A stretch of DNA of 64,000 nt from Alloascoidea africana. Taxonomy: Eukaryota > Ascomycota > Alloascoideomycetes > Alloascoideales > Alloascoideaceae. Below the pieces are notes generated by a model. It was not told the DNA's origin. It was given only the letters and a program-made list of their open reading frames with translations, and did not search any database. Location: positions 248,001 to 312,000 of the forward strand of contig JAKTTT010000016.1 in NCBI GenBank assembly GCA_030581615.1, in the 5' to 3' direction. Shown here in pieces: positions 1 to 64,000 of this stretch. Position 1 is the first letter of the stretch, and each line of letters begins with the position of its first letter. Both the position numbers and the translations under genes were made by a program.

Positions 1-1580
1 ATTGAGCCTGAGGAAACGGCTGAAGAGGAAGAGGCAACAGCAGGTGAAGAAACTGGAGCTGATGAAACGACTGAAGAGGAAGAGGCAGCAGATGAAGCAT
101 CAGTAGAAGAAGCGACGGAAGCAGAAGAAACATCAGAAGCAGAAGAAGTGGAAGCAGCGGTGGGAACAGAAGAAGACGAACCAGAATCAGTGGCTCCGAT
201 CTCTCCATCACGGTCGCTGACAACACCGCTGGGCTTGCCGCCGCCAACTTCCTGGGGGCCCTTTCCATTTTTGTTTCCAGGGGTGGAGCCAGATCCAGAT
301 CCAGAGCCAGGACGGTTTCCAAGACAGCCCAAGGCACCGTCCAATCCAATTTCAGCAATCTCTTTGAAAACAGCCTTGGCAGAGGGCTCGAGAGCAGCAG
401 CGGCAAGACCCAAAAGCTTGGCCTCGAGGTTCACGTACAAGTACACAGACTGCAAAAAGTTGAGACCGAGGGTGGCATCGTCGCCGGTGGCTGCGAGAAT
501 GGCAAGCTGGAACAAAGTTCTTCCGGTAGCGTCGAGAGCAGCAGCGCCGTCAAAGTTGAGAATGGGCTCGAGGAAAACACTGATGGGGAGCTTGATCTTG
601 CCACAGCCGAAAGAAAATTCAACCTCGGCGTCGAGTTCGGCTTCAAGTCCAATGACGTAGTTCTTCAATGTGGCATCCCACTGGGCTCCGATGGCAGCAG
701 CAATAGAGCTGACGGCATTCTGGGGCAAGTAAGTGTAACTGCTGGTTGTGTCGATGATGGCCTGGGTCGAAATATCAATACCATTGTTCAATGCGACAAG
801 TCCGTCAAGGGCGATTGACAAAACATCGTCGGAGCCAAGGGGAACGGTGAACAGATCGCCAATGTACTGAGCAGTGTCAACAAGTCCAAACAGAACAGAT
901 CCCTCCGAAGCGTCAGAGTCATGGAAAAACAGAGAGTAAGCGCTAGAGGAACTGATGCCGGCCTTGGCCAGATAATCCGAAAAGCCTGAAACGCCCTTGT
1001 CAGCATGTCCACATCCGAGACCGAGGACACTGATAGAGTCTTTAACATCCTTTGTGATTCCAAATTCATATCCCTTAACAACCTCGTCGCCGAATTCAAG
1101 CAAGTCGGTAGCCCAGCTGCCGTCGATTTTTGCTCCCGAAAGATCGAAAGACGAGTCAAGAACCTTCAGTGTTGAGGAATGATCAGGCGAGAACAGGTTG
1201 AAATTGCCGAGATCAACGTCGAGTTTGGCGGAGCCGGAGCCGGAGCCGGAGGAGGAGGAAGACGAAGATCCAGAGCTGACGAGATAGGATTGATAGTAAT
1301 TTGTGTCAAGCTTAACACTGACTTCCTGTGGTGGAGAACCAAATTTGACATCTGCAAAGATACCAAAATGTCCGTTCAAGGCAGGCAAATCGTTGGAGCC
1401 TGAGAGACTGTAGCTGGCAGAAGCAGAGGCTGAGGCAGAAACGCCTAACTCTGTTCTTCTGTGGAGACTCTTGCCTGTTGAATTCAGGGCATTTTTCTTG
1501 AAGTCGATTTTGATTGGGTTGCTTGACTCTGCCAATGCCATCAATGGCAATAGCGAAAGTAGTAGTGAACGAGTGTACAT
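1..1580 (-). CDS. Yapsin-like aspartic protease homologue with altered active-site motifs (partial)
   Basis: Member of the yapsin/candidapepsin family: secreted, usually GPI-anchored aspartic proteases that process cell-surface proteins. The ATG at 1580 opens a signal peptide (MYTRSLLLSLLPLMALAES). A typical yapsin body follows, including 'FGSPPQEVSVKLDT', 'SAYSLFF...DASEGSVLFGLVD' and 'TYLP'. After the catalytic domain comes a long Ser/Ala-rich stalk that runs off the left window edge, so any GPI signal is not seen. Both catalytic Asp residues are in place but their motifs are abnormal: the first reads DTNYYQ instead of DTGSSD, and the second DTTSS instead of D(S/T)GT(T/S). The active-site glycines are therefore lost, so the protein may be weakly active or non-catalytic. 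A TATA-like element lies near 1760, upstream on the minus strand. The family assignment is firm; activity is inferred to be doubtful. Confidence 0.85.
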   Translation of the reverse strand, partial: MYTRSLLLSLLPLMALAESSNPIKIDFKKNALNSTGKSLHRRTELGVSASASASASYSLSGSNDLPALNGHFGIFADVKFGSPPQEVSVKLDTNYYQSYLVSSGSSSSSSSGSGSGSAKLDVDLGNFNLFSPDHSSTLKVLDSSFDLSGAKIDGSWATDLLEFGDEVVKGYEFGITKDVKDSISVLGLGCGHADKGVSGFSDYLAKAGISSSSAYSLFFHDSDASEGSVLFGLVDTAQYIGDLFTVPLGSDDVLSIALDGLVALNNGIDISTQAIIDTTSSYTYLPQNAVSSIAAAIGAQWDATLKNYVIGLEAELDAEVEFSFGCGKIKLPISVFLEPILNFDGAAALDATGRTLFQLAILAATGDDATLGLNFLQSVYLYVNLEAKLLGLAAAALEPSAKAVFKEIAEIGLDGALGCLGNRPGSGSGSGSTPGNKNGKGPQEVGGGKPSGVVSDRDGEIGATDSGSSSSVPTAASTSSASDVSSASVASSTDASSAASSSSVVSSAPVSSPAVASSSSAVSSGS

Positions 1581-4500
1581 TTGATTGGTATTATTATTAT
1601 TATTATTGGTGTTGTTTTAAAGAATGACTATTGTTAAATGAGTGAAAGAACGTGTGAGAGGAAGCTAGTTCTTCTCTATGGGCTCAAAATGAGAGGACAG
1701 TATAACAACCTTTCTGATTTGTTTTTGAGAGGATCTGAACTACGGGACGTCAAGTGCTTTATATATAGACAATACACGACGAGACGGTCTGTGTGTTTGA
1801 GTGAGTCTCAGGTTTTGATAACATGAGGTGAGCGTACTGAAATTGCCTAATGCGCAAGATTTATGAACCGATTCATGATCGTGATTAGGATTAGGATTAT
1901 GATTTAGGATTATGATCCAGAGGAATATAACCGGTCAAATAAGCAAAAGCAATTGATTGGCGTATCATTCTAAGACATTGCACGTTTGAGATAAACATCG
2001 TCGTCATTTATAATCGCTAATTCGGAACCGGAGTCAGAATTGGGAAATCGTCAAATTGGATTTGCAAAAGCTTATTATTGTTTTTTTTTTGTTCCTTTTT
2101 TGCTATCTTGTTCTGTCTGTCACTTCTGTATTTCCCTTCCCTTGGGCCACACAATCTTTTCTAATCACGGAGCTCACCTCTCGTTATCATTTTGAGGAGA
2201 ATGTTCAATTTTCCTCAACATGTCTCTCTCTATCTTTCCCACCCTTCACAAGTATGTTTCCCACTCACGAGACACGACCCAAATTAGAGAGACAAGTGAA
2301 TCTCCTTACAAAACAAAAAACCCACAGGCAAATTATCCTTTCTGCCCCCCCTGATATATTGTAAATCCTCATGAATCACAAGTTTCGTGTATGCCTCCTC
2401 TAACGTTTATACCGTTTAAAGTTGCATAAAAACCGCGATGAAGCTTAATGATGAACTTACATAAATACACGTAAATATACATCATGTCTTCCCCCAACAT
2501 GTGTTTTGTCTCGTTTTTGTTTCTTCCTCATTAGTTTCATCAAGTCTTGGAATATTTCAAACATTTGTCTTTTATTTCTTCATTTCCACATCAAATTTGA
2601 ACACTCCTGTGCTTGAGTTCAAAACCACACCATGTTCTTTCTTCTTACCTCTCTTTATTGTGAATGCATCGGCATGCAAGGGAACAATCCCGTAAAATGT
2701 AGTCTTAGGTACGAAAATCCGCCTTGAGCTTGCCGGTCCGGTTAAATTGACGGGGAATTAACCATAAATCATCCAAACGACAACTGTGCGCCGCCAAGAC
2801 ATGATGAGTATATACTTTGATTTTCCCAAGGGGAATGTATCCTCCCCAGCCTAATTTCCCAAGCCTATTCTGTGTTATCCCACATTTTACAAGCCTCACC
2901 ATCACACTTCGCGGACCTCTCGTCTCTTTCTCGATATAGGTGTGCTCCCACCAAAAGCAAGATTTTGCCCCTACGATTCCCTATTAGAAACTAAAAGACA
3001 CTTCATTTTTCCCTTAAATTTTATGTAAATCTTGTGTTATTTTAAAAGATGAATGGGTGGGGCCATGCTATGATGTTTACCCAAAAGGAGTTTTAGCCCT
3101 ATTAACTAGTTGAAGGCTAATGATAAAAGATCCAAAGGCGTTTTCTTGTTCCTTAAGATCTTTGACTTGTTCAGTTTCTCGGCAAATCAAAAAGAAACGA
3201 AAAAATAAGAATCTAAGGGGTATCTTTCATCAGGGTTATCTAGAATAGATTTGGTTTGAATCGCCTGCATTACTTAAAAGATGGTATCAAGCCAATCCGA
3301 GCGCTTTCAATCTACTATCTGCTCGTAGTAAGGGGAAACCAGGGGGAAGAGCAACCAAAGAAAAGGCGGTGACCCTGACCCTGTCCTGCCTTGAACGATG
3401 TGTGTGAAAGAAAAAGTCAACGAATGATGTGTGTGATAGAAGATCGTGTGTGTGCTTAAACGTTGTTCCTGTGATCTAAACTTGGAATGCTCGGCGAGAT
3501 GGGCGATGAATTGCCTTGGCTAGCTTAAATAAAAACGGAGCTAGTGTAAACCTAAGATTTGCTTTCCAATCTCTCAACCAACCACCGAAAAAAAAAAGCA
3601 GTACAAGAAAGAAAAAATGTAGACACAAAAAAATTTAAAAAGAAGGGCTTTTCGTTTTTTCTATTATTAGCTCCCGAATGATAACGAGGTCGAAGGTAGG
3701 GCTCTTGAAAAAGTGCACAAAGTTCCCAACAACGAACAAACTATCCTATGGATCTTCCTTGGCGGGACAAGAGGACAAAAAGAGATGAAAAACCTGGACC
3801 AGGCCATGGCTGTTTTGTTGTTCCAGGTTGGACTATGCGATATATACAGTATGTTCTGCTACTCTGCCAAAAGCCAAAATCTCACTAGTGCCAATTTCGA
3901 TGCCCATCAACATGAAACTCGTAACATCCCACTGAGCGGTTCTATTCTCCCAACAGATGATCCGGTACTGTCTTTTTCATTTTCATGAAACAATAGACGA
4001 GAAATTGTTTTGTTTCTAAAATTATCACTCAGAGATTCTGTTTCACTGCGTTCAGAGTGGTGGTTGTTCGTTTCACGTTGTTTCTCTTCGGAGACCTTTC
4101 TAGCCCTGCATGTCCATTATCTCTCCATCCCTCCCCAAGTTCCAGTTAGTCTGCTCACTTTGTTCCTTCTCCAAGTTTCATGCATAGCGTCAGACGGGAT
4201 AATCCTTTCTGTCCGTGGAGATACTTCAGAATGCAAAGTTTACAATGCAGTCCCGCAACAAAGAGTTTTTCGTAATGCATTCGGGCCTGTCAGACTCATT
4301 GTCCGCCAAGCGATAGGCCTTTGATAGATCCCTTCTTTCAAAAGATAATACAATATGGCTGGCTCATCATGTCTGTGGCATTCCGCCATAGACGCACGAA
4401 TAAAAAAGAAGGTTATTTTTAAATGCTAATTATAGTCAACAAAATTCCCTTGCCTTTATTGTTCTCAGGGTACAAATAACTCTTCGGACTATACCTCTAT

Positions 4501-7500
4501 ATTCTTCCTCCGACGATCTGATGTGCCTATCTGGACCCAAAGAAAAGATGAAACTCCCGAGAATGATTGAGAGTGCCCAAATTTTTGCTTATTCATTGGT
4601 TTCCTTCAACAATGTTTAATGTGTCAGTAGTGAATTTTTGTGCTTGGTTTGTGCTTGGCTCACACCGCAGGGTTTGAGACAATCGAAAAACCACTCACGA
4701 TAAGGCAAAACATATACTCAAGAGAAGGCGTCAAAAATAGAAATAAAGCACAAGAGAAGAAAAAAAAAAATTCAAACATAACAACAAAACACAAATCACT
4801 CAATACAATTGCGTCTAGGCCTTGCTTGTCAATTATAGATTACTTTTGCTTTAGACAAAGTATCAAATGGTTCTCGTTAGAGTGCAAGGTAAGGCAAGGT
4901 AAAAATAGAGAAAGACATTCCAACCTTGAAATGTGAGTGTTTTGGTTTTAACGTTTGCCTCTATATCCGGCTTTCTCTTTTGGGTAGATTGATGAAAGAG
5001 AACAATACTCTGCCTCCTCTTCGGGGAAAAAAAGAAAATGAATGATGGCGTTTTTACTCAATTCTTGTTGTGTCAATTGATACTAGTTGAAGCAGATCAT
5101 AGTTCTTTTCCCCCGTGCATTGGCTATTTGAATTCCTCGCTCAACAATGATTCTGTTGAGAGTTGATTCAATTACTTTGGGGTATGCGATGATGGGGTAA
5201 AAAATGTATTGAATCTAGGGATGTACAATATTGTGTACCAACATACGAATTTGATTCGCAACAGATTAGCTATAACACTTAATCTAGTGACTTGCGGCTT
5301 TCCATTCACCCTTTAACTACAATAGCAATGCTCAACAACAATCGAATTGTCGTTATTCGCATCAAAAAAGCAAGGCTTTCTTTTCATTTCGGTACATCAT
5401 TTAGCACGGCATGGCCACTTCTTTTCTTCCCCATCTTTAAAACTTTCTTGAATCAACTCAAATAGTAGAAGCACTTTATTCTACGATTACAAATTTTCAA
5501 GTACTGCCGTGGCTGCGATGAGTTTAAAATCGTGTATTATATAGATGCAATGAAAAGTCTTTTCATGCTAAATTAAGTCAAGGGCGTATCCCATTAAATG
5601 AAAGAAATTAATCTGTATAGAATCAGGCTTTGGAGTCATGAACATGCCCCAGATGCCAAATTTCAAAAGGCATTTCTGTCATCTACAGTAAATTTTTCAG
5701 TTTTTTTGTAAGACTGACGATCGTCACTGAAAACTTCTCTCCAGCTCTGAATTGATCATCATATATCATAGTAGAAACACACTACTCTATATTTGAATGA
5801 AAAAAGAATCAGATTTTTCACAAAAGGTAAGCTAAATGATATAATTTATTTGTTATAAGTTAGGCGTTTCTCCAGTAAAAGCAGCTAGTGTGAAAAATAG
5901 GTGCTAATAACAAATACCAACTTATCAATTCTCGTCTTTGAACAATGGGTGATACTGGTAACAACCATCCAAAATGGCCAAATTAACGCGTCCTAGACTA
6001 GGACTGTTTCTTTACAATGACAGAAAAGAGACAAATCGGTAATGAGATGGAATGATAATCACCAGGCATTTTTCATTTCGTGTGGTTATATGTAAAGATC
6101 TATGCTGTTTGCGGTCTCGATCTCGGCAGAGATTTCCAAAATTATAGATTAGCAGCAAATAGTTTATATGCTCTCCTCCTCCGAGGTTAGTACCACGATA
6201 GGCAAAAAGAAGCATTTACAAACCATTATGAGGTTCCAAATGGGGTTAAGATTGCTACAGCCCATCGGAAATCGGTTATGCTTATCCACTCAAAGCTAAC
6301 AGCTGAAGATGACTTATTGTTGAATGTATGCCACTTTATGTCGCCTCTTTTTCATCCCCCGAAACTCAAAATTTCATTACAGGATTTCCACTCTACAGGT
6401 GATAAATCTTTATTTACGCACCTGAAAATAGATCAAAACTTGGCTTTTCAAAGATTAATGATAAATTAAAAACAATTTAAATGACTGAGAAAAACAAGTA
6501 GGAAGTTCTTTTTCTGATATCTGTGGAGCATGGCGAACGGAAAATAAAGTATGTTCTCAAGTCTTGATGCACGCTTATTCACATCTACACCTGTCTCCAG
6601 GTTTATGATCTGTCAGAATTAGCAACTTGAAAGTTCTAACGTATTCTTCCAGGCTCCTTCTTTGCAAGATGTTCCTTGAAGTTCTTAATGTCAGACAGGC
6701 TTATTTTAGCATTACGTGCTAAGATTCATAAGAACAATAAATCTGGCATCTTAGTTTTGGGGTTTGCGCTGTAAAACTGCTTATCTACTCTTTTATAGCG
6801 TCATCGCCGTTATGCGTTTTTAAGGAGAAGCGGGTAACTGTGATCATCTGCTCATCGCCTTGACACATTAAAGCAAACCTCATATCTGTCTGTCGGTGAA
6901 AGGTAAAAGTAATCGATGTAAGAACATGGTAAAACGTGGGTTGGGACTGACCAGGAAACACTCAAACTTGCCAATGAACAACACATGTAGAGTATGATTT
7001 TACGATTTTTTTGAGAGCTTGGTCTGGGGCACACATTCCCAAAGGACCACAAGTTAGTTATATAGAATATTGCTCCCCGATTTTTATTTTTATTTCGTTG
7101 CTCTTAGATTTCCATAGAAATAGTGTTCTGGACTTCAATAATCTCTAAAACATGAATCTGCAACCTACACTCCAAAAGCTACAGGTTTTTGATATAACTA
7201 AAAGTAACGTACTCCTTTCCCCGGAAAAATCAACATTCAGCGGATAACCTACGCCAGTGAATCAAACCATAAAGTTGATCTCGTGTAGCATATACCGGTT
7301 AGCTACGCCAGCGGCTATATATTTTAGGCGATAACTAAAATAAGTGAAACCAGAGAATTTGAAAAACCAAAGTTGAGGCAATCCGTTTTTCGTAACAAGA
7401 GCAATTATGGACAGAGTTGGAGCAATTGTGATTTCACCTGATCAGTTTCAAAAACTAAGACATAATTTCAACATGAAAGTTACCTTTTATGAAATTAATC

Positions 7501-10500
7501 CGGAGCTCGTTTTGACAAGAAAACTAGAAAAACAAAACTTTTTAGTGCGTTCTAGCTCCAACGCGTCCACATAAGCGCTGACTGTTTTTCGCCAGCAGAG
7601 CAGTAATATTCCATTTTCTTTATGTTTACCACCTACGACCAAATTTCTACTCACCCACTCCCCACCTCTGGGGTATATAGTCAGCTAGTCACTTTTATTT
7701 TGCTCAGTAAACTTTCAATAAAAGCTCATAATACGAAAAAACTATTGTTTTGACAAAAGGAGTGGGTTCAAAATATTTCAGCTAAGCCACTAGTTCGCGT
7801 TGGTAACGAGCAATCTTAAATGTCTAAGAATGAGGATGTGAGCAATCGGGCATGTCCAGAAAAAGCGGAGGTGGACTTTTCGAGCACTTCATTAAATCTT
7901 CTTGGACCACAAGCTACTGTTTTCTTTACTATAACTACTACAAAAGGCATCGACTTGGGAGAATAGGCATAGCTCCAAGGTATAACCGCCATTAGTTAGG
8001 TATTTTAAAGCTTTTGATTAAAGTTACACCTACTGAAAATCATGCATGAATCCACCAAGAAACAGGAATCAGAAGTTCTTCTACGCCGTGCTATACTTCT
8101 CCGTAACAATGTAGGAGCTAATAGCCATTAGACAATAATCAAAAGGTCTTGGAAAAAATCATCCAATCTTTTGGCAGTACCAATAGTTTTACTAAGCATC
8201 AGCTTGTATTCGGTATATACTCTTCAAATACGTCATATATGTCTTAAAACACAGTAGGCCTGTTTGTTTTCTTAAAAGAGACAGTTCTTGAAAGTCACAG
8301 GTGGCACTTAAGAATAGACAAGAGACTGTAAGGATTACACTTTTGTCTCTAGCTTTGAATACATACAAAGCATGGGAGAGATGGCAGGCTCTGATTCAAA
8401 CACAAATAACAGTAGCTGAGATTCGTAGTATTATTAGCAGGTTACACAAGGAACCTTTCTTTTTCTCAGTATGGAAAGAACGGGTAATATTAATGGTGAC
8501 AAGGGCCAGGCATACAAAGTATACTGGTTAAGAACAAGTGGTCTTTGACTGGGGCAGTTAAAGTTAACTTTTTATGGTGTGCCAAAGAAAACACGCTAGC
8601 TCCTCCACCAATATGTGGAGGACGACCCTTACTGAACAATTCTTACTTAGGTTGAGATCAAGATCTGTTTATTTACACAATGGAGCAAAGTAAACTAGAT
8701 TTCGTTGATAGAAATGTAAATCATCTACAACTTGATAAATATAGCCATGTTTAGCGCCGTGTATGCTGCAGAGAACCACCGAAGAAAGGAAGAGAACGGC
8801 GAAATGAACTGATTTACTTGGGAGGCCAAAAATCAAACCTCCTTACGGAAACATAAGCTGCAAATCGGCTTCTCCCAGAAAATAAAGTTCTCATCCCAAC
8901 CAGTCTCTAGATTTCATGAATTTTCAGTTTATATCATAAGAGACACGCATCTTCGGGTTCGGAAAGGCTGTAAAAATCATCAGGAGAAACAGGATGCCAA
9001 ATCATAACTGTGCCTGTTGACCAAAATCTTGAGTTTAGTATCTGCAGGGATGTCTCTATTGCTCTAGAGCAGGTTCCAGAAATGCTCTATATGCCTGCAT
9101 CTACTCTTTTCAAGAACGGGCTTACTATTTTTGACCGTCCGATCAGCAACCACTAAGCCGAACAATCAAAACAAAATGTGCTTTATCTCTTTCTCCGTAA
9201 AGCAGGGAAAGATGATGATAGCCTGGAATAGAAAAGGAAGGGGCAAACACTTTTAGATATTGAGCGCGCGCTTGCAATTTTTTTTCACGCTGAGCTGCGA
9301 TGTATGTGTCTGGCTGTTTTACGCCAGAGCTCGAAACAATTAGATTGAGAGGTACGGTGTAACTAGATTGAAAGGCCATTAATGTCCCGAAAAGGGAAGC
9401 GCAGGGAAATACGAGAGAGTGAGATAAGCCTTTTCTTGAATGTCGAGTTGAACTTTCAACACTCAAAGCCTCGTAAAAATTGAGTGTGGCTAAACGTAAC
9501 CAGCTGAAAGCAGTTGTTTATGGTGCTGTTGAATATGCAAGGTCGCAATAGTTTCTACATATTTTTGTAAATGGAAGACGGGACGCATATAGCTAACAGG
9601 AAGCCTATATTTTGGCTTTTCGATTTCCAAGTTGCTTTATTAATCCTGGACTAGCCGTTTCCTGTAGCACTGAAGCCTATTCTAAAAATGGCAAGGACGC
9701 GATACCCTCTGCACATCGTCTCTCTAGGACGGGTAAACCCCCTCTGTTTCTATTTTTTCCTTTCTTTTTACAGTCTCATACCATCAGGTTTATCACTTTG
9801 TTCGTAACTTAGAAAACCCACAGAAGAGCTGAGGCCATAGACTTAAAGCGGTTGGACGAGTGATGCGTTTGGCTGAATTGGCATCATCATTCTATAATGT
9901 AGCCCACTGTAAACAATACAAGAGAAAAAAAATGTCAAGAATTCAGTTGTCGGGAATGACTGAATCATGGCGATCTTGCATATCTGAGCTTGCTCAATGA
10001 AATGTCGTATATAGAGTCGCCATAGAGTAGGAATGGCCCCTAGAACACCTAATGCCGGGTTGTCCAAGACCGCGATTGACTCAAGACGCGAAACTCTAAA
10101 TCTTCAATTCTGAACTTTCTCATCCTGCTCAAAAGCTCACATTACTAAATCACTTCTTACTGTGCCAACTATTTATAGGATCGATTAAGAAGTAGATACT
10201 GACTATTTTCATTAATATATATGTAAATATATCAATAACTATTCATAGGCCAGGCTGGCGTCAAGAATAAAGACAGAACGTTTTTGCAATTGAGATAAAC
10301 TTATTCCGAAAAGAGTAACACCCAATTTCCAAAGACAGAATCAAAACGCTTTCTTAATTAACACGGTTGATATGGGTCCGCATATGAGTGCTAAGGATGT
10401 GGCTAAGACTCCATCATGCTTTCCTAGAACTAGTAAACCAGATCTTTTTTATTTGCTTCGTTCCCTGTCTCTCGAGATTTTTCAAGATCTCTTCTTACTG

Positions 10501-10632
10501 TCTTCTTCCTTGAGCATTGTCGAGATCTAGTGGTCTTTCCTTCATTTTCCAAATTTTTTGACCGGCCTAGATCTCATCACTTTCTCTTAAGATAGGTAGA
10601 GGTTCGCTTGCATTTAGTCTTTTTCCATCGTC
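1581..10632. other. 9 kb intergenic region without convincing genes
   Basis: This is the space between the divergent starts of the yapsin-like gene and the G1 cyclin. The open frames here are all short (about 110 codons at most), carry no recognisable motif and show no plausible splice-linked continuation. I saw no tRNA-like fold, transposon coding sequence or terminal repeat. Small features are a GGATTA-like run near 1881-1920, GTGTGT-rich patches near 3400-3460, and ACGCGT words at 5986 and 7561. It may hold long promoters, non-coding transcripts or a centromere; none of these can be shown from sequence alone. Confidence 0.7.
10087..10093 (+). promoter_or_regulatory. SCB-like site (CGCGAAA) upstream of the G1 cyclin
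   Basis: CGCGAAA lies about 540 bp before the cyclin ATG. CRCGAAA is the core bound by SBF (Swi4-Swi6) at G1 cyclin promoters in Saccharomyces. A single 7-bp match in AT-rich DNA is weak evidence. The location is what makes it worth listing. Confidence 0.3.
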
Positions 10633-12399
10633 ATGTCTTCATCCGGATCTATAGCATGTTCAGCATCTAGCGTATCAGAACCAGCAGCGACTTGGACCAA
10701 ACCCAAATTGAGCACAGATGTTGCCATTTCATCAAATATAGAACAGGGCCCACTGCTAGGACCACTCACGCCGCTTGCTCCAAGACGAATTCATCCAGCA
10801 CTGGGACAGCGTGAAATGAACATCACTATCCGAGCTTTGGAAGAGTACAGAGAAGAAATTGCCCTTAACCTTTCCAGTTTGGAACACACATCACAACAAA
10901 ATCTCCGTCGAATTGATTTACAACCTGAGATCAAGTTACACCAAGCTCTACTGGACTTTATCCTAGAGGTGCACCTGTCATTTCGGTTAAAACCTAAAAC
11001 TCTCTTTCTTGCCTCTGCTCTTATTGATCTCTACTGCTCCAAGCGCGTTGTCTACAAAAAGTACTATCAACTGGTTGGCTGCACCGCCCTCTGGATTGCA
11101 TCCAAGTATGAGGAGCGGAAATCCATCATTCCAACATTGGAGGAGTTAAAAATCATGTGTTGTAACATCTACGACGAAAATCTTTTCCTACAGATGGAAG
11201 CCCATATCCTCAAAACCATTGATTGGCAAGTCAATCAAGCCACGATTGAGGATTTTTTACAACTATCTATACTCTCATTTGATTATCCAGAAGAAGAAAA
11301 AAATTTCTGCCCTTATCAAAGTTTGAAGGACAGCTCCACAGCATTGCATTCGCTGCCGATTGCTTTACAAAGCAGGACAAAAAACGCTGTTTATCTTACC
11401 GCACGATACTTTTGCGAACTATCAATTTACCATAGAACATTCCAAGCATTTCCAATTTCTGTCATTGCCATTGCTTCTCATACAATTGCGTGTCGTGCCC
11501 TCAATTTATCAGACCCCCCACCACACCACATTACAGGAACGATCAAAAAACCCCATGCTGAAGCACAAATTCCCCAGTGCATTTCCTTACTCATCCAGTT
11601 GGCATCTATGCCTTCATCAACATACCTGAAAGAAAAATACGTGGAGCTTGGTGTGATTCCTGTTATTGAGAATTACATTCAAAGTCTAAGCCGAAGCTAT
11701 CTCAACCCAGTTCTCCCTTTGGAGACTCCATTAGCTACAAATACTGAAAATGAATCCTATTTCTACTCGGTCAAAGTCAACAATGGCCCTTCGTTCACGC
11801 CAGTACCTTTTATTCTGTCGGCCGCAGAAGCCGCCGCGGTAGCAGTGTCAGCGGCGAAGAGATTATCAGTTCCTTCTTCTTCTTACTATCAGCCACTATA
11901 TGTCCCAGTACTCCCCTCGCAACCAGCACCAACAAATTGTATGCTATTAACTCCTCCACTATCGGCTACGGTCAGATCAGATGCCACTTCAAGCCTAACA
12001 CAGAGTTTGAAAACAAACTGTTCAAAAAGCTCTATGTCCAGTTCTCCTATGGATACTCCACCAACCTTATCGACTTTCAACAATGCTGAACAGTTATCAG
12101 GATGCAATGGCTATGTCAAACAGAATTCCAAGGCATTATCCGGAAGCGCTTCGTCCCCGCATCCAAAAAGGTCTAAAGGAAACAACTTTGGTAAATCACA
12201 GGGCGATAGCTTCCCTTTATCAGAGGTTCCTTCGTATCATCCGAAACTCTATGGGAACAAAAAGCTTTCGGTTGAAGATTGTTTACCTTTGAAGCAAACA
12301 TTCGCAAACTCTGTCGAGAGCCAGAACTGGAGAGAAGCTTACGAACAAGAAAAAAAGACTGTAAATCTATTAGATCCGTGGTTACAGGTTCCAATATAA
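10633..12399 (+). CDS. CLN1: G1 cyclin, CLN1/CLN2/CCN1 type
   Basis: Single-exon, 588 aa. The cyclin N-terminal box spans about residues 92-205. It has the G1-cyclin pattern 'QPEIKLHQALLDFILEVH', 'SKRVVYKKYYQLVGCTALW', 'IASKYEE' and 'QMEAHILKTIDW', which is closest to the Cln1/Cln2/Ccn1 group rather than Cln3 or the B-type cyclins. These proteins activate Cdc28/Cdk1 at Start. The C-terminal half (from about residue 375) is Ser/Thr/Pro-rich and contains potential S/T-P sites, as expected for a phosphorylation-dependent degradation region. The ATG at 10633 follows a pyrimidine-rich leader. The gene sits alone between long empty regions, 9 kb upstream and 3 kb downstream. The exact orthologue (CLN1, CLN2 or a single ancestral gene) cannot be settled here. 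Confidence 0.9.
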   Translation: MSSSGSIACSASSVSEPAATWTKPKLSTDVAISSNIEQGPLLGPLTPLAPRRIHPALGQREMNITIRALEEYREEIALNLSSLEHTSQQNLRRIDLQPEIKLHQALLDFILEVHLSFRLKPKTLFLASALIDLYCSKRVVYKKYYQLVGCTALWIASKYEERKSIIPTLEELKIMCCNIYDENLFLQMEAHILKTIDWQVNQATIEDFLQLSILSFDYPEEEKNFCPYQSLKDSSTALHSLPIALQSRTKNAVYLTARYFCELSIYHRTFQAFPISVIAIASHTIACRALNLSDPPPHHITGTIKKPHAEAQIPQCISLLIQLASMPSSTYLKEKYVELGVIPVIENYIQSLSRSYLNPVLPLETPLATNTENESYFYSVKVNNGPSFTPVPFILSAAEAAAVAVSAAKRLSVPSSSYYQPLYVPVLPSQPAPTNCMLLTPPLSATVRSDATSSLTQSLKTNCSKSSMSSSPMDTPPTLSTFNNAEQLSGCNGYVKQNSKALSGSASSPHPKRSKGNNFGKSQGDSFPLSEVPSYHPKLYGNKKLSVEDCLPLKQTFANSVESQNWREAYEQEKKTVNLLDPWLQVPI

Positions 12400-15300
12400 T
12401 GACACTTATATCTGACTTTGTTTTTTATGATTATGACTATGATAAATGAAAAAGATTCTCGATCATACCCTTTGTAGCTGGACTGCAAGGCAACGGAATT
12501 TCCTTCTGTCAGGTTTATTTTTGTTTCTATATTACTATCCAAGTTTTGATTGTTTTAGGGTGAGAGTACTTGTACTTTAATACTTATGATGAAAAGAAAC
12601 TGTTTTTGTGTAGGCTCCTTGATTGAGGCTAAGGAGAACAAACGCTAAATCCAATCACCCCTTGTGTTACTCTCCTTGTGTTAGGAAAACAGAAAGGCCA
12701 AAAATCTAACATCTGGAGCCGACATAAAAAGATGATTGATCTAATTGTTTTGAATGGCTGTCAATGGAACAATGTTGTAATTTCGGAGATGTAAGATTAT
12801 TTAGTCTTACCATGAGATCTTATTTCTGAGAAGGCTTCTAGAAGCAACAGAGTAGCGCCTGTTTTAGCTTGGGTTGATTCAACATTGACTGCAAAAGTGA
12901 GACATCTCCGCAAAGGGTGTAAAATAAGAGATATAAGCAATTATTGGTGGCTTTCAAGACTTTGACCACAAAATTCCTTTAAGACTGGATGCAGCCAAAA
13001 GTTCAAGCTCTGTTCCTCTATCCGAAGTAGTGGCATTAAAGAGATGGACATCTTTTAGTGTCCCAGTAAGATTACTTCCTTCATTGAGGTATAAAAAGGA
13101 CGGACACGCAAGACTTTAAATTGTTAGTGACATGCTAATGTACGAAGGATGATCTTGTAAAGTGCGATTCTTTAAGAATAGAATCTTCTTACTTAGTTTT
13201 GTGCCTCGAATTTTACATATTCCATATTCCATATTCCATATTTCTATGTTGATTTTTATTTTTCCATAACTCAGGATTGTACTTTTCGTAAAACTTTGAG
13301 CATTAGTTTGTGCATCTTTATCGAAAAGTGGAATTGAGACATCACTAATGATGTTAGTAGAAAAATAGTATCTAAAGGCAGCTTGGGAGTCCTCTGATTC
13401 TAATAAAAAGCAGCCTTTTGCTACCAGAAAAAAATAGATGGTACCAAGTAATGTGTTAACCCTACAAATATTGCTACAAATGAATGGAAAAGGTTGGAAA
13501 CGCCCAAGAGAAAAAGAGAACCAATCTCAACAAAAAAATGAATGAGGAAATAACAAAAAAGTGATTTTGTATCCCCTGGATTGGGCCAATGTTATGGAAA
13601 ATCAAAAATTCAAAGGGTAATAAACACACGGCAATAATTTCTCCGCATAGTCGTTAGAATATATCGTTTTGTTAGTTTTTTCCCTACAGACTAAGGTCAA
13701 ACTGGTGCGAGCCTTAAAATATAGGAAAAGGAAGAAAAACTAAGGCGCTGCACAAAAGCATAAGCGGGGCCCCATTGCCACACGCTGTAAGGAGCAATAT
13801 GGTAGTAAACTGATTCTGGTGATTTGAAATGCGGGATAGGAAAGAGAAAGAGAAACACAGCAGTAGTCACAGGTTGTTTGTCTGCTATACCCGATACTGC
13901 TCAATGTATGGCAGAGCCGAGGTCTTGGAGTTCGATTCTCCACGGCAGCTTCGTCTCGACATCTTTATCAACCTTATATTATCAAATTTTTTAATTATAT
14001 TTTTATTTACTTGGTTTGGTTTGGTTTTCACTGCCAGAAAGAGCCTCATTCTTGCATTTGCTTTTTGTTCTTGACAACTCAATTCCCCTTAATGTGATTC
14101 ACCGACAAAAGAACCACCCTCCACATCGCTTCAATACTCAACAATAATTTGAACCAATTATAGAAACACTATTTGATGTTAGTCTCGCCAGAATTTCCAG
14201 ACATTTCTACCCCTTTTATAATTTCGGGGAAGAGTGTCAGTTTTGAACAACCACCAGATTGTCACAATTCCTAAGCTACCTGACTATTTGTCTTTTTGAC
14301 CCAGTAGACCCAGAGTATTCTTTAAATTAAGAACTTCCCCTTGCTTTATGCGTCTTCTTGGCCCTTTGGCGCTTGCAAGATCTCTCATTTTCTATGAAAA
14401 GTGATCTGTCCTTAGCACCCAGGAAAGATATTTCATGTATAAAAAAATGAACTCCTTTAATGGTCTTGTCAATGAACGTATAGTTGGTGTTGGAGAGCAG
14501 CTCTGATATCAGGAAATTCGATGTTTATAGAACTTGTGATGGCATCTGTAGTGTCATATTTATGACCTCTCGTAGCCATCAATCACTGATATTCAATACA
14601 CTAGCCCTTTACTTGACCAGCAGTATTCCTATTAAAAGGCTACATCCAGTCACATACTCAGACTATTTATTCTCAGTGGACTTCATTCCACGAGTGTGTG
14701 GTTCACTCATCTGACGATGGGCCATATCATCAACACCAGAAAGCCATGGGAAAAATACTCTGCCATAGAGGTCTAAACTGAACTTGAGTATAAACTCTCT
14801 CCCCACTAAGATAAATTTCCACAAAATGAGTGTGTGTCGGCGGGTGAGGGTTATCAATTCCTCCTGTCTCTTATTATAGTGGGACTAACAGAGCTGATTT
14901 GAGTAGCATTTCAAATGCTGAGTTTTGGATCTTGCTTCATATTTTAAAGAACAAAAAGAATTTTGACCTTTGCTGTGTGAAAAGACAAGCCTAGTGACTC
15001 GAGACATGTTCCTTTCCGTCCTTTGATTTTGAACCTCCAACTTTGTGAAAAATATCTGAAACTGTTCGTTAACACCTTTATATAGGAATCACAATTTTCT
15101 GAAACTCCGAATTTGACCAGATTTGGAGGAAACATATGTACTTCTGATTAAAGCACATTGGAGCTTTGAATGCACAGCCAAATAGTCTATTTTGTATATA
15201 ATAAGCTAAGTACTTTTGAAAGCCTAATAGAAACATTTGTGTTTTTTTGCTTACTTTGGGGGATAGTAACATTTCTTCAGTTTTGTCTTATATTGTTTTT

Positions 15301-15412
15301 GGAGAAGAGGGAGAAGGGGAAGTGCAAAGAGAACAAGCGCTTTTCAACTGTTGCGTTTATTACTTTTTTGCATCCATTTGCCATGATCATGTATTTATGA
15401 ACTGTCTATATT
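12400..15412. other. 3 kb intergenic region, nothing recognised
   Basis: This lies between the cyclin stop and the 3' end of the left member of the inverted gene pair. It contains only short unrelated frames. A 'TTCCATA' triplication is visible near 13219-13242. Near 13931 there is a tRNA B-box-like T-arm (stem TGGAG/CTCCA, loop TTCGATT) without a matching acceptor stem. Confidence 0.6.
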
Positions 15413-16105
15413 TCATTTACAATTTGCTCGTTTAATAGTTTTCCAGATGTTTTTGTGTTTGTACCTGAGAACGTCTCCACTTCCTCTGGATTGCTTTCGA
15501 TTCTCTGTAGAGCTGATAAAGGTAGCGGGGTTCAATAAATTGGGTTTGTAAAATCTGAATATCCTTCGCTTTCTCTTTCTAGGTGCTGGATTTGGTGCAA
15601 GACCTTTGGGTTGGGGATCTTCCACACCGTCAGAAAATGCTTGTGAAGATTTTTCTGCCAAAGGGGCAGGAGAAACAACAGGGGACTCAAAATTCGCCGC
15701 TTGAGAAAGTTTTAGTAAATAGTTGCTAAAGTCAGAGATTACGAGGGGGATAATCAGAGTCTTGGCTCTGTTTGTGCCCTCACAGGACATAAACTTACTG
15801 ATAGAGGAGTCTGGAGAGTTACGAATGGGGTCTGTGGTCGCGCTGGCATGGGGCAAGAGCGAAGGAAAGTTCGATCCATAGTGTCTGCTGTTTCCCACAT
15901 CAGAGCGTATCTGTGATGGACTTTCAAAAGCAGTTGAAAGGACGACCTCCAAAAAAGGAAGACGGTTTGGATAAGTTGAACTGAACACTATCGGAGACGC
16001 TCCCGACAGCGCAGGGCATTTTGATGCCAGAGAGGCAAAGCTGGGAAGAGACACTGAAGGGGACGAGGTGGCTGTGGATACTGACACTGGGAATGAAGAT
16101 GACAT
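15413..16105 (-). CDS. Unrecognised protein, left member of an inverted gene pair
   Basis: Predicted 230 aa from the ATG at 16105. I do not recognise the family. The N-terminal third is Ser/Pro-rich and contains 'SPSVSLPSFASLAS', then 'PNRLPFLEVVLST'. The C-terminal part has 'SSQAFSDGVEDP' followed by a very basic run (RKRKRR) that could be a nuclear localisation signal. The same order of blocks occurs in the plus-strand protein at 17912-18511, which starts 1.8 kb away pointing the opposite way, so the two are diverged paralogues. A TATA-like GTCTATAAAA sits 95 bp upstream (16191-16200) and is mirrored in the other copy. No transmembrane segment or signal peptide is seen. It is probably a real, fast-evolving gene, since protein-level similarity is kept with the partner. 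A role in the nucleus is only a guess from the basic tail. Confidence 0.6.
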   Translation of the reverse strand: MSSSFPVSVSTATSSPSVSLPSFASLASKCPALSGASPIVFSSTYPNRLPFLEVVLSTAFESPSQIRSDVGNSRHYGSNFPSLLPHASATTDPIRNSPDSSISKFMSCEGTNRAKTLIIPLVISDFSNYLLKLSQAANFESPVVSPAPLAEKSSQAFSDGVEDPQPKGLAPNPAPRKRKRRIFRFYKPNLLNPATFISSTENRKQSRGSGDVLRYKHKNIWKTIKRANCK

Positions 16106-17911
16106 TTGTGAATAGCTTTTGAAAGTATAGTATCAATTGACGGATCTCAGATGACAGAGAAGATAAAGGGGAGAGAGGAATGGCGGAAACTTTTATAGAC
16201 TAAACTACAAAATTGACAATTTTGGTTTGGGGTGAAAACAGCGCGCTTCAACATTACAAGCCTTTAATGTTGCATGCCAATATTTTGGAAGGTTTCATTT
16301 GATTTTAGGATATATATCTTGTTTTATTGTGTCCCCTATGGGCTTGGCGGTTTGCCTGGAGAAGCTTTTGGAAGTTGGCTTTGTGTCTGGTCTGCCACCA
16401 TCACCAACAGCGACTCTTTATTGGGGCGGAGATTGGCGCTTAAAGTGGCAAAAGATTAGCCACCTTGCACACTAGGAGAAACCTTGTATTTTTTTTTGTT
16501 ATCCTGTCCTTTTTATTTAGAATCAAGGCTTCAATTGATGGAGGGTTCAGATCAACTACTTTTCGATGCTACCTGTACCTATATAGATCACAAGAAAGTT
16601 CAAAAGGCTCGTGAAGGAGAAGGAAGTCACAGCCCGATAAACACAAGACCGGAAAAAAACAGGCAGAAAACAGAACAAACATATAACAGGTTTGAGGTAT
16701 TTTTATCTGAGCTTTTTTTTTCTTTCCAAACGGTACATATGACTCTGCAGGGTCCTGTCAGTTTAAGAAGATAAAGTTCACGCGAATCAAGGTTTTCTTT
16801 CTGGTTTTGTGTAAGTTACTGATTAACAGATGATAAGACAATCAAATTTTGGAGATACTACGTGTTACCTAGCAGAAATCTGTTTAGCTCAAAATATGTG
16901 CTACTTTGTAGATGGGCACTCTCTAGCTTATGACATTTGGTCATGCATAATCGTTTTTCCTTGGTCAACATCCAGGATTAAACGCTGATTTCTAATTACT
17001 TCCAGGAAAAACAGCTGGCGCATCATATCTCTGAAAGTTCAACTTGCTTCCGCCGTGTGTATCTCACCAAAGACGCTCAAACGGTCTTGTAACAAGCAAG
17101 AGAGAGTTGAGCCATCACAAACTTGAGCGGTTGTTCTGGACACCGGATTTAACGGTATGAGACCTACCAGGGCTCTCTTACTTGATTGCAAGACAAAAGA
17201 ACAAGGCCTAAAAAGCTTATTCCACATAAGCTTTATCTCTTTAAACTGAAAGGACCCTGCAGAATCAAATGTAGCCAGACACGATGTACCGTTTGGAAAG
17301 AAAAAACACCCAGCTCAGATAAAAACACTTCAAACCTGTTAGATATTTATTCTGTTTTTTTGTTAGGGTCTGGTTGTATTTCTATCCTGATTGGTCTTTT
17401 CGTTCAGAAGCTCTTTCAGCTGTGTTGGGATCTAAATGCATGCACAAAAGTCTGCAGGTAACGACAGGACAAGAGTAGAGAATCTAAACCTCCATCAATT
17501 GACCGACATGGCCTTGTTTCTATACAGAAGAAGCAGGACAAAAAGAAAAGCTACAACCCGAACTTTTCCTCGTGTGCTAAACTACTGATCGGGGTACCCA
17601 CCTGATGCCATTTGAAGAGCTAGTCTCTTCCCAGTGTTTAGTCTGCGCTGCGATGGGACAAACAAAAAACCAAACCATACAATATAAAACAAGGGAAACT
17701 TTCTAAAATTGATTGGAACCTTACAATATATTGACAAATACAAATAAAAGTTTCTAGCGTCGAAGTGCGCTGCTTTTACCCAAAGCCAATCTCTTTGTAA
17801 TTAAGTCTATAAAAGTCTTCTTTATTCCTCTTCCCTTTTCCATTTCTCTACAAGCCCCATATTTATCAATTTCTATTATCCTTTCAAAAATTGTTCAATT
17901 TGCAACCAACA
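16106..17911. promoter_or_regulatory. Shared divergent upstream region of the inverted gene pair
   Basis: About 1.8 kb separates the two divergent ATGs. It consists of mirrored promoter arms around a central spacer of about 450 bp (roughly 16781-17228). I find no gene in it. The mirrored TATA-like boxes (16191-16200 on minus, 17805-17814 on plus) lie 95-107 bp from their ATGs. The similar spacing suggests both promoters are functional. Confidence 0.55.
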
Positions 17912-18511
17912 ATGACAAATATACCCCCTGAAACTGATCCCCCTTTGTCCCCTTCAGTGTCTCTTCCCAGCTTTGCCTCTCTGGCATCCCAATGCCCTGT
18001 TCTGGCTGGGATGCCTCCAATTCCGTTCAATTCATCTGATCAAAACCATCTTCCTCCGTTGCAGACCGTCCTTTCAACTGTTTTTGAGATACCTCAGGTT
18101 CCGTTCAATTCATCTGATCCAAACCGTCTTCCTTCGTTGCAGACTGTACTTTCAACTATTTTTGGGATGCCACCAGAGATTCCCTATGACGAGGGAAGAA
18201 TCGCTCTCTATGGACCAAATCTGTTCTTCTGCAGAGAGACCAATAGTATTATTTATTACTTTCCGGAATTTGCTACTGACAGATTCATGATCTTTGACCA
18301 CATGCACAGAGCAAATGTTCTTTTCTACCAACCCGTTAACCCAGACTTTTATATCTATCCACCAAAATTCTCTCAAGTGTTGGCGATACCTCCTGCACCT
18401 GTTTTCTCTCCAGTCCCTTTACCAGTCCCTCAACAAATCCTCACACCTGTTTCTTTATCAATCCCCTTTCCCAGTCCCTTTGCCACAACAGTCTTCACAA
18501 ACAATCTCTGA
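17912..18511 (+). CDS. Unrecognised protein, right member of an inverted gene pair
   Basis: 199 aa from the ATG at 17912. It is paralogous to the minus-strand protein at 15413-16105, sharing 'SPSVSLPSFASLAS', 'LPSLQTVLST' and 'YG.N' blocks and a 'KFSQ' block near residue 150. It contains an in-frame tandem duplication of 78 bp (18021-18098 and 18099-18176), giving two copies of a PFNSSD..LP.LQTVLST unit. The tail that matches the partner (SSQTISDDVEEP followed by KKRKRKR) lies in another frame at about 18485-18592. This copy therefore ends early relative to its partner, by a natural frame change, an unrecognised splice or a sequencing error. Imperfect copies of a CAGTCCC-containing segment 61 bp apart (18411 and 18472) could account for the frame change. 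Function unknown. Confidence 0.55.
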   Translation: MTNIPPETDPPLSPSVSLPSFASLASQCPVLAGMPPIPFNSSDQNHLPPLQTVLSTVFEIPQVPFNSSDPNRLPSLQTVLSTIFGMPPEIPYDEGRIALYGPNLFFCRETNSIIYYFPEFATDRFMIFDHMHRANVLFYQPVNPDFYIYPPKFSQVLAIPPAPVFSPVPLPVPQQILTPVSLSIPFPSPFATTVFTNNL

Positions 18512-21491
18512 CGACGTGGAAGAACCCGGTCACGAAAGCCACACACTTGAGCCAAGGTCTAAAAAGAGAAAGCGCAAAAGAGCAAGATTTTAACCCTTTC
18601 CCATCTCCCTACAATAAACAACACCACTTCTTCGCAATCTAGAACCTCTAACCGCTCTGTTGTAAGTTGAAAAATCCTCAGAAAACAGTACAGAAAGAAA
18701 CAAGCCCTTAGAGGTCGCTGAAAAAAAAATAAGCCTCTAATACACCGCAACAAGACAAACATACAATTCAAAAGAAGTTAAGAACCATCATAAAGCCAAT
18801 CTAAACCAAAAAAAAGAGTTACAGATAACAAATAAACCCAACAATTAAAGACCGTTTTCGTCCCTTTACCTCTCTACTCCCTCTTCTTTCCTTTCCTTTC
18901 CTTTCGTTTTTCTCTCTCCTTCTTCTTTGTCTGAGCAAAAACAGGACAAACTACAGTATATATGTTTTGACTTTCCAAAGGTAGCAAAAGCACACAATTT
19001 GATTACATGAAGAATTTGATTTTCTTAGACTTTTAAAATATTCATTTTTTAGTTATTATACTTTGAATCGATTTATTTTGTCTTTTGATTTAAGAACAAA
19101 CAGTTATATAGGTCAAAAGTAAATGCTTTCTCCAATCTGATCAATTTCCGAATTACAAAAAAAAAATGTTTAAAAGGGGAGCTATAGTGTCTCTGGATAT
19201 TCAAACACTTATGTAAGACATAACCACAACCAAATTCTATTTACTAATATTTGGTAACGCAATCTCCAGAATCCTTCCACATCTTTTGTAAATACAGTAT
19301 CTGGGTGTTTGGCCCGTAAGTACCACATCGCTGAATAGAGATCTAACTTTAGTCCTCCTGAATGGATGCAACAGATTGCTTCATTTCTCCAATTGTCTGC
19401 TCATTTGCTTTTTTTGTCATATTTTTGTCCTATTTGTGTCTCGAAGGGACAAAACTTTGGGGAATAGGAGACATTCTGATGCATAAAGCACTGAGTTCTA
19501 TAGCACTTTTAAACATATCAGTAAATGCTGGTGTTGAACTACATTCAACTTTATACGCTACGGCTGTTTCCAAGAGAATCAAGATTTGAATTAGTTACCA
19601 CTGAAAATATAACTAGCTTGAGATTTCCTCTCCTAAGAATGACACAAACGCTTAAATATAGAACCGCTGAGATGGTGGAACAGCTTGAAAGCATGATCTG
19701 AAATTTGTCCAGTTACAATGTCATTTTTTTTTTGGTGTAGAACGCGTGTTTCACGAAAACACATTCATAAAATTTAAGCTAATTTTTATTAGTGTTTTGA
19801 GAAATCTACGTTTGAATTTGTTTTCGACTCAAATAGATAAGAACATTAGAAAATAATTATCCTTAGGATATTTTGTTCCTCTAAATTGTTTTGCATTAGA
19901 GATGTGCAGTCTACATCAAAGAGGATGAAACAGGACCAGAACTGTATCCACAATCCACACAACCCAACCCAACCCAACCAGGCTTCGAGCTGTTCTTTAT
20001 CCTTCTTTCCAAGTACCAAGACCACCAAGCAGTCTTGGCAACGGAAAGGAAAGGATTCTCCTGACATTTGCTGAATAGAAATGCGGAATGAGGGGGAGGG
20101 GTAAAACATTCCCGAAAACTGTGGTCTTGTTTACCATTGTTTACCACCCCCTCCACCCCCACTTTCCGCATTCAATTGCATGCCGATAGCCTAGGAAAAA
20201 AATCGTAAAGGAGAATTACATTTCTCGTTATCTCCTTCTAGATTCTTGAAGAAGGGTTTGCCACTATACGCCATACACAAGGACTAGATAACTAGTTTTA
20301 GCTTAAAGTCGTTAAGACACTGTTAACAGATCTTTCTCCAAGCCGTCATCATGAACAGAGAGACTCTCAAAATGTTTAAATGTTTGTATTTTATAGGGGT
20401 TAAAAAAAGCTGCTTCCCTTCCCCCACTTACCCCGCGCCTATTGCAGAATCGGGCACACACAAAAAAAAAATAATTTACGGAAGGCGAGATCTTCTTTCT
20501 CATCTGTGCATATGGATACCTTGTTGTAGCTTTTCATTTTGATTCTAGGGGTTCTGAGTGGTGGTTGAACAAGAGATAAGATCAGGACAGCTTGTTGCGA
20601 CTTATGGAGATGGAACAGAAGATTAAGTCGGTGATGATCTAACAAGCAAGGGAGGAGAAGGTTTAGCGATACGGAACGTATAACAAAAGATTTTTTTGTC
20701 ATAAGCGCCGACTCACTGGAATTTAGATATCTCCGAGTACCGCATTTTGTTATGTGAAATTTACTAAAAAGCAAAACAAAAAGGGACAACTAGAGTTAAC
20801 CAAAAGGATGGGTGTATATTACTTGTGATTTTAAGGAGTTTGTTGACATGTTGAAAACAAAAGATTTTGATTTATTTGATTACAATGCGTGCATTTCATT
20901 CGACTTGAAGGAGTAGTCTGTATTTTGTAACCGAGGCGGCATAACTGATGATTACGAAAAAGAAAAATAAAAAGAAACTTGGATGAAAAGTCGGGGATCA
21001 ACAGATTAACCAAGATCACCCTTTCGTGAACATAAATGAACTTTTCATTATTAGTAATATGGGGTGCGAAAACAAGCCACGGCGGGATAGTAACATCAAG
21101 GGATTAAATATCGAAGATTCAATCCCGCATATGGCAAAGCCAATTGTGTACAGTTTGTTAAAGCAAAGATACTGATCGATCCATGATAGGGCGGGCATTG
21201 TGGGTACCCCGTGGCATAGCAGTCTATGTGTTATCTGCACTTTTACAAACTGCTACTTGTGAGAGTTGACTCTGGTCAAGCCGAGAGCCGTCGATGCCGA
21301 TGCCGATACCGATGTCAATGTTAATGCCAATGCCAATGTCAATGCTGATCTGTCTGTACAACTACAAATGCAATAACAGAGAAAGATGATATCACACATA
21401 AATTCGGATTACAAAGAGTGATATAAAAAGCAGGTTCGTACCTCTTTCATCAACTTTTTAACAACACATTTGTGATCTTCTCCCTGTTAAT
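18512..21491. other. 3 kb intergenic region, nothing recognised
   Basis: The first 80 bases hold the out-of-frame basic tail of the preceding paralogue. The remainder is AT-rich with a TTTCC repeat near 18885-18905, a CCCAA repeat near 19963-19980 and only short frames. The last part is the promoter of the acetate transporter, with a hexamer repeat (21286-21350) and a TATA-like ATATAAAAAG near 21422. Confidence 0.6.
21286..21350. repeat. Imperfect hexanucleotide repeat (GATGCC/AATGCC)
   Basis: About ten imperfect copies of a 6-nt unit (GATGCC, GATACC, AATGCC, AATGTC) lie about 140 bp upstream of the acetate transporter ATG. It is the first member of the tandem-repeat cluster that continues to about 34 kb. 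Confidence 0.7.
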
Positions 21492-22298
21492 ATGTCTGAT
21501 ATTGAAAAAGCCGAATTAGAGCTCAACTCTTACACGATTTCAGAGTTGAAAAGCGATCACCAGATTGATGGTAACAAACAGTCCAAAGTAGCACGGGTAG
21601 CCACATCAGGAGAAAACAACGAGATTTTACACATTGGAGACACAACGGTTTACAAAGACGAGTTTCTACGAGCGTTTGGCGGAACTCTTGTTCCTGGAAT
21701 CCAGCCGCTGCCCACACACAAGTTTGCCAATCCAGCACCACTGGGGCTTTCTGCCTTTTCGCTGACAACGTTTGTGCTCTCGCTGTGCAATGCTCAGGCG
21801 CGGGGGGTTACAGAGCCCAACATCGTGGTCGGGCTGGCGTTCTTCTACGGCGGCCTGATCCAGCTGTGCGCTGGGATGTGGGAAATTGCGGTGGAAAACA
21901 CGTTTGGAGGATGCTCGCTGAGCTCTTTTGGAGGATTCTGGCTCTCGTACGGGTGCATCCAGGTGGACGGCTTTGGGATAGTTTCGGCGTACGCGGGCAA
22001 AGAGGACGAGCTGAGATCGGCGCTGGGGTTTTATCTGATCGGGTGGTTCGTGTTCACGACGATGCTGGTGCTGTGCACGATGAAGTCGACCGTGGCGTTC
22101 TTTCTGCTGTTTTTCCTGCTGGACATTACGTTTCTGCTGCTGGCGATAGGCGAGTTCCAGGCGTCCAAGGCGGTGACCAAGGCCGGCGGGATCGTGGGCA
22201 TCGTCACGTCGTTCGTGGGCTTCTACAACGCGTACTGCGGGCTGGCGAACAAGGACAACTCGTACATCGTGATCCCGCCACACCACCTGCCGCACTAG
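21492..22298 (+). CDS. ATO2: Acetate/succinate transporter, ATO/GPR1/FUN34/YaaH (AceTr) family
   Basis: 268 aa, single exon. The family signature NPAPLGLS is at residues 80-87. Six hydrophobic segments follow, with the conserved 'FFYGGLIQLCAGMWEIA' and 'FGGFWLSYG' blocks. The roughly 75-residue hydrophilic N-terminus is typical of fungal Ady2/Ato/Gpr1 proteins of the plasma membrane, which take up acetate or export ammonium and sense acetic acid. The length fits the family. Base composition changes inside the gene: the first ~200 bp are AT-rich while the transmembrane part uses G/C at most third positions. The next gene, SDS23, starts 246 bp downstream on the same strand. Which ATO paralogue it is remains open. 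Confidence 0.93.
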   Translation: MSDIEKAELELNSYTISELKSDHQIDGNKQSKVARVATSGENNEILHIGDTTVYKDEFLRAFGGTLVPGIQPLPTHKFANPAPLGLSAFSLTTFVLSLCNAQARGVTEPNIVVGLAFFYGGLIQLCAGMWEIAVENTFGGCSLSSFGGFWLSYGCIQVDGFGIVSAYAGKEDELRSALGFYLIGWFVFTTMLVLCTMKSTVAFFLLFFLLDITFLLLAIGEFQASKAVTKAGGIVGIVTSFVGFYNAYCGLANKDNSYIVIPPHHLPH

Positions 22299-22386
22299 CG
22301 ATACAAACTCGGCCAATGCGCTGGCTAGAGACGGTGGTGAACCCTCTTGTAGGTCCCAGATGTTGGACATATATAGAGAACACAGC

Positions 22387-22408
22387 TGACGTAATACATT
22401 GTCACGTG
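22387..22408 (+). promoter_or_regulatory. CRE-like TGACGTAA and E-box CACGTG before SDS23
   Basis: TGACGTAA (22387-22394) matches the ATF/CREB-type bZIP site and CACGTG (22403-22408) matches Cbf1/bHLH sites. Both lie 135-160 bp upstream of the SDS23 ATG in the short intergenic gap, a plausible promoter position. Confidence 0.4.
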
Positions 22409-22544
22409 CGCACTGCTTCCCCACAGCTCATCTCCGTAGCGTTTCTCTTTTCCTCGTCCTCGCCCCAGCTTCACGACTCTGCCAGCACCAGTCCACGAGC
22501 CCGAGCCCGAGCCCGCCAGTCCCATCCAGCAGCCTCTCGTCCCC

Positions 22545-24371
22545 ATGGCCGCAATGCAGTCCTCGCCGCCCGACCCAAGATCCCCGTCCCCCAGCACGTC
22601 CTCGTCCGCGTCCTCGTTCCCCAACGCCGCCGCCCCCGCCGCGCTGGGGCCCTCCTCTCCGTCCATCGCCATCACCACAACAGCTCCCTCCGTGAGTGCC
22701 TCGAGACAGCGACACCCGTCAATCGTCGACATCCTGTCCACCCAGAGCCCCCAGTCCTCCCAGTTTGCCACTGCGAGGGCCCGAGCCTCGTCCTCGTCCT
22801 CTTCCTCCAGCTTCGTACCACCTGCAACAGCTGCAACAGCTCCAGCAGCAGGCGACTCGGGATCGGCCATTATGGACGAAGCAGACCTTTCTCCGTTCGA
22901 ATCCTCCATCCCCAGCAGCGACGGACTGTCTGTTCCTCCCATCCCAACGCCTCTGCTCCAACGCAGGCCCTCTGCCAACCACGGCGGCGTGTTGCCCAGA
23001 GAAGCAAGGTCCGAGTCCTTCTCCAGCACCAGCACCAGCACCCCGTCCCACAACATTCTGCTCCACAATCGCTCTGGCAGCGGGACTGGCAGCATCAGTG
23101 GCATGGGCACGGGCACGGGCACTGACCGCGACTGGACAAGTGTCCCACTGCGTGAGCTGGCCCAGGAGGAGAAGCTCGTGCTCATCGACGGCGCAACGTC
23201 TACAGAAAAGGCGTTTGAAACTCTCACGGAGCACAATCTGACCAGCGTGCCCGTTCGACTCACACCGTCCGACCCAGTCCAGTCCTGTGTCACGTTCGAC
23301 TTCACCGACGTCACAGCATATCTGCTCCTGGTCCTGGGCCATCTGAACCCGCCCCCGGCCCTCCAGGCGTCCCCCCATCTCATCTCGCTCGCCCGCTCAG
23401 GCAAGCCCGTGCCCGTGCTGTTTGCGACCCAATTGGCCGCAAAAACACCGTTCATCGCGCTCCCCGAGTCCATCACCTTGGCCAGCGCCGTGGAGATTCT
23501 CGGTAGCGGCGTCCACAGACTCGCAATCACCCCAGAGAACGAACCAAACCACATTACGGGTATTTTGTCCCAACGCAGACTGGTCCGATATCTTTGGGAA
23601 AACGCCCGCATTTTCAAGTCTCTAGATCCGTTTCTCCAGGCGACTCTCGCAGATTTGCAATTGGGATCCTACCACAATGTGCTCACAATCTCGGGAGACG
23701 AGCCTGTGCTACGTGCTTTTATCACAATGCATGAACATTCAATCTCGTCGCTTGCCGTTGTGGATTCGGGAGACCATTTACTGGGGAACATTTCTGTCAC
23801 TGACGTTCGCTTCGTGACAAAATCCTCTCAATCTTCTTTGCTCCGGAGTCCCTGTCGTAGTTTCATCAGCGTTGTTCTTAACTCGCGTGGTCTCGATGAT
23901 GGGAAGGATTCATATCCAATTTTCCATGTTACTAGAAACACGACTTTGGCAAAGACAATGGCGAAGCTGGTTGCAACTCAGAGTCATAGATTATGGATCA
24001 TCGAACCCCAGGGCCGACCAAGTGTCTCGAGTCCTTCAGCAGCAGCAGCAGCAGCAGCAGGCACTGGTCCATCATCGATTCCCCTGTCTTCTTCACCAGC
24101 ACATAAACCGTCAATTTTTGCACCTGTTCCGACATCTTCAACCCCACAAAACAAATTGATTGGAGTGGTTTCCCTATCGGACATTCTTTCGCTTTTTGCA
24201 CGTGCGTTGGGGAAAAGTGAAGCGGATCCGAAACTTGCAAGACAACAGAGACGTAGATCCAGTTCAAGTTCCAGTTCAATTTCATTACAATCTTTGGGAC
24301 GGAATAGTATTGGAGGGAATTCAGCAAGACGAAGTATTAGTAGAGATCGAAGACCAGGAACAATCGTATAG
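22545..24371 (+). CDS. SDS23: CBS-domain protein Sds23 (PP2A/PP6 regulator)
   Basis: 608 aa. The N-terminus is low-complexity Ser/Pro/Ala-rich and includes 'RQRHPSIVDILS', a short motif shared by Sds23/Sds24/Moc1. CBS-type repeats follow, with 'WTSVPLRELAQEEKLVLIDG', 'HNLTSVPVR' and 'FDFTDVTAYLLLVL' in the first unit, 'SAVEILGSGVHRLAI' in the second, 'HEHSISSLAVVD' in the third, and 'TMAKLVATQSHRLWII' plus 'LIGVVSLSDILSLFA' in the fourth. Sds23 proteins are cytoplasmic and nuclear inhibitors of PP2A-type phosphatases acting in mitotic entry and nutrient signalling. A CAG run near 24036-24060 encodes polyalanine inside the last unit. The first two thirds are strikingly GC-rich and the last third AT-rich. 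Confidence 0.92.
   Translation: MAAMQSSPPDPRSPSPSTSSSASSFPNAAAPAALGPSSPSIAITTTAPSVSASRQRHPSIVDILSTQSPQSSQFATARARASSSSSSSSFVPPATAATAPAAGDSGSAIMDEADLSPFESSIPSSDGLSVPPIPTPLLQRRPSANHGGVLPREARSESFSSTSTSTPSHNILLHNRSGSGTGSISGMGTGTGTDRDWTSVPLRELAQEEKLVLIDGATSTEKAFETLTEHNLTSVPVRLTPSDPVQSCVTFDFTDVTAYLLLVLGHLNPPPALQASPHLISLARSGKPVPVLFATQLAAKTPFIALPESITLASAVEILGSGVHRLAITPENEPNHITGILSQRRLVRYLWENARIFKSLDPFLQATLADLQLGSYHNVLTISGDEPVLRAFITMHEHSISSLAVVDSGDHLLGNISVTDVRFVTKSSQSSLLRSPCRSFISVVLNSRGLDDGKDSYPIFHVTRNTTLAKTMAKLVATQSHRLWIIEPQGRPSVSSPSAAAAAAAGTGPSSIPLSSSPAHKPSIFAPVPTSSTPQNKLIGVVSLSDILSLFARALGKSEADPKLARQQRRRSSSSSSSISLQSLGRNSIGGNSARRSISRDRRPGTIV
24036..24060 (+). repeat. AGC trinucleotide repeat in SDS23
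   Basis: Eight contiguous AGC units encode a short polyalanine tract within the C-terminal CBS region. It is likely to vary in length. Confidence 0.8.
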
Positions 24372-24515
24372 TTTTATTCAAATTCAAATACACAAAGGGA
24401 GTCTTTATATATATATATAAGTTTATCTATCTAAATTATTTATTTATTGTAACCACAATCAAGTTTATATTGGGAACGCTTTCTGTAGTTTAATTTTTGG
24501 GAGAGAGGAGCTACA

Positions 24516-24535
24516 CATCCATCCATCCATCCATC
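24516..24535 (+). repeat. CATC tetranucleotide repeat
   Basis: Five CATC units lie in the 253-bp gap between SDS23 and the next gene. A short TATATA run sits near 24408-24419 in the SDS23 3' region. Confidence 0.8.
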
Positions 24536-24624
24536 AATGGAGGAGGAGCATCGCCAAAATTGTATCGCGCCTGTCTGAAAATTTCACTCCTTGTGTAAAA
24601 ACCAAAAAATAAAATAAAATATAA

Positions 24625-25878
24625 ATGGATGCTGTTTTTGAGCAATGTATTGCAAAAAAAGGAGAATTGGAGACATATTGGGGACGACAACAACAAAAAC
24701 ATCAACAATCAACAAAGAGGAGGAGGGAAAAAGAGGAGGTTGATTTGAATTTGAATTTGAATTTGACTCATTTCGTACCCCAACAACAACAAAGTATATC
24801 AATTGGTGAATCCAAGTTTGCAGAACTTCCTCTTTGTTTGGTTTTCCAGATTTGTGGTGAGAGTTCCAACATGCCGGAATATTCAGAAAAATCGACTGGA
24901 AATGCTCATCAAGAGGAGGAGGGAAGAGATGAGAATGAGAATGAGAATGAGAATGAGAATGAGAGTGGGAATGAGAGTGGGAATAATAGTGGGAAAATGG
25001 GATCTGAAAAAGCTGAGGGGTCTATATCACAAACTAATGAGTCCTCTTCTGATAATGAAGACACTTCTACAGGATCGAGTACAAGCGGCGATGAGGACAC
25101 AAGCAGTGATGAAGAAAGCACGAACAGTGATGAAGAGAGCGAAAGTAATGATGACAGCAGCGAGGACGATAGCAGTGATGAAAGCAGCAGCAGTAGCGAT
25201 GAGAGCAGCAGTGAAGAATCATCATCATCATCATCATCATCATCAATAGCTACTTCAAAGCTGACGAAAACTCAACGTCGAAACCTTCGCAGAAGACGAT
25301 CCAAAAAGCGTCGTTTGGGAATTAGACGACTAGAGGACAAAATCCTATCACGCAGGAACAACAACGAGAATCCAAAACAAATTCTCAAGGACGATTCGGA
25401 TCCAGATCCATATTCATGGAAACACAAACTCATTTTTGAAAAAATCGAAACGGGGAAAATGAACCCAAACTCTACCTTTGCCCTGGCACCGTGGGCACAT
25501 ATTTTGAAAGACCAGGCGGTTAATCTCGTTCTTGAAGATGAGCCGCCAGAAGGTTCGGACAAGCCGGCGGTCTGTCCGGAGGTCTTTCCCGAACAACAGG
25601 TTACGCTTACGCTTACGCTTACGCCCGTCGCTGTCGAGGCTGCGAGTGTCGGAAGCCGGGTCCGGGTAGAACAGGTTGTGCTGGACGTGGCCCGTGGCAT
25701 GCCCGTTGTCGAGAGCCGGGTCTGCACGGTGCTGGCGAACGACCCGACCGCGAGAACGCTGTCCGTTCGAACAGAATCGGAATCGGAATCGGAATCGGAA
25801 TCGAACATGGACGTGGACGTGGACCTTGAGTACGACGCGATTTCGTCGCTTTTCCTGGTCGGGTCTGCGGGCAGATAG
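24625..25878 (+). CDS. Ser/acid-rich protein with a basic segment, unrecognised
   Basis: 417 aa if the ATG at 24625 is used. The ATG at 24871 (MPEYSEKS) is a credible alternative. In order: a Gln/Lys-rich N-terminus, an NENENE repeat, about 100 residues rich in Ser/Asp/Glu, a strongly basic stretch (RRRRSKKRRLGIRRL) near residues 218-235, a conserved-looking block 'DPYSWKHKLIFEKIETGKMN', then 'APWAHILKDQAVNLVLED', and a C-terminal region 'GSRVRVEQVVLDV...GMPVVESRVCTVL' ending in an acidic tail. Ser/acidic plus basic plus a small C-terminal beta-rich domain resembles coilin-type nuclear body proteins, but this is only a weak resemblance. Four tandem repeats interrupt the coding sequence, all in frame. 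GID4 follows 183 bp downstream. Confidence 0.6.
   Translation: MDAVFEQCIAKKGELETYWGRQQQKHQQSTKRRREKEEVDLNLNLNLTHFVPQQQQSISIGESKFAELPLCLVFQICGESSNMPEYSEKSTGNAHQEEEGRDENENENENENESGNESGNNSGKMGSEKAEGSISQTNESSSDNEDTSTGSSTSGDEDTSSDEESTNSDEESESNDDSSEDDSSDESSSSSDESSSEESSSSSSSSSIATSKLTKTQRRNLRRRRSKKRRLGIRRLEDKILSRRNNNENPKQILKDDSDPDPYSWKHKLIFEKIETGKMNPNSTFALAPWAHILKDQAVNLVLEDEPPEGSDKPAVCPEVFPEQQVTLTLTLTPVAVEAASVGSRVRVEQVVLDVARGMPVVESRVCTVLANDPTARTLSVRTESESESESESNMDVDVDLEYDAISSLFLVGSAGR
24746..25803 (+). repeat. In-frame microsatellites in the Ser/acid-rich gene
   Basis: Separate runs are GAATTT at about 24746-24769 (Asn-Leu), GAGAAT at about 24931-24984 (Glu-Asn), ATC at 25218-25245 (Ser), CTTACG at about 25601-25624 (Thr-Leu) and GAATCG at 25774-25803 (Glu-Ser). 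All have periods that are multiples of three, so length changes would keep the frame. Confidence 0.8.
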
Positions 25879-26061
25879 ATGCCCCGAACAGCCGTATTAA
25901 GTGTACCATATCCCATGGCTTCCGCCGGGCTTCCGCCGGGCTCCCGCCCGCCCGCCCGGGTCCTCCACCGGACACCGGACACGGGAGACAGATTCTGCAC
26001 GCTGATCTGTGCCTGTCTTCGACCATCGTCCGTGGACCCAAAAAGTTAGTGTGGAGGCCAA

Positions 26062-27407
26062 ATGATGGGACACCCTGCTCAGCACTCTTCGCGACCGCAC
26101 GAGAGCCCATTCTCTCCCGCTAGGATGCTGCCATCGCCGTCTTCTCTGCCGCGTCCCGATGGCAGCAGCGCCAGTGGCAGCAATGCCGACATCCTAGCAT
26201 GTGGAGGAGCAACACCAGGATCGGAATCCCGACCTGGGCCTGGATCGGACTCGGACTCAGACCCAGAGGAGACGACTTCGGCAGCGGCTTCTCCTCCGCG
26301 ATCACACCCATCCCAGAATCTGGAGAAACGGAAGTCCAATTTAAATTTAAAGCAACAGCAACAAATGGGCGCACCAATTAAAACCGGTTCTAGTGAGGGT
26401 GAGCATGGCCCAGATGGCGAAGAGGATGGGATTACTTCAGAATCCTGTTCCCTCACCAGCACCAGTACTAGTACCAGTACCAGTACCAGTACAAGCACTA
26501 GCACTAGATCTAGGTCTGGCTCATGCCCCCTTTGCTCACGGCTGGTGTCTTGCCACTATTCACAGTTACTGAGGCGGCAAATGCCCGCGAAACAAACCTC
26601 CATATTACGACCTGGGAATCGATTCACTGGAACCCAACTCTCTGGGAAAAAAACAAATGAGGTCCAGGTCGAATTGAAAACGGTGAATTTGGAACGATGG
26701 GAATTAACTGGTTTCCTTAGAATACAGAGTATGTTTTAACCTAGGTTTTTGATTATACTACTACTACTACTACTCTTACTAAACTAACACCAACATTGAG
26801 TTTTTTAGATTTGACCCAAGATCAAGACGAACTGACAACTTTTTTCACAGCGGAGATTGTCGGTCCCAGGTTCTCCTTCTTTACACAACGACCCGAATGG
26901 GGGTCCAATACGGTGAATGATGCTCAACACTGGTGTCGATTCCAAGGCTTTCGGAAGCTCTACTCCCCGCTCTTACTGTCCACATCCTCATCCTCAACCT
27001 CAACCTCAACCTCAACCTCAACCTCTTTGGGGATGAGAGGTGGTGGATGTGGGGTTGGAGACGAGCATGTTTGGGGAACACTCCGTGCATCCAGTGATTC
27101 TTCTCTTGTTCAAAACATGGAAAAATCGGTTAGTTTTGAAAAAGATGAGTTTATATTCATGAGATGGAAAGAAAAATTCCCAGTTTCAAATTCCCCCTAC
27201 GATCATAATAACAATCATAATAATCGGAAGAGTGGAGGAGTTAAAAACGTTGAAAAAGCAATTTATGCGGGTTTTTACTACATTTGTTTAAACCAAACAA
27301 ACGGTTCAATATCGGGGTATTACTATCATAAACGAGCAGAATATTTCCAACAATTACAACTTGCACACGTTCCTGAATCAAGCATTTCTAGTTATGAATT
27401 TCGTTAA
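26062..27407 (+). CDS. GID4: GID E3 ligase substrate receptor Gid4/Vid24
   Basis: Two exons, 26062-26728 and 26809-27407, give 421 aa. The intron has donor GTATGT, branch CTAAC and acceptor TTTTTTAG; splicing restores 'LRIQNLTQDQDELTTFF'. The Vid24 domain begins at 'PGNRFTGTQLSG' and 'EVQVELKTVNL', and continues with 'EIVGPRFSFFT', 'WCRFQGF', 'FIFMRWKEKFPV', 'GFYYICLNQTNGSISGYYYH' and 'FQQLQLAHVPE'. Gid4 is the beta-barrel receptor that binds Pro/N-degrons of gluconeogenic enzymes for the GID/CTLH ubiquitin ligase. The N-terminus is long and disordered, with a Ser-Thr repeat (about 26448-26510). A second Ser-Thr repeat (26991-27034) enlarges a loop within the barrel. Convergent with the MEP gene. 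Assignment is firm. Confidence 0.95.
26448..27034 (+). repeat. Ser-Thr encoding tandem repeats in GID4
   Basis: Three runs: ACCAGT-type hexamers at about 26448-26510, CTA/TAC triplets in the intron at about 26756-26774, and CTCAAC hexamers at about 26991-27034. The two coding runs encode Ser-Thr dipeptides. Confidence 0.8.
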
Positions 27408-27903
27408 GAAAAAAGAAAAGGTTTGGATCAATGATGGTAGTAAAGCATATATAGTTAGAAAAGAAGAAAATTGCGGCATTATGTATGTTTAGTTTTATTA
27501 CTTTCATTTTTTTTTTTTTTTTGTTTTGTTTTGTTTCGTTTCATGTTTGTTTGTTTTTTGGCTTTTAGTTCATGATTAATGGTATGTATAAATTGCCGAT
27601 TTTTCAAAAATTTTCACAACATTTTTTTTTTCCCATCTTTTTGTTTGTCTGCACCGTATTGTTTAGATATCAAAAAATGTCCTAGAGAAGAGAAGTACAA
27701 AAGATACTTTAATAATAATAATAAAAAAAATGGTTAACAATGGTAAAAGACGTCTCGATGCCAAATAAGAAAAAAAAAATAGTAATAAGAGATTCCAAAC
27801 AATTAAGAACACAACAGTAATAGTAATAGTGTATAATGTACAAGTCATATAACCCTGGAAATTTTTGGATTCCCAGTCACATTTAGCCGATAGATAAACA
27901 GGT
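27408..27903. terminator. Convergent 3' region of GID4 and MEP
   Basis: This is a 496-bp AT-rich interval with long T runs near 27508-27524 and 27624-27633 and an AATAAT run near 27711-27722. It holds no gene. It is expected to contain the polyadenylation signals of both convergent genes. Confidence 0.5.
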
Positions 27904-29885
27904 TCAGCCAAATCTAGGAGATTCTTGTTGTTGTTGTTGTCCGGTAGCGCTTCTTCGTTGACCAGTCAGTATATCTGATTCGGCCATAGCATCATCATCA
28001 TCATCATGATTATCATTATCATTATCATTATCATATAGGCCACGTGTGGGCACCTCTCTCAAGACCTCGACATAGTCATAGGCAAAGTCTCCATGCTCTG
28101 TTTCATCCATTCCGAAAATCTCACCCTTGGTATCACACCGTAGATGACAACCGGGAATGCGATCCAGTATTAACAGGATGATTAGACTGATGCAAAAAGT
28201 CCACGCGGCACTACTTGTAATGCCTGCCAGTTGATAGGCAAGTTGCACATAGTTATGAGTGATCCAGCCGCCTTTCAAAGCATCCTCGCTCAAGCCATTT
28301 TTCTTGGTATCCAAGTTGAGATCAATGATGTAGTCCGCAGCAAATATTGCCGTGAGACAGTTGCCCAGCAGCCCGCCGACCCCGTGCACGGCGAAAATGT
28401 CAGCCGAGTCGTCGATTCCCACCAGAAACTTGAGCCTTGTGGCGAAATTGCACACGAGGCCGCCCGTGAAGCCGAAGATGAAGGAGGCCCACACGGGGAT
28501 GTAGCCGCTGGCCGGGGTCACGGTGCACAGGCCGGCCACGACGCCCGAGCTGAAGCCGATGATGGACCACTTGCCGTCGATCCGATGGTCGATGAGCATC
28601 CAGGTGAAGCCGCCCAGCGAGCCGCTCAGCAGCGTGTTTGTGATCGAGATGAGCGCCGTGGTGTTGGGCCCGCCCGCGTTGCCCGAGTTGAAGCCCAGCC
28701 AGCCCAGCCACAGACAGGCCGTGCCGATCACGATGAAGGCCACGCTGTGAGGCTGGTACGAGAGCGTGGGGACGGGCTCTTCGGAGGTGTACGCGTCCTT
28801 CTCGAGATCCACCCTGACCCTGTGGACCTGGTGCTCCTGCTCCTGATCCCGATCCCGATCGTGCTCGTCATGGCTCTGGCTCTGGCTCTGGCTCTTCTCC
28901 TTGGGACCCTCGCAGCCCCCAGCTTCGCCAGCGCTGCGACGACGGTGCTCGCCCTCTATGACCATCCCGGCCTCCTCGTCCTGCTGCTGCCGCTGCTGCT
29001 GCTGCTGCTGCTGAACGAGCCCGATCCGCTTGCCCAGCACCAGCGAGTACGCGAGCGCCGTGAACCCGCAAACGACGTGCACCGGCGTTCCTCCAGCAAA
29101 GTCCAGCACGCCCATTTTCCAGAGCCATCCGTTGGGGTTCCAGTGCCAGTAGGCCACGGGGTCGTAGACCACCGTGGCCCAGACAAACATGAAGATGAGC
29201 ATTGGCAAATACCGGCCGCGCTCGCCCAGCACTCCCACCGTCAGCGCGGCAGCCACGCACTGGACCGACCCTTGGAAGAGGGCCTCGGTCAGCAGCTCGA
29301 CCTGATGCTGTTGAGCACTTGAACCTCCGCTCTCGGTCTCGGTCTCGATCTCGATCCGTTGGAATGTGTGCCGCAGGCCCGCGTGGGCCAGGTTCCCCAA
29401 AAAGGGACTGTTGGACGTCGTGCTGAACGTGAGCGAGTATCCCTAGAACCAAAGGTATTCTGTCAGTATTGCTGGCCTATTTTAGTTGCAAAGAAAGAGA
29501 AGCACTCGTTGCGGACGGAACATACCCAGACCATCCATTGCACTATCACCACGCACGATGCGAGTAAAGGGCCAGCAAGTTGTGAAAGGGCCGATTTTCT
29601 CGTTGCCAATCCTGAATAAAACAGAGCGGCCTAAACTGTGTTAATGAATGCCACTTGGTGGAAGATGAGCTTGAACTTGAGCGAGAATAACTTACTCCTG
29701 ATGCCTAGAATTCCTCAGTTAGCCAAAACATGGAAACAAAATTTAGATCAGAAAAAAAAAAGGGGGGAGAGCTTGGAACTTACCATGATAAAGACCAGAA
29801 AACTCGAGAATATCTTAAACATGATCTGAATTTGCGTTTCCAGATCAACTGATGGTGATGGAATCGTGCTCCCTGTTTCTGCCAT
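27904..29885 (-). CDS. MEP2: MEP2-type ammonium transporter, four exons including a 9-nt microexon
   Basis: Exons 29784-29885, 29696-29704, 29526-29630 and 27904-29442 give 584 aa. Splicing yields 'FIM-ASG-AALFYSGLATRKSALS', which matches the family block 'IMVPGIGLLYSGLSRKKHALS'. The middle ASG comes from a 9-nt exon with proper TAG acceptor and GTAAGT donor. Introns are 79, 65 and 83 nt. Both pore histidines are present ('GGTPVHVVCG' and 'FAVHGVGG'), as in Mep2; Mep1/Mep3 have Glu at the first. Other family blocks are 'GWLGFNSGNAG', 'GFTWMLIDH', 'ITNTLLSGS' and 'IFAADYI'. Plasma-membrane ammonium uptake is expected. The loop after 'LVLGKRIGL' carries a roughly 75-residue Gln/Ser/Asp-Arg low-complexity insertion, and the C-terminal tail has an Asn-Asp repeat. 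Confidence 0.94.
27985..29350 (-). repeat. Tandem repeats in the ammonium transporter gene
   Basis: ATC/ATTATC-type runs at about 27989-28035 encode Asp/Asn. CGATCC and TCTGGC hexamers at about 28843-28895 encode Arg-Asp and Gln-Ser. GCT triplets at about 28979-29014 encode polyglutamine. TCTCGG/TCTCGA hexamers at about 29331-29356 encode Glu-Thr/Ile. All are in frame. Confidence 0.8.
29696..29704 (-). other. 9-nt microexon of the ammonium transporter (Ala-Ser-Gly)
   Basis: On the minus strand, ...TTCTAG precedes GCATCAGGA and GTAAGT follows. Inclusion gives the three residues needed to align the first transmembrane region with other Mep/Amt proteins. Skipping leaves the frame open but removes a conserved Gly-containing triplet. 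Confidence 0.85.
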
Positions 29886-31999
29886 TGCTGAGAAAGTGTG
29901 TGATGGAGGTATAGATATCGAATTCAAAAATCAAAGCCAAAGCCAAAGCCAAGCTCAAAGTCGGTCTTTCAAGTCCAGATCCAGATCCAGTTGGCGTACT
30001 AGTCGATAACGATGGATATGGAGATGGAGATGGAAATGGTTGGGTATATTCTCACTTTCAAACTTTGCTTTCCGTCCACTCCTTCTTGTCAACCACGCCA
30101 GTGGGTGTGAGTGAGTGAGTGAGTGAGTGAGTGTTTCTGTTCCTATATTGTTGTTTGTCCTATCAAAGACTCCGAGCGCCACAAGATCACAACCGTTCTC
30201 TTATTTGCTTGAGATGTGTTTACTCGGTTGTTAAATCTTGCCTTCCCTTATTTTTTTTTTGTTGTTGTGATTAGTTTTGTGCGTCGAAATAGCAAAACTA
30301 AAAGGTAAAAGTGGGAGTGCCTCAAATCTTTCAAACCGTCAAACAACCCCCATATACAGTGGTGGTATCAAAACCTACGGTAGAGATGAGAAGAAACAGA
30401 AAACGAAGCTAACTAAAATAAAACAAAAGAGAAAGAGAAAGAGAAAGAGCAAGAGAGAGATTTAAGGAAATAAAATACCACCAGAAATGATGGCATGGCC
30501 TTCTATTTTTTGCTGCTTCTTGCAATCACTTATCTACATGCTGGTGCACCTTTTTTCTTCTCGCCGCGAAGCTTTTTTTTTTTTTTTTTTCGCCCGCGGC
30601 CGCGGCGATCGTGCCCCGGGCAGGGTAACCTCCGCCAAGACCGGTTCATAGACGCCGTCCGAGTCTACATTTTTCTCACAACTGAACTCAAAAAGTATAT
30701 TCTTTTTTCCATATATATGGATCGGGGAGGAGAGAAAAAAAAAAATAGCAAATATACGAACAAATAACTTAACGAACTAAACATTAACTGAGTGCTTTTT
30801 ATTTTGTTCTCTTTTTTTTTTTTTTTATCACTTTGTTTTATCAAAACTTGGATTATAAAGATCAATTTCAAAAAAGGCGCATTCATTCACTTGCTTTCAC
30901 AAGCAAAGAAAAGAAAAAAGGTCAAAATAATAATAGGTGTTGTTGTTGTTGTTATTGTTGTTGTAAAGCGAACCACAAAAGCAAATGGGGAAGAAAGATG
31001 AAATGGAACTAAAAAAGGAAAAAAAAAAATACGGGAATTCTTCCGTGACAAGAAAAGGAAACAAAAGAAAAACAAAGCTTGTGGGACAATAATAGTAGAC
31101 GTGTATATATTCCAAATTAGAGAGAAAACGCGATACCTCAAAAAACTTTAATGAATAGACATGAAAAAAAACAATAGACACAGTGGTATGTTCAAACTAT
31201 TCGCAAAAAATAAAAATCAAAAATATAAAAAAAAGTAAAAAAAACCAAAACAGTATAGTAGAACAACAACATCAAATGATGAAGACGAACTTTACGCATG
31301 GCGAAAAAATAGTAATAGTAGTATTCGTAGTGGTGGCAGTGGCGGCAGTGGTTGTAGTAATAGCTATAGTAATGAAGAACCTGACAAAAATGAAGATACA
31401 AAAAAAATTATAACTATGAAGAGGTCGACTGAAGAAAGGAAGCAAAAAGGAAGCAAAAAGGCCAAGAAAGGAAAACGAAAGAGTTGAGAAAAGAGGAGGA
31501 AGGGGAATAAAAGCAGACAACAGACAGTAGTAGACAGTAGAATGAGCAAAGAAATGTAGAAAAGAAGATATGATTGGAGAAACAAACAAAACAAGGAAAT
31601 CCTCGCCAAAAAAAAGGAAAACAAATGATCATGATCTGTTTGAAACAAGTATGAAGCCGCATCCCACAAACATGGTGGTGGTGAGTTATAATAACAACAG
31701 GGTTAAGAATTCTTTCTTATTTTTGTTTTTTTCTTTCAAGTGGAAGGAAGAGTAGGAGTAAGAAACAACTAAACAATAATAGTAAAAAAAAAAAAAATGG
31801 AAAGGACAACACTTCTGATGGCACAAACGAAGAAACGAAATGTTGCCTTTCCCAACAATGGAAGGATGGATGGCATGTAGGAAACAACTAACAATAGAGG
31901 TGGGGACATTGATAGAGCCAACAAAAACAAAACCAAAAAAAAAAAAAAAAAAAGAAGGTTTTTCGCCTTTAATCCGGGTCGCTCGGCGGGCGGATTAGA
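29886..31999. other. 2.1 kb intergenic region rich in simple repeats
   Basis: The MEP promoter comes first, with a CCAAAG repeat (29932-29956), a CCAGAT repeat (about 29967-29993), a TGAG repeat (30107-30133) and one GATAA word at 30006. Then come a GAAAGA repeat (about 30428-30452), a T19 run before an isolated GC-rich island (30588-30660), and A-rich low-complexity DNA to the NAM8-like stop, including a run of about 20 A near 31938. The open frames in it are low-complexity and not convincing. Confidence 0.6.
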
Positions 32000-33790
32000 C
32001 TACTGATGTTGACTCGAAACAGGCACTGAAGAATTTGGAGTCCCAATGGGCAAGGGCGTCGAGTTAACGGTATTGGTACTTGAGCTTCCCCCAGATCCTA
32101 CTGAATCTCCAACTGAATCGAGTCTTCCTTGTGATGCTGCCATATACAACTCTTTCAGCCGATCAACCGGCATCTGCGCTGCAGAAGCCGCCATGGTCTG
32201 TTGAGGATCTTGTCGTGACAACATGAATGCCGTTGCTTCGTCCATGCCATTTGCACCAATGCTCGATACTGACGGATAGGATCCGAAAAACGGGTGCTGA
32301 GGAGACTGCTGTTGGGATTGTAAAAATGATGTGGCATTCAACTGGCCGCCTAACGGTTGCTGGCTTTGCTGCTGGGAATTAAACTGCTGCAGTGTTGCTA
32401 TATTTGGATTCAGACTCTGTTGCTGAAAAATGTTAATACCATCGTCGTTTCCTCGCAATTGAACACCAGCCACCTGTGCTTGTGCTTGTGCCTGTGCCTG
32501 TGCCTGAGCTTGAGCTTGAGCTTGGGCCTGGGCGGCACTGACGTTAGCTTGAGCTTGAGCTTGCGCTTGTGCCTGGGCTTGTGCCATAGCATGGGCCTGG
32601 AACTGGGCCTGAGCCTGAGCTTGAGCCTGAGCCTGAGCCTGAGCCTGAGCTTGAGCCTTAGCTTGAGCTTGAGCAACGTAGTTACTGTTAACATTCGCGT
32701 TATTATTATTCGACCGGCCCCAGGACAATCTAATTCTGGAACCCCCTAGAGAAAATCCCTGCATCGAGCTAATGACAACCTCAGCGCTCTCTCGGCTTGT
32801 ATATTGTACAAAGCCACATCCTTTGCCCGCGGGGATTTTCACGTAAACAATTTCTCCAAATCCCTTAAAAGCAGACCGTAACTCGTCTTCATTCACGCTG
32901 GATGAAAGCCCTCCGATGAAAACGGTCGTGTTATGGGGGTCTGTGTACGGGTTTGTAATGGGCAGTGCAGCGTTTGCATTCACATTCGAAAGCCCCGCGG
33001 AGCCGAAATATGACAATTGCGTGGTGGCTCCGGTTCCAGCTCCAGCTCCAGCTCCAGCTCCAGTTCCTGGGCCGCCGCCACCGCCACCACCGCCAGCAGC
33101 CGTGGATCCAGTAGATTGACTCTGAGGTTGTAGCGACTGTGGTTGCAATTGAACCTGGGTCTTTGCCTTGGTATTACTGGAGCTATTCGACTTTGGCGTT
33201 GCAGTCGAAACGCGGATTGGTCGCGAACCAACTAAACAGCCTTGCATTTCTATCAGAGCTCGTTGTTGGTCCACGGTGGATTCAAATCTGATGAATCCGT
33301 AACCACGGGAGAGTGACGTGTTGGGATCCATTAAAACTTTGGCTGCCTTTGTGGTGGGGTATTTGGATTGGAAAGCTTGGAACAAAATGGTGTCGTTAAC
33401 TTCCGGACCCAGATCCCCTACAAAAATGGAATATTCTGCAGATGAATTGTTTGCGAGAAGGGAGTTTGTGGTTGTGGAGCTGTGTGAGGGCCAATTCAAC
33501 TTGAAAAGCTTTGATGTATTTGGGACTAGAGTCCCATGGAAGCATAGAGCCTTTTCCGCGGCCTGTGGCGTGTCAAAATCAATGAAACAATATCCCGCAT
33601 TGCTGCCGGTTAACTTATCCTTGATAATTTTGATATTTGTCACGACAAACCCCAGTGTGGTCCACAACATATGGACTGCAGACTCATCTACCCAGGGGTC
33701 AAGGTCTCCCATCCAGATGGTTCGGCCATGCGACGACGCAGGAGCAGGAGAAATCATGTGTTGCTGATCCAGAGGTAAAGAGAGAGACAT
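32000..33790 (-). CDS. NAM8: Three-RRM RNA-binding protein, NAM8/NGR1/Csx1 family
   Basis: 596 aa from the ATG at 33790 ([10 protein letters not shown]); the open frame extends upstream only through polypyrimidine leader DNA. RRM1 (about 22-100) starts '[14 protein letters not shown]', RRM2 (about 118-198) has '[12 protein letters not shown]' and '[10 protein letters not shown]', and RRM3 (about 285-360) has '[12 protein letters not shown]' and '[14 protein letters not shown]'. This spacing and the RRM1 wording are diagnostic of Nam8/Ngr1/TIA-like proteins that bind U1 snRNP or poly(U) mRNA regions. RRM3 is followed by a run of about 80 residues of Ala-Gln dipeptides and then a Gln-rich tail with '[19 protein letters not shown]'. 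Whether it is the splicing factor Nam8 or the mRNA regulator Ngr1 is not decided. Divergent from the SIF2-like gene. Confidence 0.88.
32470..32680 (-). repeat. Hexanucleotide repeat encoding (Ala-Gln)n
   Basis: About 30 imperfect copies of GCTTGA/GCCTGA/GCTTGT on the plus strand, read on minus as GCT/GCC/GCA-CAA/CAG. They encode alternating Ala-Gln. Third-position variation between units shows it is not freshly expanded throughout. Confidence 0.9.
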
Positions 33791-34126
33791 TGCAGAGATG
33801 GAGTGGTGGTGGCAAGAGGGAAAAGGGAAAAGGGGAAAGGGAAAGGAAAGAAAGCGAAAAGCGAAGGGAAGAGAAGAGAAGAGAAGAGAAGAGAGCAGCA
33901 GCAAAACGACGAAAAATGGCCCGGCACCCGGCACCCGGTACACAGTACACGGTACCCGGATCCCAGAGCCCCGGAATTAGTGACCCGACAGGCCCGAAGT
34001 CCCCGGACCGAGCTTACCCGGACACCGGCGTACACCAGTGTGCTACGGGTGTACGGGTGTTGTGCATGCCAGACCTCACTTTTGGGCACCTGGGCCCGCG
34101 AACAGTGGTCGTGGAGCCATATCGCC
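33791..34126. promoter_or_regulatory. Divergent promoter with Reb1-like site and GC-rich CCCGG-type repeats
   Basis: 336 bp separates the NAM8-like and SIF2-like starts. The NAM8 side has a GAGAA repeat (33866-33895). The middle, about 33917-34040, is GC-rich with repeated ACCCGG/GTACACxGTAC-type words. TTACCCGG at 34014-34021 matches the consensus of the general regulatory factor Reb1. A nucleosome-free divergent promoter is inferred. Confidence 0.5.
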
Positions 34127-35960
34127 ATGTCCCTGACGAGTGACCAGCTGAACTACATGATATGGAGGTATCTCCAGGAAGCAGGTATGTCTGCCGCTCA
34201 GACCTTTTTGGTTTAGGTCCCCGACACGTCTAACATTTGGCCCTCTTCGTGTAGGTTTCGAGCTGTCCACCTATGCCATCCAGAAGGAGACCAAAATTCA
34301 AGAGCTAGATTCAGAGCTGGGCGATGTTATACCCCATGGCTTTCTGGTCAACCTGGTCCAGAAAGGAATCTTGTACAGCCAGTGCGAGCATCTGGTGACG
34401 GACCAGGAAAAGCTGGAAGCGGTCTCTGCGATAGGCGTAGGGAAAATTCGCAAACTTCCAAACCCATTCACAATATTTGGAGCAGTGGAGGCAGAAAACC
34501 AATATTCCAAGTCTATCACGGATTCTAGTCTGAGTTCTGTCAATGGCTACACCACTAGCGAGCCTGAAATCACCCAGTCCTCGAATTCTACCAGCAAAAA
34601 CTCAAGTTCCGAGAAGAACGAATCCAGTGTGCTGACATCATTTGGTGCGATAAAAAGCGATCAAATCCACACAAATGGAAAAGTACTCCTCCGCCAACCC
34701 AAGCGCTTCTTCTCCTTCCCGTCCTGCGAAACATGCCAGTGGAATCCTGCACACCCGAATCTGCTAGCATGGGGTGAACACAAATCCGTAGCGACCATAA
34801 AGCAGATATCCAGCAATGGCACTCAAGAGGACGACGAACAGAAAACCGTCCTGAAACACTCAAACTCTCTGGATGATACCAGAATAATTATCACTGTAGC
34901 CAGTTGGTCTCCAAATGGAGAACTCTTGGCAACTGCAGACGAAACAGGTGAGCTGCGACTTTGGACGCGATCGGGCAAGCTGCGAAACATCATCGGATTA
35001 CAGCATTCGCCGATATTCGTCGTGCGGTGGAATAAGGAAGGAAACCTGCTACTGTCGATAGACTGCTCGGGCACGATTATCGTTGTTGATCCAATAACGG
35101 GTGACCCTTTACAGCACGAGGACGTGGAATGGATCCGCAAGGCCTTGTACAACAACCCGAATGGAGCTGGAGACGTGATCATGGGGAACACGGATGCCGA
35201 GAACACGCAAGGTGCCGGCAGCACCGATCTATCCATCGTGGATACCGGTGTTGATGCGATTTGGCTGACCGAAAACGTCTTCACCGTGTCTCTCGCCACG
35301 GGCGCTTTGCTCGTTTGCCAGGTCGGCGAGCCCACGCCCATTAATGTCTTACGCGGCCACCAGTGTGGCGCCAGCTCTCTGGCTTACAACTCGGCCATAA
35401 ACACCCTGGCCTCGGGTTCTCAAGACGGGACGATCCGGCTGTGGACCGGAACCCCCCCAGAGAGTAAACAGCCTCTGCTTGGGCATGAAAAGACTGTTGT
35501 GGCGGTACGTTGGATTCAAAGCATAGAAAGCATGCCTCTCCTGATCTCTGTCTCCATGGACAGCATGATACGGGTGTGGAATCCACAAACACTGGCTTGC
35601 GTGTCAACGACCTACAGCCGGGATGGCTCTTTGCTGCTTGCCGCAGAGATCAGTCCAAACGGCAAATGGCTGGCTACAGGAAGCATAACCGGAACCGTTG
35701 AAGTATGGGGTTTGGAGTCGGTCTCAAGCTCCAAGACCGTCGACATTTCATTGCCGTTGGAAGGTATTTATGAATTGAAGACTAATAATGCGCAGCCACA
35801 AGCTGGTTCCGAAACCACCACCGCCACCACCACCACCACCTCTTCGGGCTCCCAGCCCTCTTCTGATGGTGGAGCAGTATCTGCAATATCGTGGTCTAAA
35901 GAGTCAAATGCGATAAGTGTGGGATATACCAACGCCGAGAGTATAGTTTTGGCGTGGTAG
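34127..35960 (+). CDS. SIF2: SIF2/TBL1-like LisH-WD40 protein (Set3 complex)
   Basis: Two exons, 34127-34184 and 34255-35960, encode 587 aa. The first intron (donor GTATGT, branch CTAAC, acceptor GTGTAG) splits the LisH domain 'TSDQLNYMIWRYLQEAGFELS'. The region 'IPHGFLVNLVQKGILYSQCEHL' completes the TBL1/Sif2-type N-terminal oligomerisation domain. A Ser-rich linker (about 90-135) is followed by WD40 repeats with 'VASWSPNGELLATADETGELRLW', 'VVRWNKEGNLLLSIDCSGTI', 'LAYNSAINTLASGSQDGTIRLW' and 'EISPNGKWLATGSITGTVEVW'. Sif2 is the WD40 scaffold of the Set3 histone deacetylase complex. CTG codes the Leu of two RLW motifs, which supports the standard genetic code. A short ACC repeat encodes polythreonine near 35816. 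Confidence 0.92.
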
Positions 35961-36241
35961 TAATGTGATCAGTAATCTCTATGTATGCTAGCTTTCTTCT
36001 TTCTAATCTTTTTTCTTTTTTTTTTTTTGGCTCTTGGGCGATCTCAAAACAGCACTGGAAAACGAGTTGAGAGTATGAAGAATTGTATAATAACTATTCG
36101 GCTCTATAATATAATGTTTCAGCTTTTTAGATGTGCCCTTTTGGTCTTTACTGATGCTGCCATTTCTGTAACGCACACTCCATACACCTAAATCTCTTCT
36201 TCCCCAGCCTTCTCGTCCTGCATACTTTCAAAAGTGACACC

Positions 36242-37067
36242 ATGTCTAGTTCAGCACCCAGGCTAGATCGGCCAGCAAGATACAACACAAGGTATGAGTA
36301 CCTCCGGCACAGGCAGAAACCAGAGGTGACGCTGTTGGAAAAGCTGGCCGCTATGGATCCGGAAGCGAAAGGAGGAGCGCAGAAAGTGGTTGAACTTACA
36401 GAAGAGGAATACCAGTTGTTTGAAAAATCGCAACAGATGCACGGGAAAAAGAAACAGAGCCAATCTAGTGGAGATGGGGATTCTACTGGCCTTCCTGGTG
36501 GGAGCAACATCAGGGGTATAGCTGAAGCAATCCCAAGGAGACCTAAAGTTGAAGAGGAAGAGCTTTCTCCATTTGCAGTTGGGATGATTCAGTTTTTGGA
36601 CTATTCCATGTGGATAGTGCCTCTACTATTTTTCCATCTTTTGATTGATTACATTGTCTACGAACAATATTCAGATGAAGTGGAATACTCAGAAATTGGA
36701 CAACACCTGGTCAAAGCTGCACTTGGTAAGAAACATTTTATGCACAAATGTATATACACGGAAAACCAATCTTACTAACGAGACACTATTTCGGAAAGCA
36801 CTCTATTCTGTGTTTTATATAATTAGACCTTATGCTCGTCTAACCATTGTGAAATACGTGTTTACATTCGTTTCCACTGTTGTTGGCTGTTATCTAATTT
36901 ATGCCTCAAACGAGGAATCCTATTTGGCAACCATGGAAAAGGCACCACCTCTTGCAACTATCTGGGTATGGCTTGTTTTGGAAATAGAGTGGTATCAAAG
37001 CGTATTGGCACTGGTTGCTGTTTTTGCATGGAGTAAATATCATGAATATTCCCTTTTTGCTAGGTGA
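36242..37067 (+). CDS. Fungal multi-pass membrane protein of unknown function
   Basis: Two exons, 36242-36725 and 36799-37067, give 250 aa. The intron has GTAAGA, a perfect TACTAAC branch and acceptor GAAAG. The N-terminal ~115 residues are soluble and charged ('LLEKLAAMDPEAKG', 'VVELTEEEYQLFEK'). About four hydrophobic segments follow, starting 'FLDYSMWIVPLLFFHLLIDYI' and ending 'VLALVAVFAWSKYHEYSLF'. The order of elements recalls an uncharacterised fungal family with a DUF7719-like C-terminal domain; that name is from memory and untested. It has no signal peptide, and an ER or other endomembrane location is a guess. It starts 281 bp after SIF2 on the same strand. Confidence 0.8.
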
Positions 37068-37531
37068 ACAAGAAAGCATTTGAAGTATTGGGTTGCATTG
37101 GCAGTTTTCTTGCCTATTGTTATTTAGACTTGATAGTAATGTCTTTCGTATTGCATTTGTATTTAGAGCTTTTTTATTTGGGAGATGCGAATCGGATGGG
37201 TTGCCGGTATCAATTGCGATTACAAAGTCTCCAACCTGGAGTCTTTGGTAGCATTATTAACATATACCCAAGCGTTTCCTCCAGAAGAAACAGTATTTGG
37301 TTAGTCTTTGCAATTGAGATTACCGGCGTTAGCAGAAGACAGTTTGCATGGGGGTAATTGGCATTACTAAGGGAGTAATCGGCGTTTAGTGGGCTTAACT
37401 CCACAATACGACCAACACCCGCCCCAAAAAGTGGTATTTATTGAGAGATACGGCCGCAAGTTTTGGCACTTTGCAAACCCATTGAGTCTCAACAACAGAA
37501 TCTTTTCTTTTCTTTATTATCTGAATCAAAA
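37068..37531. other. Intergenic region upstream of the aldo/keto reductase
   Basis: 464 bp with no gene visible. The last part before the ATG is T/C-rich, typical of a yeast leader. The open frame of the reductase extends upstream to 37463 but without an ATG. Confidence 0.5.
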
Positions 37532-38587
37532 ATGGAATACACAAGACTAGGAAACTCGGGCCTAAAAATCTCAAAGATCATTGTGGGTGGTATGTCCTTT
37601 GGTGAAAAATCATGGGCAGATTGGGTAATCGAGGACGAAGACAAAGTCTTAGCACTATTGAAGAAAGCGTACGATGTTGGAATCAGAACTTATGATACTG
37701 CTGACGTTTACAGCAATGGTAAATCCGAGGTTCTAATTGGCAAGTTTTTGAAAAAATACAACATCAAGAGATCTTCGGTTGTCATTTTGACAAAGTGTTT
37801 TTTCCTTGCCACCTCGGAGGATGATAAAGATGATGAAGGAAAAGTCAATCTTGTGAAGGCACTTTCCGTTGCAGGTGATCCTTTAAACAATGGGGAATGG
37901 TTGAATAGGACCGGGCTTTCGAGAAAACACATCTTTGATGCAGTTGAGGACTCTGTAGCCCGCTTAGGGACATACATCGATGTTCTCCAAATCCACAGAT
38001 TCGACAAGTTTACTCCACAGGAGGAGACTATGAAAGCACTAAATGACGTTGTTGATTCTGGAAAAGTGAGATACATTGGTGCTTCGTCCATGCGTGCCTA
38101 CCAGTTTGCAACCTTTCAATTCATTGCTGAGAAAAACAACTGGCACAAGTTCATTTCTATGCAAAATTACTACAATCTGATTTACCGTGAAGAAGAACGG
38201 GAAATGATCCCTTTCTGTAAAGAGACTGGGGTTGGGCTAATCCCATGGTCTCCTATCGCTAGAGGAATCCTTGCACGACCATTGTCAAAGTCTCTCTCAA
38301 CTAATAGAAGTTCATCTGATGTTATAATTGAAAACTTTTATGGGAACCTCCCCACAGAGCTTACAACAATCGTCAACAGAGTTGAAGAACTTGCAAATAA
38401 GCATGGTGTTACAATGGCCCAGATTGCCATTGCTTGGTCTCTTGCGAAAGGTGCCAATCCCATCGTCGGGTTTAGCTCCGAGAAACGAATTGATGAAGCT
38501 GTTGCCGCACTCAAGATCAAGTTGGCTGATGATGAGATCAAATATTTGGAAGAGCCTTACGTTCCTCAGAAAATTACTGGAATGTAG
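37532..38587 (+). CDS. Aldo/keto reductase, aryl-alcohol dehydrogenase (YPL088W-like) group
   Basis: 351 aa from the ATG at 37532 (MEYTRLGNSG). It carries the full AKR catalytic tetrad: Asp55 and Tyr60 in 'YDTADVYSNGKSE', Lys88 in 'ILTKCF' and His155 in 'VLQIHRFD'. Typical AKR blocks follow: 'VRYIGASSMRAYQF', 'ISMQNYYNLIYREEEREMIPFC', 'GVGLIPWSPIARG' and the NADP-binding 'PIVGFSSEKRIDEAV'. Such enzymes reduce aldehydes with NADPH in the cytosol. The sequence is nearest to the yeast YPL088W/AAD group; the natural substrate is unknown. Confidence 0.93.
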   Translation: MEYTRLGNSGLKISKIIVGGMSFGEKSWADWVIEDEDKVLALLKKAYDVGIRTYDTADVYSNGKSEVLIGKFLKKYNIKRSSVVILTKCFFLATSEDDKDDEGKVNLVKALSVAGDPLNNGEWLNRTGLSRKHIFDAVEDSVARLGTYIDVLQIHRFDKFTPQEETMKALNDVVDSGKVRYIGASSMRAYQFATFQFIAEKNNWHKFISMQNYYNLIYREEEREMIPFCKETGVGLIPWSPIARGILARPLSKSLSTNRSSSDVIIENFYGNLPTELTTIVNRVEELANKHGVTMAQIAIAWSLAKGANPIVGFSSEKRIDEAVAALKIKLADDEIKYLEEPYVPQKITGM

Positions 38588-38881
38588 CGGTGTTTTACAT
38601 AGCTTTTATGGTGATAATGGTTTTAAATGGCGGTCGTTTAATAAGTCTTCTGAAACAATAAAAAGTTTTCATTTTCTCGTTGAAAAATTGTATACCTCTA
38701 GTTACGTTGGTAGCTAAAAGCACAAATAAAAAAAAAATGAAAAATCAATGCTTATCTAGAAGCATGTAAACACACATGCGTTCAAGTCGATGGAGAAACA
38801 CGAGCCTTGCCGATTGACATGCCCAGCAATAAAATAGCAAAACTAAAAAAATCAAAAGGAAAATGAGGTAGATAGTCGAAA

Positions 38882-41017
38882 CTAGAATGCAAACAAAACT
38901 AAAGTAGAAGTCAACATGGGTAGGACTATGGACACAAGACGCATACTCTGTTTGCGGAAAGTCAATGCAAAACCAGATGAATCATACAGAACTATCGAAG
39001 AACTGGGAGTACCACTATCCTCCTTTTCTGAACTGTCATTGGTATCCACAGTCCCGTTATCAATTGGAGAAATCGAAGTTGTCTGGGGCGTGCTTGATGA
39101 TGACTCTTGGTTCAAGGGCTTGATGCTCATGGATGAGCTACCTTCAACAACATTACTAACAGTACTAACAGAAATGGTCTGTTTAGTAGTGACAACTAAA
39201 GATGATGAAGAAGGTGATGATGATGGTAAAAATGATGAAGAAGATTCACAGGGTACAATAACAAATGAAGTCACTACTCCCGTCACTTCAGTGTTCTCAT
39301 TGTCACTAATGGATGTACCTGTAGGATGTGTGATGCTTCGAGTAGTGGAAGCAAATGTTAAGGAGCTGTCTGTGTCCCCAACTGTTTGACTAGCAGGCCT
39401 GCTGCTAGTACTTGTTACAGAAGAGAAGGATGCAGAACTAGGACTCGAAATAGTGCTTGAAGTAGTACTCAAGGTAGCACTTGAAGCGAGTTGGCTACTG
39501 GTCGGAAACGATGAGAAGGCCCCACAAGTCCCAGTAGCTTTTGGAACAACCAAGCTAGCACTTCCTTGAAAATCACAAACTGATTGATCGTTGTTGCTTT
39601 CGCCGTAGTATTGGCTCAATAGATATGAGAGTTTTTCTTTTGGTGTACAGAATGAGAAATCGCCATACTCTCCAGATGTTCCATTGGCGCTTATCTCAGA
39701 ACAATCAGTAAGAGTGCAAATGTAGCCAAAAAGTTCGCCATAGTCTTCCACAGAAACTGAATCAGCAACGACACAAGAAACAGTCTGGTTCAAACAGTCG
39801 CAGACGTCTTTGTCAGGAGTAGGCGGAAGAAGAGTAGATGCGCGCCAATCGGGGAGTGTTGAAGCAGGACATTCAACAGCACCGGTAGTGGGTGTATAAT
39901 CAGCTTTGTTTACACCAGATGGCGATATGCTGGCAATCTGTGAGGATAAATACGAGAAATCTGGCAAAGTAGAAACCTCATTCTCTGTAACAGAAACCAA
40001 TCCATAATCGTTTGCCTCTTGGAAATACATGTAGACGATGCCACCCGACCAAACGCCAGTCATTTCATCCGAATAGAGAACAGGGACGTCGGAAAATGTT
40101 CTAGGTTTGACGGCATTGCATCCATATTCTGAGAAAAAAACAGGAACAGAGTACTTTTCAAATTCTTCGGTTCTGTCTGCGTATCCGGAGGATTCAAATG
40201 TCGATTCGCCGCACCATTCGTAAATGTTAATACCATAAAAGTCTACTCTGCTATCATCCTCTTGTTCGCAGTTAAAATAATCCGCCATGGGGATTCGCGT
40301 GTCTTCATCGTCGTTTGTGGCGTAACCAACAGGAATTGATCGATACCCTTTTTCTTTGATATACTGCTTGGAATCTCGTACAGCAGCCCTTATAAAGACC
40401 GAAGCATCGGTATTTGAGCTATTGGTTGTAACCTCATTGCCAGCGAAAAAGCCCAAGACATTTGAGTATTTTTGCAAATTATCGATTACTGCTTTGTACC
40501 TCTCCCAAACGTCAATATCCCAAGCTGGCGAATCCCGGATAACCGATAACTTGGGACTGGCAAGATCCGCAATGATGTAAATTCCGTGCTGAGCAAACAA
40601 ATTCATGCATTCGTCGTGGTCTGCATCTGGATCCACGGCGTAAACTCTGAGGAGGTTGGTATTCAGTTCTAACAAGTACGGTAGATCTCTTTTACAAGTC
40701 TCTAGGTCATCTAAGGGGTCTTCGTACCCCAATTCCGAGTCTGAATCTTGTTGATAAGCGATACCTTTCATAAAGAATTGGGATCCGTTGTTGGAATAGA
40801 AAAACTTGGAACCTTTAATTTCAATAGCTGGAATGTCCGATACGGATGTTGAAGAGGTTGAAATCGGAGTCGGGAAAACAGACTCTGAGGATAGTGAAGA
40901 AGGTGAAAGTTGCATAGTGTAGGTTGAGTTTGATGTTGAATCAGCATTTGTTGAGCCGAGGAGAATTCCAACCAGGCAAGTAAGAGAAAAGAATGGACTT
41001 TGCAAGACTGCAATCAT
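38882..41017 (-). CDS. GAS1: GAS1-type 1,3-beta-glucanosyltransferase (GH72 with X8/CBM43)
   Basis: 711 aa, single exon. A hydrophobic leader (residues 1-25) precedes a Ser/Thr-rich spacer, then the GH72 domain beginning 'IEIKGSKFFYSNNGSQFFMKGIAYQ'. The two catalytic glutamates are visible at about 195 ('FFAGNEV') and about 297 ('FFSEYGCN'). A Cys-rich X8/CBM43 domain follows ('CDCLNQTVSCVV', 'FGYICTLTDCSEI', 'GEYGDFSFCTP'). Then comes a Ser/Thr-rich stalk of roughly 200 residues and a C-terminal hydrophobic tail with a GPI-type signal. These enzymes elongate beta-1,3-glucan at the outer face of the plasma membrane. The spacer between signal peptide and catalytic domain is longer than in typical Gas1, and the stalk has Ser runs. 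Which GAS paralogue it is cannot be settled. Confidence 0.93.
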   Translation of the reverse strand: MIAVLQSPFFSLTCLVGILLGSTNADSTSNSTYTMQLSPSSLSSESVFPTPISTSSTSVSDIPAIEIKGSKFFYSNNGSQFFMKGIAYQQDSDSELGYEDPLDDLETCKRDLPYLLELNTNLLRVYAVDPDADHDECMNLFAQHGIYIIADLASPKLSVIRDSPAWDIDVWERYKAVIDNLQKYSNVLGFFAGNEVTTNSSNTDASVFIRAAVRDSKQYIKEKGYRSIPVGYATNDDEDTRIPMADYFNCEQEDDSRVDFYGINIYEWCGESTFESSGYADRTEEFEKYSVPVFFSEYGCNAVKPRTFSDVPVLYSDEMTGVWSGGIVYMYFQEANDYGLVSVTENEVSTLPDFSYLSSQIASISPSGVNKADYTPTTGAVECPASTLPDWRASTLLPPTPDKDVCDCLNQTVSCVVADSVSVEDYGELFGYICTLTDCSEISANGTSGEYGDFSFCTPKEKLSYLLSQYYGESNNDQSVCDFQGSASLVVPKATGTCGAFSSFPTSSQLASSATLSTTSSTISSPSSASFSSVTSTSSRPASQTVGDTDSSLTFASTTRSITHPTGTSISDNENTEVTGVVTSFVIVPCESSSSFLPSSSPSSSSLVVTTKQTISVSTVSNVVEGSSSMSIKPLNQESSSSTPQTTSISPIDNGTVDTNDSSEKEDSGTPSSSIVLYDSSGFALTFRKQSMRLVSIVLPMLTSTLVLFAF

Positions 41018-43719
41018 ATTGTCTTATCTTGATCAACAAAAGAGAGGGATATAGATTGTTTGCACCAATGTAAAGAATGACTAGAAATTGAAATGAATGT
41101 TGAAAAACGACCGTGCGTCTAACAAGTAGTAATGAATGTCGAGTATAGAGGAAAAAAAAGAGGGACAGAGGCCGGCTGCGATGGTTAGTTTAAAGGAAAT
41201 GTTTTCGTCCTGTTGTGGATTTATATATTTTCTTGTTAGGCGTTATCATGTTTTTTTTCATAAGAGCTTTAATTCGTTTTGTTTTTTCTTTTGTTCTTAT
41301 TTCTTAACAGTTGAGCCACATGAAACATTCTTTTATCTCTTTCTTGACTCTGATCAAGACAAAATAAACAAAAATCCTTGATGATGTTGTAACTTCGTTA
41401 CAGAATGGCAACTGTTCAGAGCCCAGCACATGTCTGTTTCCAACATTAACCACTTGGTTGTATTTGTCAAAAAGCATATCTTTTTTTGAAGTGATCCGTT
41501 TTTAAATTAATTCTCCTTTATAACGATCACGTAGCTGGGTTTTTTTTGTTCTCGGGAATTAATTAAAGGAAATAATAGATGGAAAGAATGAGAGGCGTTG
41601 GTTTTTGTTTGGGATGGTACCTGCATTTGGCGTTTCATCATGCTCAAGCTATGGTAAACAAACAGAATAGACCCATGAGAATCAGTAAACAGTAAATGGC
41701 AACGAACTGCCATTGACACTTTTTATACAAGAAATATCGGGAGAAAAAAAAGGTTAAAAGAAGGGGTTCTTGAATTTACCTGGAATCACGGCTCTATGCT
41801 ATCAAGGGTACATAACAAACTCTAATAGTAAGCAATAGCGCGCGTCACAATTAAAGAGTTCTGCCTTTTCATGTTTGTGATCTGAATGAACGCATTGACC
41901 TTTGCCACCGCATGTACAGGAAACTAATTGAAACAGGTATACGAATAGGAGGTCCACCTCCAGGTTTCACGATAAAACAGGAGCCGATGAAGTTCGGTCT
42001 TGTTTCTCCTATCGATGAACATTGGAAAGAAAATGATGTTATAGATTGCTCTATTGTTGAAAACCACAGATAGTCTAAGATTAAAAGATATCATAGAGCA
42101 GAAACGGTCAAAAGCATCAGAGGTCCAAGTTTCATGTTTGTCGGGGTATATATTGCGGCGATTCAACATAGGACCATCAAATATAGCGGTATTCACGGGA
42201 AAATATTGTTAGTTGAGCAGTTGGAAGCAAGAGCATTAAGACACGCAGTACAAGGTCTTGCTTCCAACCTCCAGTATAATGGTTGTTCCAGCCTTAAACC
42301 ATTGGTGCTTGTAATGTCCAGAGCTTGTCCACATTTAACCTGTTACTTTAAAGCTTTAGAATTGAAATGAATTTAATAAAGCACCAAATACTGTTGGACA
42401 TTCAGATTCCTCAGACTAGCGTAAACTCTTGTAATTTTGTTATGAGGGAATAAAATCTTGATGGAATTCTGGCTGTATATATTTCAGACGGTTAAAACCT
42501 GTGACTCAACTGGTCCATATCAATGTCATGGATTTGCAAATTCAAAGCGATGGAATTTGGGTTTGGTCTGCGTTCTCTTTGCTTTTGGCAATTGTATTAG
42601 CAATTGGGATTGAGAAGCTTCTCCACAATATGCAGAAGTGGAATTGAAGCTTTGAGAGCAATGTGTTGGAGCGTTCTGCTCTGGGTAGAGACACGAAGAA
42701 GACACAGAAGATTAGGAGGAAGAGACGGAAAAACTCATGCCATTGTTTAATACTAATGTCAAAATGAGCTGGTCACAAAACCAGAAAACGGTTCTAGTCT
42801 TTTGAGATTCTTCGTAAGTGAAGGATTCTTCTTGTGGGGAGCCAAGAAACAGTAGATCCTCACAATTCCATTACCAGAAATTTATTTTAAAATAGAAGCA
42901 GAAACGGTGTATACAATACGTAGTTCAAAAACCGAACTAGTTTGTTGAATCAAAAGCATCACTTTGATTCGATAGAAACGTAGGGTCACTGTTCATACAA
43001 TCGTAAATGAGTCAGGAGGCATGCTGGGCATCGTTCTTCGGGTGAGCGCCCGACCCAGCTTTCTCAGCTCTAGTTGAAGAACAGGACAAACTGGAGACGA
43101 GAGTTTCTCGCACGTGGTGGAAGAAGGATTCCAGCATGAAAACGAGGCGGTTCCTGCGCCTCACTGGTGTTGACAAGTTGGCGAACGTGGTGCTTCTTTC
43201 TAGGCCAGTTCAGTTCCTCGCCAAGATGAATTGCACTTCCTGTCCAGTTCGAGTCTCAGCCGATGAACGGATGGTTATTTAATTGAAGAGCAAATTTGAA
43301 GAAAAAGGCCCGGATCTTGTTTGGAAAAAAAGAATGGGGCGGGCGCTTAATGAGCCGAGGCACGGCTGAGGCCCACCAGAACAGCCTTCCAGGGAAGGAA
43401 TCTGGCAAGACCAGAGCAATGGAAAGCTCCCAGATCCAAGGGTTTTCTAAGGTCTTTACAGCAAAGAATTTGATCCATGTCTTGGCCAGCAGTCGCAAGC
43501 AGTCGCAAGAAAATCCAACCGTCGGCCTCGGGAATGAACATCGGGATGACCAGCCGCTCTTCTCAAATTACAGGGATGCAACTCGGCTGCCTCAGGGACT
43601 CTGTGAGAAGGAGAGAAACAGAGCCCGGGCTGGCTTGCTATAAATCTGGACGTGGCTGTACTTTTCTCTCTCTTCGTTTCACCATTTACTCTACTTCACT
43701 TCCCTCGCTATAATTTACA
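41018..43719. other. 2.7 kb intergenic region, nothing recognised
   Basis: This is the shared upstream region of the divergent GAS1-like and MARVEL-like genes. The open frames (up to about 115 codons, near 43.3-43.6 kb) have no family features. TATA-like ATATATTTTC near 41222 is in a suitable place for GAS1. 43.0-43.6 kb is relatively GC-rich. The final 60 bp are CT-rich before the ATG. Confidence 0.6.
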
Positions 43720-44581
43720 ATGGCAGGCAATGGCCCCGACGTGTTCGGGAGGGACGCAATGTTAAACTCCAAAAAGTTAACGACTAGAGAGTACATACTT
43801 CGAATGCTTCAAATCATTTTGGCAGTGATTGCGCTCGGCCTTATAGCAAGAACTTGCTACGACTTTCCTCAGGATGGTCGTATCATTTTTGGGTATGCTA
43901 ATCTACAAACAACAGTTAAAAATGGAGAGAAATAAATGAACACTAACAAACGAACTGTGTAGCGTTATTGCTTCCGCTTTGGCCCTCGTTGTTAGCGTCT
44001 TCGCTCTTGTCTCTGGTTATACAGAACTCTCATGGAAGTATCCTGCACTGATAGCAGTTCTTGACATTCTGGCTCTTCTTGTCGTTTTTGTTGCTGGCAT
44101 AGTCCTGGCAGTTTACTTTAGGGGCTCTTGTTCCTTCACCTACACCTACCCCTCCTACTCCTACTACTCCTACTACTCCTACCGTTCTGTCACTTATACC
44201 TCTACCCCATGTAAAACTGCAAAAGGAGCATCAGCACTCTTAATCATCCTCGCCTTTTTGTTCCTTTCATCTACAATTTGGGCAATAGTCAGAACATCCT
44301 TGGCGCGCAAAGCTGCAAACACAAATATCCAAGAGCAGAATGGACAGCCTCACGACCTGGAAGAAGGCAAGTTTGGTGATATTGCTCCTAACAATCCTGC
44401 TGTTCCAGCCCCTGTTGCTGTCCCAGCACCAGAAGCTAATAAACCGGTTTACTCTCCACCAGCTGGACCTCCTCCTGCTACGGTTCCTGACACTCCCAAC
44501 TCTCCTAATGCCCCTTCTCCTTATCCTCGTCAGGAGAGCTTCCAGAATCCCAATGCTCCTAATGCACCCTATCTTCCATAG
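43720..44581 (+). CDS. MARVEL-domain (Nce102-like) membrane protein with Pro-rich tail
   Basis: Two exons, 43720-43892 and 43963-44581, give 263 aa. The intron has donor GTATGC, an ACTAAC branch and acceptor GTGTAG. Four hydrophobic segments: 'ILRMLQIILAVIALGLIA', 'VIASALALVVSVFALVSG', 'YPALIAVLDILALLVVFVAGIVLAVY' and 'GASALLIILAFLFLSSTIWAI'. A Tyr/Ser-rich loop lies between the third and fourth, as in MARVEL proteins of the Nce102/Fhn1 group that organise eisosomal plasma-membrane domains. The cytosolic tail (about 90 residues) is rich in Pro, Ala and Asn. The plus-strand gene is convergent with a paralogue at 45015-45644 that has an intron at the same place and phase. Confidence 0.85.
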
Positions 44582-45014
44582 AAAACTTTGTTGCTTTCAT
44601 GTTTCTAAATATTATGTTTGCCATATTTAATTTTAATGTCAAGTCTAGGTAGTGGAATTGAGTTGGATTTTGAAGTTTGAATTTCGAACATTTTCAATTG
44701 TAGTTCTACACCCTAAACGTCTCTACAAGGTATACCTGCTCTTTAATAGAAGTAGAACCAAAAACATAAAGCATATTTACTTCGGTCATAGTTGATTAAA
44801 GCAAGAGTCATGATTTAACGCATATAGACTGCAACAACATAAACAAAACGATGAAGAAGATTGAAAAAAGAAACCTTTTCGTTTCTGAACAAGTGAATTC
44901 ATGAGAGACATTCCAATAAAAATAATTATCAATAAAAGTGCTAGTCGCCAAGCAGCAAAATGCTGTTATTGCTAACACATAGTCTTGGGCAAAAAGCCTA
45001 ACCATTTACAAGAA
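44582..45014. terminator. Convergent 3' region between MARVEL-like paralogues
   Basis: 433 bp, AT-rich, with no gene. It should hold polyadenylation signals of both genes, for example TATATT/AATAAA-like words near 44771 and 44919-44935. Confidence 0.45.
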
Positions 45015-45644
45015 TCACAAAACTTCACGCGTCGCGGTCGATTTCATATCGTCAACCTCGATGTTATCTTTGAAAGGATTTTCGGGATCTCTTCTGTTTT
45101 TTCCATGTCTACTGAGGTTGAAAGCAGAAAACAACCCAGAAAGGAAAAAGAAAGCACAACAAACGACTAGCATGGCACCTCCCGCTCTAGCGCTCACGCA
45201 ATTTTCGTCTGGCCATTTCCAAACCCATTCGTTATTGACCTTTTTGATGATACAGTCGTTGTCAGAGTATCTGATGGACACTATTCCAGCTGCTATCGAA
45301 AAGATAAAGTTGATAATGTCGAGAATAAGGATTGCAACTGGTACCAGAGACGTGCCAACAATCGTATAAATTACCGAAAACAATGCGCCAATGACCAATG
45401 CGAAAACTGCTGCAAAAATGCTGTTTATGATGAACAATTGTTAGCTTTTCTAGTCATCATTAAGGGGGGATGCAATAAAAGCAACAACATACCAGAAACC
45501 CATTCTCGAATTAGATCCATAATCGCCAATAGATTTTCCGATCAGACCCATGGCAGCAATGCTGAAGATAAAGATTAGCACTCTCAGGAACAACGCTGTC
45601 CACGAGATGCGGTTTCCAAAAGGTCCATTGGTTAAGAAGACCAT
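45015..45644 (-). CDS. MARVEL-domain (Nce102-like) membrane protein
   Basis: Two exons, 45493-45644 and 45015-45420, give 185 aa. The intron has donor GTATGT, branch CTAAC and acceptor AACAG, and sits in the same position and phase as that of the plus-strand paralogue. Four hydrophobic segments: 'LFLRVLIFIFSIAAMGLIG', 'IFAAVFALVIGALFSVIYTI', 'LVPVAILILDIINFIFSIAAGIVSI' and 'GGAMLVVCCAFFFLSGLFSAF'. The loop before segment four has a Cys pair ('DNDCIIKK...DENCVSARAG'), a MARVEL/Nce102 trait. The tail is short and charged, lacking the Pro-rich extension of the paralogue. Probably in the plasma membrane. Confidence 0.85.
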
Positions 45645-47594
45645 CTTTATCTACTGCAATGTAGTTAAACCTATTTCTTAAACTGCGAAGAGCAAGAAAC
45701 CAGATAGTAAGGAGGAACTCTCTTAAAGAAGAAAGATGAGGAGAAGAACTTTGAACTCCTAGGAATGGGCCAATTATATATATCCCAAAACGGCACACTA
45801 AAACAAATGTATTATTCATCTTTGCACCGATGAAGCCAAAGCTGTCATATACTTGAGCCATTAGAAATTAGGTTAGTTCGTTAGAACCCGGAATACCAAG
45901 GAACCCCCTAAAACTCGCTCGTCAGTTTGCTACAAAATATTGACTACAGAGCACATTAAGATGGTATTTTGATAACAAGAGCTACACCTTCAATAACCCT
46001 TAAGATCTATTTGGTCATTTCTGTTCTGATTGCTGGGCAAATAGAAAGCTGAGGTCAGGTCTCAAACAGATACTTGGAGTTTTCTGCCAAGATCTTTTAC
46101 CATGACACCATCCGGAAATTGATTTCACTTTATAAGGAAATCCGCCCCCCATAATTTCCCCGGTTTGTCATGGGCAGACGGCCAAAACTCAAGTGTAATA
46201 AGGCATTTATGCCTAATCTAATCGATCTAGAATCTAAAGTGGCATATGCTGGGAGATCTAAGAATTCACATTCTTTGACACTGTTAATCACTGCGCTTAA
46301 TTCATTCCGTGCATAAGAAAAGTGACTTGAAAAACGTGAGAAACTTTGTCCGAGGCAGAATGCCCCGCTAACTTAACTTTACGGTTCAGAAAAAAAAAAT
46401 TGAAGAGCTTGCCTCTAATTGTTGTCAGACACGAACTCTCATGTCAAAAAGCAGTTTGAGACATGCTTTGACAGAACAATATAAAACGACAATGCCCATC
46501 TCCAAGTCCAGACTTCTAGAGGCAAGCATTTTCTCTCCTTCTCTTCCCTCCAACCATTGACATTAGGTTTGAACAAGATTTGGCTTAGCCTTATCTATCC
46601 CTTTCGCTCGTGATGGTGCTAAATCTTTCCACTGTTTAAGTTCCTTCTGATGACCGAAGAGTCTATAAATCTGTGTGCATAACTCCTTTGCTTGGCAAGA
46701 GCATATACTTAGCAATAAAGTCCAGGGTATTTGTTCTCATTACGTAAATTACCGCTAAATGAAAAGTAAAGAAATAAAGTGTCGTGTGTACATAGCAGAC
46801 TAATTGTCAAGACCAAGATAAACCACTCCTTCAAAACATTTCAGCCATCTAGAGAGCAAAACTTATTAGTCAAAGAGGATCAACATCATATTCACTTTGA
46901 CGGCTGGTCTCTTGATCTCAAGTTTGTGCATACCTCTGAGATTAATCATTATGCCCTTTCCCTCTCAAGTTGATATTAAATAATCATCAACGGAATAAGA
47001 AAAGCTATAAAGGATGAGTTCCTTTTTTTAGAGTCCAAAAGGGACGGCAAAATCTGGATATGACAAAGCACGAGACAGAATCCATGGCCTGAAAAAACAC
47101 AAGATGGATATTTGAACCTATCAGAATAGGATTTTTTATTCCAGAGAAATTCCGCCTTCTAAAGATGAGTGAAATTATTACTAGAAGAAAATAAAGCTAC
47201 AATACTATTCGTTTTTTTCTTCTATTTCATACGAGGGTTTCAGAAGGCAACTAAAAATCTTGTTGTAAATTAATTAACTATTAATTAACTCGGGAAGTAG
47301 AGTCCAAAAATTCATCAAATGTCAGCATGTAAGGCGAAGTTCGTAACTAAATAACTACCAAAAATGGCCAATTTTAGACTGAAATCAAAATGTCAACGTA
47401 AGCATTACGGTAGAAGGGGAATTCAGAATTCAGAATTTTATAAAACTTGTGTTTCCAATGAGGATAAAGTCACTTGGAACAGACTTTCATTTCAGAATGA
47501 GGCAAAGAATGTCATAAATGAAGATGTGGAATTTAGAAACGTTTAATGGATGAAGAAGATGTCTGAAAACATGATGGAGCTTGCTTTGGCAAGC
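45645..47594. other. 1.95 kb intergenic region, nothing recognised
   Basis: Between the MARVEL-like gene start and the adhesin 3' end. It is AT-rich with only short frames. A paired TTAATTAACT sits near 47270-47290. The promoter of the minus-strand MARVEL gene must lie in the first few hundred bases. Confidence 0.6.
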
Positions 47595-50500
47595 TTAGAA
47601 AAGCATCCCTGCGATTATCAAAGCTGCAAGACCACTAACCGACAATGTACCACTAACGATGTTAGCACCACCGGTATATGTTTCAATTTCGGTTGAATTG
47701 TTGAAAGCGGCTGAAGCAGAACCTGAAGAGGAGGCAGAAGGAGAAACGGAAATTGGAGAAAGAGAAGTGGTAAGAGAAGTAGCGGCAGCGGCTACGCTTG
47801 GCGATGTAACAGTAGCAGCATTTTCTTCAACCACTGTATTTTTGTCATTTTCTTTTTCGGGTGTAGATTCGGTATTGGGGCTTGAAGAAGCATTAGAAGC
47901 TTCTTGCTTAGCAACGCCGTCGTCAGTAACCTGTAGAGCTGCTCTTACAGCAGAGTCGATGGCACTGGCTGTTTCTGCAGCGCAGCTAACGACCTCTGGA
48001 ACACATGAAGTGACAGTAACCACAACAGTGGCTTCTACCGATAGGGAAGTAGCAGTAACAGTAACGACAACAAAAGTCTCTTCCCCATTGGCCTTGGTTG
48101 TTGAAACAACAGCGGCATCTGTCTTTGGCTCGGATTGACCAGTCTTATTGGGGCTGCTTGTAATTGGAGAAGTTTCAGCGTCACCAGTTGGTTCAGTCGA
48201 TGCAGTTATTGTAGCAGTCTTTTCTGCATCAGTAGATGGTGTTGTATCATCATTGGGCTTGGGAGATACCTCAGATCCAGAATCAGATCCAGAATCAGCA
48301 TCAGAATCATTAGGTTCAGACCCAGAGGAAGGCGTAGAGGTCACAGTGATAGAGTCGGTTGGCTTAGAGCCACTTGAAGTTGGAACCACGGCCAATGTTT
48401 CTCCATTCTCACCAGGGCACCATGTTGTAACTATTGTAACGATTTCATTGCTCGTTGTAACAACAGTGATAGTCTTATCGTCAGATTTGGTCAAGTATGT
48501 AGAAACATGGCAGACAGTAGTCACAATGGTTTGTGTAGTAGTTTCACTTGCAATAATGGTAGTGTATGATGGATCTTCAGTAGGTACAGATCTAGATGAT
48601 TTTGCACCTGTCTCACTGGAACCAGTAGACTCAAAACCCGTTGACTTCACTTCTGTTGACTGTGTTACAGAAGCTGATGGGCTTGTCTTGCTCACTTCAC
48701 CGCTGACAACATCACTAGAAACAGTGGTAACCACACTAGATGAGGGGCCAGTAACAGATTCAGAGTTCTCGGATGGAGAAAGACTTGAGCTGACTGAAAC
48801 AGACTTGGAAGATATATCACCAGAAGGAACGGGAACACTAGAATTGTCCTCGGTTGATTTGGCTACTGAGGATGATGGGCTAGTCTTGCTTCCCTCACCG
48901 CTTGAAACACTGCTAGAAACAATGGTAACGGCGCTTGAAGCTGGGCCAGTGACAGATCCAGATTGCTCAGATGGAGAAAGACTTGAGCTGGTCAGAGCTG
49001 ACTCAGAGGAGACATCACCGGAATGAACAGCACCAGTTGGGATCGAGACAGAAGGCAACGATTCAGATTCAGATTCAGATTTCTTGTCAGTCTCACTGCC
49101 AGTTGGGACTGATTGGGTGGATTTACCTTCATCAGGCTTAGTTTCTGGATCAGATGGACTAGTCTCACTTTCTACTCCACTGGTAACATAGCTGGAAACA
49201 ATAGTGACTGGAGCAGAAGTAATGGAAGCAGTGTGTTCAGATGGAGAATTGCTTCTACTGGAAGCGGTCGATTCGACAACAGACTCAGATGTTCTATCGC
49301 CAGTGTGAACTGCTCCAGTGGGAATAGACACTGATGGCCAGGACTGGGTTGGGAGATCGGGGAACCAGAGCGGGAATGACTTTGTGCAAGAGAACCAGTC
49401 CGAAGGTGTTTCTGTGGGGAAAGATGGGAACCATTCTCCAAAAGATTTGGTGCAAGAAAACCAATCAGAAGGAAGATCATAAGTTTTCTCTCCAGTATGA
49501 ACTGCTCCAGTGGGAATAGACACTGACGGCCACGATTGAGTTGGAAGATCGGGGAACCAGAGTGGGAATGACTTTGTGCAAGAGAACCAGTCCGAAGGTG
49601 TTTCTGTGGGGAAAGATGGGAACCATTCTCCAAAAGATTTGGTGCAAGAAAACCAATCAGAAGGAAGATCATAAGTTTTCTCTCCAGTATGAACTGCTCC
49701 AGTGGGAATAGACACTGACGGCCACGATTGAGTTGGAAGATCGGGGAACCAGAGTGGGAATGACTTTGTGCAAGAGAACCAGTCCGAAGGTGTTTCTGTG
49801 GGGAAAGATGGGAACCATTCTCCAAAAGATTTGGTGCAAGAAAACCAATCAGAAGGAAGATCATAAGTTTTCTCTCCAGTATGAACAGCACCAGTGGGAA
49901 TAGACACTGATGGCCACGATTGAGTTGGAAGATCGGGGAACCAAAGTGAAAATGATTTGGTGCAAGAGAACCAGTCTGGTGGAGCTTCTGTAGGGAAAGA
50001 TGGGAACCAGTCACCAAATGATTTGGTACAAGAAATCCAGTCAGAGGGAAGGTCTATGGACCATGTTTTGGTAGCTTGACAGTTTTCACCATCGCATCCA
50101 TTGCCCCATTCGAAACCGTTATCAAAGCCTTCATCACAGTTTTCACCATCGCATCCTTTGCCCCAGTCGTAACCGTTATCGGAGCCTTCATCACAATCTT
50201 CATCAAAATCGCCATGATCCCATTCTGAGTCGTGATTAACCGGTTCCTTATCACAGCCTTCACATCCATAACTTGAATCGAAATCGGAGCCAAAGTCGTA
50301 GTTATAATCAGATCCAAAATCAGATCCAAAATCGGAGCCAAAATCAGAATCTAAACATTTTTCTTCACCAGCGTCAAAAGTAAGAGCATCTTTGAAGCAT
50401 TCCCATCCATAACAATTATCTAGGGTCTTGGTTCCACCATTGCAATTCTCACATTCTGAGATGGAAGTGGCGACAAAAGTTGTGGGGATAATACCTGTAG

Positions 50501-50654
50501 AAACAGTAGCAGTGCATTCCTCGACTTCACTACATGAGGTGATGGTTTCGACAACAGTTCGAGTAGCAACATTAGTTTGAACAACTAGGACTGTTGTTTG
50601 GGCGCTTGCTAAACCTGTAGCAACCGCAGCGGATAGAATATATCCAGATTTCAT
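47595..50654 (-). CDS. Large repeat-rich GPI cell-wall/adhesin-like protein
   Basis: 1019 aa, single exon. Signal peptide MKSGYILSAAVATGLASA. The N-terminal part is Thr/Val-rich and then Cys- and acid-rich, with GSDF repeats and two 'CDEG.DNG..WG.GCDGEN' units. Four 64-aa (192-bp) tandem repeats follow (about residues 195-450), each holding two copies of a 'DWFSCTKSF..WFP' core plus 'SVSIPTGAVHTG'. Next are Ser/Thr-rich repeats with 'SLSPSE' and 'SKTSPS', then 'TTVCHVSTYLT' and 'TIVTTWCPGE' blocks seen in yeast flocculin-type proteins. The C-terminus 'YTGGANIVSGTLSVSG..' is a typical GPI signal. Surface adhesion or wall structure is likely; no ligand-binding domain is recognised. 2.7 kb of empty DNA lies upstream. 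Confidence 0.88.
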   Translation of the reverse strand: MKSGYILSAAVATGLASAQTTVLVVQTNVATRTVVETITSCSEVEECTATVSTGIIPTTFVATSISECENCNGGTKTLDNCYGWECFKDALTFDAGEEKCLDSDFGSDFGSDFGSDYNYDFGSDFDSSYGCEGCDKEPVNHDSEWDHGDFDEDCDEGSDNGYDWGKGCDGENCDEGFDNGFEWGNGCDGENCQATKTWSIDLPSDWISCTKSFGDWFPSFPTEAPPDWFSCTKSFSLWFPDLPTQSWPSVSIPTGAVHTGEKTYDLPSDWFSCTKSFGEWFPSFPTETPSDWFSCTKSFPLWFPDLPTQSWPSVSIPTGAVHTGEKTYDLPSDWFSCTKSFGEWFPSFPTETPSDWFSCTKSFPLWFPDLPTQSWPSVSIPTGAVHTGEKTYDLPSDWFSCTKSFGEWFPSFPTETPSDWFSCTKSFPLWFPDLPTQSWPSVSIPTGAVHTGDRTSESVVESTASSRSNSPSEHTASITSAPVTIVSSYVTSGVESETSPSDPETKPDEGKSTQSVPTGSETDKKSESESESLPSVSIPTGAVHSGDVSSESALTSSSLSPSEQSGSVTGPASSAVTIVSSSVSSGEGSKTSPSSSVAKSTEDNSSVPVPSGDISSKSVSVSSSLSPSENSESVTGPSSSVVTTVSSDVVSGEVSKTSPSASVTQSTEVKSTGFESTGSSETGAKSSRSVPTEDPSYTTIIASETTTQTIVTTVCHVSTYLTKSDDKTITVVTTSNEIVTIVTTWCPGENGETLAVVPTSSGSKPTDSITVTSTPSSGSEPNDSDADSGSDSGSEVSPKPNDDTTPSTDAEKTATITASTEPTGDAETSPITSSPNKTGQSEPKTDAAVVSTTKANGEETFVVVTVTATSLSVEATVVVTVTSCVPEVVSCAAETASAIDSAVRAALQVTDDGVAKQEASNASSSPNTESTPEKENDKNTVVEENAATVTSPSVAAAATSLTTSLSPISVSPSASSSGSASAAFNNSTEIETYTGGANIVSGTLSVSGLAALIIAGMLF
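49303..50070 (-). repeat. Four 192-bp tandem repeats in the adhesin-like gene
   Basis: Period measured from the recurring ACTGCTCCAG word at 49309, 49501 and 49693. The three C-terminal units are nearly identical; the N-terminal unit (about 49880-50070) is diverged. Each unit encodes 64 aa with two half-repeats. Confidence 0.92.
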
Positions 50655-53345
50655 CTTTTTCTAAAAGATTGACTGTAAATTAATTAGGAAATATTTGAAA
50701 GAGTGACTTGAGATTAAAGAAGCTTATTTTTAAAGCCCGGCTTTACAATGAACGAATAAGCAACTTAGGATTATTTGTAGGTTTGTTTTTGAGAAGAAAA
50801 AAACAGTACTGAGGAAAGTAATTCTCTTTTAAATAATCTCGAGAGGAGGGAGACCAAAAACCGAAAAGAGTTAGAACTTTTTTGAGTATTATCAATCATT
50901 GCATTAACTATGCATCATTATATTTTTATGTGGGTCGGATTGCCTTTGACACTCTTTGAAAAGATAGGCTAGTAAGTTAAATGGAACGCCTTTCTAGCGC
51001 TTGAATCTCAATCCACCACATTGTTTACCGTATGCATCTCTTAAACCCTTCCAAATGATGCCCCATGAACCAAACTCCTACTTCTGACATGCATAAGGTC
51101 TCATTTCCAGAAGATATAGCGAAACATTTACCTAATTTATCAACTTGATCACTTTGCTTGTGAAAGCTTTCTAGTAACTTCAAGAGTAAATAAATCTTCC
51201 TTAAGAAAGGAACACTCGAAGACAACCTTTCTTCAGCAGGTGGGCAAAGTTGATGTTTCCGATATATGCACTGAATCTTTTCCCATTATTCACAATTAAA
51301 AATATGAATTCTGAAGCATAGCATCGCCCCGTAAGATCCACTAACTCTTTGGTAGGATGATTAGTACTAAACGGGGAAACTCTTTTCTAGTTAATATCAT
51401 TCCAGGAATATTCTGCTTGAGAATCGTTGTAAATGACACCAGTTACTACTAAAAGAGGAATAAACACTGTTTCTTGTCTCATCACTATCTATGGCGTAAG
51501 AGGTGTCAAATTGAATACAGTCCAGGGTAAGCGCCCAATATTATTCTAACAAGGCAGTCTCGTCTCTTCATGTATTAGACATGAACTTTCCTAAAGTTTG
51601 GAGACACTTGTAAAATCCAACCATCCCAATGAATGGTAATAATGATCGTGGTAGGTTTCAGGAAAGCAAATAAAGGACTAACAATATTAAGCTGGATCTT
51701 ATAACTATCCCTCTTTAAGGCATTGTAGTTGAAAATATGCATAATCCTTGCCATTCTAATTTATCATATGAACTGATTCCAATCTTTAACGCCTTCTTTT
51801 TGGCATTGATATCAATGCAGAACATTTTGCTTATAGCATATTCTTTCGATTTCCAAGTATCTAGACGTTCAAGAACGGATCAGTAGAGGTTAATTTTTCA
51901 ATGCAAAAATGAAAACTGAAAATAGGCCGAACAGGCACTTTCTATTATTATTTTCTTTACATCAGGGACAGTTTTTGAAATCTCAAACTCATCTTTCAAA
52001 ATAATAACGGGCATATGGGTAAACTTTGTTTTCCGCCAGTGTTGAGTTTCTTACCTATTTGTTCAAGATTCGGAAAAACTGAATACACCAAGTAAAAACG
52101 AGTGTCACGCTACCCACTATAAATCAATCTGAACATGTAACTACTGCTTACCAAAGCAAGAATGATATTTTTCTTGCTTTCATTCTGATTTTTGGAATAG
52201 AAGGGTTTATTCATTTACTGAACGTAATGGGACTGATCGTCGTTGCAAGCTTCAAAAATGATCCAACTGAATCAGATCAATTATATACAGTAACAGAAGC
52301 TCCGAGAAACTTTCCAAAACAACTTTGCATAAATCTATATTTGTTGAAGCAGTTTTGCATACAATGCTGAGACAATATTTTTGTGATAGATCATCTCCAC
52401 ACTAATGCTCTAATAATAAACTCACTCTTGACTGGGTTGAAAGCTTTTATGACATTATTGTAGCTAAATTCATTAATCTTCGGGTATTTTGTGTGGAAGA
52501 AAAGATAGAATGTTTTCAAGTATCCGCTCAGCTTTGTTGTCGGTTAAAATGCATATGGTGAAATGCTGTGTTTTATCATTTTCGGTATTTCATATTATCC
52601 CGTTCTTGTAAAACGGTCCAAATACTTTTTGGCATAGTCAAGTATTGACGATTAGAAGCTGGATATGTTTTCCAAATTTGTTGCTTTCTAATTCTGTGCA
52701 GGTGTAGGCATTTCCATAGTATCCTTTTCTAATACTGACAAAGATATTCAACCCAATTAAGGCCAGGAGATCGAGAGGACCATGCTGCATCTTTAGGGTT
52801 TTGAAGCTATTGTGATCTCAGCAGATTTTGCCTTTTACATGGATCTGATCTTGTTTTTCTTGAACTAAGTTCTTTTTGAAGTTCCGACACAATTTCCTTC
52901 TTCACCGAAGTAGGAATTTCTTTAAGAATGATTGTTTGAACATAATAAAGCAGTATCCACAAACCGGTTTGCTTACCAATTTGGTTCATTAATCCTGTAT
53001 CCACTTGTGATTCTCAAGTCAACAAATCGAAAAAGCTTAATACCCTCTGTCTTTACATATTTCTTAGAAATCTTTTATGTGTCCATCGCCAACTGTTAAA
53101 AAACATTACGATAAATACTAGTACACTCCCAACTCTGTGTCTTGCTTGGAGAAACATGAGACATCTGAGCTCTAATCCAACGGCTGAAAAATAATTAACG
53201 GTAGTGATGAACCCTTCTGTATCTTTACCATTTCACTGGGTATTCCTAGGAATGACACAATTAAGACAAATTACAAAGTATATATGACGAGATTTTTTAA
53301 TGATATAAATGAGCCAACAAAAATTTAGTTTAAAGGAAGCGCATT
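50655..53345. other. 2.7 kb intergenic region upstream of the adhesin-like gene
   Basis: AT-rich, with no convincing open frame or RNA gene. The long upstream region resembles the large promoters of yeast adhesin genes such as FLO11, but no specific binding sites stood out. The last ~60 bp hold the APM1 3' end region. Confidence 0.55.
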
Positions 53346-54950
53346 CTATGAATTCACCCTAATGGTGTAGTCATCGCCAGATTGAGTAATATAACGAACC
53401 CAAGGATATGAAGGATATTGAAGTTTTGGCTCATTAATTCTCAAGTAACGAACTTGAATACCGGAAGTTGTAAAGTAAGGAATCTCAAATTTTACACTTA
53501 TAGGCCTCTTTGCACGAGCTCCTCCAATTCCGGTGCCATTATCATCACTTGCCTTCACACTGGGTAGGCCCAGTTCAGCTGACATTGAAAATTCTCTACC
53601 CCCACCAAACTGTTTGATCTTCCATATGATTGCGGATTTTTCTGGGACCCATTTGCAATGGCCACTTGTTGTTTTAAACCGCGGCGAATCAGCATCATCC
53701 GGAATTGGAATCGAAATTTCAACATTGTTTGCCGTTGATTTCCGCTTAATCTGAGCTCGAGCTTTTGCATGTATTTCAATTCGAGAGTTTGAGAAAACAG
53801 AAATCCTACAATCGACCCATATCAAGGGCTTTATGGGCGTGTTTAACCGATAGCTCATTAGTTCAAATTCTCCATCTGGTGGTATAAATGTTATTATTCG
53901 CTCATTTTCAAACTTTGAAAGACGAACACATTGGTGAAATTTGACATCTTCCATCTCAATACTTTTACCCCTTGAATGGGACCCCCCTGATGATCCATTA
54001 GATCCACGGTTTCCTACATCAAACATGCCTTTGTCGTTTAACCCAAGTCGAAGATCTGGCATTCCTGAAAGATGGGACTTGATTTTAATTTTCCCAATGA
54101 TTTCGCTACGAAGAACTTGGCCTTGAGCATTCATAAGCATGTTAACAGACTCAACAACATCCAGAAAAGCTTCATTCTTTTTGTAACTGATCCCTTCAGA
54201 ACGCCAAGAGACAGCATTAGTAACAGCAACTGGTGGTCGTTTCTGTATTTCCAGTGCATGACTTTCTTGTGTGATGTATCTTTACAAATAAAATCCGTTT
54301 AGTACTTGCTTAATTAACATTCTTCCGAAGCCAATACTTACTCCTTTAATATCTTTGTATCTGTGGTTTGAGGATATCCAAAATCCATCATTTCGTCAAG
54401 AAGCTCATATATTATGACAAAGTTATCTCGAATAGATTCCTCTTCCAATTCTTTAAAGTATTGAGTAAGTACCTGCCGTGGTTTTGTTAGTTTGACATAA
54501 AGCTTGATTTCTCTCGCAGACTACCTACCTCAACAATTCGGTGTAGGAATAACATGATTTCTGCCGCATTATCATTTCCTTTAGTTAAGGCCAGCAAATA
54601 AAGATTACTGTGACTGATGTAAAGGTACTGTAACCGAGGGTGTTAGTTATCAATGTGGAAATGTAGCCCATTCACTACAAACCAAACCAGTTGCAACTCC
54701 TTGACATGGTTGACAAGTCACTATCACCCAGAATAAACAAGATCTGTCATTCTTACGCCAATGACCAAAGTATAAAACATACATTGACACCATCCTTGGA
54801 AAAGCAAGGAGGAACAGCAGAGCTCTCCTCTTCAGCCTCCAGAAGCAGCATTGGGAACTTTTCAACTGCACTCATGGGAATGTCGCCGCGATAATTGCGG
54901 GACAGTAAAGGCTTCCCTTTAAGATCTAGGAAAAACACAGCGGATGCCAT
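53346..54950 (-). CDS. APM1: AP-1 clathrin adaptor medium (mu) subunit
   Basis: Four exons, 54783-54950, 54529-54627, 54342-54472 and 53346-54279, give 443 aa. The N-terminal longin-like domain is near-identical to the family: 'MASAVFFLDLKGKPLLSRNY', 'LYLLALTKGN', 'YFKELEEESIRDNFVIIYE' and 'LLDEMMDFGYPQTT'. The mu homology domain starts near 'GISYKKNEAFLDVVESVN' and ends 'YPSYPWVRYITQSGDDYTIR', which is specific to AP-1 mu. It recognises YxxPhi sorting signals at the TGN/endosome. A Gly/Ser-rich insertion ('GNRGSNGSSGGSHSRG') lies in the mu domain. Introns have GTATGT, GTAGGT and GTAAGT donors. The CACGTG site and promoter are shared with VPS60. Confidence 0.96.
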
Positions 54951-55764
54951 CTGTAAGACCGGTGGCAAGTAGCTTCGAGGAGTTGGGCTTTGGTTTCAAC
55001 AGATATTCACGGCTACCTAAGGAAATCTGAGGTTGAACAACACAACCAAAGCGGTCACGTGTACATAGTGATATCACAATTCGCCAGCACAGCATTCAAA
55101 TCTTTGCAAAGCGGGCATTGAACCTGGAATGGCCGGGAGCAGAGATTAAATCTAGAAATAGGGATGGAACCATCTCTATATAGGCAATTGACCACACTAT
55201 ATTACATGGCAACTAATAAACTATGGCAAAGACTATGGCAAAGACTATATGTTATGTTGCATCTTGACGTGAAGCTGGAAAGGCAATATATGTGAAGGTG
55301 GAGACACCATTAGCACTGAAGCTCTCAATGATGTACTATGATACACATGTTTCGTCTTGCAATCATGTCCCAAAAGTCCATACAGAACCCAGGGTAGATA
55401 ACCATTTGACCACCTTAGTATTACAACTCAAGACGAATTCATATACCAAAGGGTATGTGAGCAGTTGGTAGCTCCTTCAAACAGAATCTATATGTTGCTT
55501 TTGCTTTTCTTGAAGTAATGTATATCGTATGAGCATAAAGAACATTTGTATTAAACTACTACAATCGCGAAATAGACATGGATGGATAAGGAGACGCGGA
55601 AGAGAAATTTGGCAAGAATGGACTCCAAAAAATAACCCTTACCACGTTCTGACAGTTACTCTCAGTTTGAGGTATACGCCTGCTGGATCTTTCCCCGTAT
55701 TTATCACCACTACCATAATAGATCCATCTACGATCACATCGGACCTGCTATTTACATTATCACC
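54951..55764. promoter_or_regulatory. Divergent promoter region of APM1 and VPS60
   Basis: 814 bp between the two starts, with no gene. A CACGTG palindrome (Cbf1/bHLH type) sits at 55056-55061, 106 bp upstream of the APM1 ATG. A duplicated GCAAAGACTATG word lies near 55223-55247. Confidence 0.45.
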
Positions 55765-56484
55765 ATGAACAGGCTTTTCGGATCTAAATCATCTGCGCCA
55801 AAGCCTACTCTTGCAGATGCAACTTCGAATGTAAGCAGACAAAGTACACTATGCAGTCTGCCTAAGCTGGATCATCGCCTAACACATAACTTGTAGATTG
55901 ACACCCGAATTGCCTCCCTTGATGTCAAGTTAACAAAGTTAAATGCAGAATTATCTACCTATCAACAGAAAATGAGCAGGATGCGAGATGGTCCTGGCAA
56001 AAATGCACTTAAGCAAAAAGCACTAAAGCTTTTGAAGCAGCGAAAGATGATTGAATCGCAAAAGGATAGTCTTGAGTCTCAATCTTGGAATATGTCCCAA
56101 GCACAAATGACAACAGAAAACCTGAAAAACACAATGCTGACTATTGATGCAATGAAAACAGCCAACAAACAGCTGAAGAAGCAGTACGGAAAAATCGATA
56201 TCGACAAGATTGAGAGCTTACAAGATGAAATGGCAGATCTACTAGACATGAGCGAAGAGATTCAAGATACGATGAGTCGAAGCTACGCTGTTCCCGATGA
56301 TATTTCTGAATCCGAACTGGATGCAGAATTGGAAGCGCTTGGAGAAGAGATGGAATATGAGGCTGCACAACAATCGACAGAGAGTGGCATACCTAGCTAT
56401 CTACAAGACGATGTACCACAGTTTATCGATGAGCCAGTTGAACCAGCCAAAAAGGAAGATAACAAAGAGATTGCTGCTTCATGA
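55765..56484 (+). CDS. VPS60: ESCRT-III related protein Vps60/CHMP5
   Basis: Two exons, 55765-55830 and 55897-56484, give 217 aa. The intron has donor GTAAGC, a CTAAC branch and acceptor TTGTAG. The protein starts 'MNRLFGSKSSAPKPTLADAT' and continues 'IDTRIASLDVKLTKLNAELS', 'RMRDGPGKNALKQKALKLLKQRKM', 'TTENLKNTMLTIDAMKTANK' and 'IDKIESLQDEMADLLDMSEEI'. These are family hallmarks of the Snf7-type protein Vps60/Mos10/CHMP5. The C-terminus is acidic. It acts with Vta1-Vps4 at the endosome in multivesicular body sorting. Only 35 bp separate its stop from the convergent COQ3 stop, so their 3' UTRs probably overlap. Confidence 0.96.
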
Positions 56485-56519
56485 TTTTTCTTATTAGCAC
56501 TTGCGTTTTTGAGTTCTAT

Positions 56520-57518
56520 TTACTGAGATGATCTCCTAATTGCCATGAAGTAATTCCCAACACTGCTATCATCCGTCAGCTTCCATCCATAGGCTGGGAT
56601 AAACAATGCCCCTTTGCTTTTAGCAACCTCAAACTCCGGTTTGTCTTTGAACCAATCTCTCAACTCCGATTCATTGATGTATTTGGAATAGGTATGGGTA
56701 CCAACAGGGACGATATTTAATAAATGTTCCGCGGTAAAGATAGTAGTAAACCATGATATAGGCGTCCTATTGATAGTGGATAGAAAGAACCACCCGCCAG
56801 GCTTCACTTTATCCAAAGCGATAGACAGAAACTCCGAAGGCAGAGGCACATGCTCCAACACCTCAAACATTGTAACAATATCGTACTTTTCGTCTTTTGC
56901 AAGGTTTTCCAGTTCTATTAGTCGATAATCGAGCTTGTCTACCAGCAAAGGGTCTTCATTCTTATGCAGCTCAGCTGCTTCCAATACTTCTTTTGACAGA
57001 TCGATTCCACGAACTTTCTTTGTTATATCCAGTCGTGCCATACATTCAGCAAGGATTCCTCCGCCGCAACCTATGTCCAGGGCCTCAAGTTTGCCCTTCA
57101 TCTGTCCCCAGAGCTCATCTCGTGCGCCATTTTGCTCTTTTTCAATCTGGTGAGCTACTGGTTGAGGTAATAAATCAAGAGAATATCCCGGGACAAAGAC
57201 TCCGTCATCTTCGCCAGTTTCGGTAAGATTACCCCCAGAAATTTTTAAATTTTCACGCATTGTATTCAATATAAAGTCCATCCGTAAAAGATTGAATTTG
57301 TGAAGAATTCTTTGAGGACCTCTGACATCCCACCAAGAATCTGCTAAGATTTTGAAATGTTCTAGTTCATCCTGGGAGGCTGCGGTTTTGCCTGGGCCAG
57401 ATCCCGTAGAACTTTCACTGGACACATTAGATACCTTACTGAAACAACGAATTGAGCTTTTTTGAAATGATGCTACTCGAGGCAGAAATGATAAGGAGCG
57501 GGATCTGAGTTTGATCAT
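56520..57518 (-). CDS. COQ3: Ubiquinone biosynthesis O-methyltransferase Coq3
   Basis: 332 aa, single exon, ATG at 57518. A basic, Ser-rich N-terminus (MIKLRSRSLSFLPRVASFQK) fits a mitochondrial targeting sequence. The conserved 'HFKILADSWWDVRGPQRILHKFN' block follows, then SAM-binding motif I 'LDIGCGGGILAE' at about 147-158 and 'IVTMFEVLEHVPLP'. 'STINRTPISWF' completes the UbiG/Coq3 pattern. It carries out the O-methylation steps of coenzyme Q synthesis in the matrix. An insertion with acidic residues lies around 92-108. Divergent from SWC2/VPS72 with only 123 bp between ATGs. Confidence 0.96.
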   Translation of the reverse strand: MIKLRSRSLSFLPRVASFQKSSIRCFSKVSNVSSESSTGSGPGKTAASQDELEHFKILADSWWDVRGPQRILHKFNLLRMDFILNTMRENLKISGGNLTETGEDDGVFVPGYSLDLLPQPVAHQIEKEQNGARDELWGQMKGKLEALDIGCGGGILAECMARLDITKKVRGIDLSKEVLEAAELHKNEDPLLVDKLDYRLIELENLAKDEKYDIVTMFEVLEHVPLPSEFLSIALDKVKPGGWFFLSTINRTPISWFTTIFTAEHLLNIVPVGTHTYSKYINESELRDWFKDKPEFEVAKSKGALFIPAYGWKLTDDSSVGNYFMAIRRSSQ

Positions 57519-57641
57519 GGTGTTAGTACTCTACAATCTTTCAGAACTTGTCTCATTGGATCTTGATGCTGGGTGAATGGATGTCGCACCATCTCTTAAA
57601 GCTAAACGCTTACACTCACGCTATCAACATTATAACAAACC
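57519..57641. promoter_or_regulatory. Compact divergent promoter COQ3 / SWC2
   Basis: Only 123 bp lies between the two ATGs, so both genes must share a core promoter region. No single strong site is visible. Confidence 0.5.
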
Positions 57642-60260
57642 ATGGCACGTTCACCATCGTGGATTCAGCCTGAGGAAAGTATAATCGCCACAAGATCGCG
57701 TAGAAAGAATGCGGGAAATAGGCTGAAAAAACTATTGGCCCAAGAGGAGCCGTTAGAGGATGAAGAAAACATATTCATGGAAGTGGAAGGGGACGAAGAG
57801 TTTGACTTGGAAGCTGAACAAAAACGAGAACAAAAAAGAAAGGAACGAAGACTGAAGGCAAAACTACGAAAGGAGAAGGCCAGATCAAGGTCTAAATCAC
57901 ATGCAGCGGCAGCTGAAGAATCTGAACCCACAGTTAAAGATGAAAAGGAACCAAGGAAAACAGAAGAGGAGTCTGATGCCTCAGATTCAGATGGCATGGT
58001 TGAATCTGATGGCAATGCCGATATAAACATTGATGACGACGATGTTTTCAGTGATTCAGATGATTCTTCAGATGATGGGAAATCTGACGAAGAGGCAGGT
58101 GAACGGCAACTACAGAAAGAGTTGGCTGAGAAAAAAAAACGGAAACAACGAACAATGTTCCAAATACCAAAGGTTAAGAAACCAATTCAACTCAATGCCA
58201 AAGAAGGCTTAGAAGGGAGAATTTCAACTAAACGAGTGAAAAGAGTTCCGACTTCTGCCCAATTGTTGGATTCAACAAGACGCTCATCTACAAGAGCAGC
58301 TGCTGTACAAAACAAAATTGAACTAATTAACAAATTGAAAGAATCTGAAAAGCGCAGGGTATGAACCTTTTGATTATTTCTTTCAGCCTTGGTGTTTTAA
58401 TTGCTAACTTATCTACTTTTTCAGGCCAAATTTCAACCTGCTCCAAAAGTCAAAGTACGTAAAATGACCCAAGAGGAACGGTTAAAAGAGGCAGAGATAA
58501 CAGAAAAGAAAAATGTTCTTTCACTTAATCGATTTAAAGAGCAGGAACTAGTGAAGAAACAAAAGCAAAGGGCAGCTATGCTAGCAAAGAGACCACACTT
58601 GACCAGCATAGTGCGATTTGTCAGTTCATCTCGCATGATCGGTCCGTTGAAACCTTCAATGCAGAGAAAGCTGATCGAAGAAATTCGAAACGGTGATAAA
58701 AATGAATCACCTCTAGAAAAAAAGAGTGTGGAACCGAAGAAAGATAGTGAAAGTGCAAACGAAACGAAAAAACCAGAACTTGAAGAGTCGGAGAAAGAGA
58801 ACAAATCTTCCGCAGCCCAAGATGACAAAAAGGCTGATGGCGAAACCCCTTTACCAAAGGAAACGAAAGCTTGCGAGGATATCAAAGACCCAGAACCTGA
58901 AAAGACATCGGGTCATTCTTCCCCTAAGTCAAACACAAAAGAAAAGGAAACAGAATCTACACAAGTTTCAGTTTCTGAAGTTTTAATAAATGATAAGAAA
59001 GATATGGAACAACATGATGAAGCTAATACGAACGCGAAAAGTGGAAATGATAACAAGGAAATAGCCCAAAGTGAAAAAACGCCCGACAGAGATCAAGATA
59101 AATCTGTGAATGATCCTATGGATATCGATGAAGATGAAACCACCAACCCTTTAGAAAACGTGAAAGAATCTGATAATGAGGGGAAGGAACCAAATGAAAA
59201 TAGACAAGAGATTAAACGAGAGGACTCGATGGAGATTGTATTGGTTCCCGTGAATACACCCAAGCCAGTACTGTTCGAAAATAAAGCTGAGGACTCGACA
59301 GTTGTGGCAAAAGAGGATACAATAAATAAAACAGAAAATGAAAAAACTGTTGATAGCGATGCCGCCGTGGAGGATGCAAAGGAGCCTGAATCCAATAGCG
59401 AGATTCCCCATAATCCTTCAAAGCCAAGTCCCGTATCCGTAGCTACGGGCCCTAATGAACCTGAGAGGGGAAAGACAGAGGAAAAAGAGGAAAAGAAAAG
59501 TTATTTGGAGAATGAAGAGAAAGATGAAGAGCCAGGTACTTCCCCTGGAGCTTTGAAGAATATAGAGCTTCCAGATAAGATTAAAATGGAAGGTGCCGAG
59601 ACAGTCAAAGAGATAAAAGAAAATTCGGAGCAAAAGGATAGCGGAAATACCGAAACTCCTGTCAAGATAGATGACGCCAATGGAGAACGCTCTGAATCAA
59701 AGAACACAGAGAGGGCCAATGACGATAGGAACAACACAGAAGACTCATCTATAATAACAGTTAATGCAAGCAAGACTCCCACTCCAGATGAAGACGTTAT
59801 AGTTGAAGGTCCTTATAATAAGGTTGGCTTCTCTACCATAAAACTGGTCGACTTTCCAGACTCTGTCGTACTTTCGAGGCTTAAAGTAAAGGAGATTTTA
59901 TTTGGCAAACAAGCCACAATTATTCCCAAATATCCAACAAAGCATTCTAACCCAATTACTTTTACCTCTTCAAGTGGAAGCAGAGCGCCTATAAACACAG
60001 GATCCTCGGCATCAGCAACTTCATCCACCAAACGATCTTGCCTAATTACTGGTAAGCCTGCTCAGTACTTTGATCCCAAAACGAACATTCCCTACAGTAG
60101 CATCGACGCATATAAAGTTATCAAGAAAATCAGCCACGGAGCAGTCTCATGGTGTGGAGATCTTGAGACAAATAGTAGTGTTATAGGAGGTGGTGCTTAT
60201 TTGGGCTGGAGGGTTGGGCGGAAACACGCCAAAGGCGTCCCCGAAGGATTTGACGGATAA
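57642..60260 (+). CDS. VPS72: SWR1 complex subunit Swc2/Vps72 (YL1 family)
   Basis: Two exons, 57642-58358 and 58425-60260, give 850 aa, similar in size to yeast Swc2. The intron has donor GTATGA, branch CTAAC and acceptor TTTTCAG; splicing joins 'SEKRR' to 'AKFQPAPKVKVRKMTQEERL'. The YL1 N-terminal domain begins 'TRSRRKNAGNRLKKLLAQEE', with alternating acidic and basic blocks that bind H2A.Z-H2B. The middle is a very long Glu/Lys/Ser/Asn-rich disordered stretch (about 330-730). The C-terminal YL1_C domain is intact: 'CLITGKPAQYFDPKTNIPYS' then 'AYKVI'. It deposits H2A.Z in chromatin in the nucleus. Confidence 0.95.
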
Positions 60261-60778
60261 ACCTGAAAAAAAGCAGCCAGCATTGTTTTGCTTTCCCCGA
60301 ACTTCTTACAGTGTAGCTAGGTTTTGGACTTAATTCAAGTCATCAACGAGATCTAGAGTATGAATAGAAAATAATGATTGAAAAGAGCGCCCTAATTATA
60401 CACGTACCTCTAAGAAGGCAAGAGCAGGAAAAAAATAAGACAAGACCTAAAAAACAACGAGTGTCTAACCCCACAATATTACTATACTAGTCCAAACATA
60501 TACCTCAACAGTGGTGGAATCAAAAAGAAAAAAGGAGAAAACAAAGAGATTGAACGATCAAAGTGAATTACAAGAACAAGAACAGCATAATCGCTGTGCA
60601 TAAAGAGCAAGCGCAGAGAGTGCTTAAGCGAGAAAGATGACTCTGAAAATCCACTCAGAATCAACAAAAATTCAAAAGAATGTATATACAAACATATTAA
60701 CCAACAAAATTTGAAAGAAAAAGTGATTAAACTGAACTCACTTTCCATTTGTTAACTGGAGTACTCATACAGAAAAGA
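60261..60778. terminator. Convergent 3' region of VPS72 and the three-exon gene
   Basis: 518 bp, AT-rich and A-rich, with no gene seen. Presumed 3' UTRs and polyadenylation sites of both convergent genes. Confidence 0.5.
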
Positions 60779-61998
60779 TCAGTTCTTCCAGTTGTGTTTT
60801 GCAAGATCAGAGGTGGACACAATCCTTCTCAAAGTCCGACTGGATTGCGGTGACTGGCTGATGCGATCTCTGGTAGCAATCCCAACTATTGAAGCCAGGG
60901 CTATGGCATTCTCCAAGTCTTTTGAATCATCTATTATCAAAATCAAATACATGTTAGGAAATACTGGTTTTCACATTCTAAGAAGAACTGAACTTACCTG
61001 TGATGTCCAGTTCTGCCAAAGTTTGCAGAGTGTTATCAGGACTCGAACAGCTGAGACATCCTATGCTTACTGTTGTACCGCAGATTGCTATTCCATATAA
61101 TGTCTTATTGTCATTAAACGAGGATTCGTTTGCCTCTTCCCGGAGTTGAAACTCCAGCCTTTCCTTGCATTTAGATATTTTTTGTGGGAACAACTGGTTT
61201 GAGAGAGTTGATTGGATATACAAATATTCTTTGACATCGATATCTGGATATAATGTTAGAGTTGTTCCTGCTGCTTATAAAAAAAAGGGTCCTTCAATAA
61301 TGCATACCAGCTCCATAAACGGTCGCTGTCATCCATTTAGCAAAAGACTCGATAGAGCTCTTGATGATCCAAGCTGCTGATGTGGCTGCGTTAAAGCGAA
61401 AGTGCTGATGGTCTCGGCGAACTTTGGGCCCTAATGAAAGCAGTTGCCGGAATGGTCTCACTCCGGTTAATATTATCGATTTTTTACCAAGGTCTTCAGG
61501 GATAATCATTGTTTCTTTATTAACGGAACTGTGCTCTTGCATAAAACTAGATTCTGCTGAAGGTACTAAAAGATTATTACTGTTATGGCCTGCAAACAGG
61601 TGCTCTGGCAGGTCTGGAAATTCATCTTTCCAACATCGCGGAAAACAGATTGCAGAGCCTCTATTTTCGAGCATGTATGACAACTGGCACATCTTGGCAG
61701 TCATGTCATCAGCAAACGATTCTGAATAATCATGAGCAACAGTATCAACCTCGCTAAGTTCTCCAAGATCAAGCAGTGAAGCAGAAGGATTTGGGATGGG
61801 CAAAGACGAGCCATACGGTGACGAGGAAGCGATTTCAGGCAAGGGAAGTGACAATACTGTGTCCCATTTTCCCGGGCTGGCTTGGAGAAATTCTGTTGGA
61901 CTTGTGCTCATTATAGATGTGTCTTGGGTAGAAGATTTTTGGATCCTGTTGCTGTCTATTGGAACGATATTTGTTGAAATAGTTTTGTCAGAAATCAT
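60779..61998 (-). CDS. Unrecognised three-exon protein
   Basis: Exons 61308-61998, 60998-61243 and 60779-60930 join in frame to 362 aa. Donors are GTATGC and GTAAGT, acceptors ATCCAG and AATAG. The open frame extends upstream of 61998 without another ATG; a second ATG at 61911 (MSTSPTEF) is possible. The N-terminal third is Ser/Thr/Pro-rich and probably disordered. The middle has 'CFPRCWKDEFPDLPEHLF', and 'ILTGVRPFRQLLSLGPK' leads into a segment rich in small and hydrophobic residues ('FNAATSAAWIIKSSIESFAKWM'). The third exon has 'DLENAIALASIVGIATRDRIS'. No signal peptide or clear membrane segment. I do not recognise the family. Splice coherence over two introns supports a real gene. Confidence 0.7.
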
Positions 61999-62483
61999 TG
62001 GGGTATTAGTTGGTTTTATGTCAAGAGGGAAAAAATTATTCAGATAACAAGTTTGGCGGTTTACGTGCAAAGGAGCGGATAGTTTTACAGAAGAAAAGAA
62101 AGAAAGAAAAAAGATTTACAACTTTTATAGATTTCCGATAGAAATTAGGGAATATGATCATGAGGTTTTTATTAATTCTATTGGAGCACATGGGAGATAT
62201 ATGAAAGCCGTGACCATGAAAGAGTGCAAAAGTAAACATTCTACAAGAATGTTGGTAGAAGGACAAAAGGTAGTCATGGAGACGGGCTATTATTCTGACT
62301 AAGAACGACCGTAAGCGCATTGTCTTCTCTTTTCATCAAACAACAACAAATACCCTCTTCATCCTTCAATACGGGATCTCTCCAGTGCATCACCCCCAGG
62401 CCTCGCACATCAAGCGAAAAGTGCTACAGAAGCAAACGTCTATTCATACGGCTGGATTCTAGTCCACAGATACACTCTCATAT
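61999..62483. promoter_or_regulatory. Divergent promoter of the three-exon gene and MVP1
   Basis: 485 bp with no other gene. The first part continues the minus open frame without ATG. A GAAA-rich stretch lies at about 62092-62115. No distinct factor site was identified. Confidence 0.4.
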
Positions 62484-64000
62484 ATGAATGGAACTGGTGC
62501 TAGCCTTTTTGGCACTGAGGAGGCAGACCCCTGGTCTCTACCGGCTCCAAAGACATGGCATAAGGAAGACATTTCCACACTGATACATCCGTCCGATGCC
62601 CCACGAAGTTACGATGCCAGCTTTGAGGCTTCTTCTCTTGCAAGCGACAAGACTACAGTGATCTCAGCTCAAGCTTTTCTTGCCAAGGCAGGCCTGGACC
62701 AAGCGACAAGAAAAGAAATCCTTGACGTGGCGATACCTGGCTGGAATAAAGACTCTACGATTGATAAGGGCACATGGTACGTTATTTCTGCCCTTACAGC
62801 CCTCTCGCAATCCGGAAGGACTGATCTAAGTCTGGATCTGATCAACAGTGTCCTCGATGGTAAGCTTCTTGTATAGACATGGTCAAAAGACACTAGTACT
62901 AATCAACTTGAAGACCTACCAGAAGTGAAATTACCACAAAGCGGACAATCATCTCTATCAGATTCGATTGCCAGCAATCCATTGACCAGCTCCAACAGTC
63001 TCAACCCGAGAACAAACCCTTCAGCCCCTACAGAGTCGCCAGCCCGTGTCAATCCTTGGGGAGACAGAGCGTTGACCACATCTATGACCACAGCGATAGG
63101 CGGTCCCGGTCCAACTGAACTACCGGGTGCAACCAACAACAATGCCATTAATCAACCTAGTGGTTCTGCATGGGACAAGGAATTGAGGGATTCCTTCAAA
63201 CCCTGTTCAAGAGACACGATCAGGGTCGAGGTAATTCCCGAAAAGGAAGGACTAATATTTCGTCACGTAAACTACATTGTTGAGAGTTTAGCTGGACCCT
63301 CAGAGTCAAGCGATTCCGCCGGACCAACCAAAGTGATAAGGCGGTACAGCGATTTTGTTTGGTAGGTTCCATTTTGCTCATTATCTTCTATCCAAACACT
63401 CACATTTTGGTATCAAGGCTTCTAGAGCAGTTATTGAAACGGTATCCATTTCGACTATTACCAGATTTGCGTATGTCTATTTCCAGGATTTCTATTCTTC
63501 ACTAATATCCATACTAACGAGCTGTGATTCATTAGCACCAAAAAAGTTTTCAGGTAAGCTTCTTTACGCCTCAACTGTGTTGTTTTATTAAATGAATGCA
63601 CCTAATTTTAACAAGTAACTGGAGAAGTGGGCGGGGGCTCAGCCGATTCCTACTTCCTGGAGACAAGACGAAGGGGTCTCACGAGGTTTATCAACCAGAT
63701 AGCGAAGCACCCTGTCTTGTCGAAGGACTCTTTATTTGCTGCATTCTTAACTGTACCAACGGAACTGGCCCGCTGGAGAAGGCAATATCCAATAGATTCA
63801 CATGAAGAATTTCACGGAAAAACGATCGAGCAGAGCTTCATTGACGAATGGGACCAGGAAGACGAAGAAAATTGGAGAAATATTTCAAAATCAGTAATTA
63901 AGGCGACAGAAATGTGGACGTGAGTTTGTCTCTATTAATGCTTCAATTAACCCCAATTAGTTCACTGACTTGTGTATGAGGTAGTCGTTTATGCCTATTA
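62484..64000 (+). CDS. MVP1: Sorting nexin Mvp1 (SNX8 type), 5' part
   Basis: Exons 62484-62859, 62914-63361, 63418-63470, 63536-63553, 63616-63919 and 63985 to the window end, all joining in frame. The disordered N-terminus contains 'ISAQAFLAKAGLDQATRKEIL'. The PX domain has 'DTIRVEVIPEKEGLIFRHVN', 'VIRRYSDFVW' followed across a splice by 'LLEQLLKRYPFRLLPDLPPKKF', and then 'YFLETRRRGLTRFINQIAKHP' and 'FLTVPTELARWRRQ'. This order is diagnostic of Mvp1/SNX8, which acts in endosome-to-Golgi retrieval and vacuolar sorting. The fourth exon is only 18 nt. The last junction (AC to TCGTTT) gives 'TRLCLL', in line with family members, but is the least certain. The BAR-like C-terminus lies beyond the right edge. 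Confidence 0.93.
63536..63553 (+). other. 18-nt microexon of MVP1
   Basis: This short exon lies between acceptor CATTAG and donor GTAAGC and encodes the core of the PX-domain motif LPPKKF (split codons at both ends). Without it the PPK motif that follows the 'YPF..LP.L' block would be missing. Confidence 0.88.

Follow-up and report, generated by a model that had tools for sequence, protein, structure and literature searches.

A probable old head-to-head duplication of a fast-evolving gene in Alloascoidea africana, with probably unequal fates of the two copies

Described inverted gene pairs and the layout of the locus

Across nine yeast genomes, Despons et al. (2010, PMC2822764) reported that 19.0% of the tandem gene arrays consist of two genes in opposite orientation and that 11% of the arrays include relics. 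The Centroid genes, as described in PMC9731477, form a fast-evolving, lineage-restricted yeast family of very variable length and frequent duplication, and two of its Saccharomyces members lie inside an inverted repeat. The same source describes a flip/flop on Saccharomyces chromosome XIV, where an inversion is bounded by almost identical 4-kb repeats enclosing a 24-kb region. The flip/flop mating-type loci of yeasts (PMC6692504) likewise hold a segment flanked by an inverted repeat.

The locus described here lies in a window of 64,000 nucleotides from contig JAKTTT010000016.1 of Alloascoidea africana, and consists of two mirror-image arms that point apart, the left (15095-16810, minus strand) running outward from about 16810 to 15095 and the right (17193-19162, plus strand) from about 17193 to 19162, with the ends set by a softer-scoring alignment. 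Each arm is one transcription unit comprising an upstream region, a TATA box, an ATG, a gene and a 3′ flank. As in the yeast opposite-orientation arrays (PMC2822764), two adjacent similar coding sequences occupy opposite strands, with significant protein similarity and no gene in the spacer; in contrast to those arrays as described there, the upstream and downstream flanks are also homologous and the proteins belong to no named family. Compared by description, the pair also resembles the Centroid genes (PMC9731477) in being fast-evolving orphan genes within an inverted repeat. The arrangement differs from the chromosome XIV flip/flop in that its arms are 73% identical and its spacer is about 0.4 kb long. 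It shares with the flip/flop mating-type loci a segment flanked by an inverted repeat, whereas the arms here are strongly diverged and no mating-type domain (HMG, homeodomain or alpha-box) was matched, zero Pfam families being found at E up to 0.1 in all six frames of 12401-21491, a scan that could miss spliced or very diverged genes and that was complemented in the rest of the window by selected ORFs only.

Outward alignment of the two sides gave a local DNA score of 335, whereas none of 50 mononucleotide shuffles exceeded 35. When the left arm was aligned with 16 stretches that span 20001-63040, both strands included, the score never rose above 33. Chance or low-complexity similarity, in favor of which nothing was found except the compositional bias of the proteins, is ruled out by these scores to the point of being negligible. 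Between the inner ends and the last position of the basic tail, the arms are 72.9% identical over 1189 aligned columns. The flanks beyond the genes align on their own (15523 to 15095 with 18644-19162), with a score of 104 versus a maximum of 58 in 200 shuffles that roughly preserve dinucleotides; in the left arm this part is weaker, its score exceeding all 200 of 200 shuffles. The duplication thus took in about 700 bp of upstream DNA and, past the genes, several hundred bp of downstream DNA. Between the arms, the central spacer (16811-17192) shows no mirror homology exceeding chance, with an inner local score of 20 versus a maximum of 30 in 200 shuffles. A scan of the whole window for inverted repeats of at least 60 nt within 6 kb returned four, all of them parts of the 15095-19162 pair, and tblastn detected no third copy of the gene in the window.

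The inverted duplication that an earlier note had proposed is therefore real, and its centre, placed near 17005, was measured near 17001. The arm length of about 1.3 kb given there was too short, because homology extends beyond the genes to 15095 and 19162 and the left arm measures about 1.7 kb, the right about 2.0 kb. The spacer was put at about 450 bp and measures about 380-410 bp.

Judging by its genes, the surrounding window resembles part of a budding-yeast chromosome. Ten scanned ORFs include a cyclin, a GPR1/FUN34-type transporter, a CBS-domain protein, an ammonium permease, an RRM protein, a WD40 protein, an aldo/keto reductase, a GH72 glucanosyltransferase, an AP-1 mu-type adaptin and a methyltransferase. 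CTG stands opposite Leu at two of three aligned places in the adaptin and at 10 of 18 in the permease, and never opposite Ser, so the standard code applies. Two convergent genes at 43940-44578 (plus strand) and 45018-45440 (minus strand) have MARVEL matches below the curated cut-off (E 1.1e-4 and 9.7e-7, respectively), and their products are 25% identical (E 2e-5); they are perhaps a second, older opposite-orientation pair. An ORF at 47595-50660 (minus strand; 1021 codons stop to stop) is Ser/Thr-rich and resembles a surface protein, adhesin-like by look, with a 192-bp repeat in 3.9 copies (95% matches) and a 57-bp repeat in 2.2 copies; its sole Pfam match, Int_EF-hand (E 3.5e-7), has no individual stretch that passes. 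Two stretches of about 9 kb are gene-poor, namely 1617-10617, with one open run of 124 codons, and 12400-21491, which holds the gene pair.

A remnant of a regional centromere built on inverted repeats, or another structural element in which the ORFs are incidental, has to be weighed at this point. In some yeasts, centromeres consist of inverted repeats a few kb long (PMC12711049), the locus lies inside the 9-kb stretch 12400-21491 without a Pfam match in six frames, and GC content falls to 0.32 at 18901-19900, just outside the gene of the right arm. Against this, the arms are strongly diverged and carry open runs of 239 and 232 codons, and the core lacks an AT-rich trough, its GC content being 0.38-0.45 in 500-bp steps over 15401-18900. 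Gene-poor DNA is also not special in this window, since 1617-10617 contains only one open run of more than 120 codons. A centromeric or other structural origin is accordingly very improbable.

The two genes and their products

The left gene is an ORF of 230 amino acids at 15413-16105 (minus strand, stop included), of which residues 1-185 constitute the shared gene and the last 45 are run-on. The right gene, read from its ATG, is an ORF of 199 amino acids at 17912-18511 (plus strand). BLASTP aligned the two products with E 1e-20 and 65 of 181 residues identical, and the protein alignment score of 201 compares with a maximum of 72 in 1000 shuffles. With either gene as the query, tblastn recovered the partner (E 9e-19 and 4e-18), the best match elsewhere in the window having E 0.12 with the tail frame as query. 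The homology of the proteins asserted in the earlier note is thus significant at the protein level, and the blocks on which it drew, SPSVSLPSFASLAS and those of LPxLxxVLST type, are present in both products. A 78-bp (26-codon) in-frame tandem repeat of 1.9 copies at 18021-18168 (plus strand) is confined to the right gene; the left gene has a single copy of the unit.

The 3′ ends of the genes differ. The tail blocks, SSQAFSDGVEDP...RKRKRRIFRF in the left and SSQTISDDVEEP...KKRKRKRARF in the right, are homologous, with a score of 91 versus a maximum of 56 in 1000 shuffles. Mirroring of a basic KRKR-type tail, as proposed previously, therefore holds for the DNA of both arms and fails for the right product, as the right tail (18471-18593, plus strand; KKRKRKRARF, then stop) is shifted to +1 with respect to the frame of the ATG. 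For the same reason the right ORF ends at 18511 without the tail, and as it stands it contains one Lys in 199 residues. The two frames overlap over at least 18294-18511, and the break lies between about 18421 and 18471, in a low-complexity stretch with short runs of C and T where a base-calling error is plausible. At the tail ends, the right gene reads TTT TAA and the left TTT TAC AAA, and the left ORF extends for 45 residues because the stop is absent where the right tail has one. The codon score of this run-on (-0.090) falls between the intergenic mean of -0.135 and the 95% point of -0.031. With respect to frame at the tail, the left arrangement is the simpler candidate for the ancestral state. 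Differences between the copies thus include the +1 break before the right tail, the absence of the stop on the left and the 26-codon repeat of the right gene.

Splicing was considered for both genes. Candidate introns of the form GTATGT...CTAAC...AG occur in the window. An intron rejoining the right tail was rejected, the right gene (17912-18593) having no GT[AG]NG donor. Four loose donors occur in the left gene, among them GTAAGT at 15798 (minus strand), with downstream branch matches only of loose CTGAT- and CTGAC-type; an intron at this position was not accepted, since the right gene is open coding sequence over the corresponding stretch.

Neither product belongs to a recognised family, in agreement with the earlier reading. 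Pfam gave no match below E 0.28 for the left protein, the right protein or the tail frame, and no Pfam match lies between the two genes in six frames; PDB gave none below E 0.87 for both proteins. The SPP1 holin match of the right protein (E 0.28) is sub-threshold, and the PDB match of the same protein, RfaH (E 0.87), was likewise set aside. Homologue searches covered viral, bacterial and archaeal DNA and no fungal genomes, so that the absence of relatives says little: the right protein had six pattern matches in viral contigs and the left 53 in bacterial and archaeal genome contigs, none of them confirmed. A text search of the literature found no mention of the peptide block. Models of both proteins were unfolded, with a mean pLDDT of 37.8 without an alignment and 40.2 with a two-row alignment. 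Disorder is likely, not proved, as the inputs to the models were shallow.

Both proteins are Ser/Pro-rich, and motifs of LPxΦxxΦΦS type occur twice in the left and three times in the right. The pattern was reached in none of 20000 shuffles of each protein, a result that is not a test, because the pattern was drawn up after seeing the sequences. According to PMC10163088, yeast repressors use short hydrophobic patterns, located in segments that are mostly unstructured, to contact Sin3, Cyc8 and Tup1, and the corepressor interaction domains of Mig1, Nrg1 and Yox1 described there share with the present proteins short hydrophobic patterns in segments that mostly look random in structure. In contrast to Mig1, Nrg1 and Yox1, the proteins here match no DNA-binding domain, and the likeness is one of kind only. 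From the composition, these motifs and the basic tail, a disordered nuclear protein with docking motifs for co-regulators would be the most natural guess, one that leans on short motifs noticed after the fact.

Conserved islands and possible exchange between the arms

The promoter boxes that the earlier note saw mirrored are present in both arms as the TATA-like sequence GTCTATAAAA, at 16191-16200 (minus strand) and 17805-17814 (plus strand). They lie within an identical run of 13 columns, which starts 96 and 108 bp upstream of the respective ATGs.

Perfect matches between the arms reach at most 42 bp, and the second longest measures 23 bp. The 42-bp run falls in the coding stretch of SPSVSLPSFASLAS (16023-16064, minus strand; 17947-17988, plus strand), is identical at synonymous sites too, and exceeds expectation by permutation (P 0.0004 from 5000 permutations, in which the maximum run had a 95% point of 27). 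It could represent a short, old conversion event or constraint at the DNA level. A second conserved segment is a distal upstream island at 16691-16750 (minus strand) and 17257-17334 (plus strand), 92% identical over 60 aligned columns, non-coding and about 580-650 bp upstream of the ATGs. This island could be a regulatory element. Gaps of 15 and 3 nt lie nearby, and the copies have an inward open block in common, which by eye terminates at a TAA on both sides. An RNA gene at the inner island was rejected: at gathering thresholds Rfam matched nothing in the window, and relaxing the limit to E 1 over 15000-19300 still gave no match.

The inverted layout, the short spacer and the 42-bp run, which could be a conversion tract, are what a recombining inverted repeat might leave, with inversion of the spacer or gene conversion between arms serving as a switch or a generator of diversity. 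However, the near-identical arms of an invertible repeat, such as those of the Saccharomyces chromosome XIV inversion (PMC9731477), are not present here, identity being 73% overall with a longest perfect run of 42 bp and the next of 23 bp. Frequent exchange between arms is unlikely given this identity and a single 42-bp run. Moreover, six-frame scans of 12401-21491 returned no Pfam domain at all, and therefore no mating-type or recombinase domain. A recombining repeat is consequently a very unlikely account of the locus.

A very improbable scheme is one in which the genes form a deliberately split pair. The left product would always carry the tail, and the right would lack it by default and acquire it through a +1 ribosome shift, the two products competing because docking motifs are common to both. 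The shift would occur in the frame overlap, at least 18294-18511, and short exchanges between arms, as represented by the 42-bp run, would keep the shared motif in step. The +1 shift heptamers of yeast include CTT AGG C, GCG AGT T and CTT AGT T; none of these three was found by eye in 18294-18530, which speaks against the scheme.

Constraint, drift and the probable decay of an old duplication

The earlier note inferred selection on both copies. Over 167 aligned codons, codon positions 1, 2 and 3 differ to a similar degree (0.305, 0.341 and 0.353, respectively), and dN of 0.40 and dS of 0.58 give a dN/dS ratio of 0.69 (bootstrap range 0.47-1.03). Neutral simulations, which ignored indels and started both branches from the left (187 codons) or the right (199 codons) sequence as it is today, yielded median ratios of 0.77-0.96 from either sequence, and 5-30% of the runs were at or below 0.69, a share that varies with transition bias and divergence. 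Ratios for sub-blocks have wide ranges, with 1.45 for the repeat unit (2.23 against the first repeat on the right), 0.62 for the middle, and 0.64 for the tail, where the first five of 41 pairs were left out on account of their overlap with the main block. A ratio of 0.37 (range 0.09-1.34) was obtained for the first 25 aligned codons.

The gene frame does not stand out from other frames. Its pN/pS of 0.70-0.90 compares with 0.40-1.39 for open blocks of at least 25 codons common to both arms in other frames. Lower ratios, 0.40-0.55, come from three short blocks that read inward at the inner island and in the upstream region; no gene is claimed for them because 27-32 codons are too few. Gaps in multiples of three make up 7 of 24 in the coding part, where the tandem repeat muddles the alignment, and 6 of 27 in the 5′ flank. 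In one DNA alignment the coding part is 71.6% and the 5′ non-coding part 73.9% identical; aligned by codon, the coding blocks are 66.7% identical. Codon-usage scores were 0.054 for the left gene, -0.001 for the right gene and -0.051 for the right tail, against null 95% and 99% points of -0.031 and 0.057 and a range of -0.015 to 0.204 for known genes, but this scoring is weak, as antisense frames containing 5 and 11 stops score 0.136 and 0.074. With dN/dS inside the neutral range, no frame conspicuous and the right copy frameshifted, selection on both copies as claimed is not supported.

The open frames themselves point the other way. Both long frames stayed free of stops in 0-1.3% of paired neutral runs, and one copy alone in 1.1-12.5%, figures that have to be read with the fact that the locus was picked for its open frames. 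This joint openness suggests past selection, for which it is the sole evidence. The open runs of 239 and 232 codons also exceed the longest run (136) in about 19 kb of comparison DNA chosen as free of recognised genes, and therefore the ancestor was probably coding.

Both copies may be working, fast-evolving paralogues, with the frame break on the right an assembly error or bypassed; the amino-acid sequence would be loosely constrained because the protein is disordered, while frames, motifs and promoter are kept. The rarity of joint stop-freedom, the preserved TATA boxes, aligned ATGs and motif blocks, the low ratio of the first 25 codons (with its range reaching 1.34) and the position of the break in low-complexity sequence (18421-18471), where base-calling errors are plausible, are consistent with this reading. 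However, the overall ratio cannot be separated from neutral, indels in multiples of three are barely commoner in coding than in non-coding DNA, and the right ORF lacks the tail. Two working paralogues are thus unlikely, although this reading retains an appreciable share of the probability.

The likely explanation is that a fast-evolving yeast gene was duplicated head to head long ago and that the pair has since undergone birth-and-death decay. That a complete single-gene transcription unit was copied as an inverted tandem is shown, as are the common promoter layout and the reading frame that both copies keep across the aligned blocks. The ancestral product may have been a short nuclear protein, largely disordered, that carried two or three motifs of LPxΦxxΦΦS type, which might serve as docking sites for co-regulators, and a C-terminal basic tail that presumably acted as a nuclear-localisation signal. 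Birth and death of copies under weak constraint would have followed the duplication. The left copy would be the better candidate for a working gene, and the right may be a relic in decay, may encode a truncated form that lacks the nuclear tail, or may still work behind an assembly error. In favor of duplication and decay, promoter and coding parts diverge alike, the ratio lies within the neutral range, and the locus has a frame break and a missing stop. Against simple decay stands the openness of both long frames, which suggests more than drift, and uniform drift leaves the 42-bp run and the 92% island unexplained. The evidence on selection is best read as pointing to an ancestor that was coding, to constraint that has been weak and to copies that have probably fared unequally.

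The inverted layout, the fast divergence and the lack of a family are each ordinary, and jointly they do not make a new system. Nothing was found in support of the undescribed system for which the earlier note considered the locus a candidate; the feature it singled out is real and was mostly seen correctly, and it was over-interpreted. As the evidence stands, the locus reflects ordinary genome turnover, and the pair illustrates head-to-head copying of a whole transcription unit, followed by drift at similar rates in promoter and coding sequence. If both genes are in fact maintained, they would represent an orphan family of disordered proteins in which the sequence is nearly free while the frame and short motifs are held.
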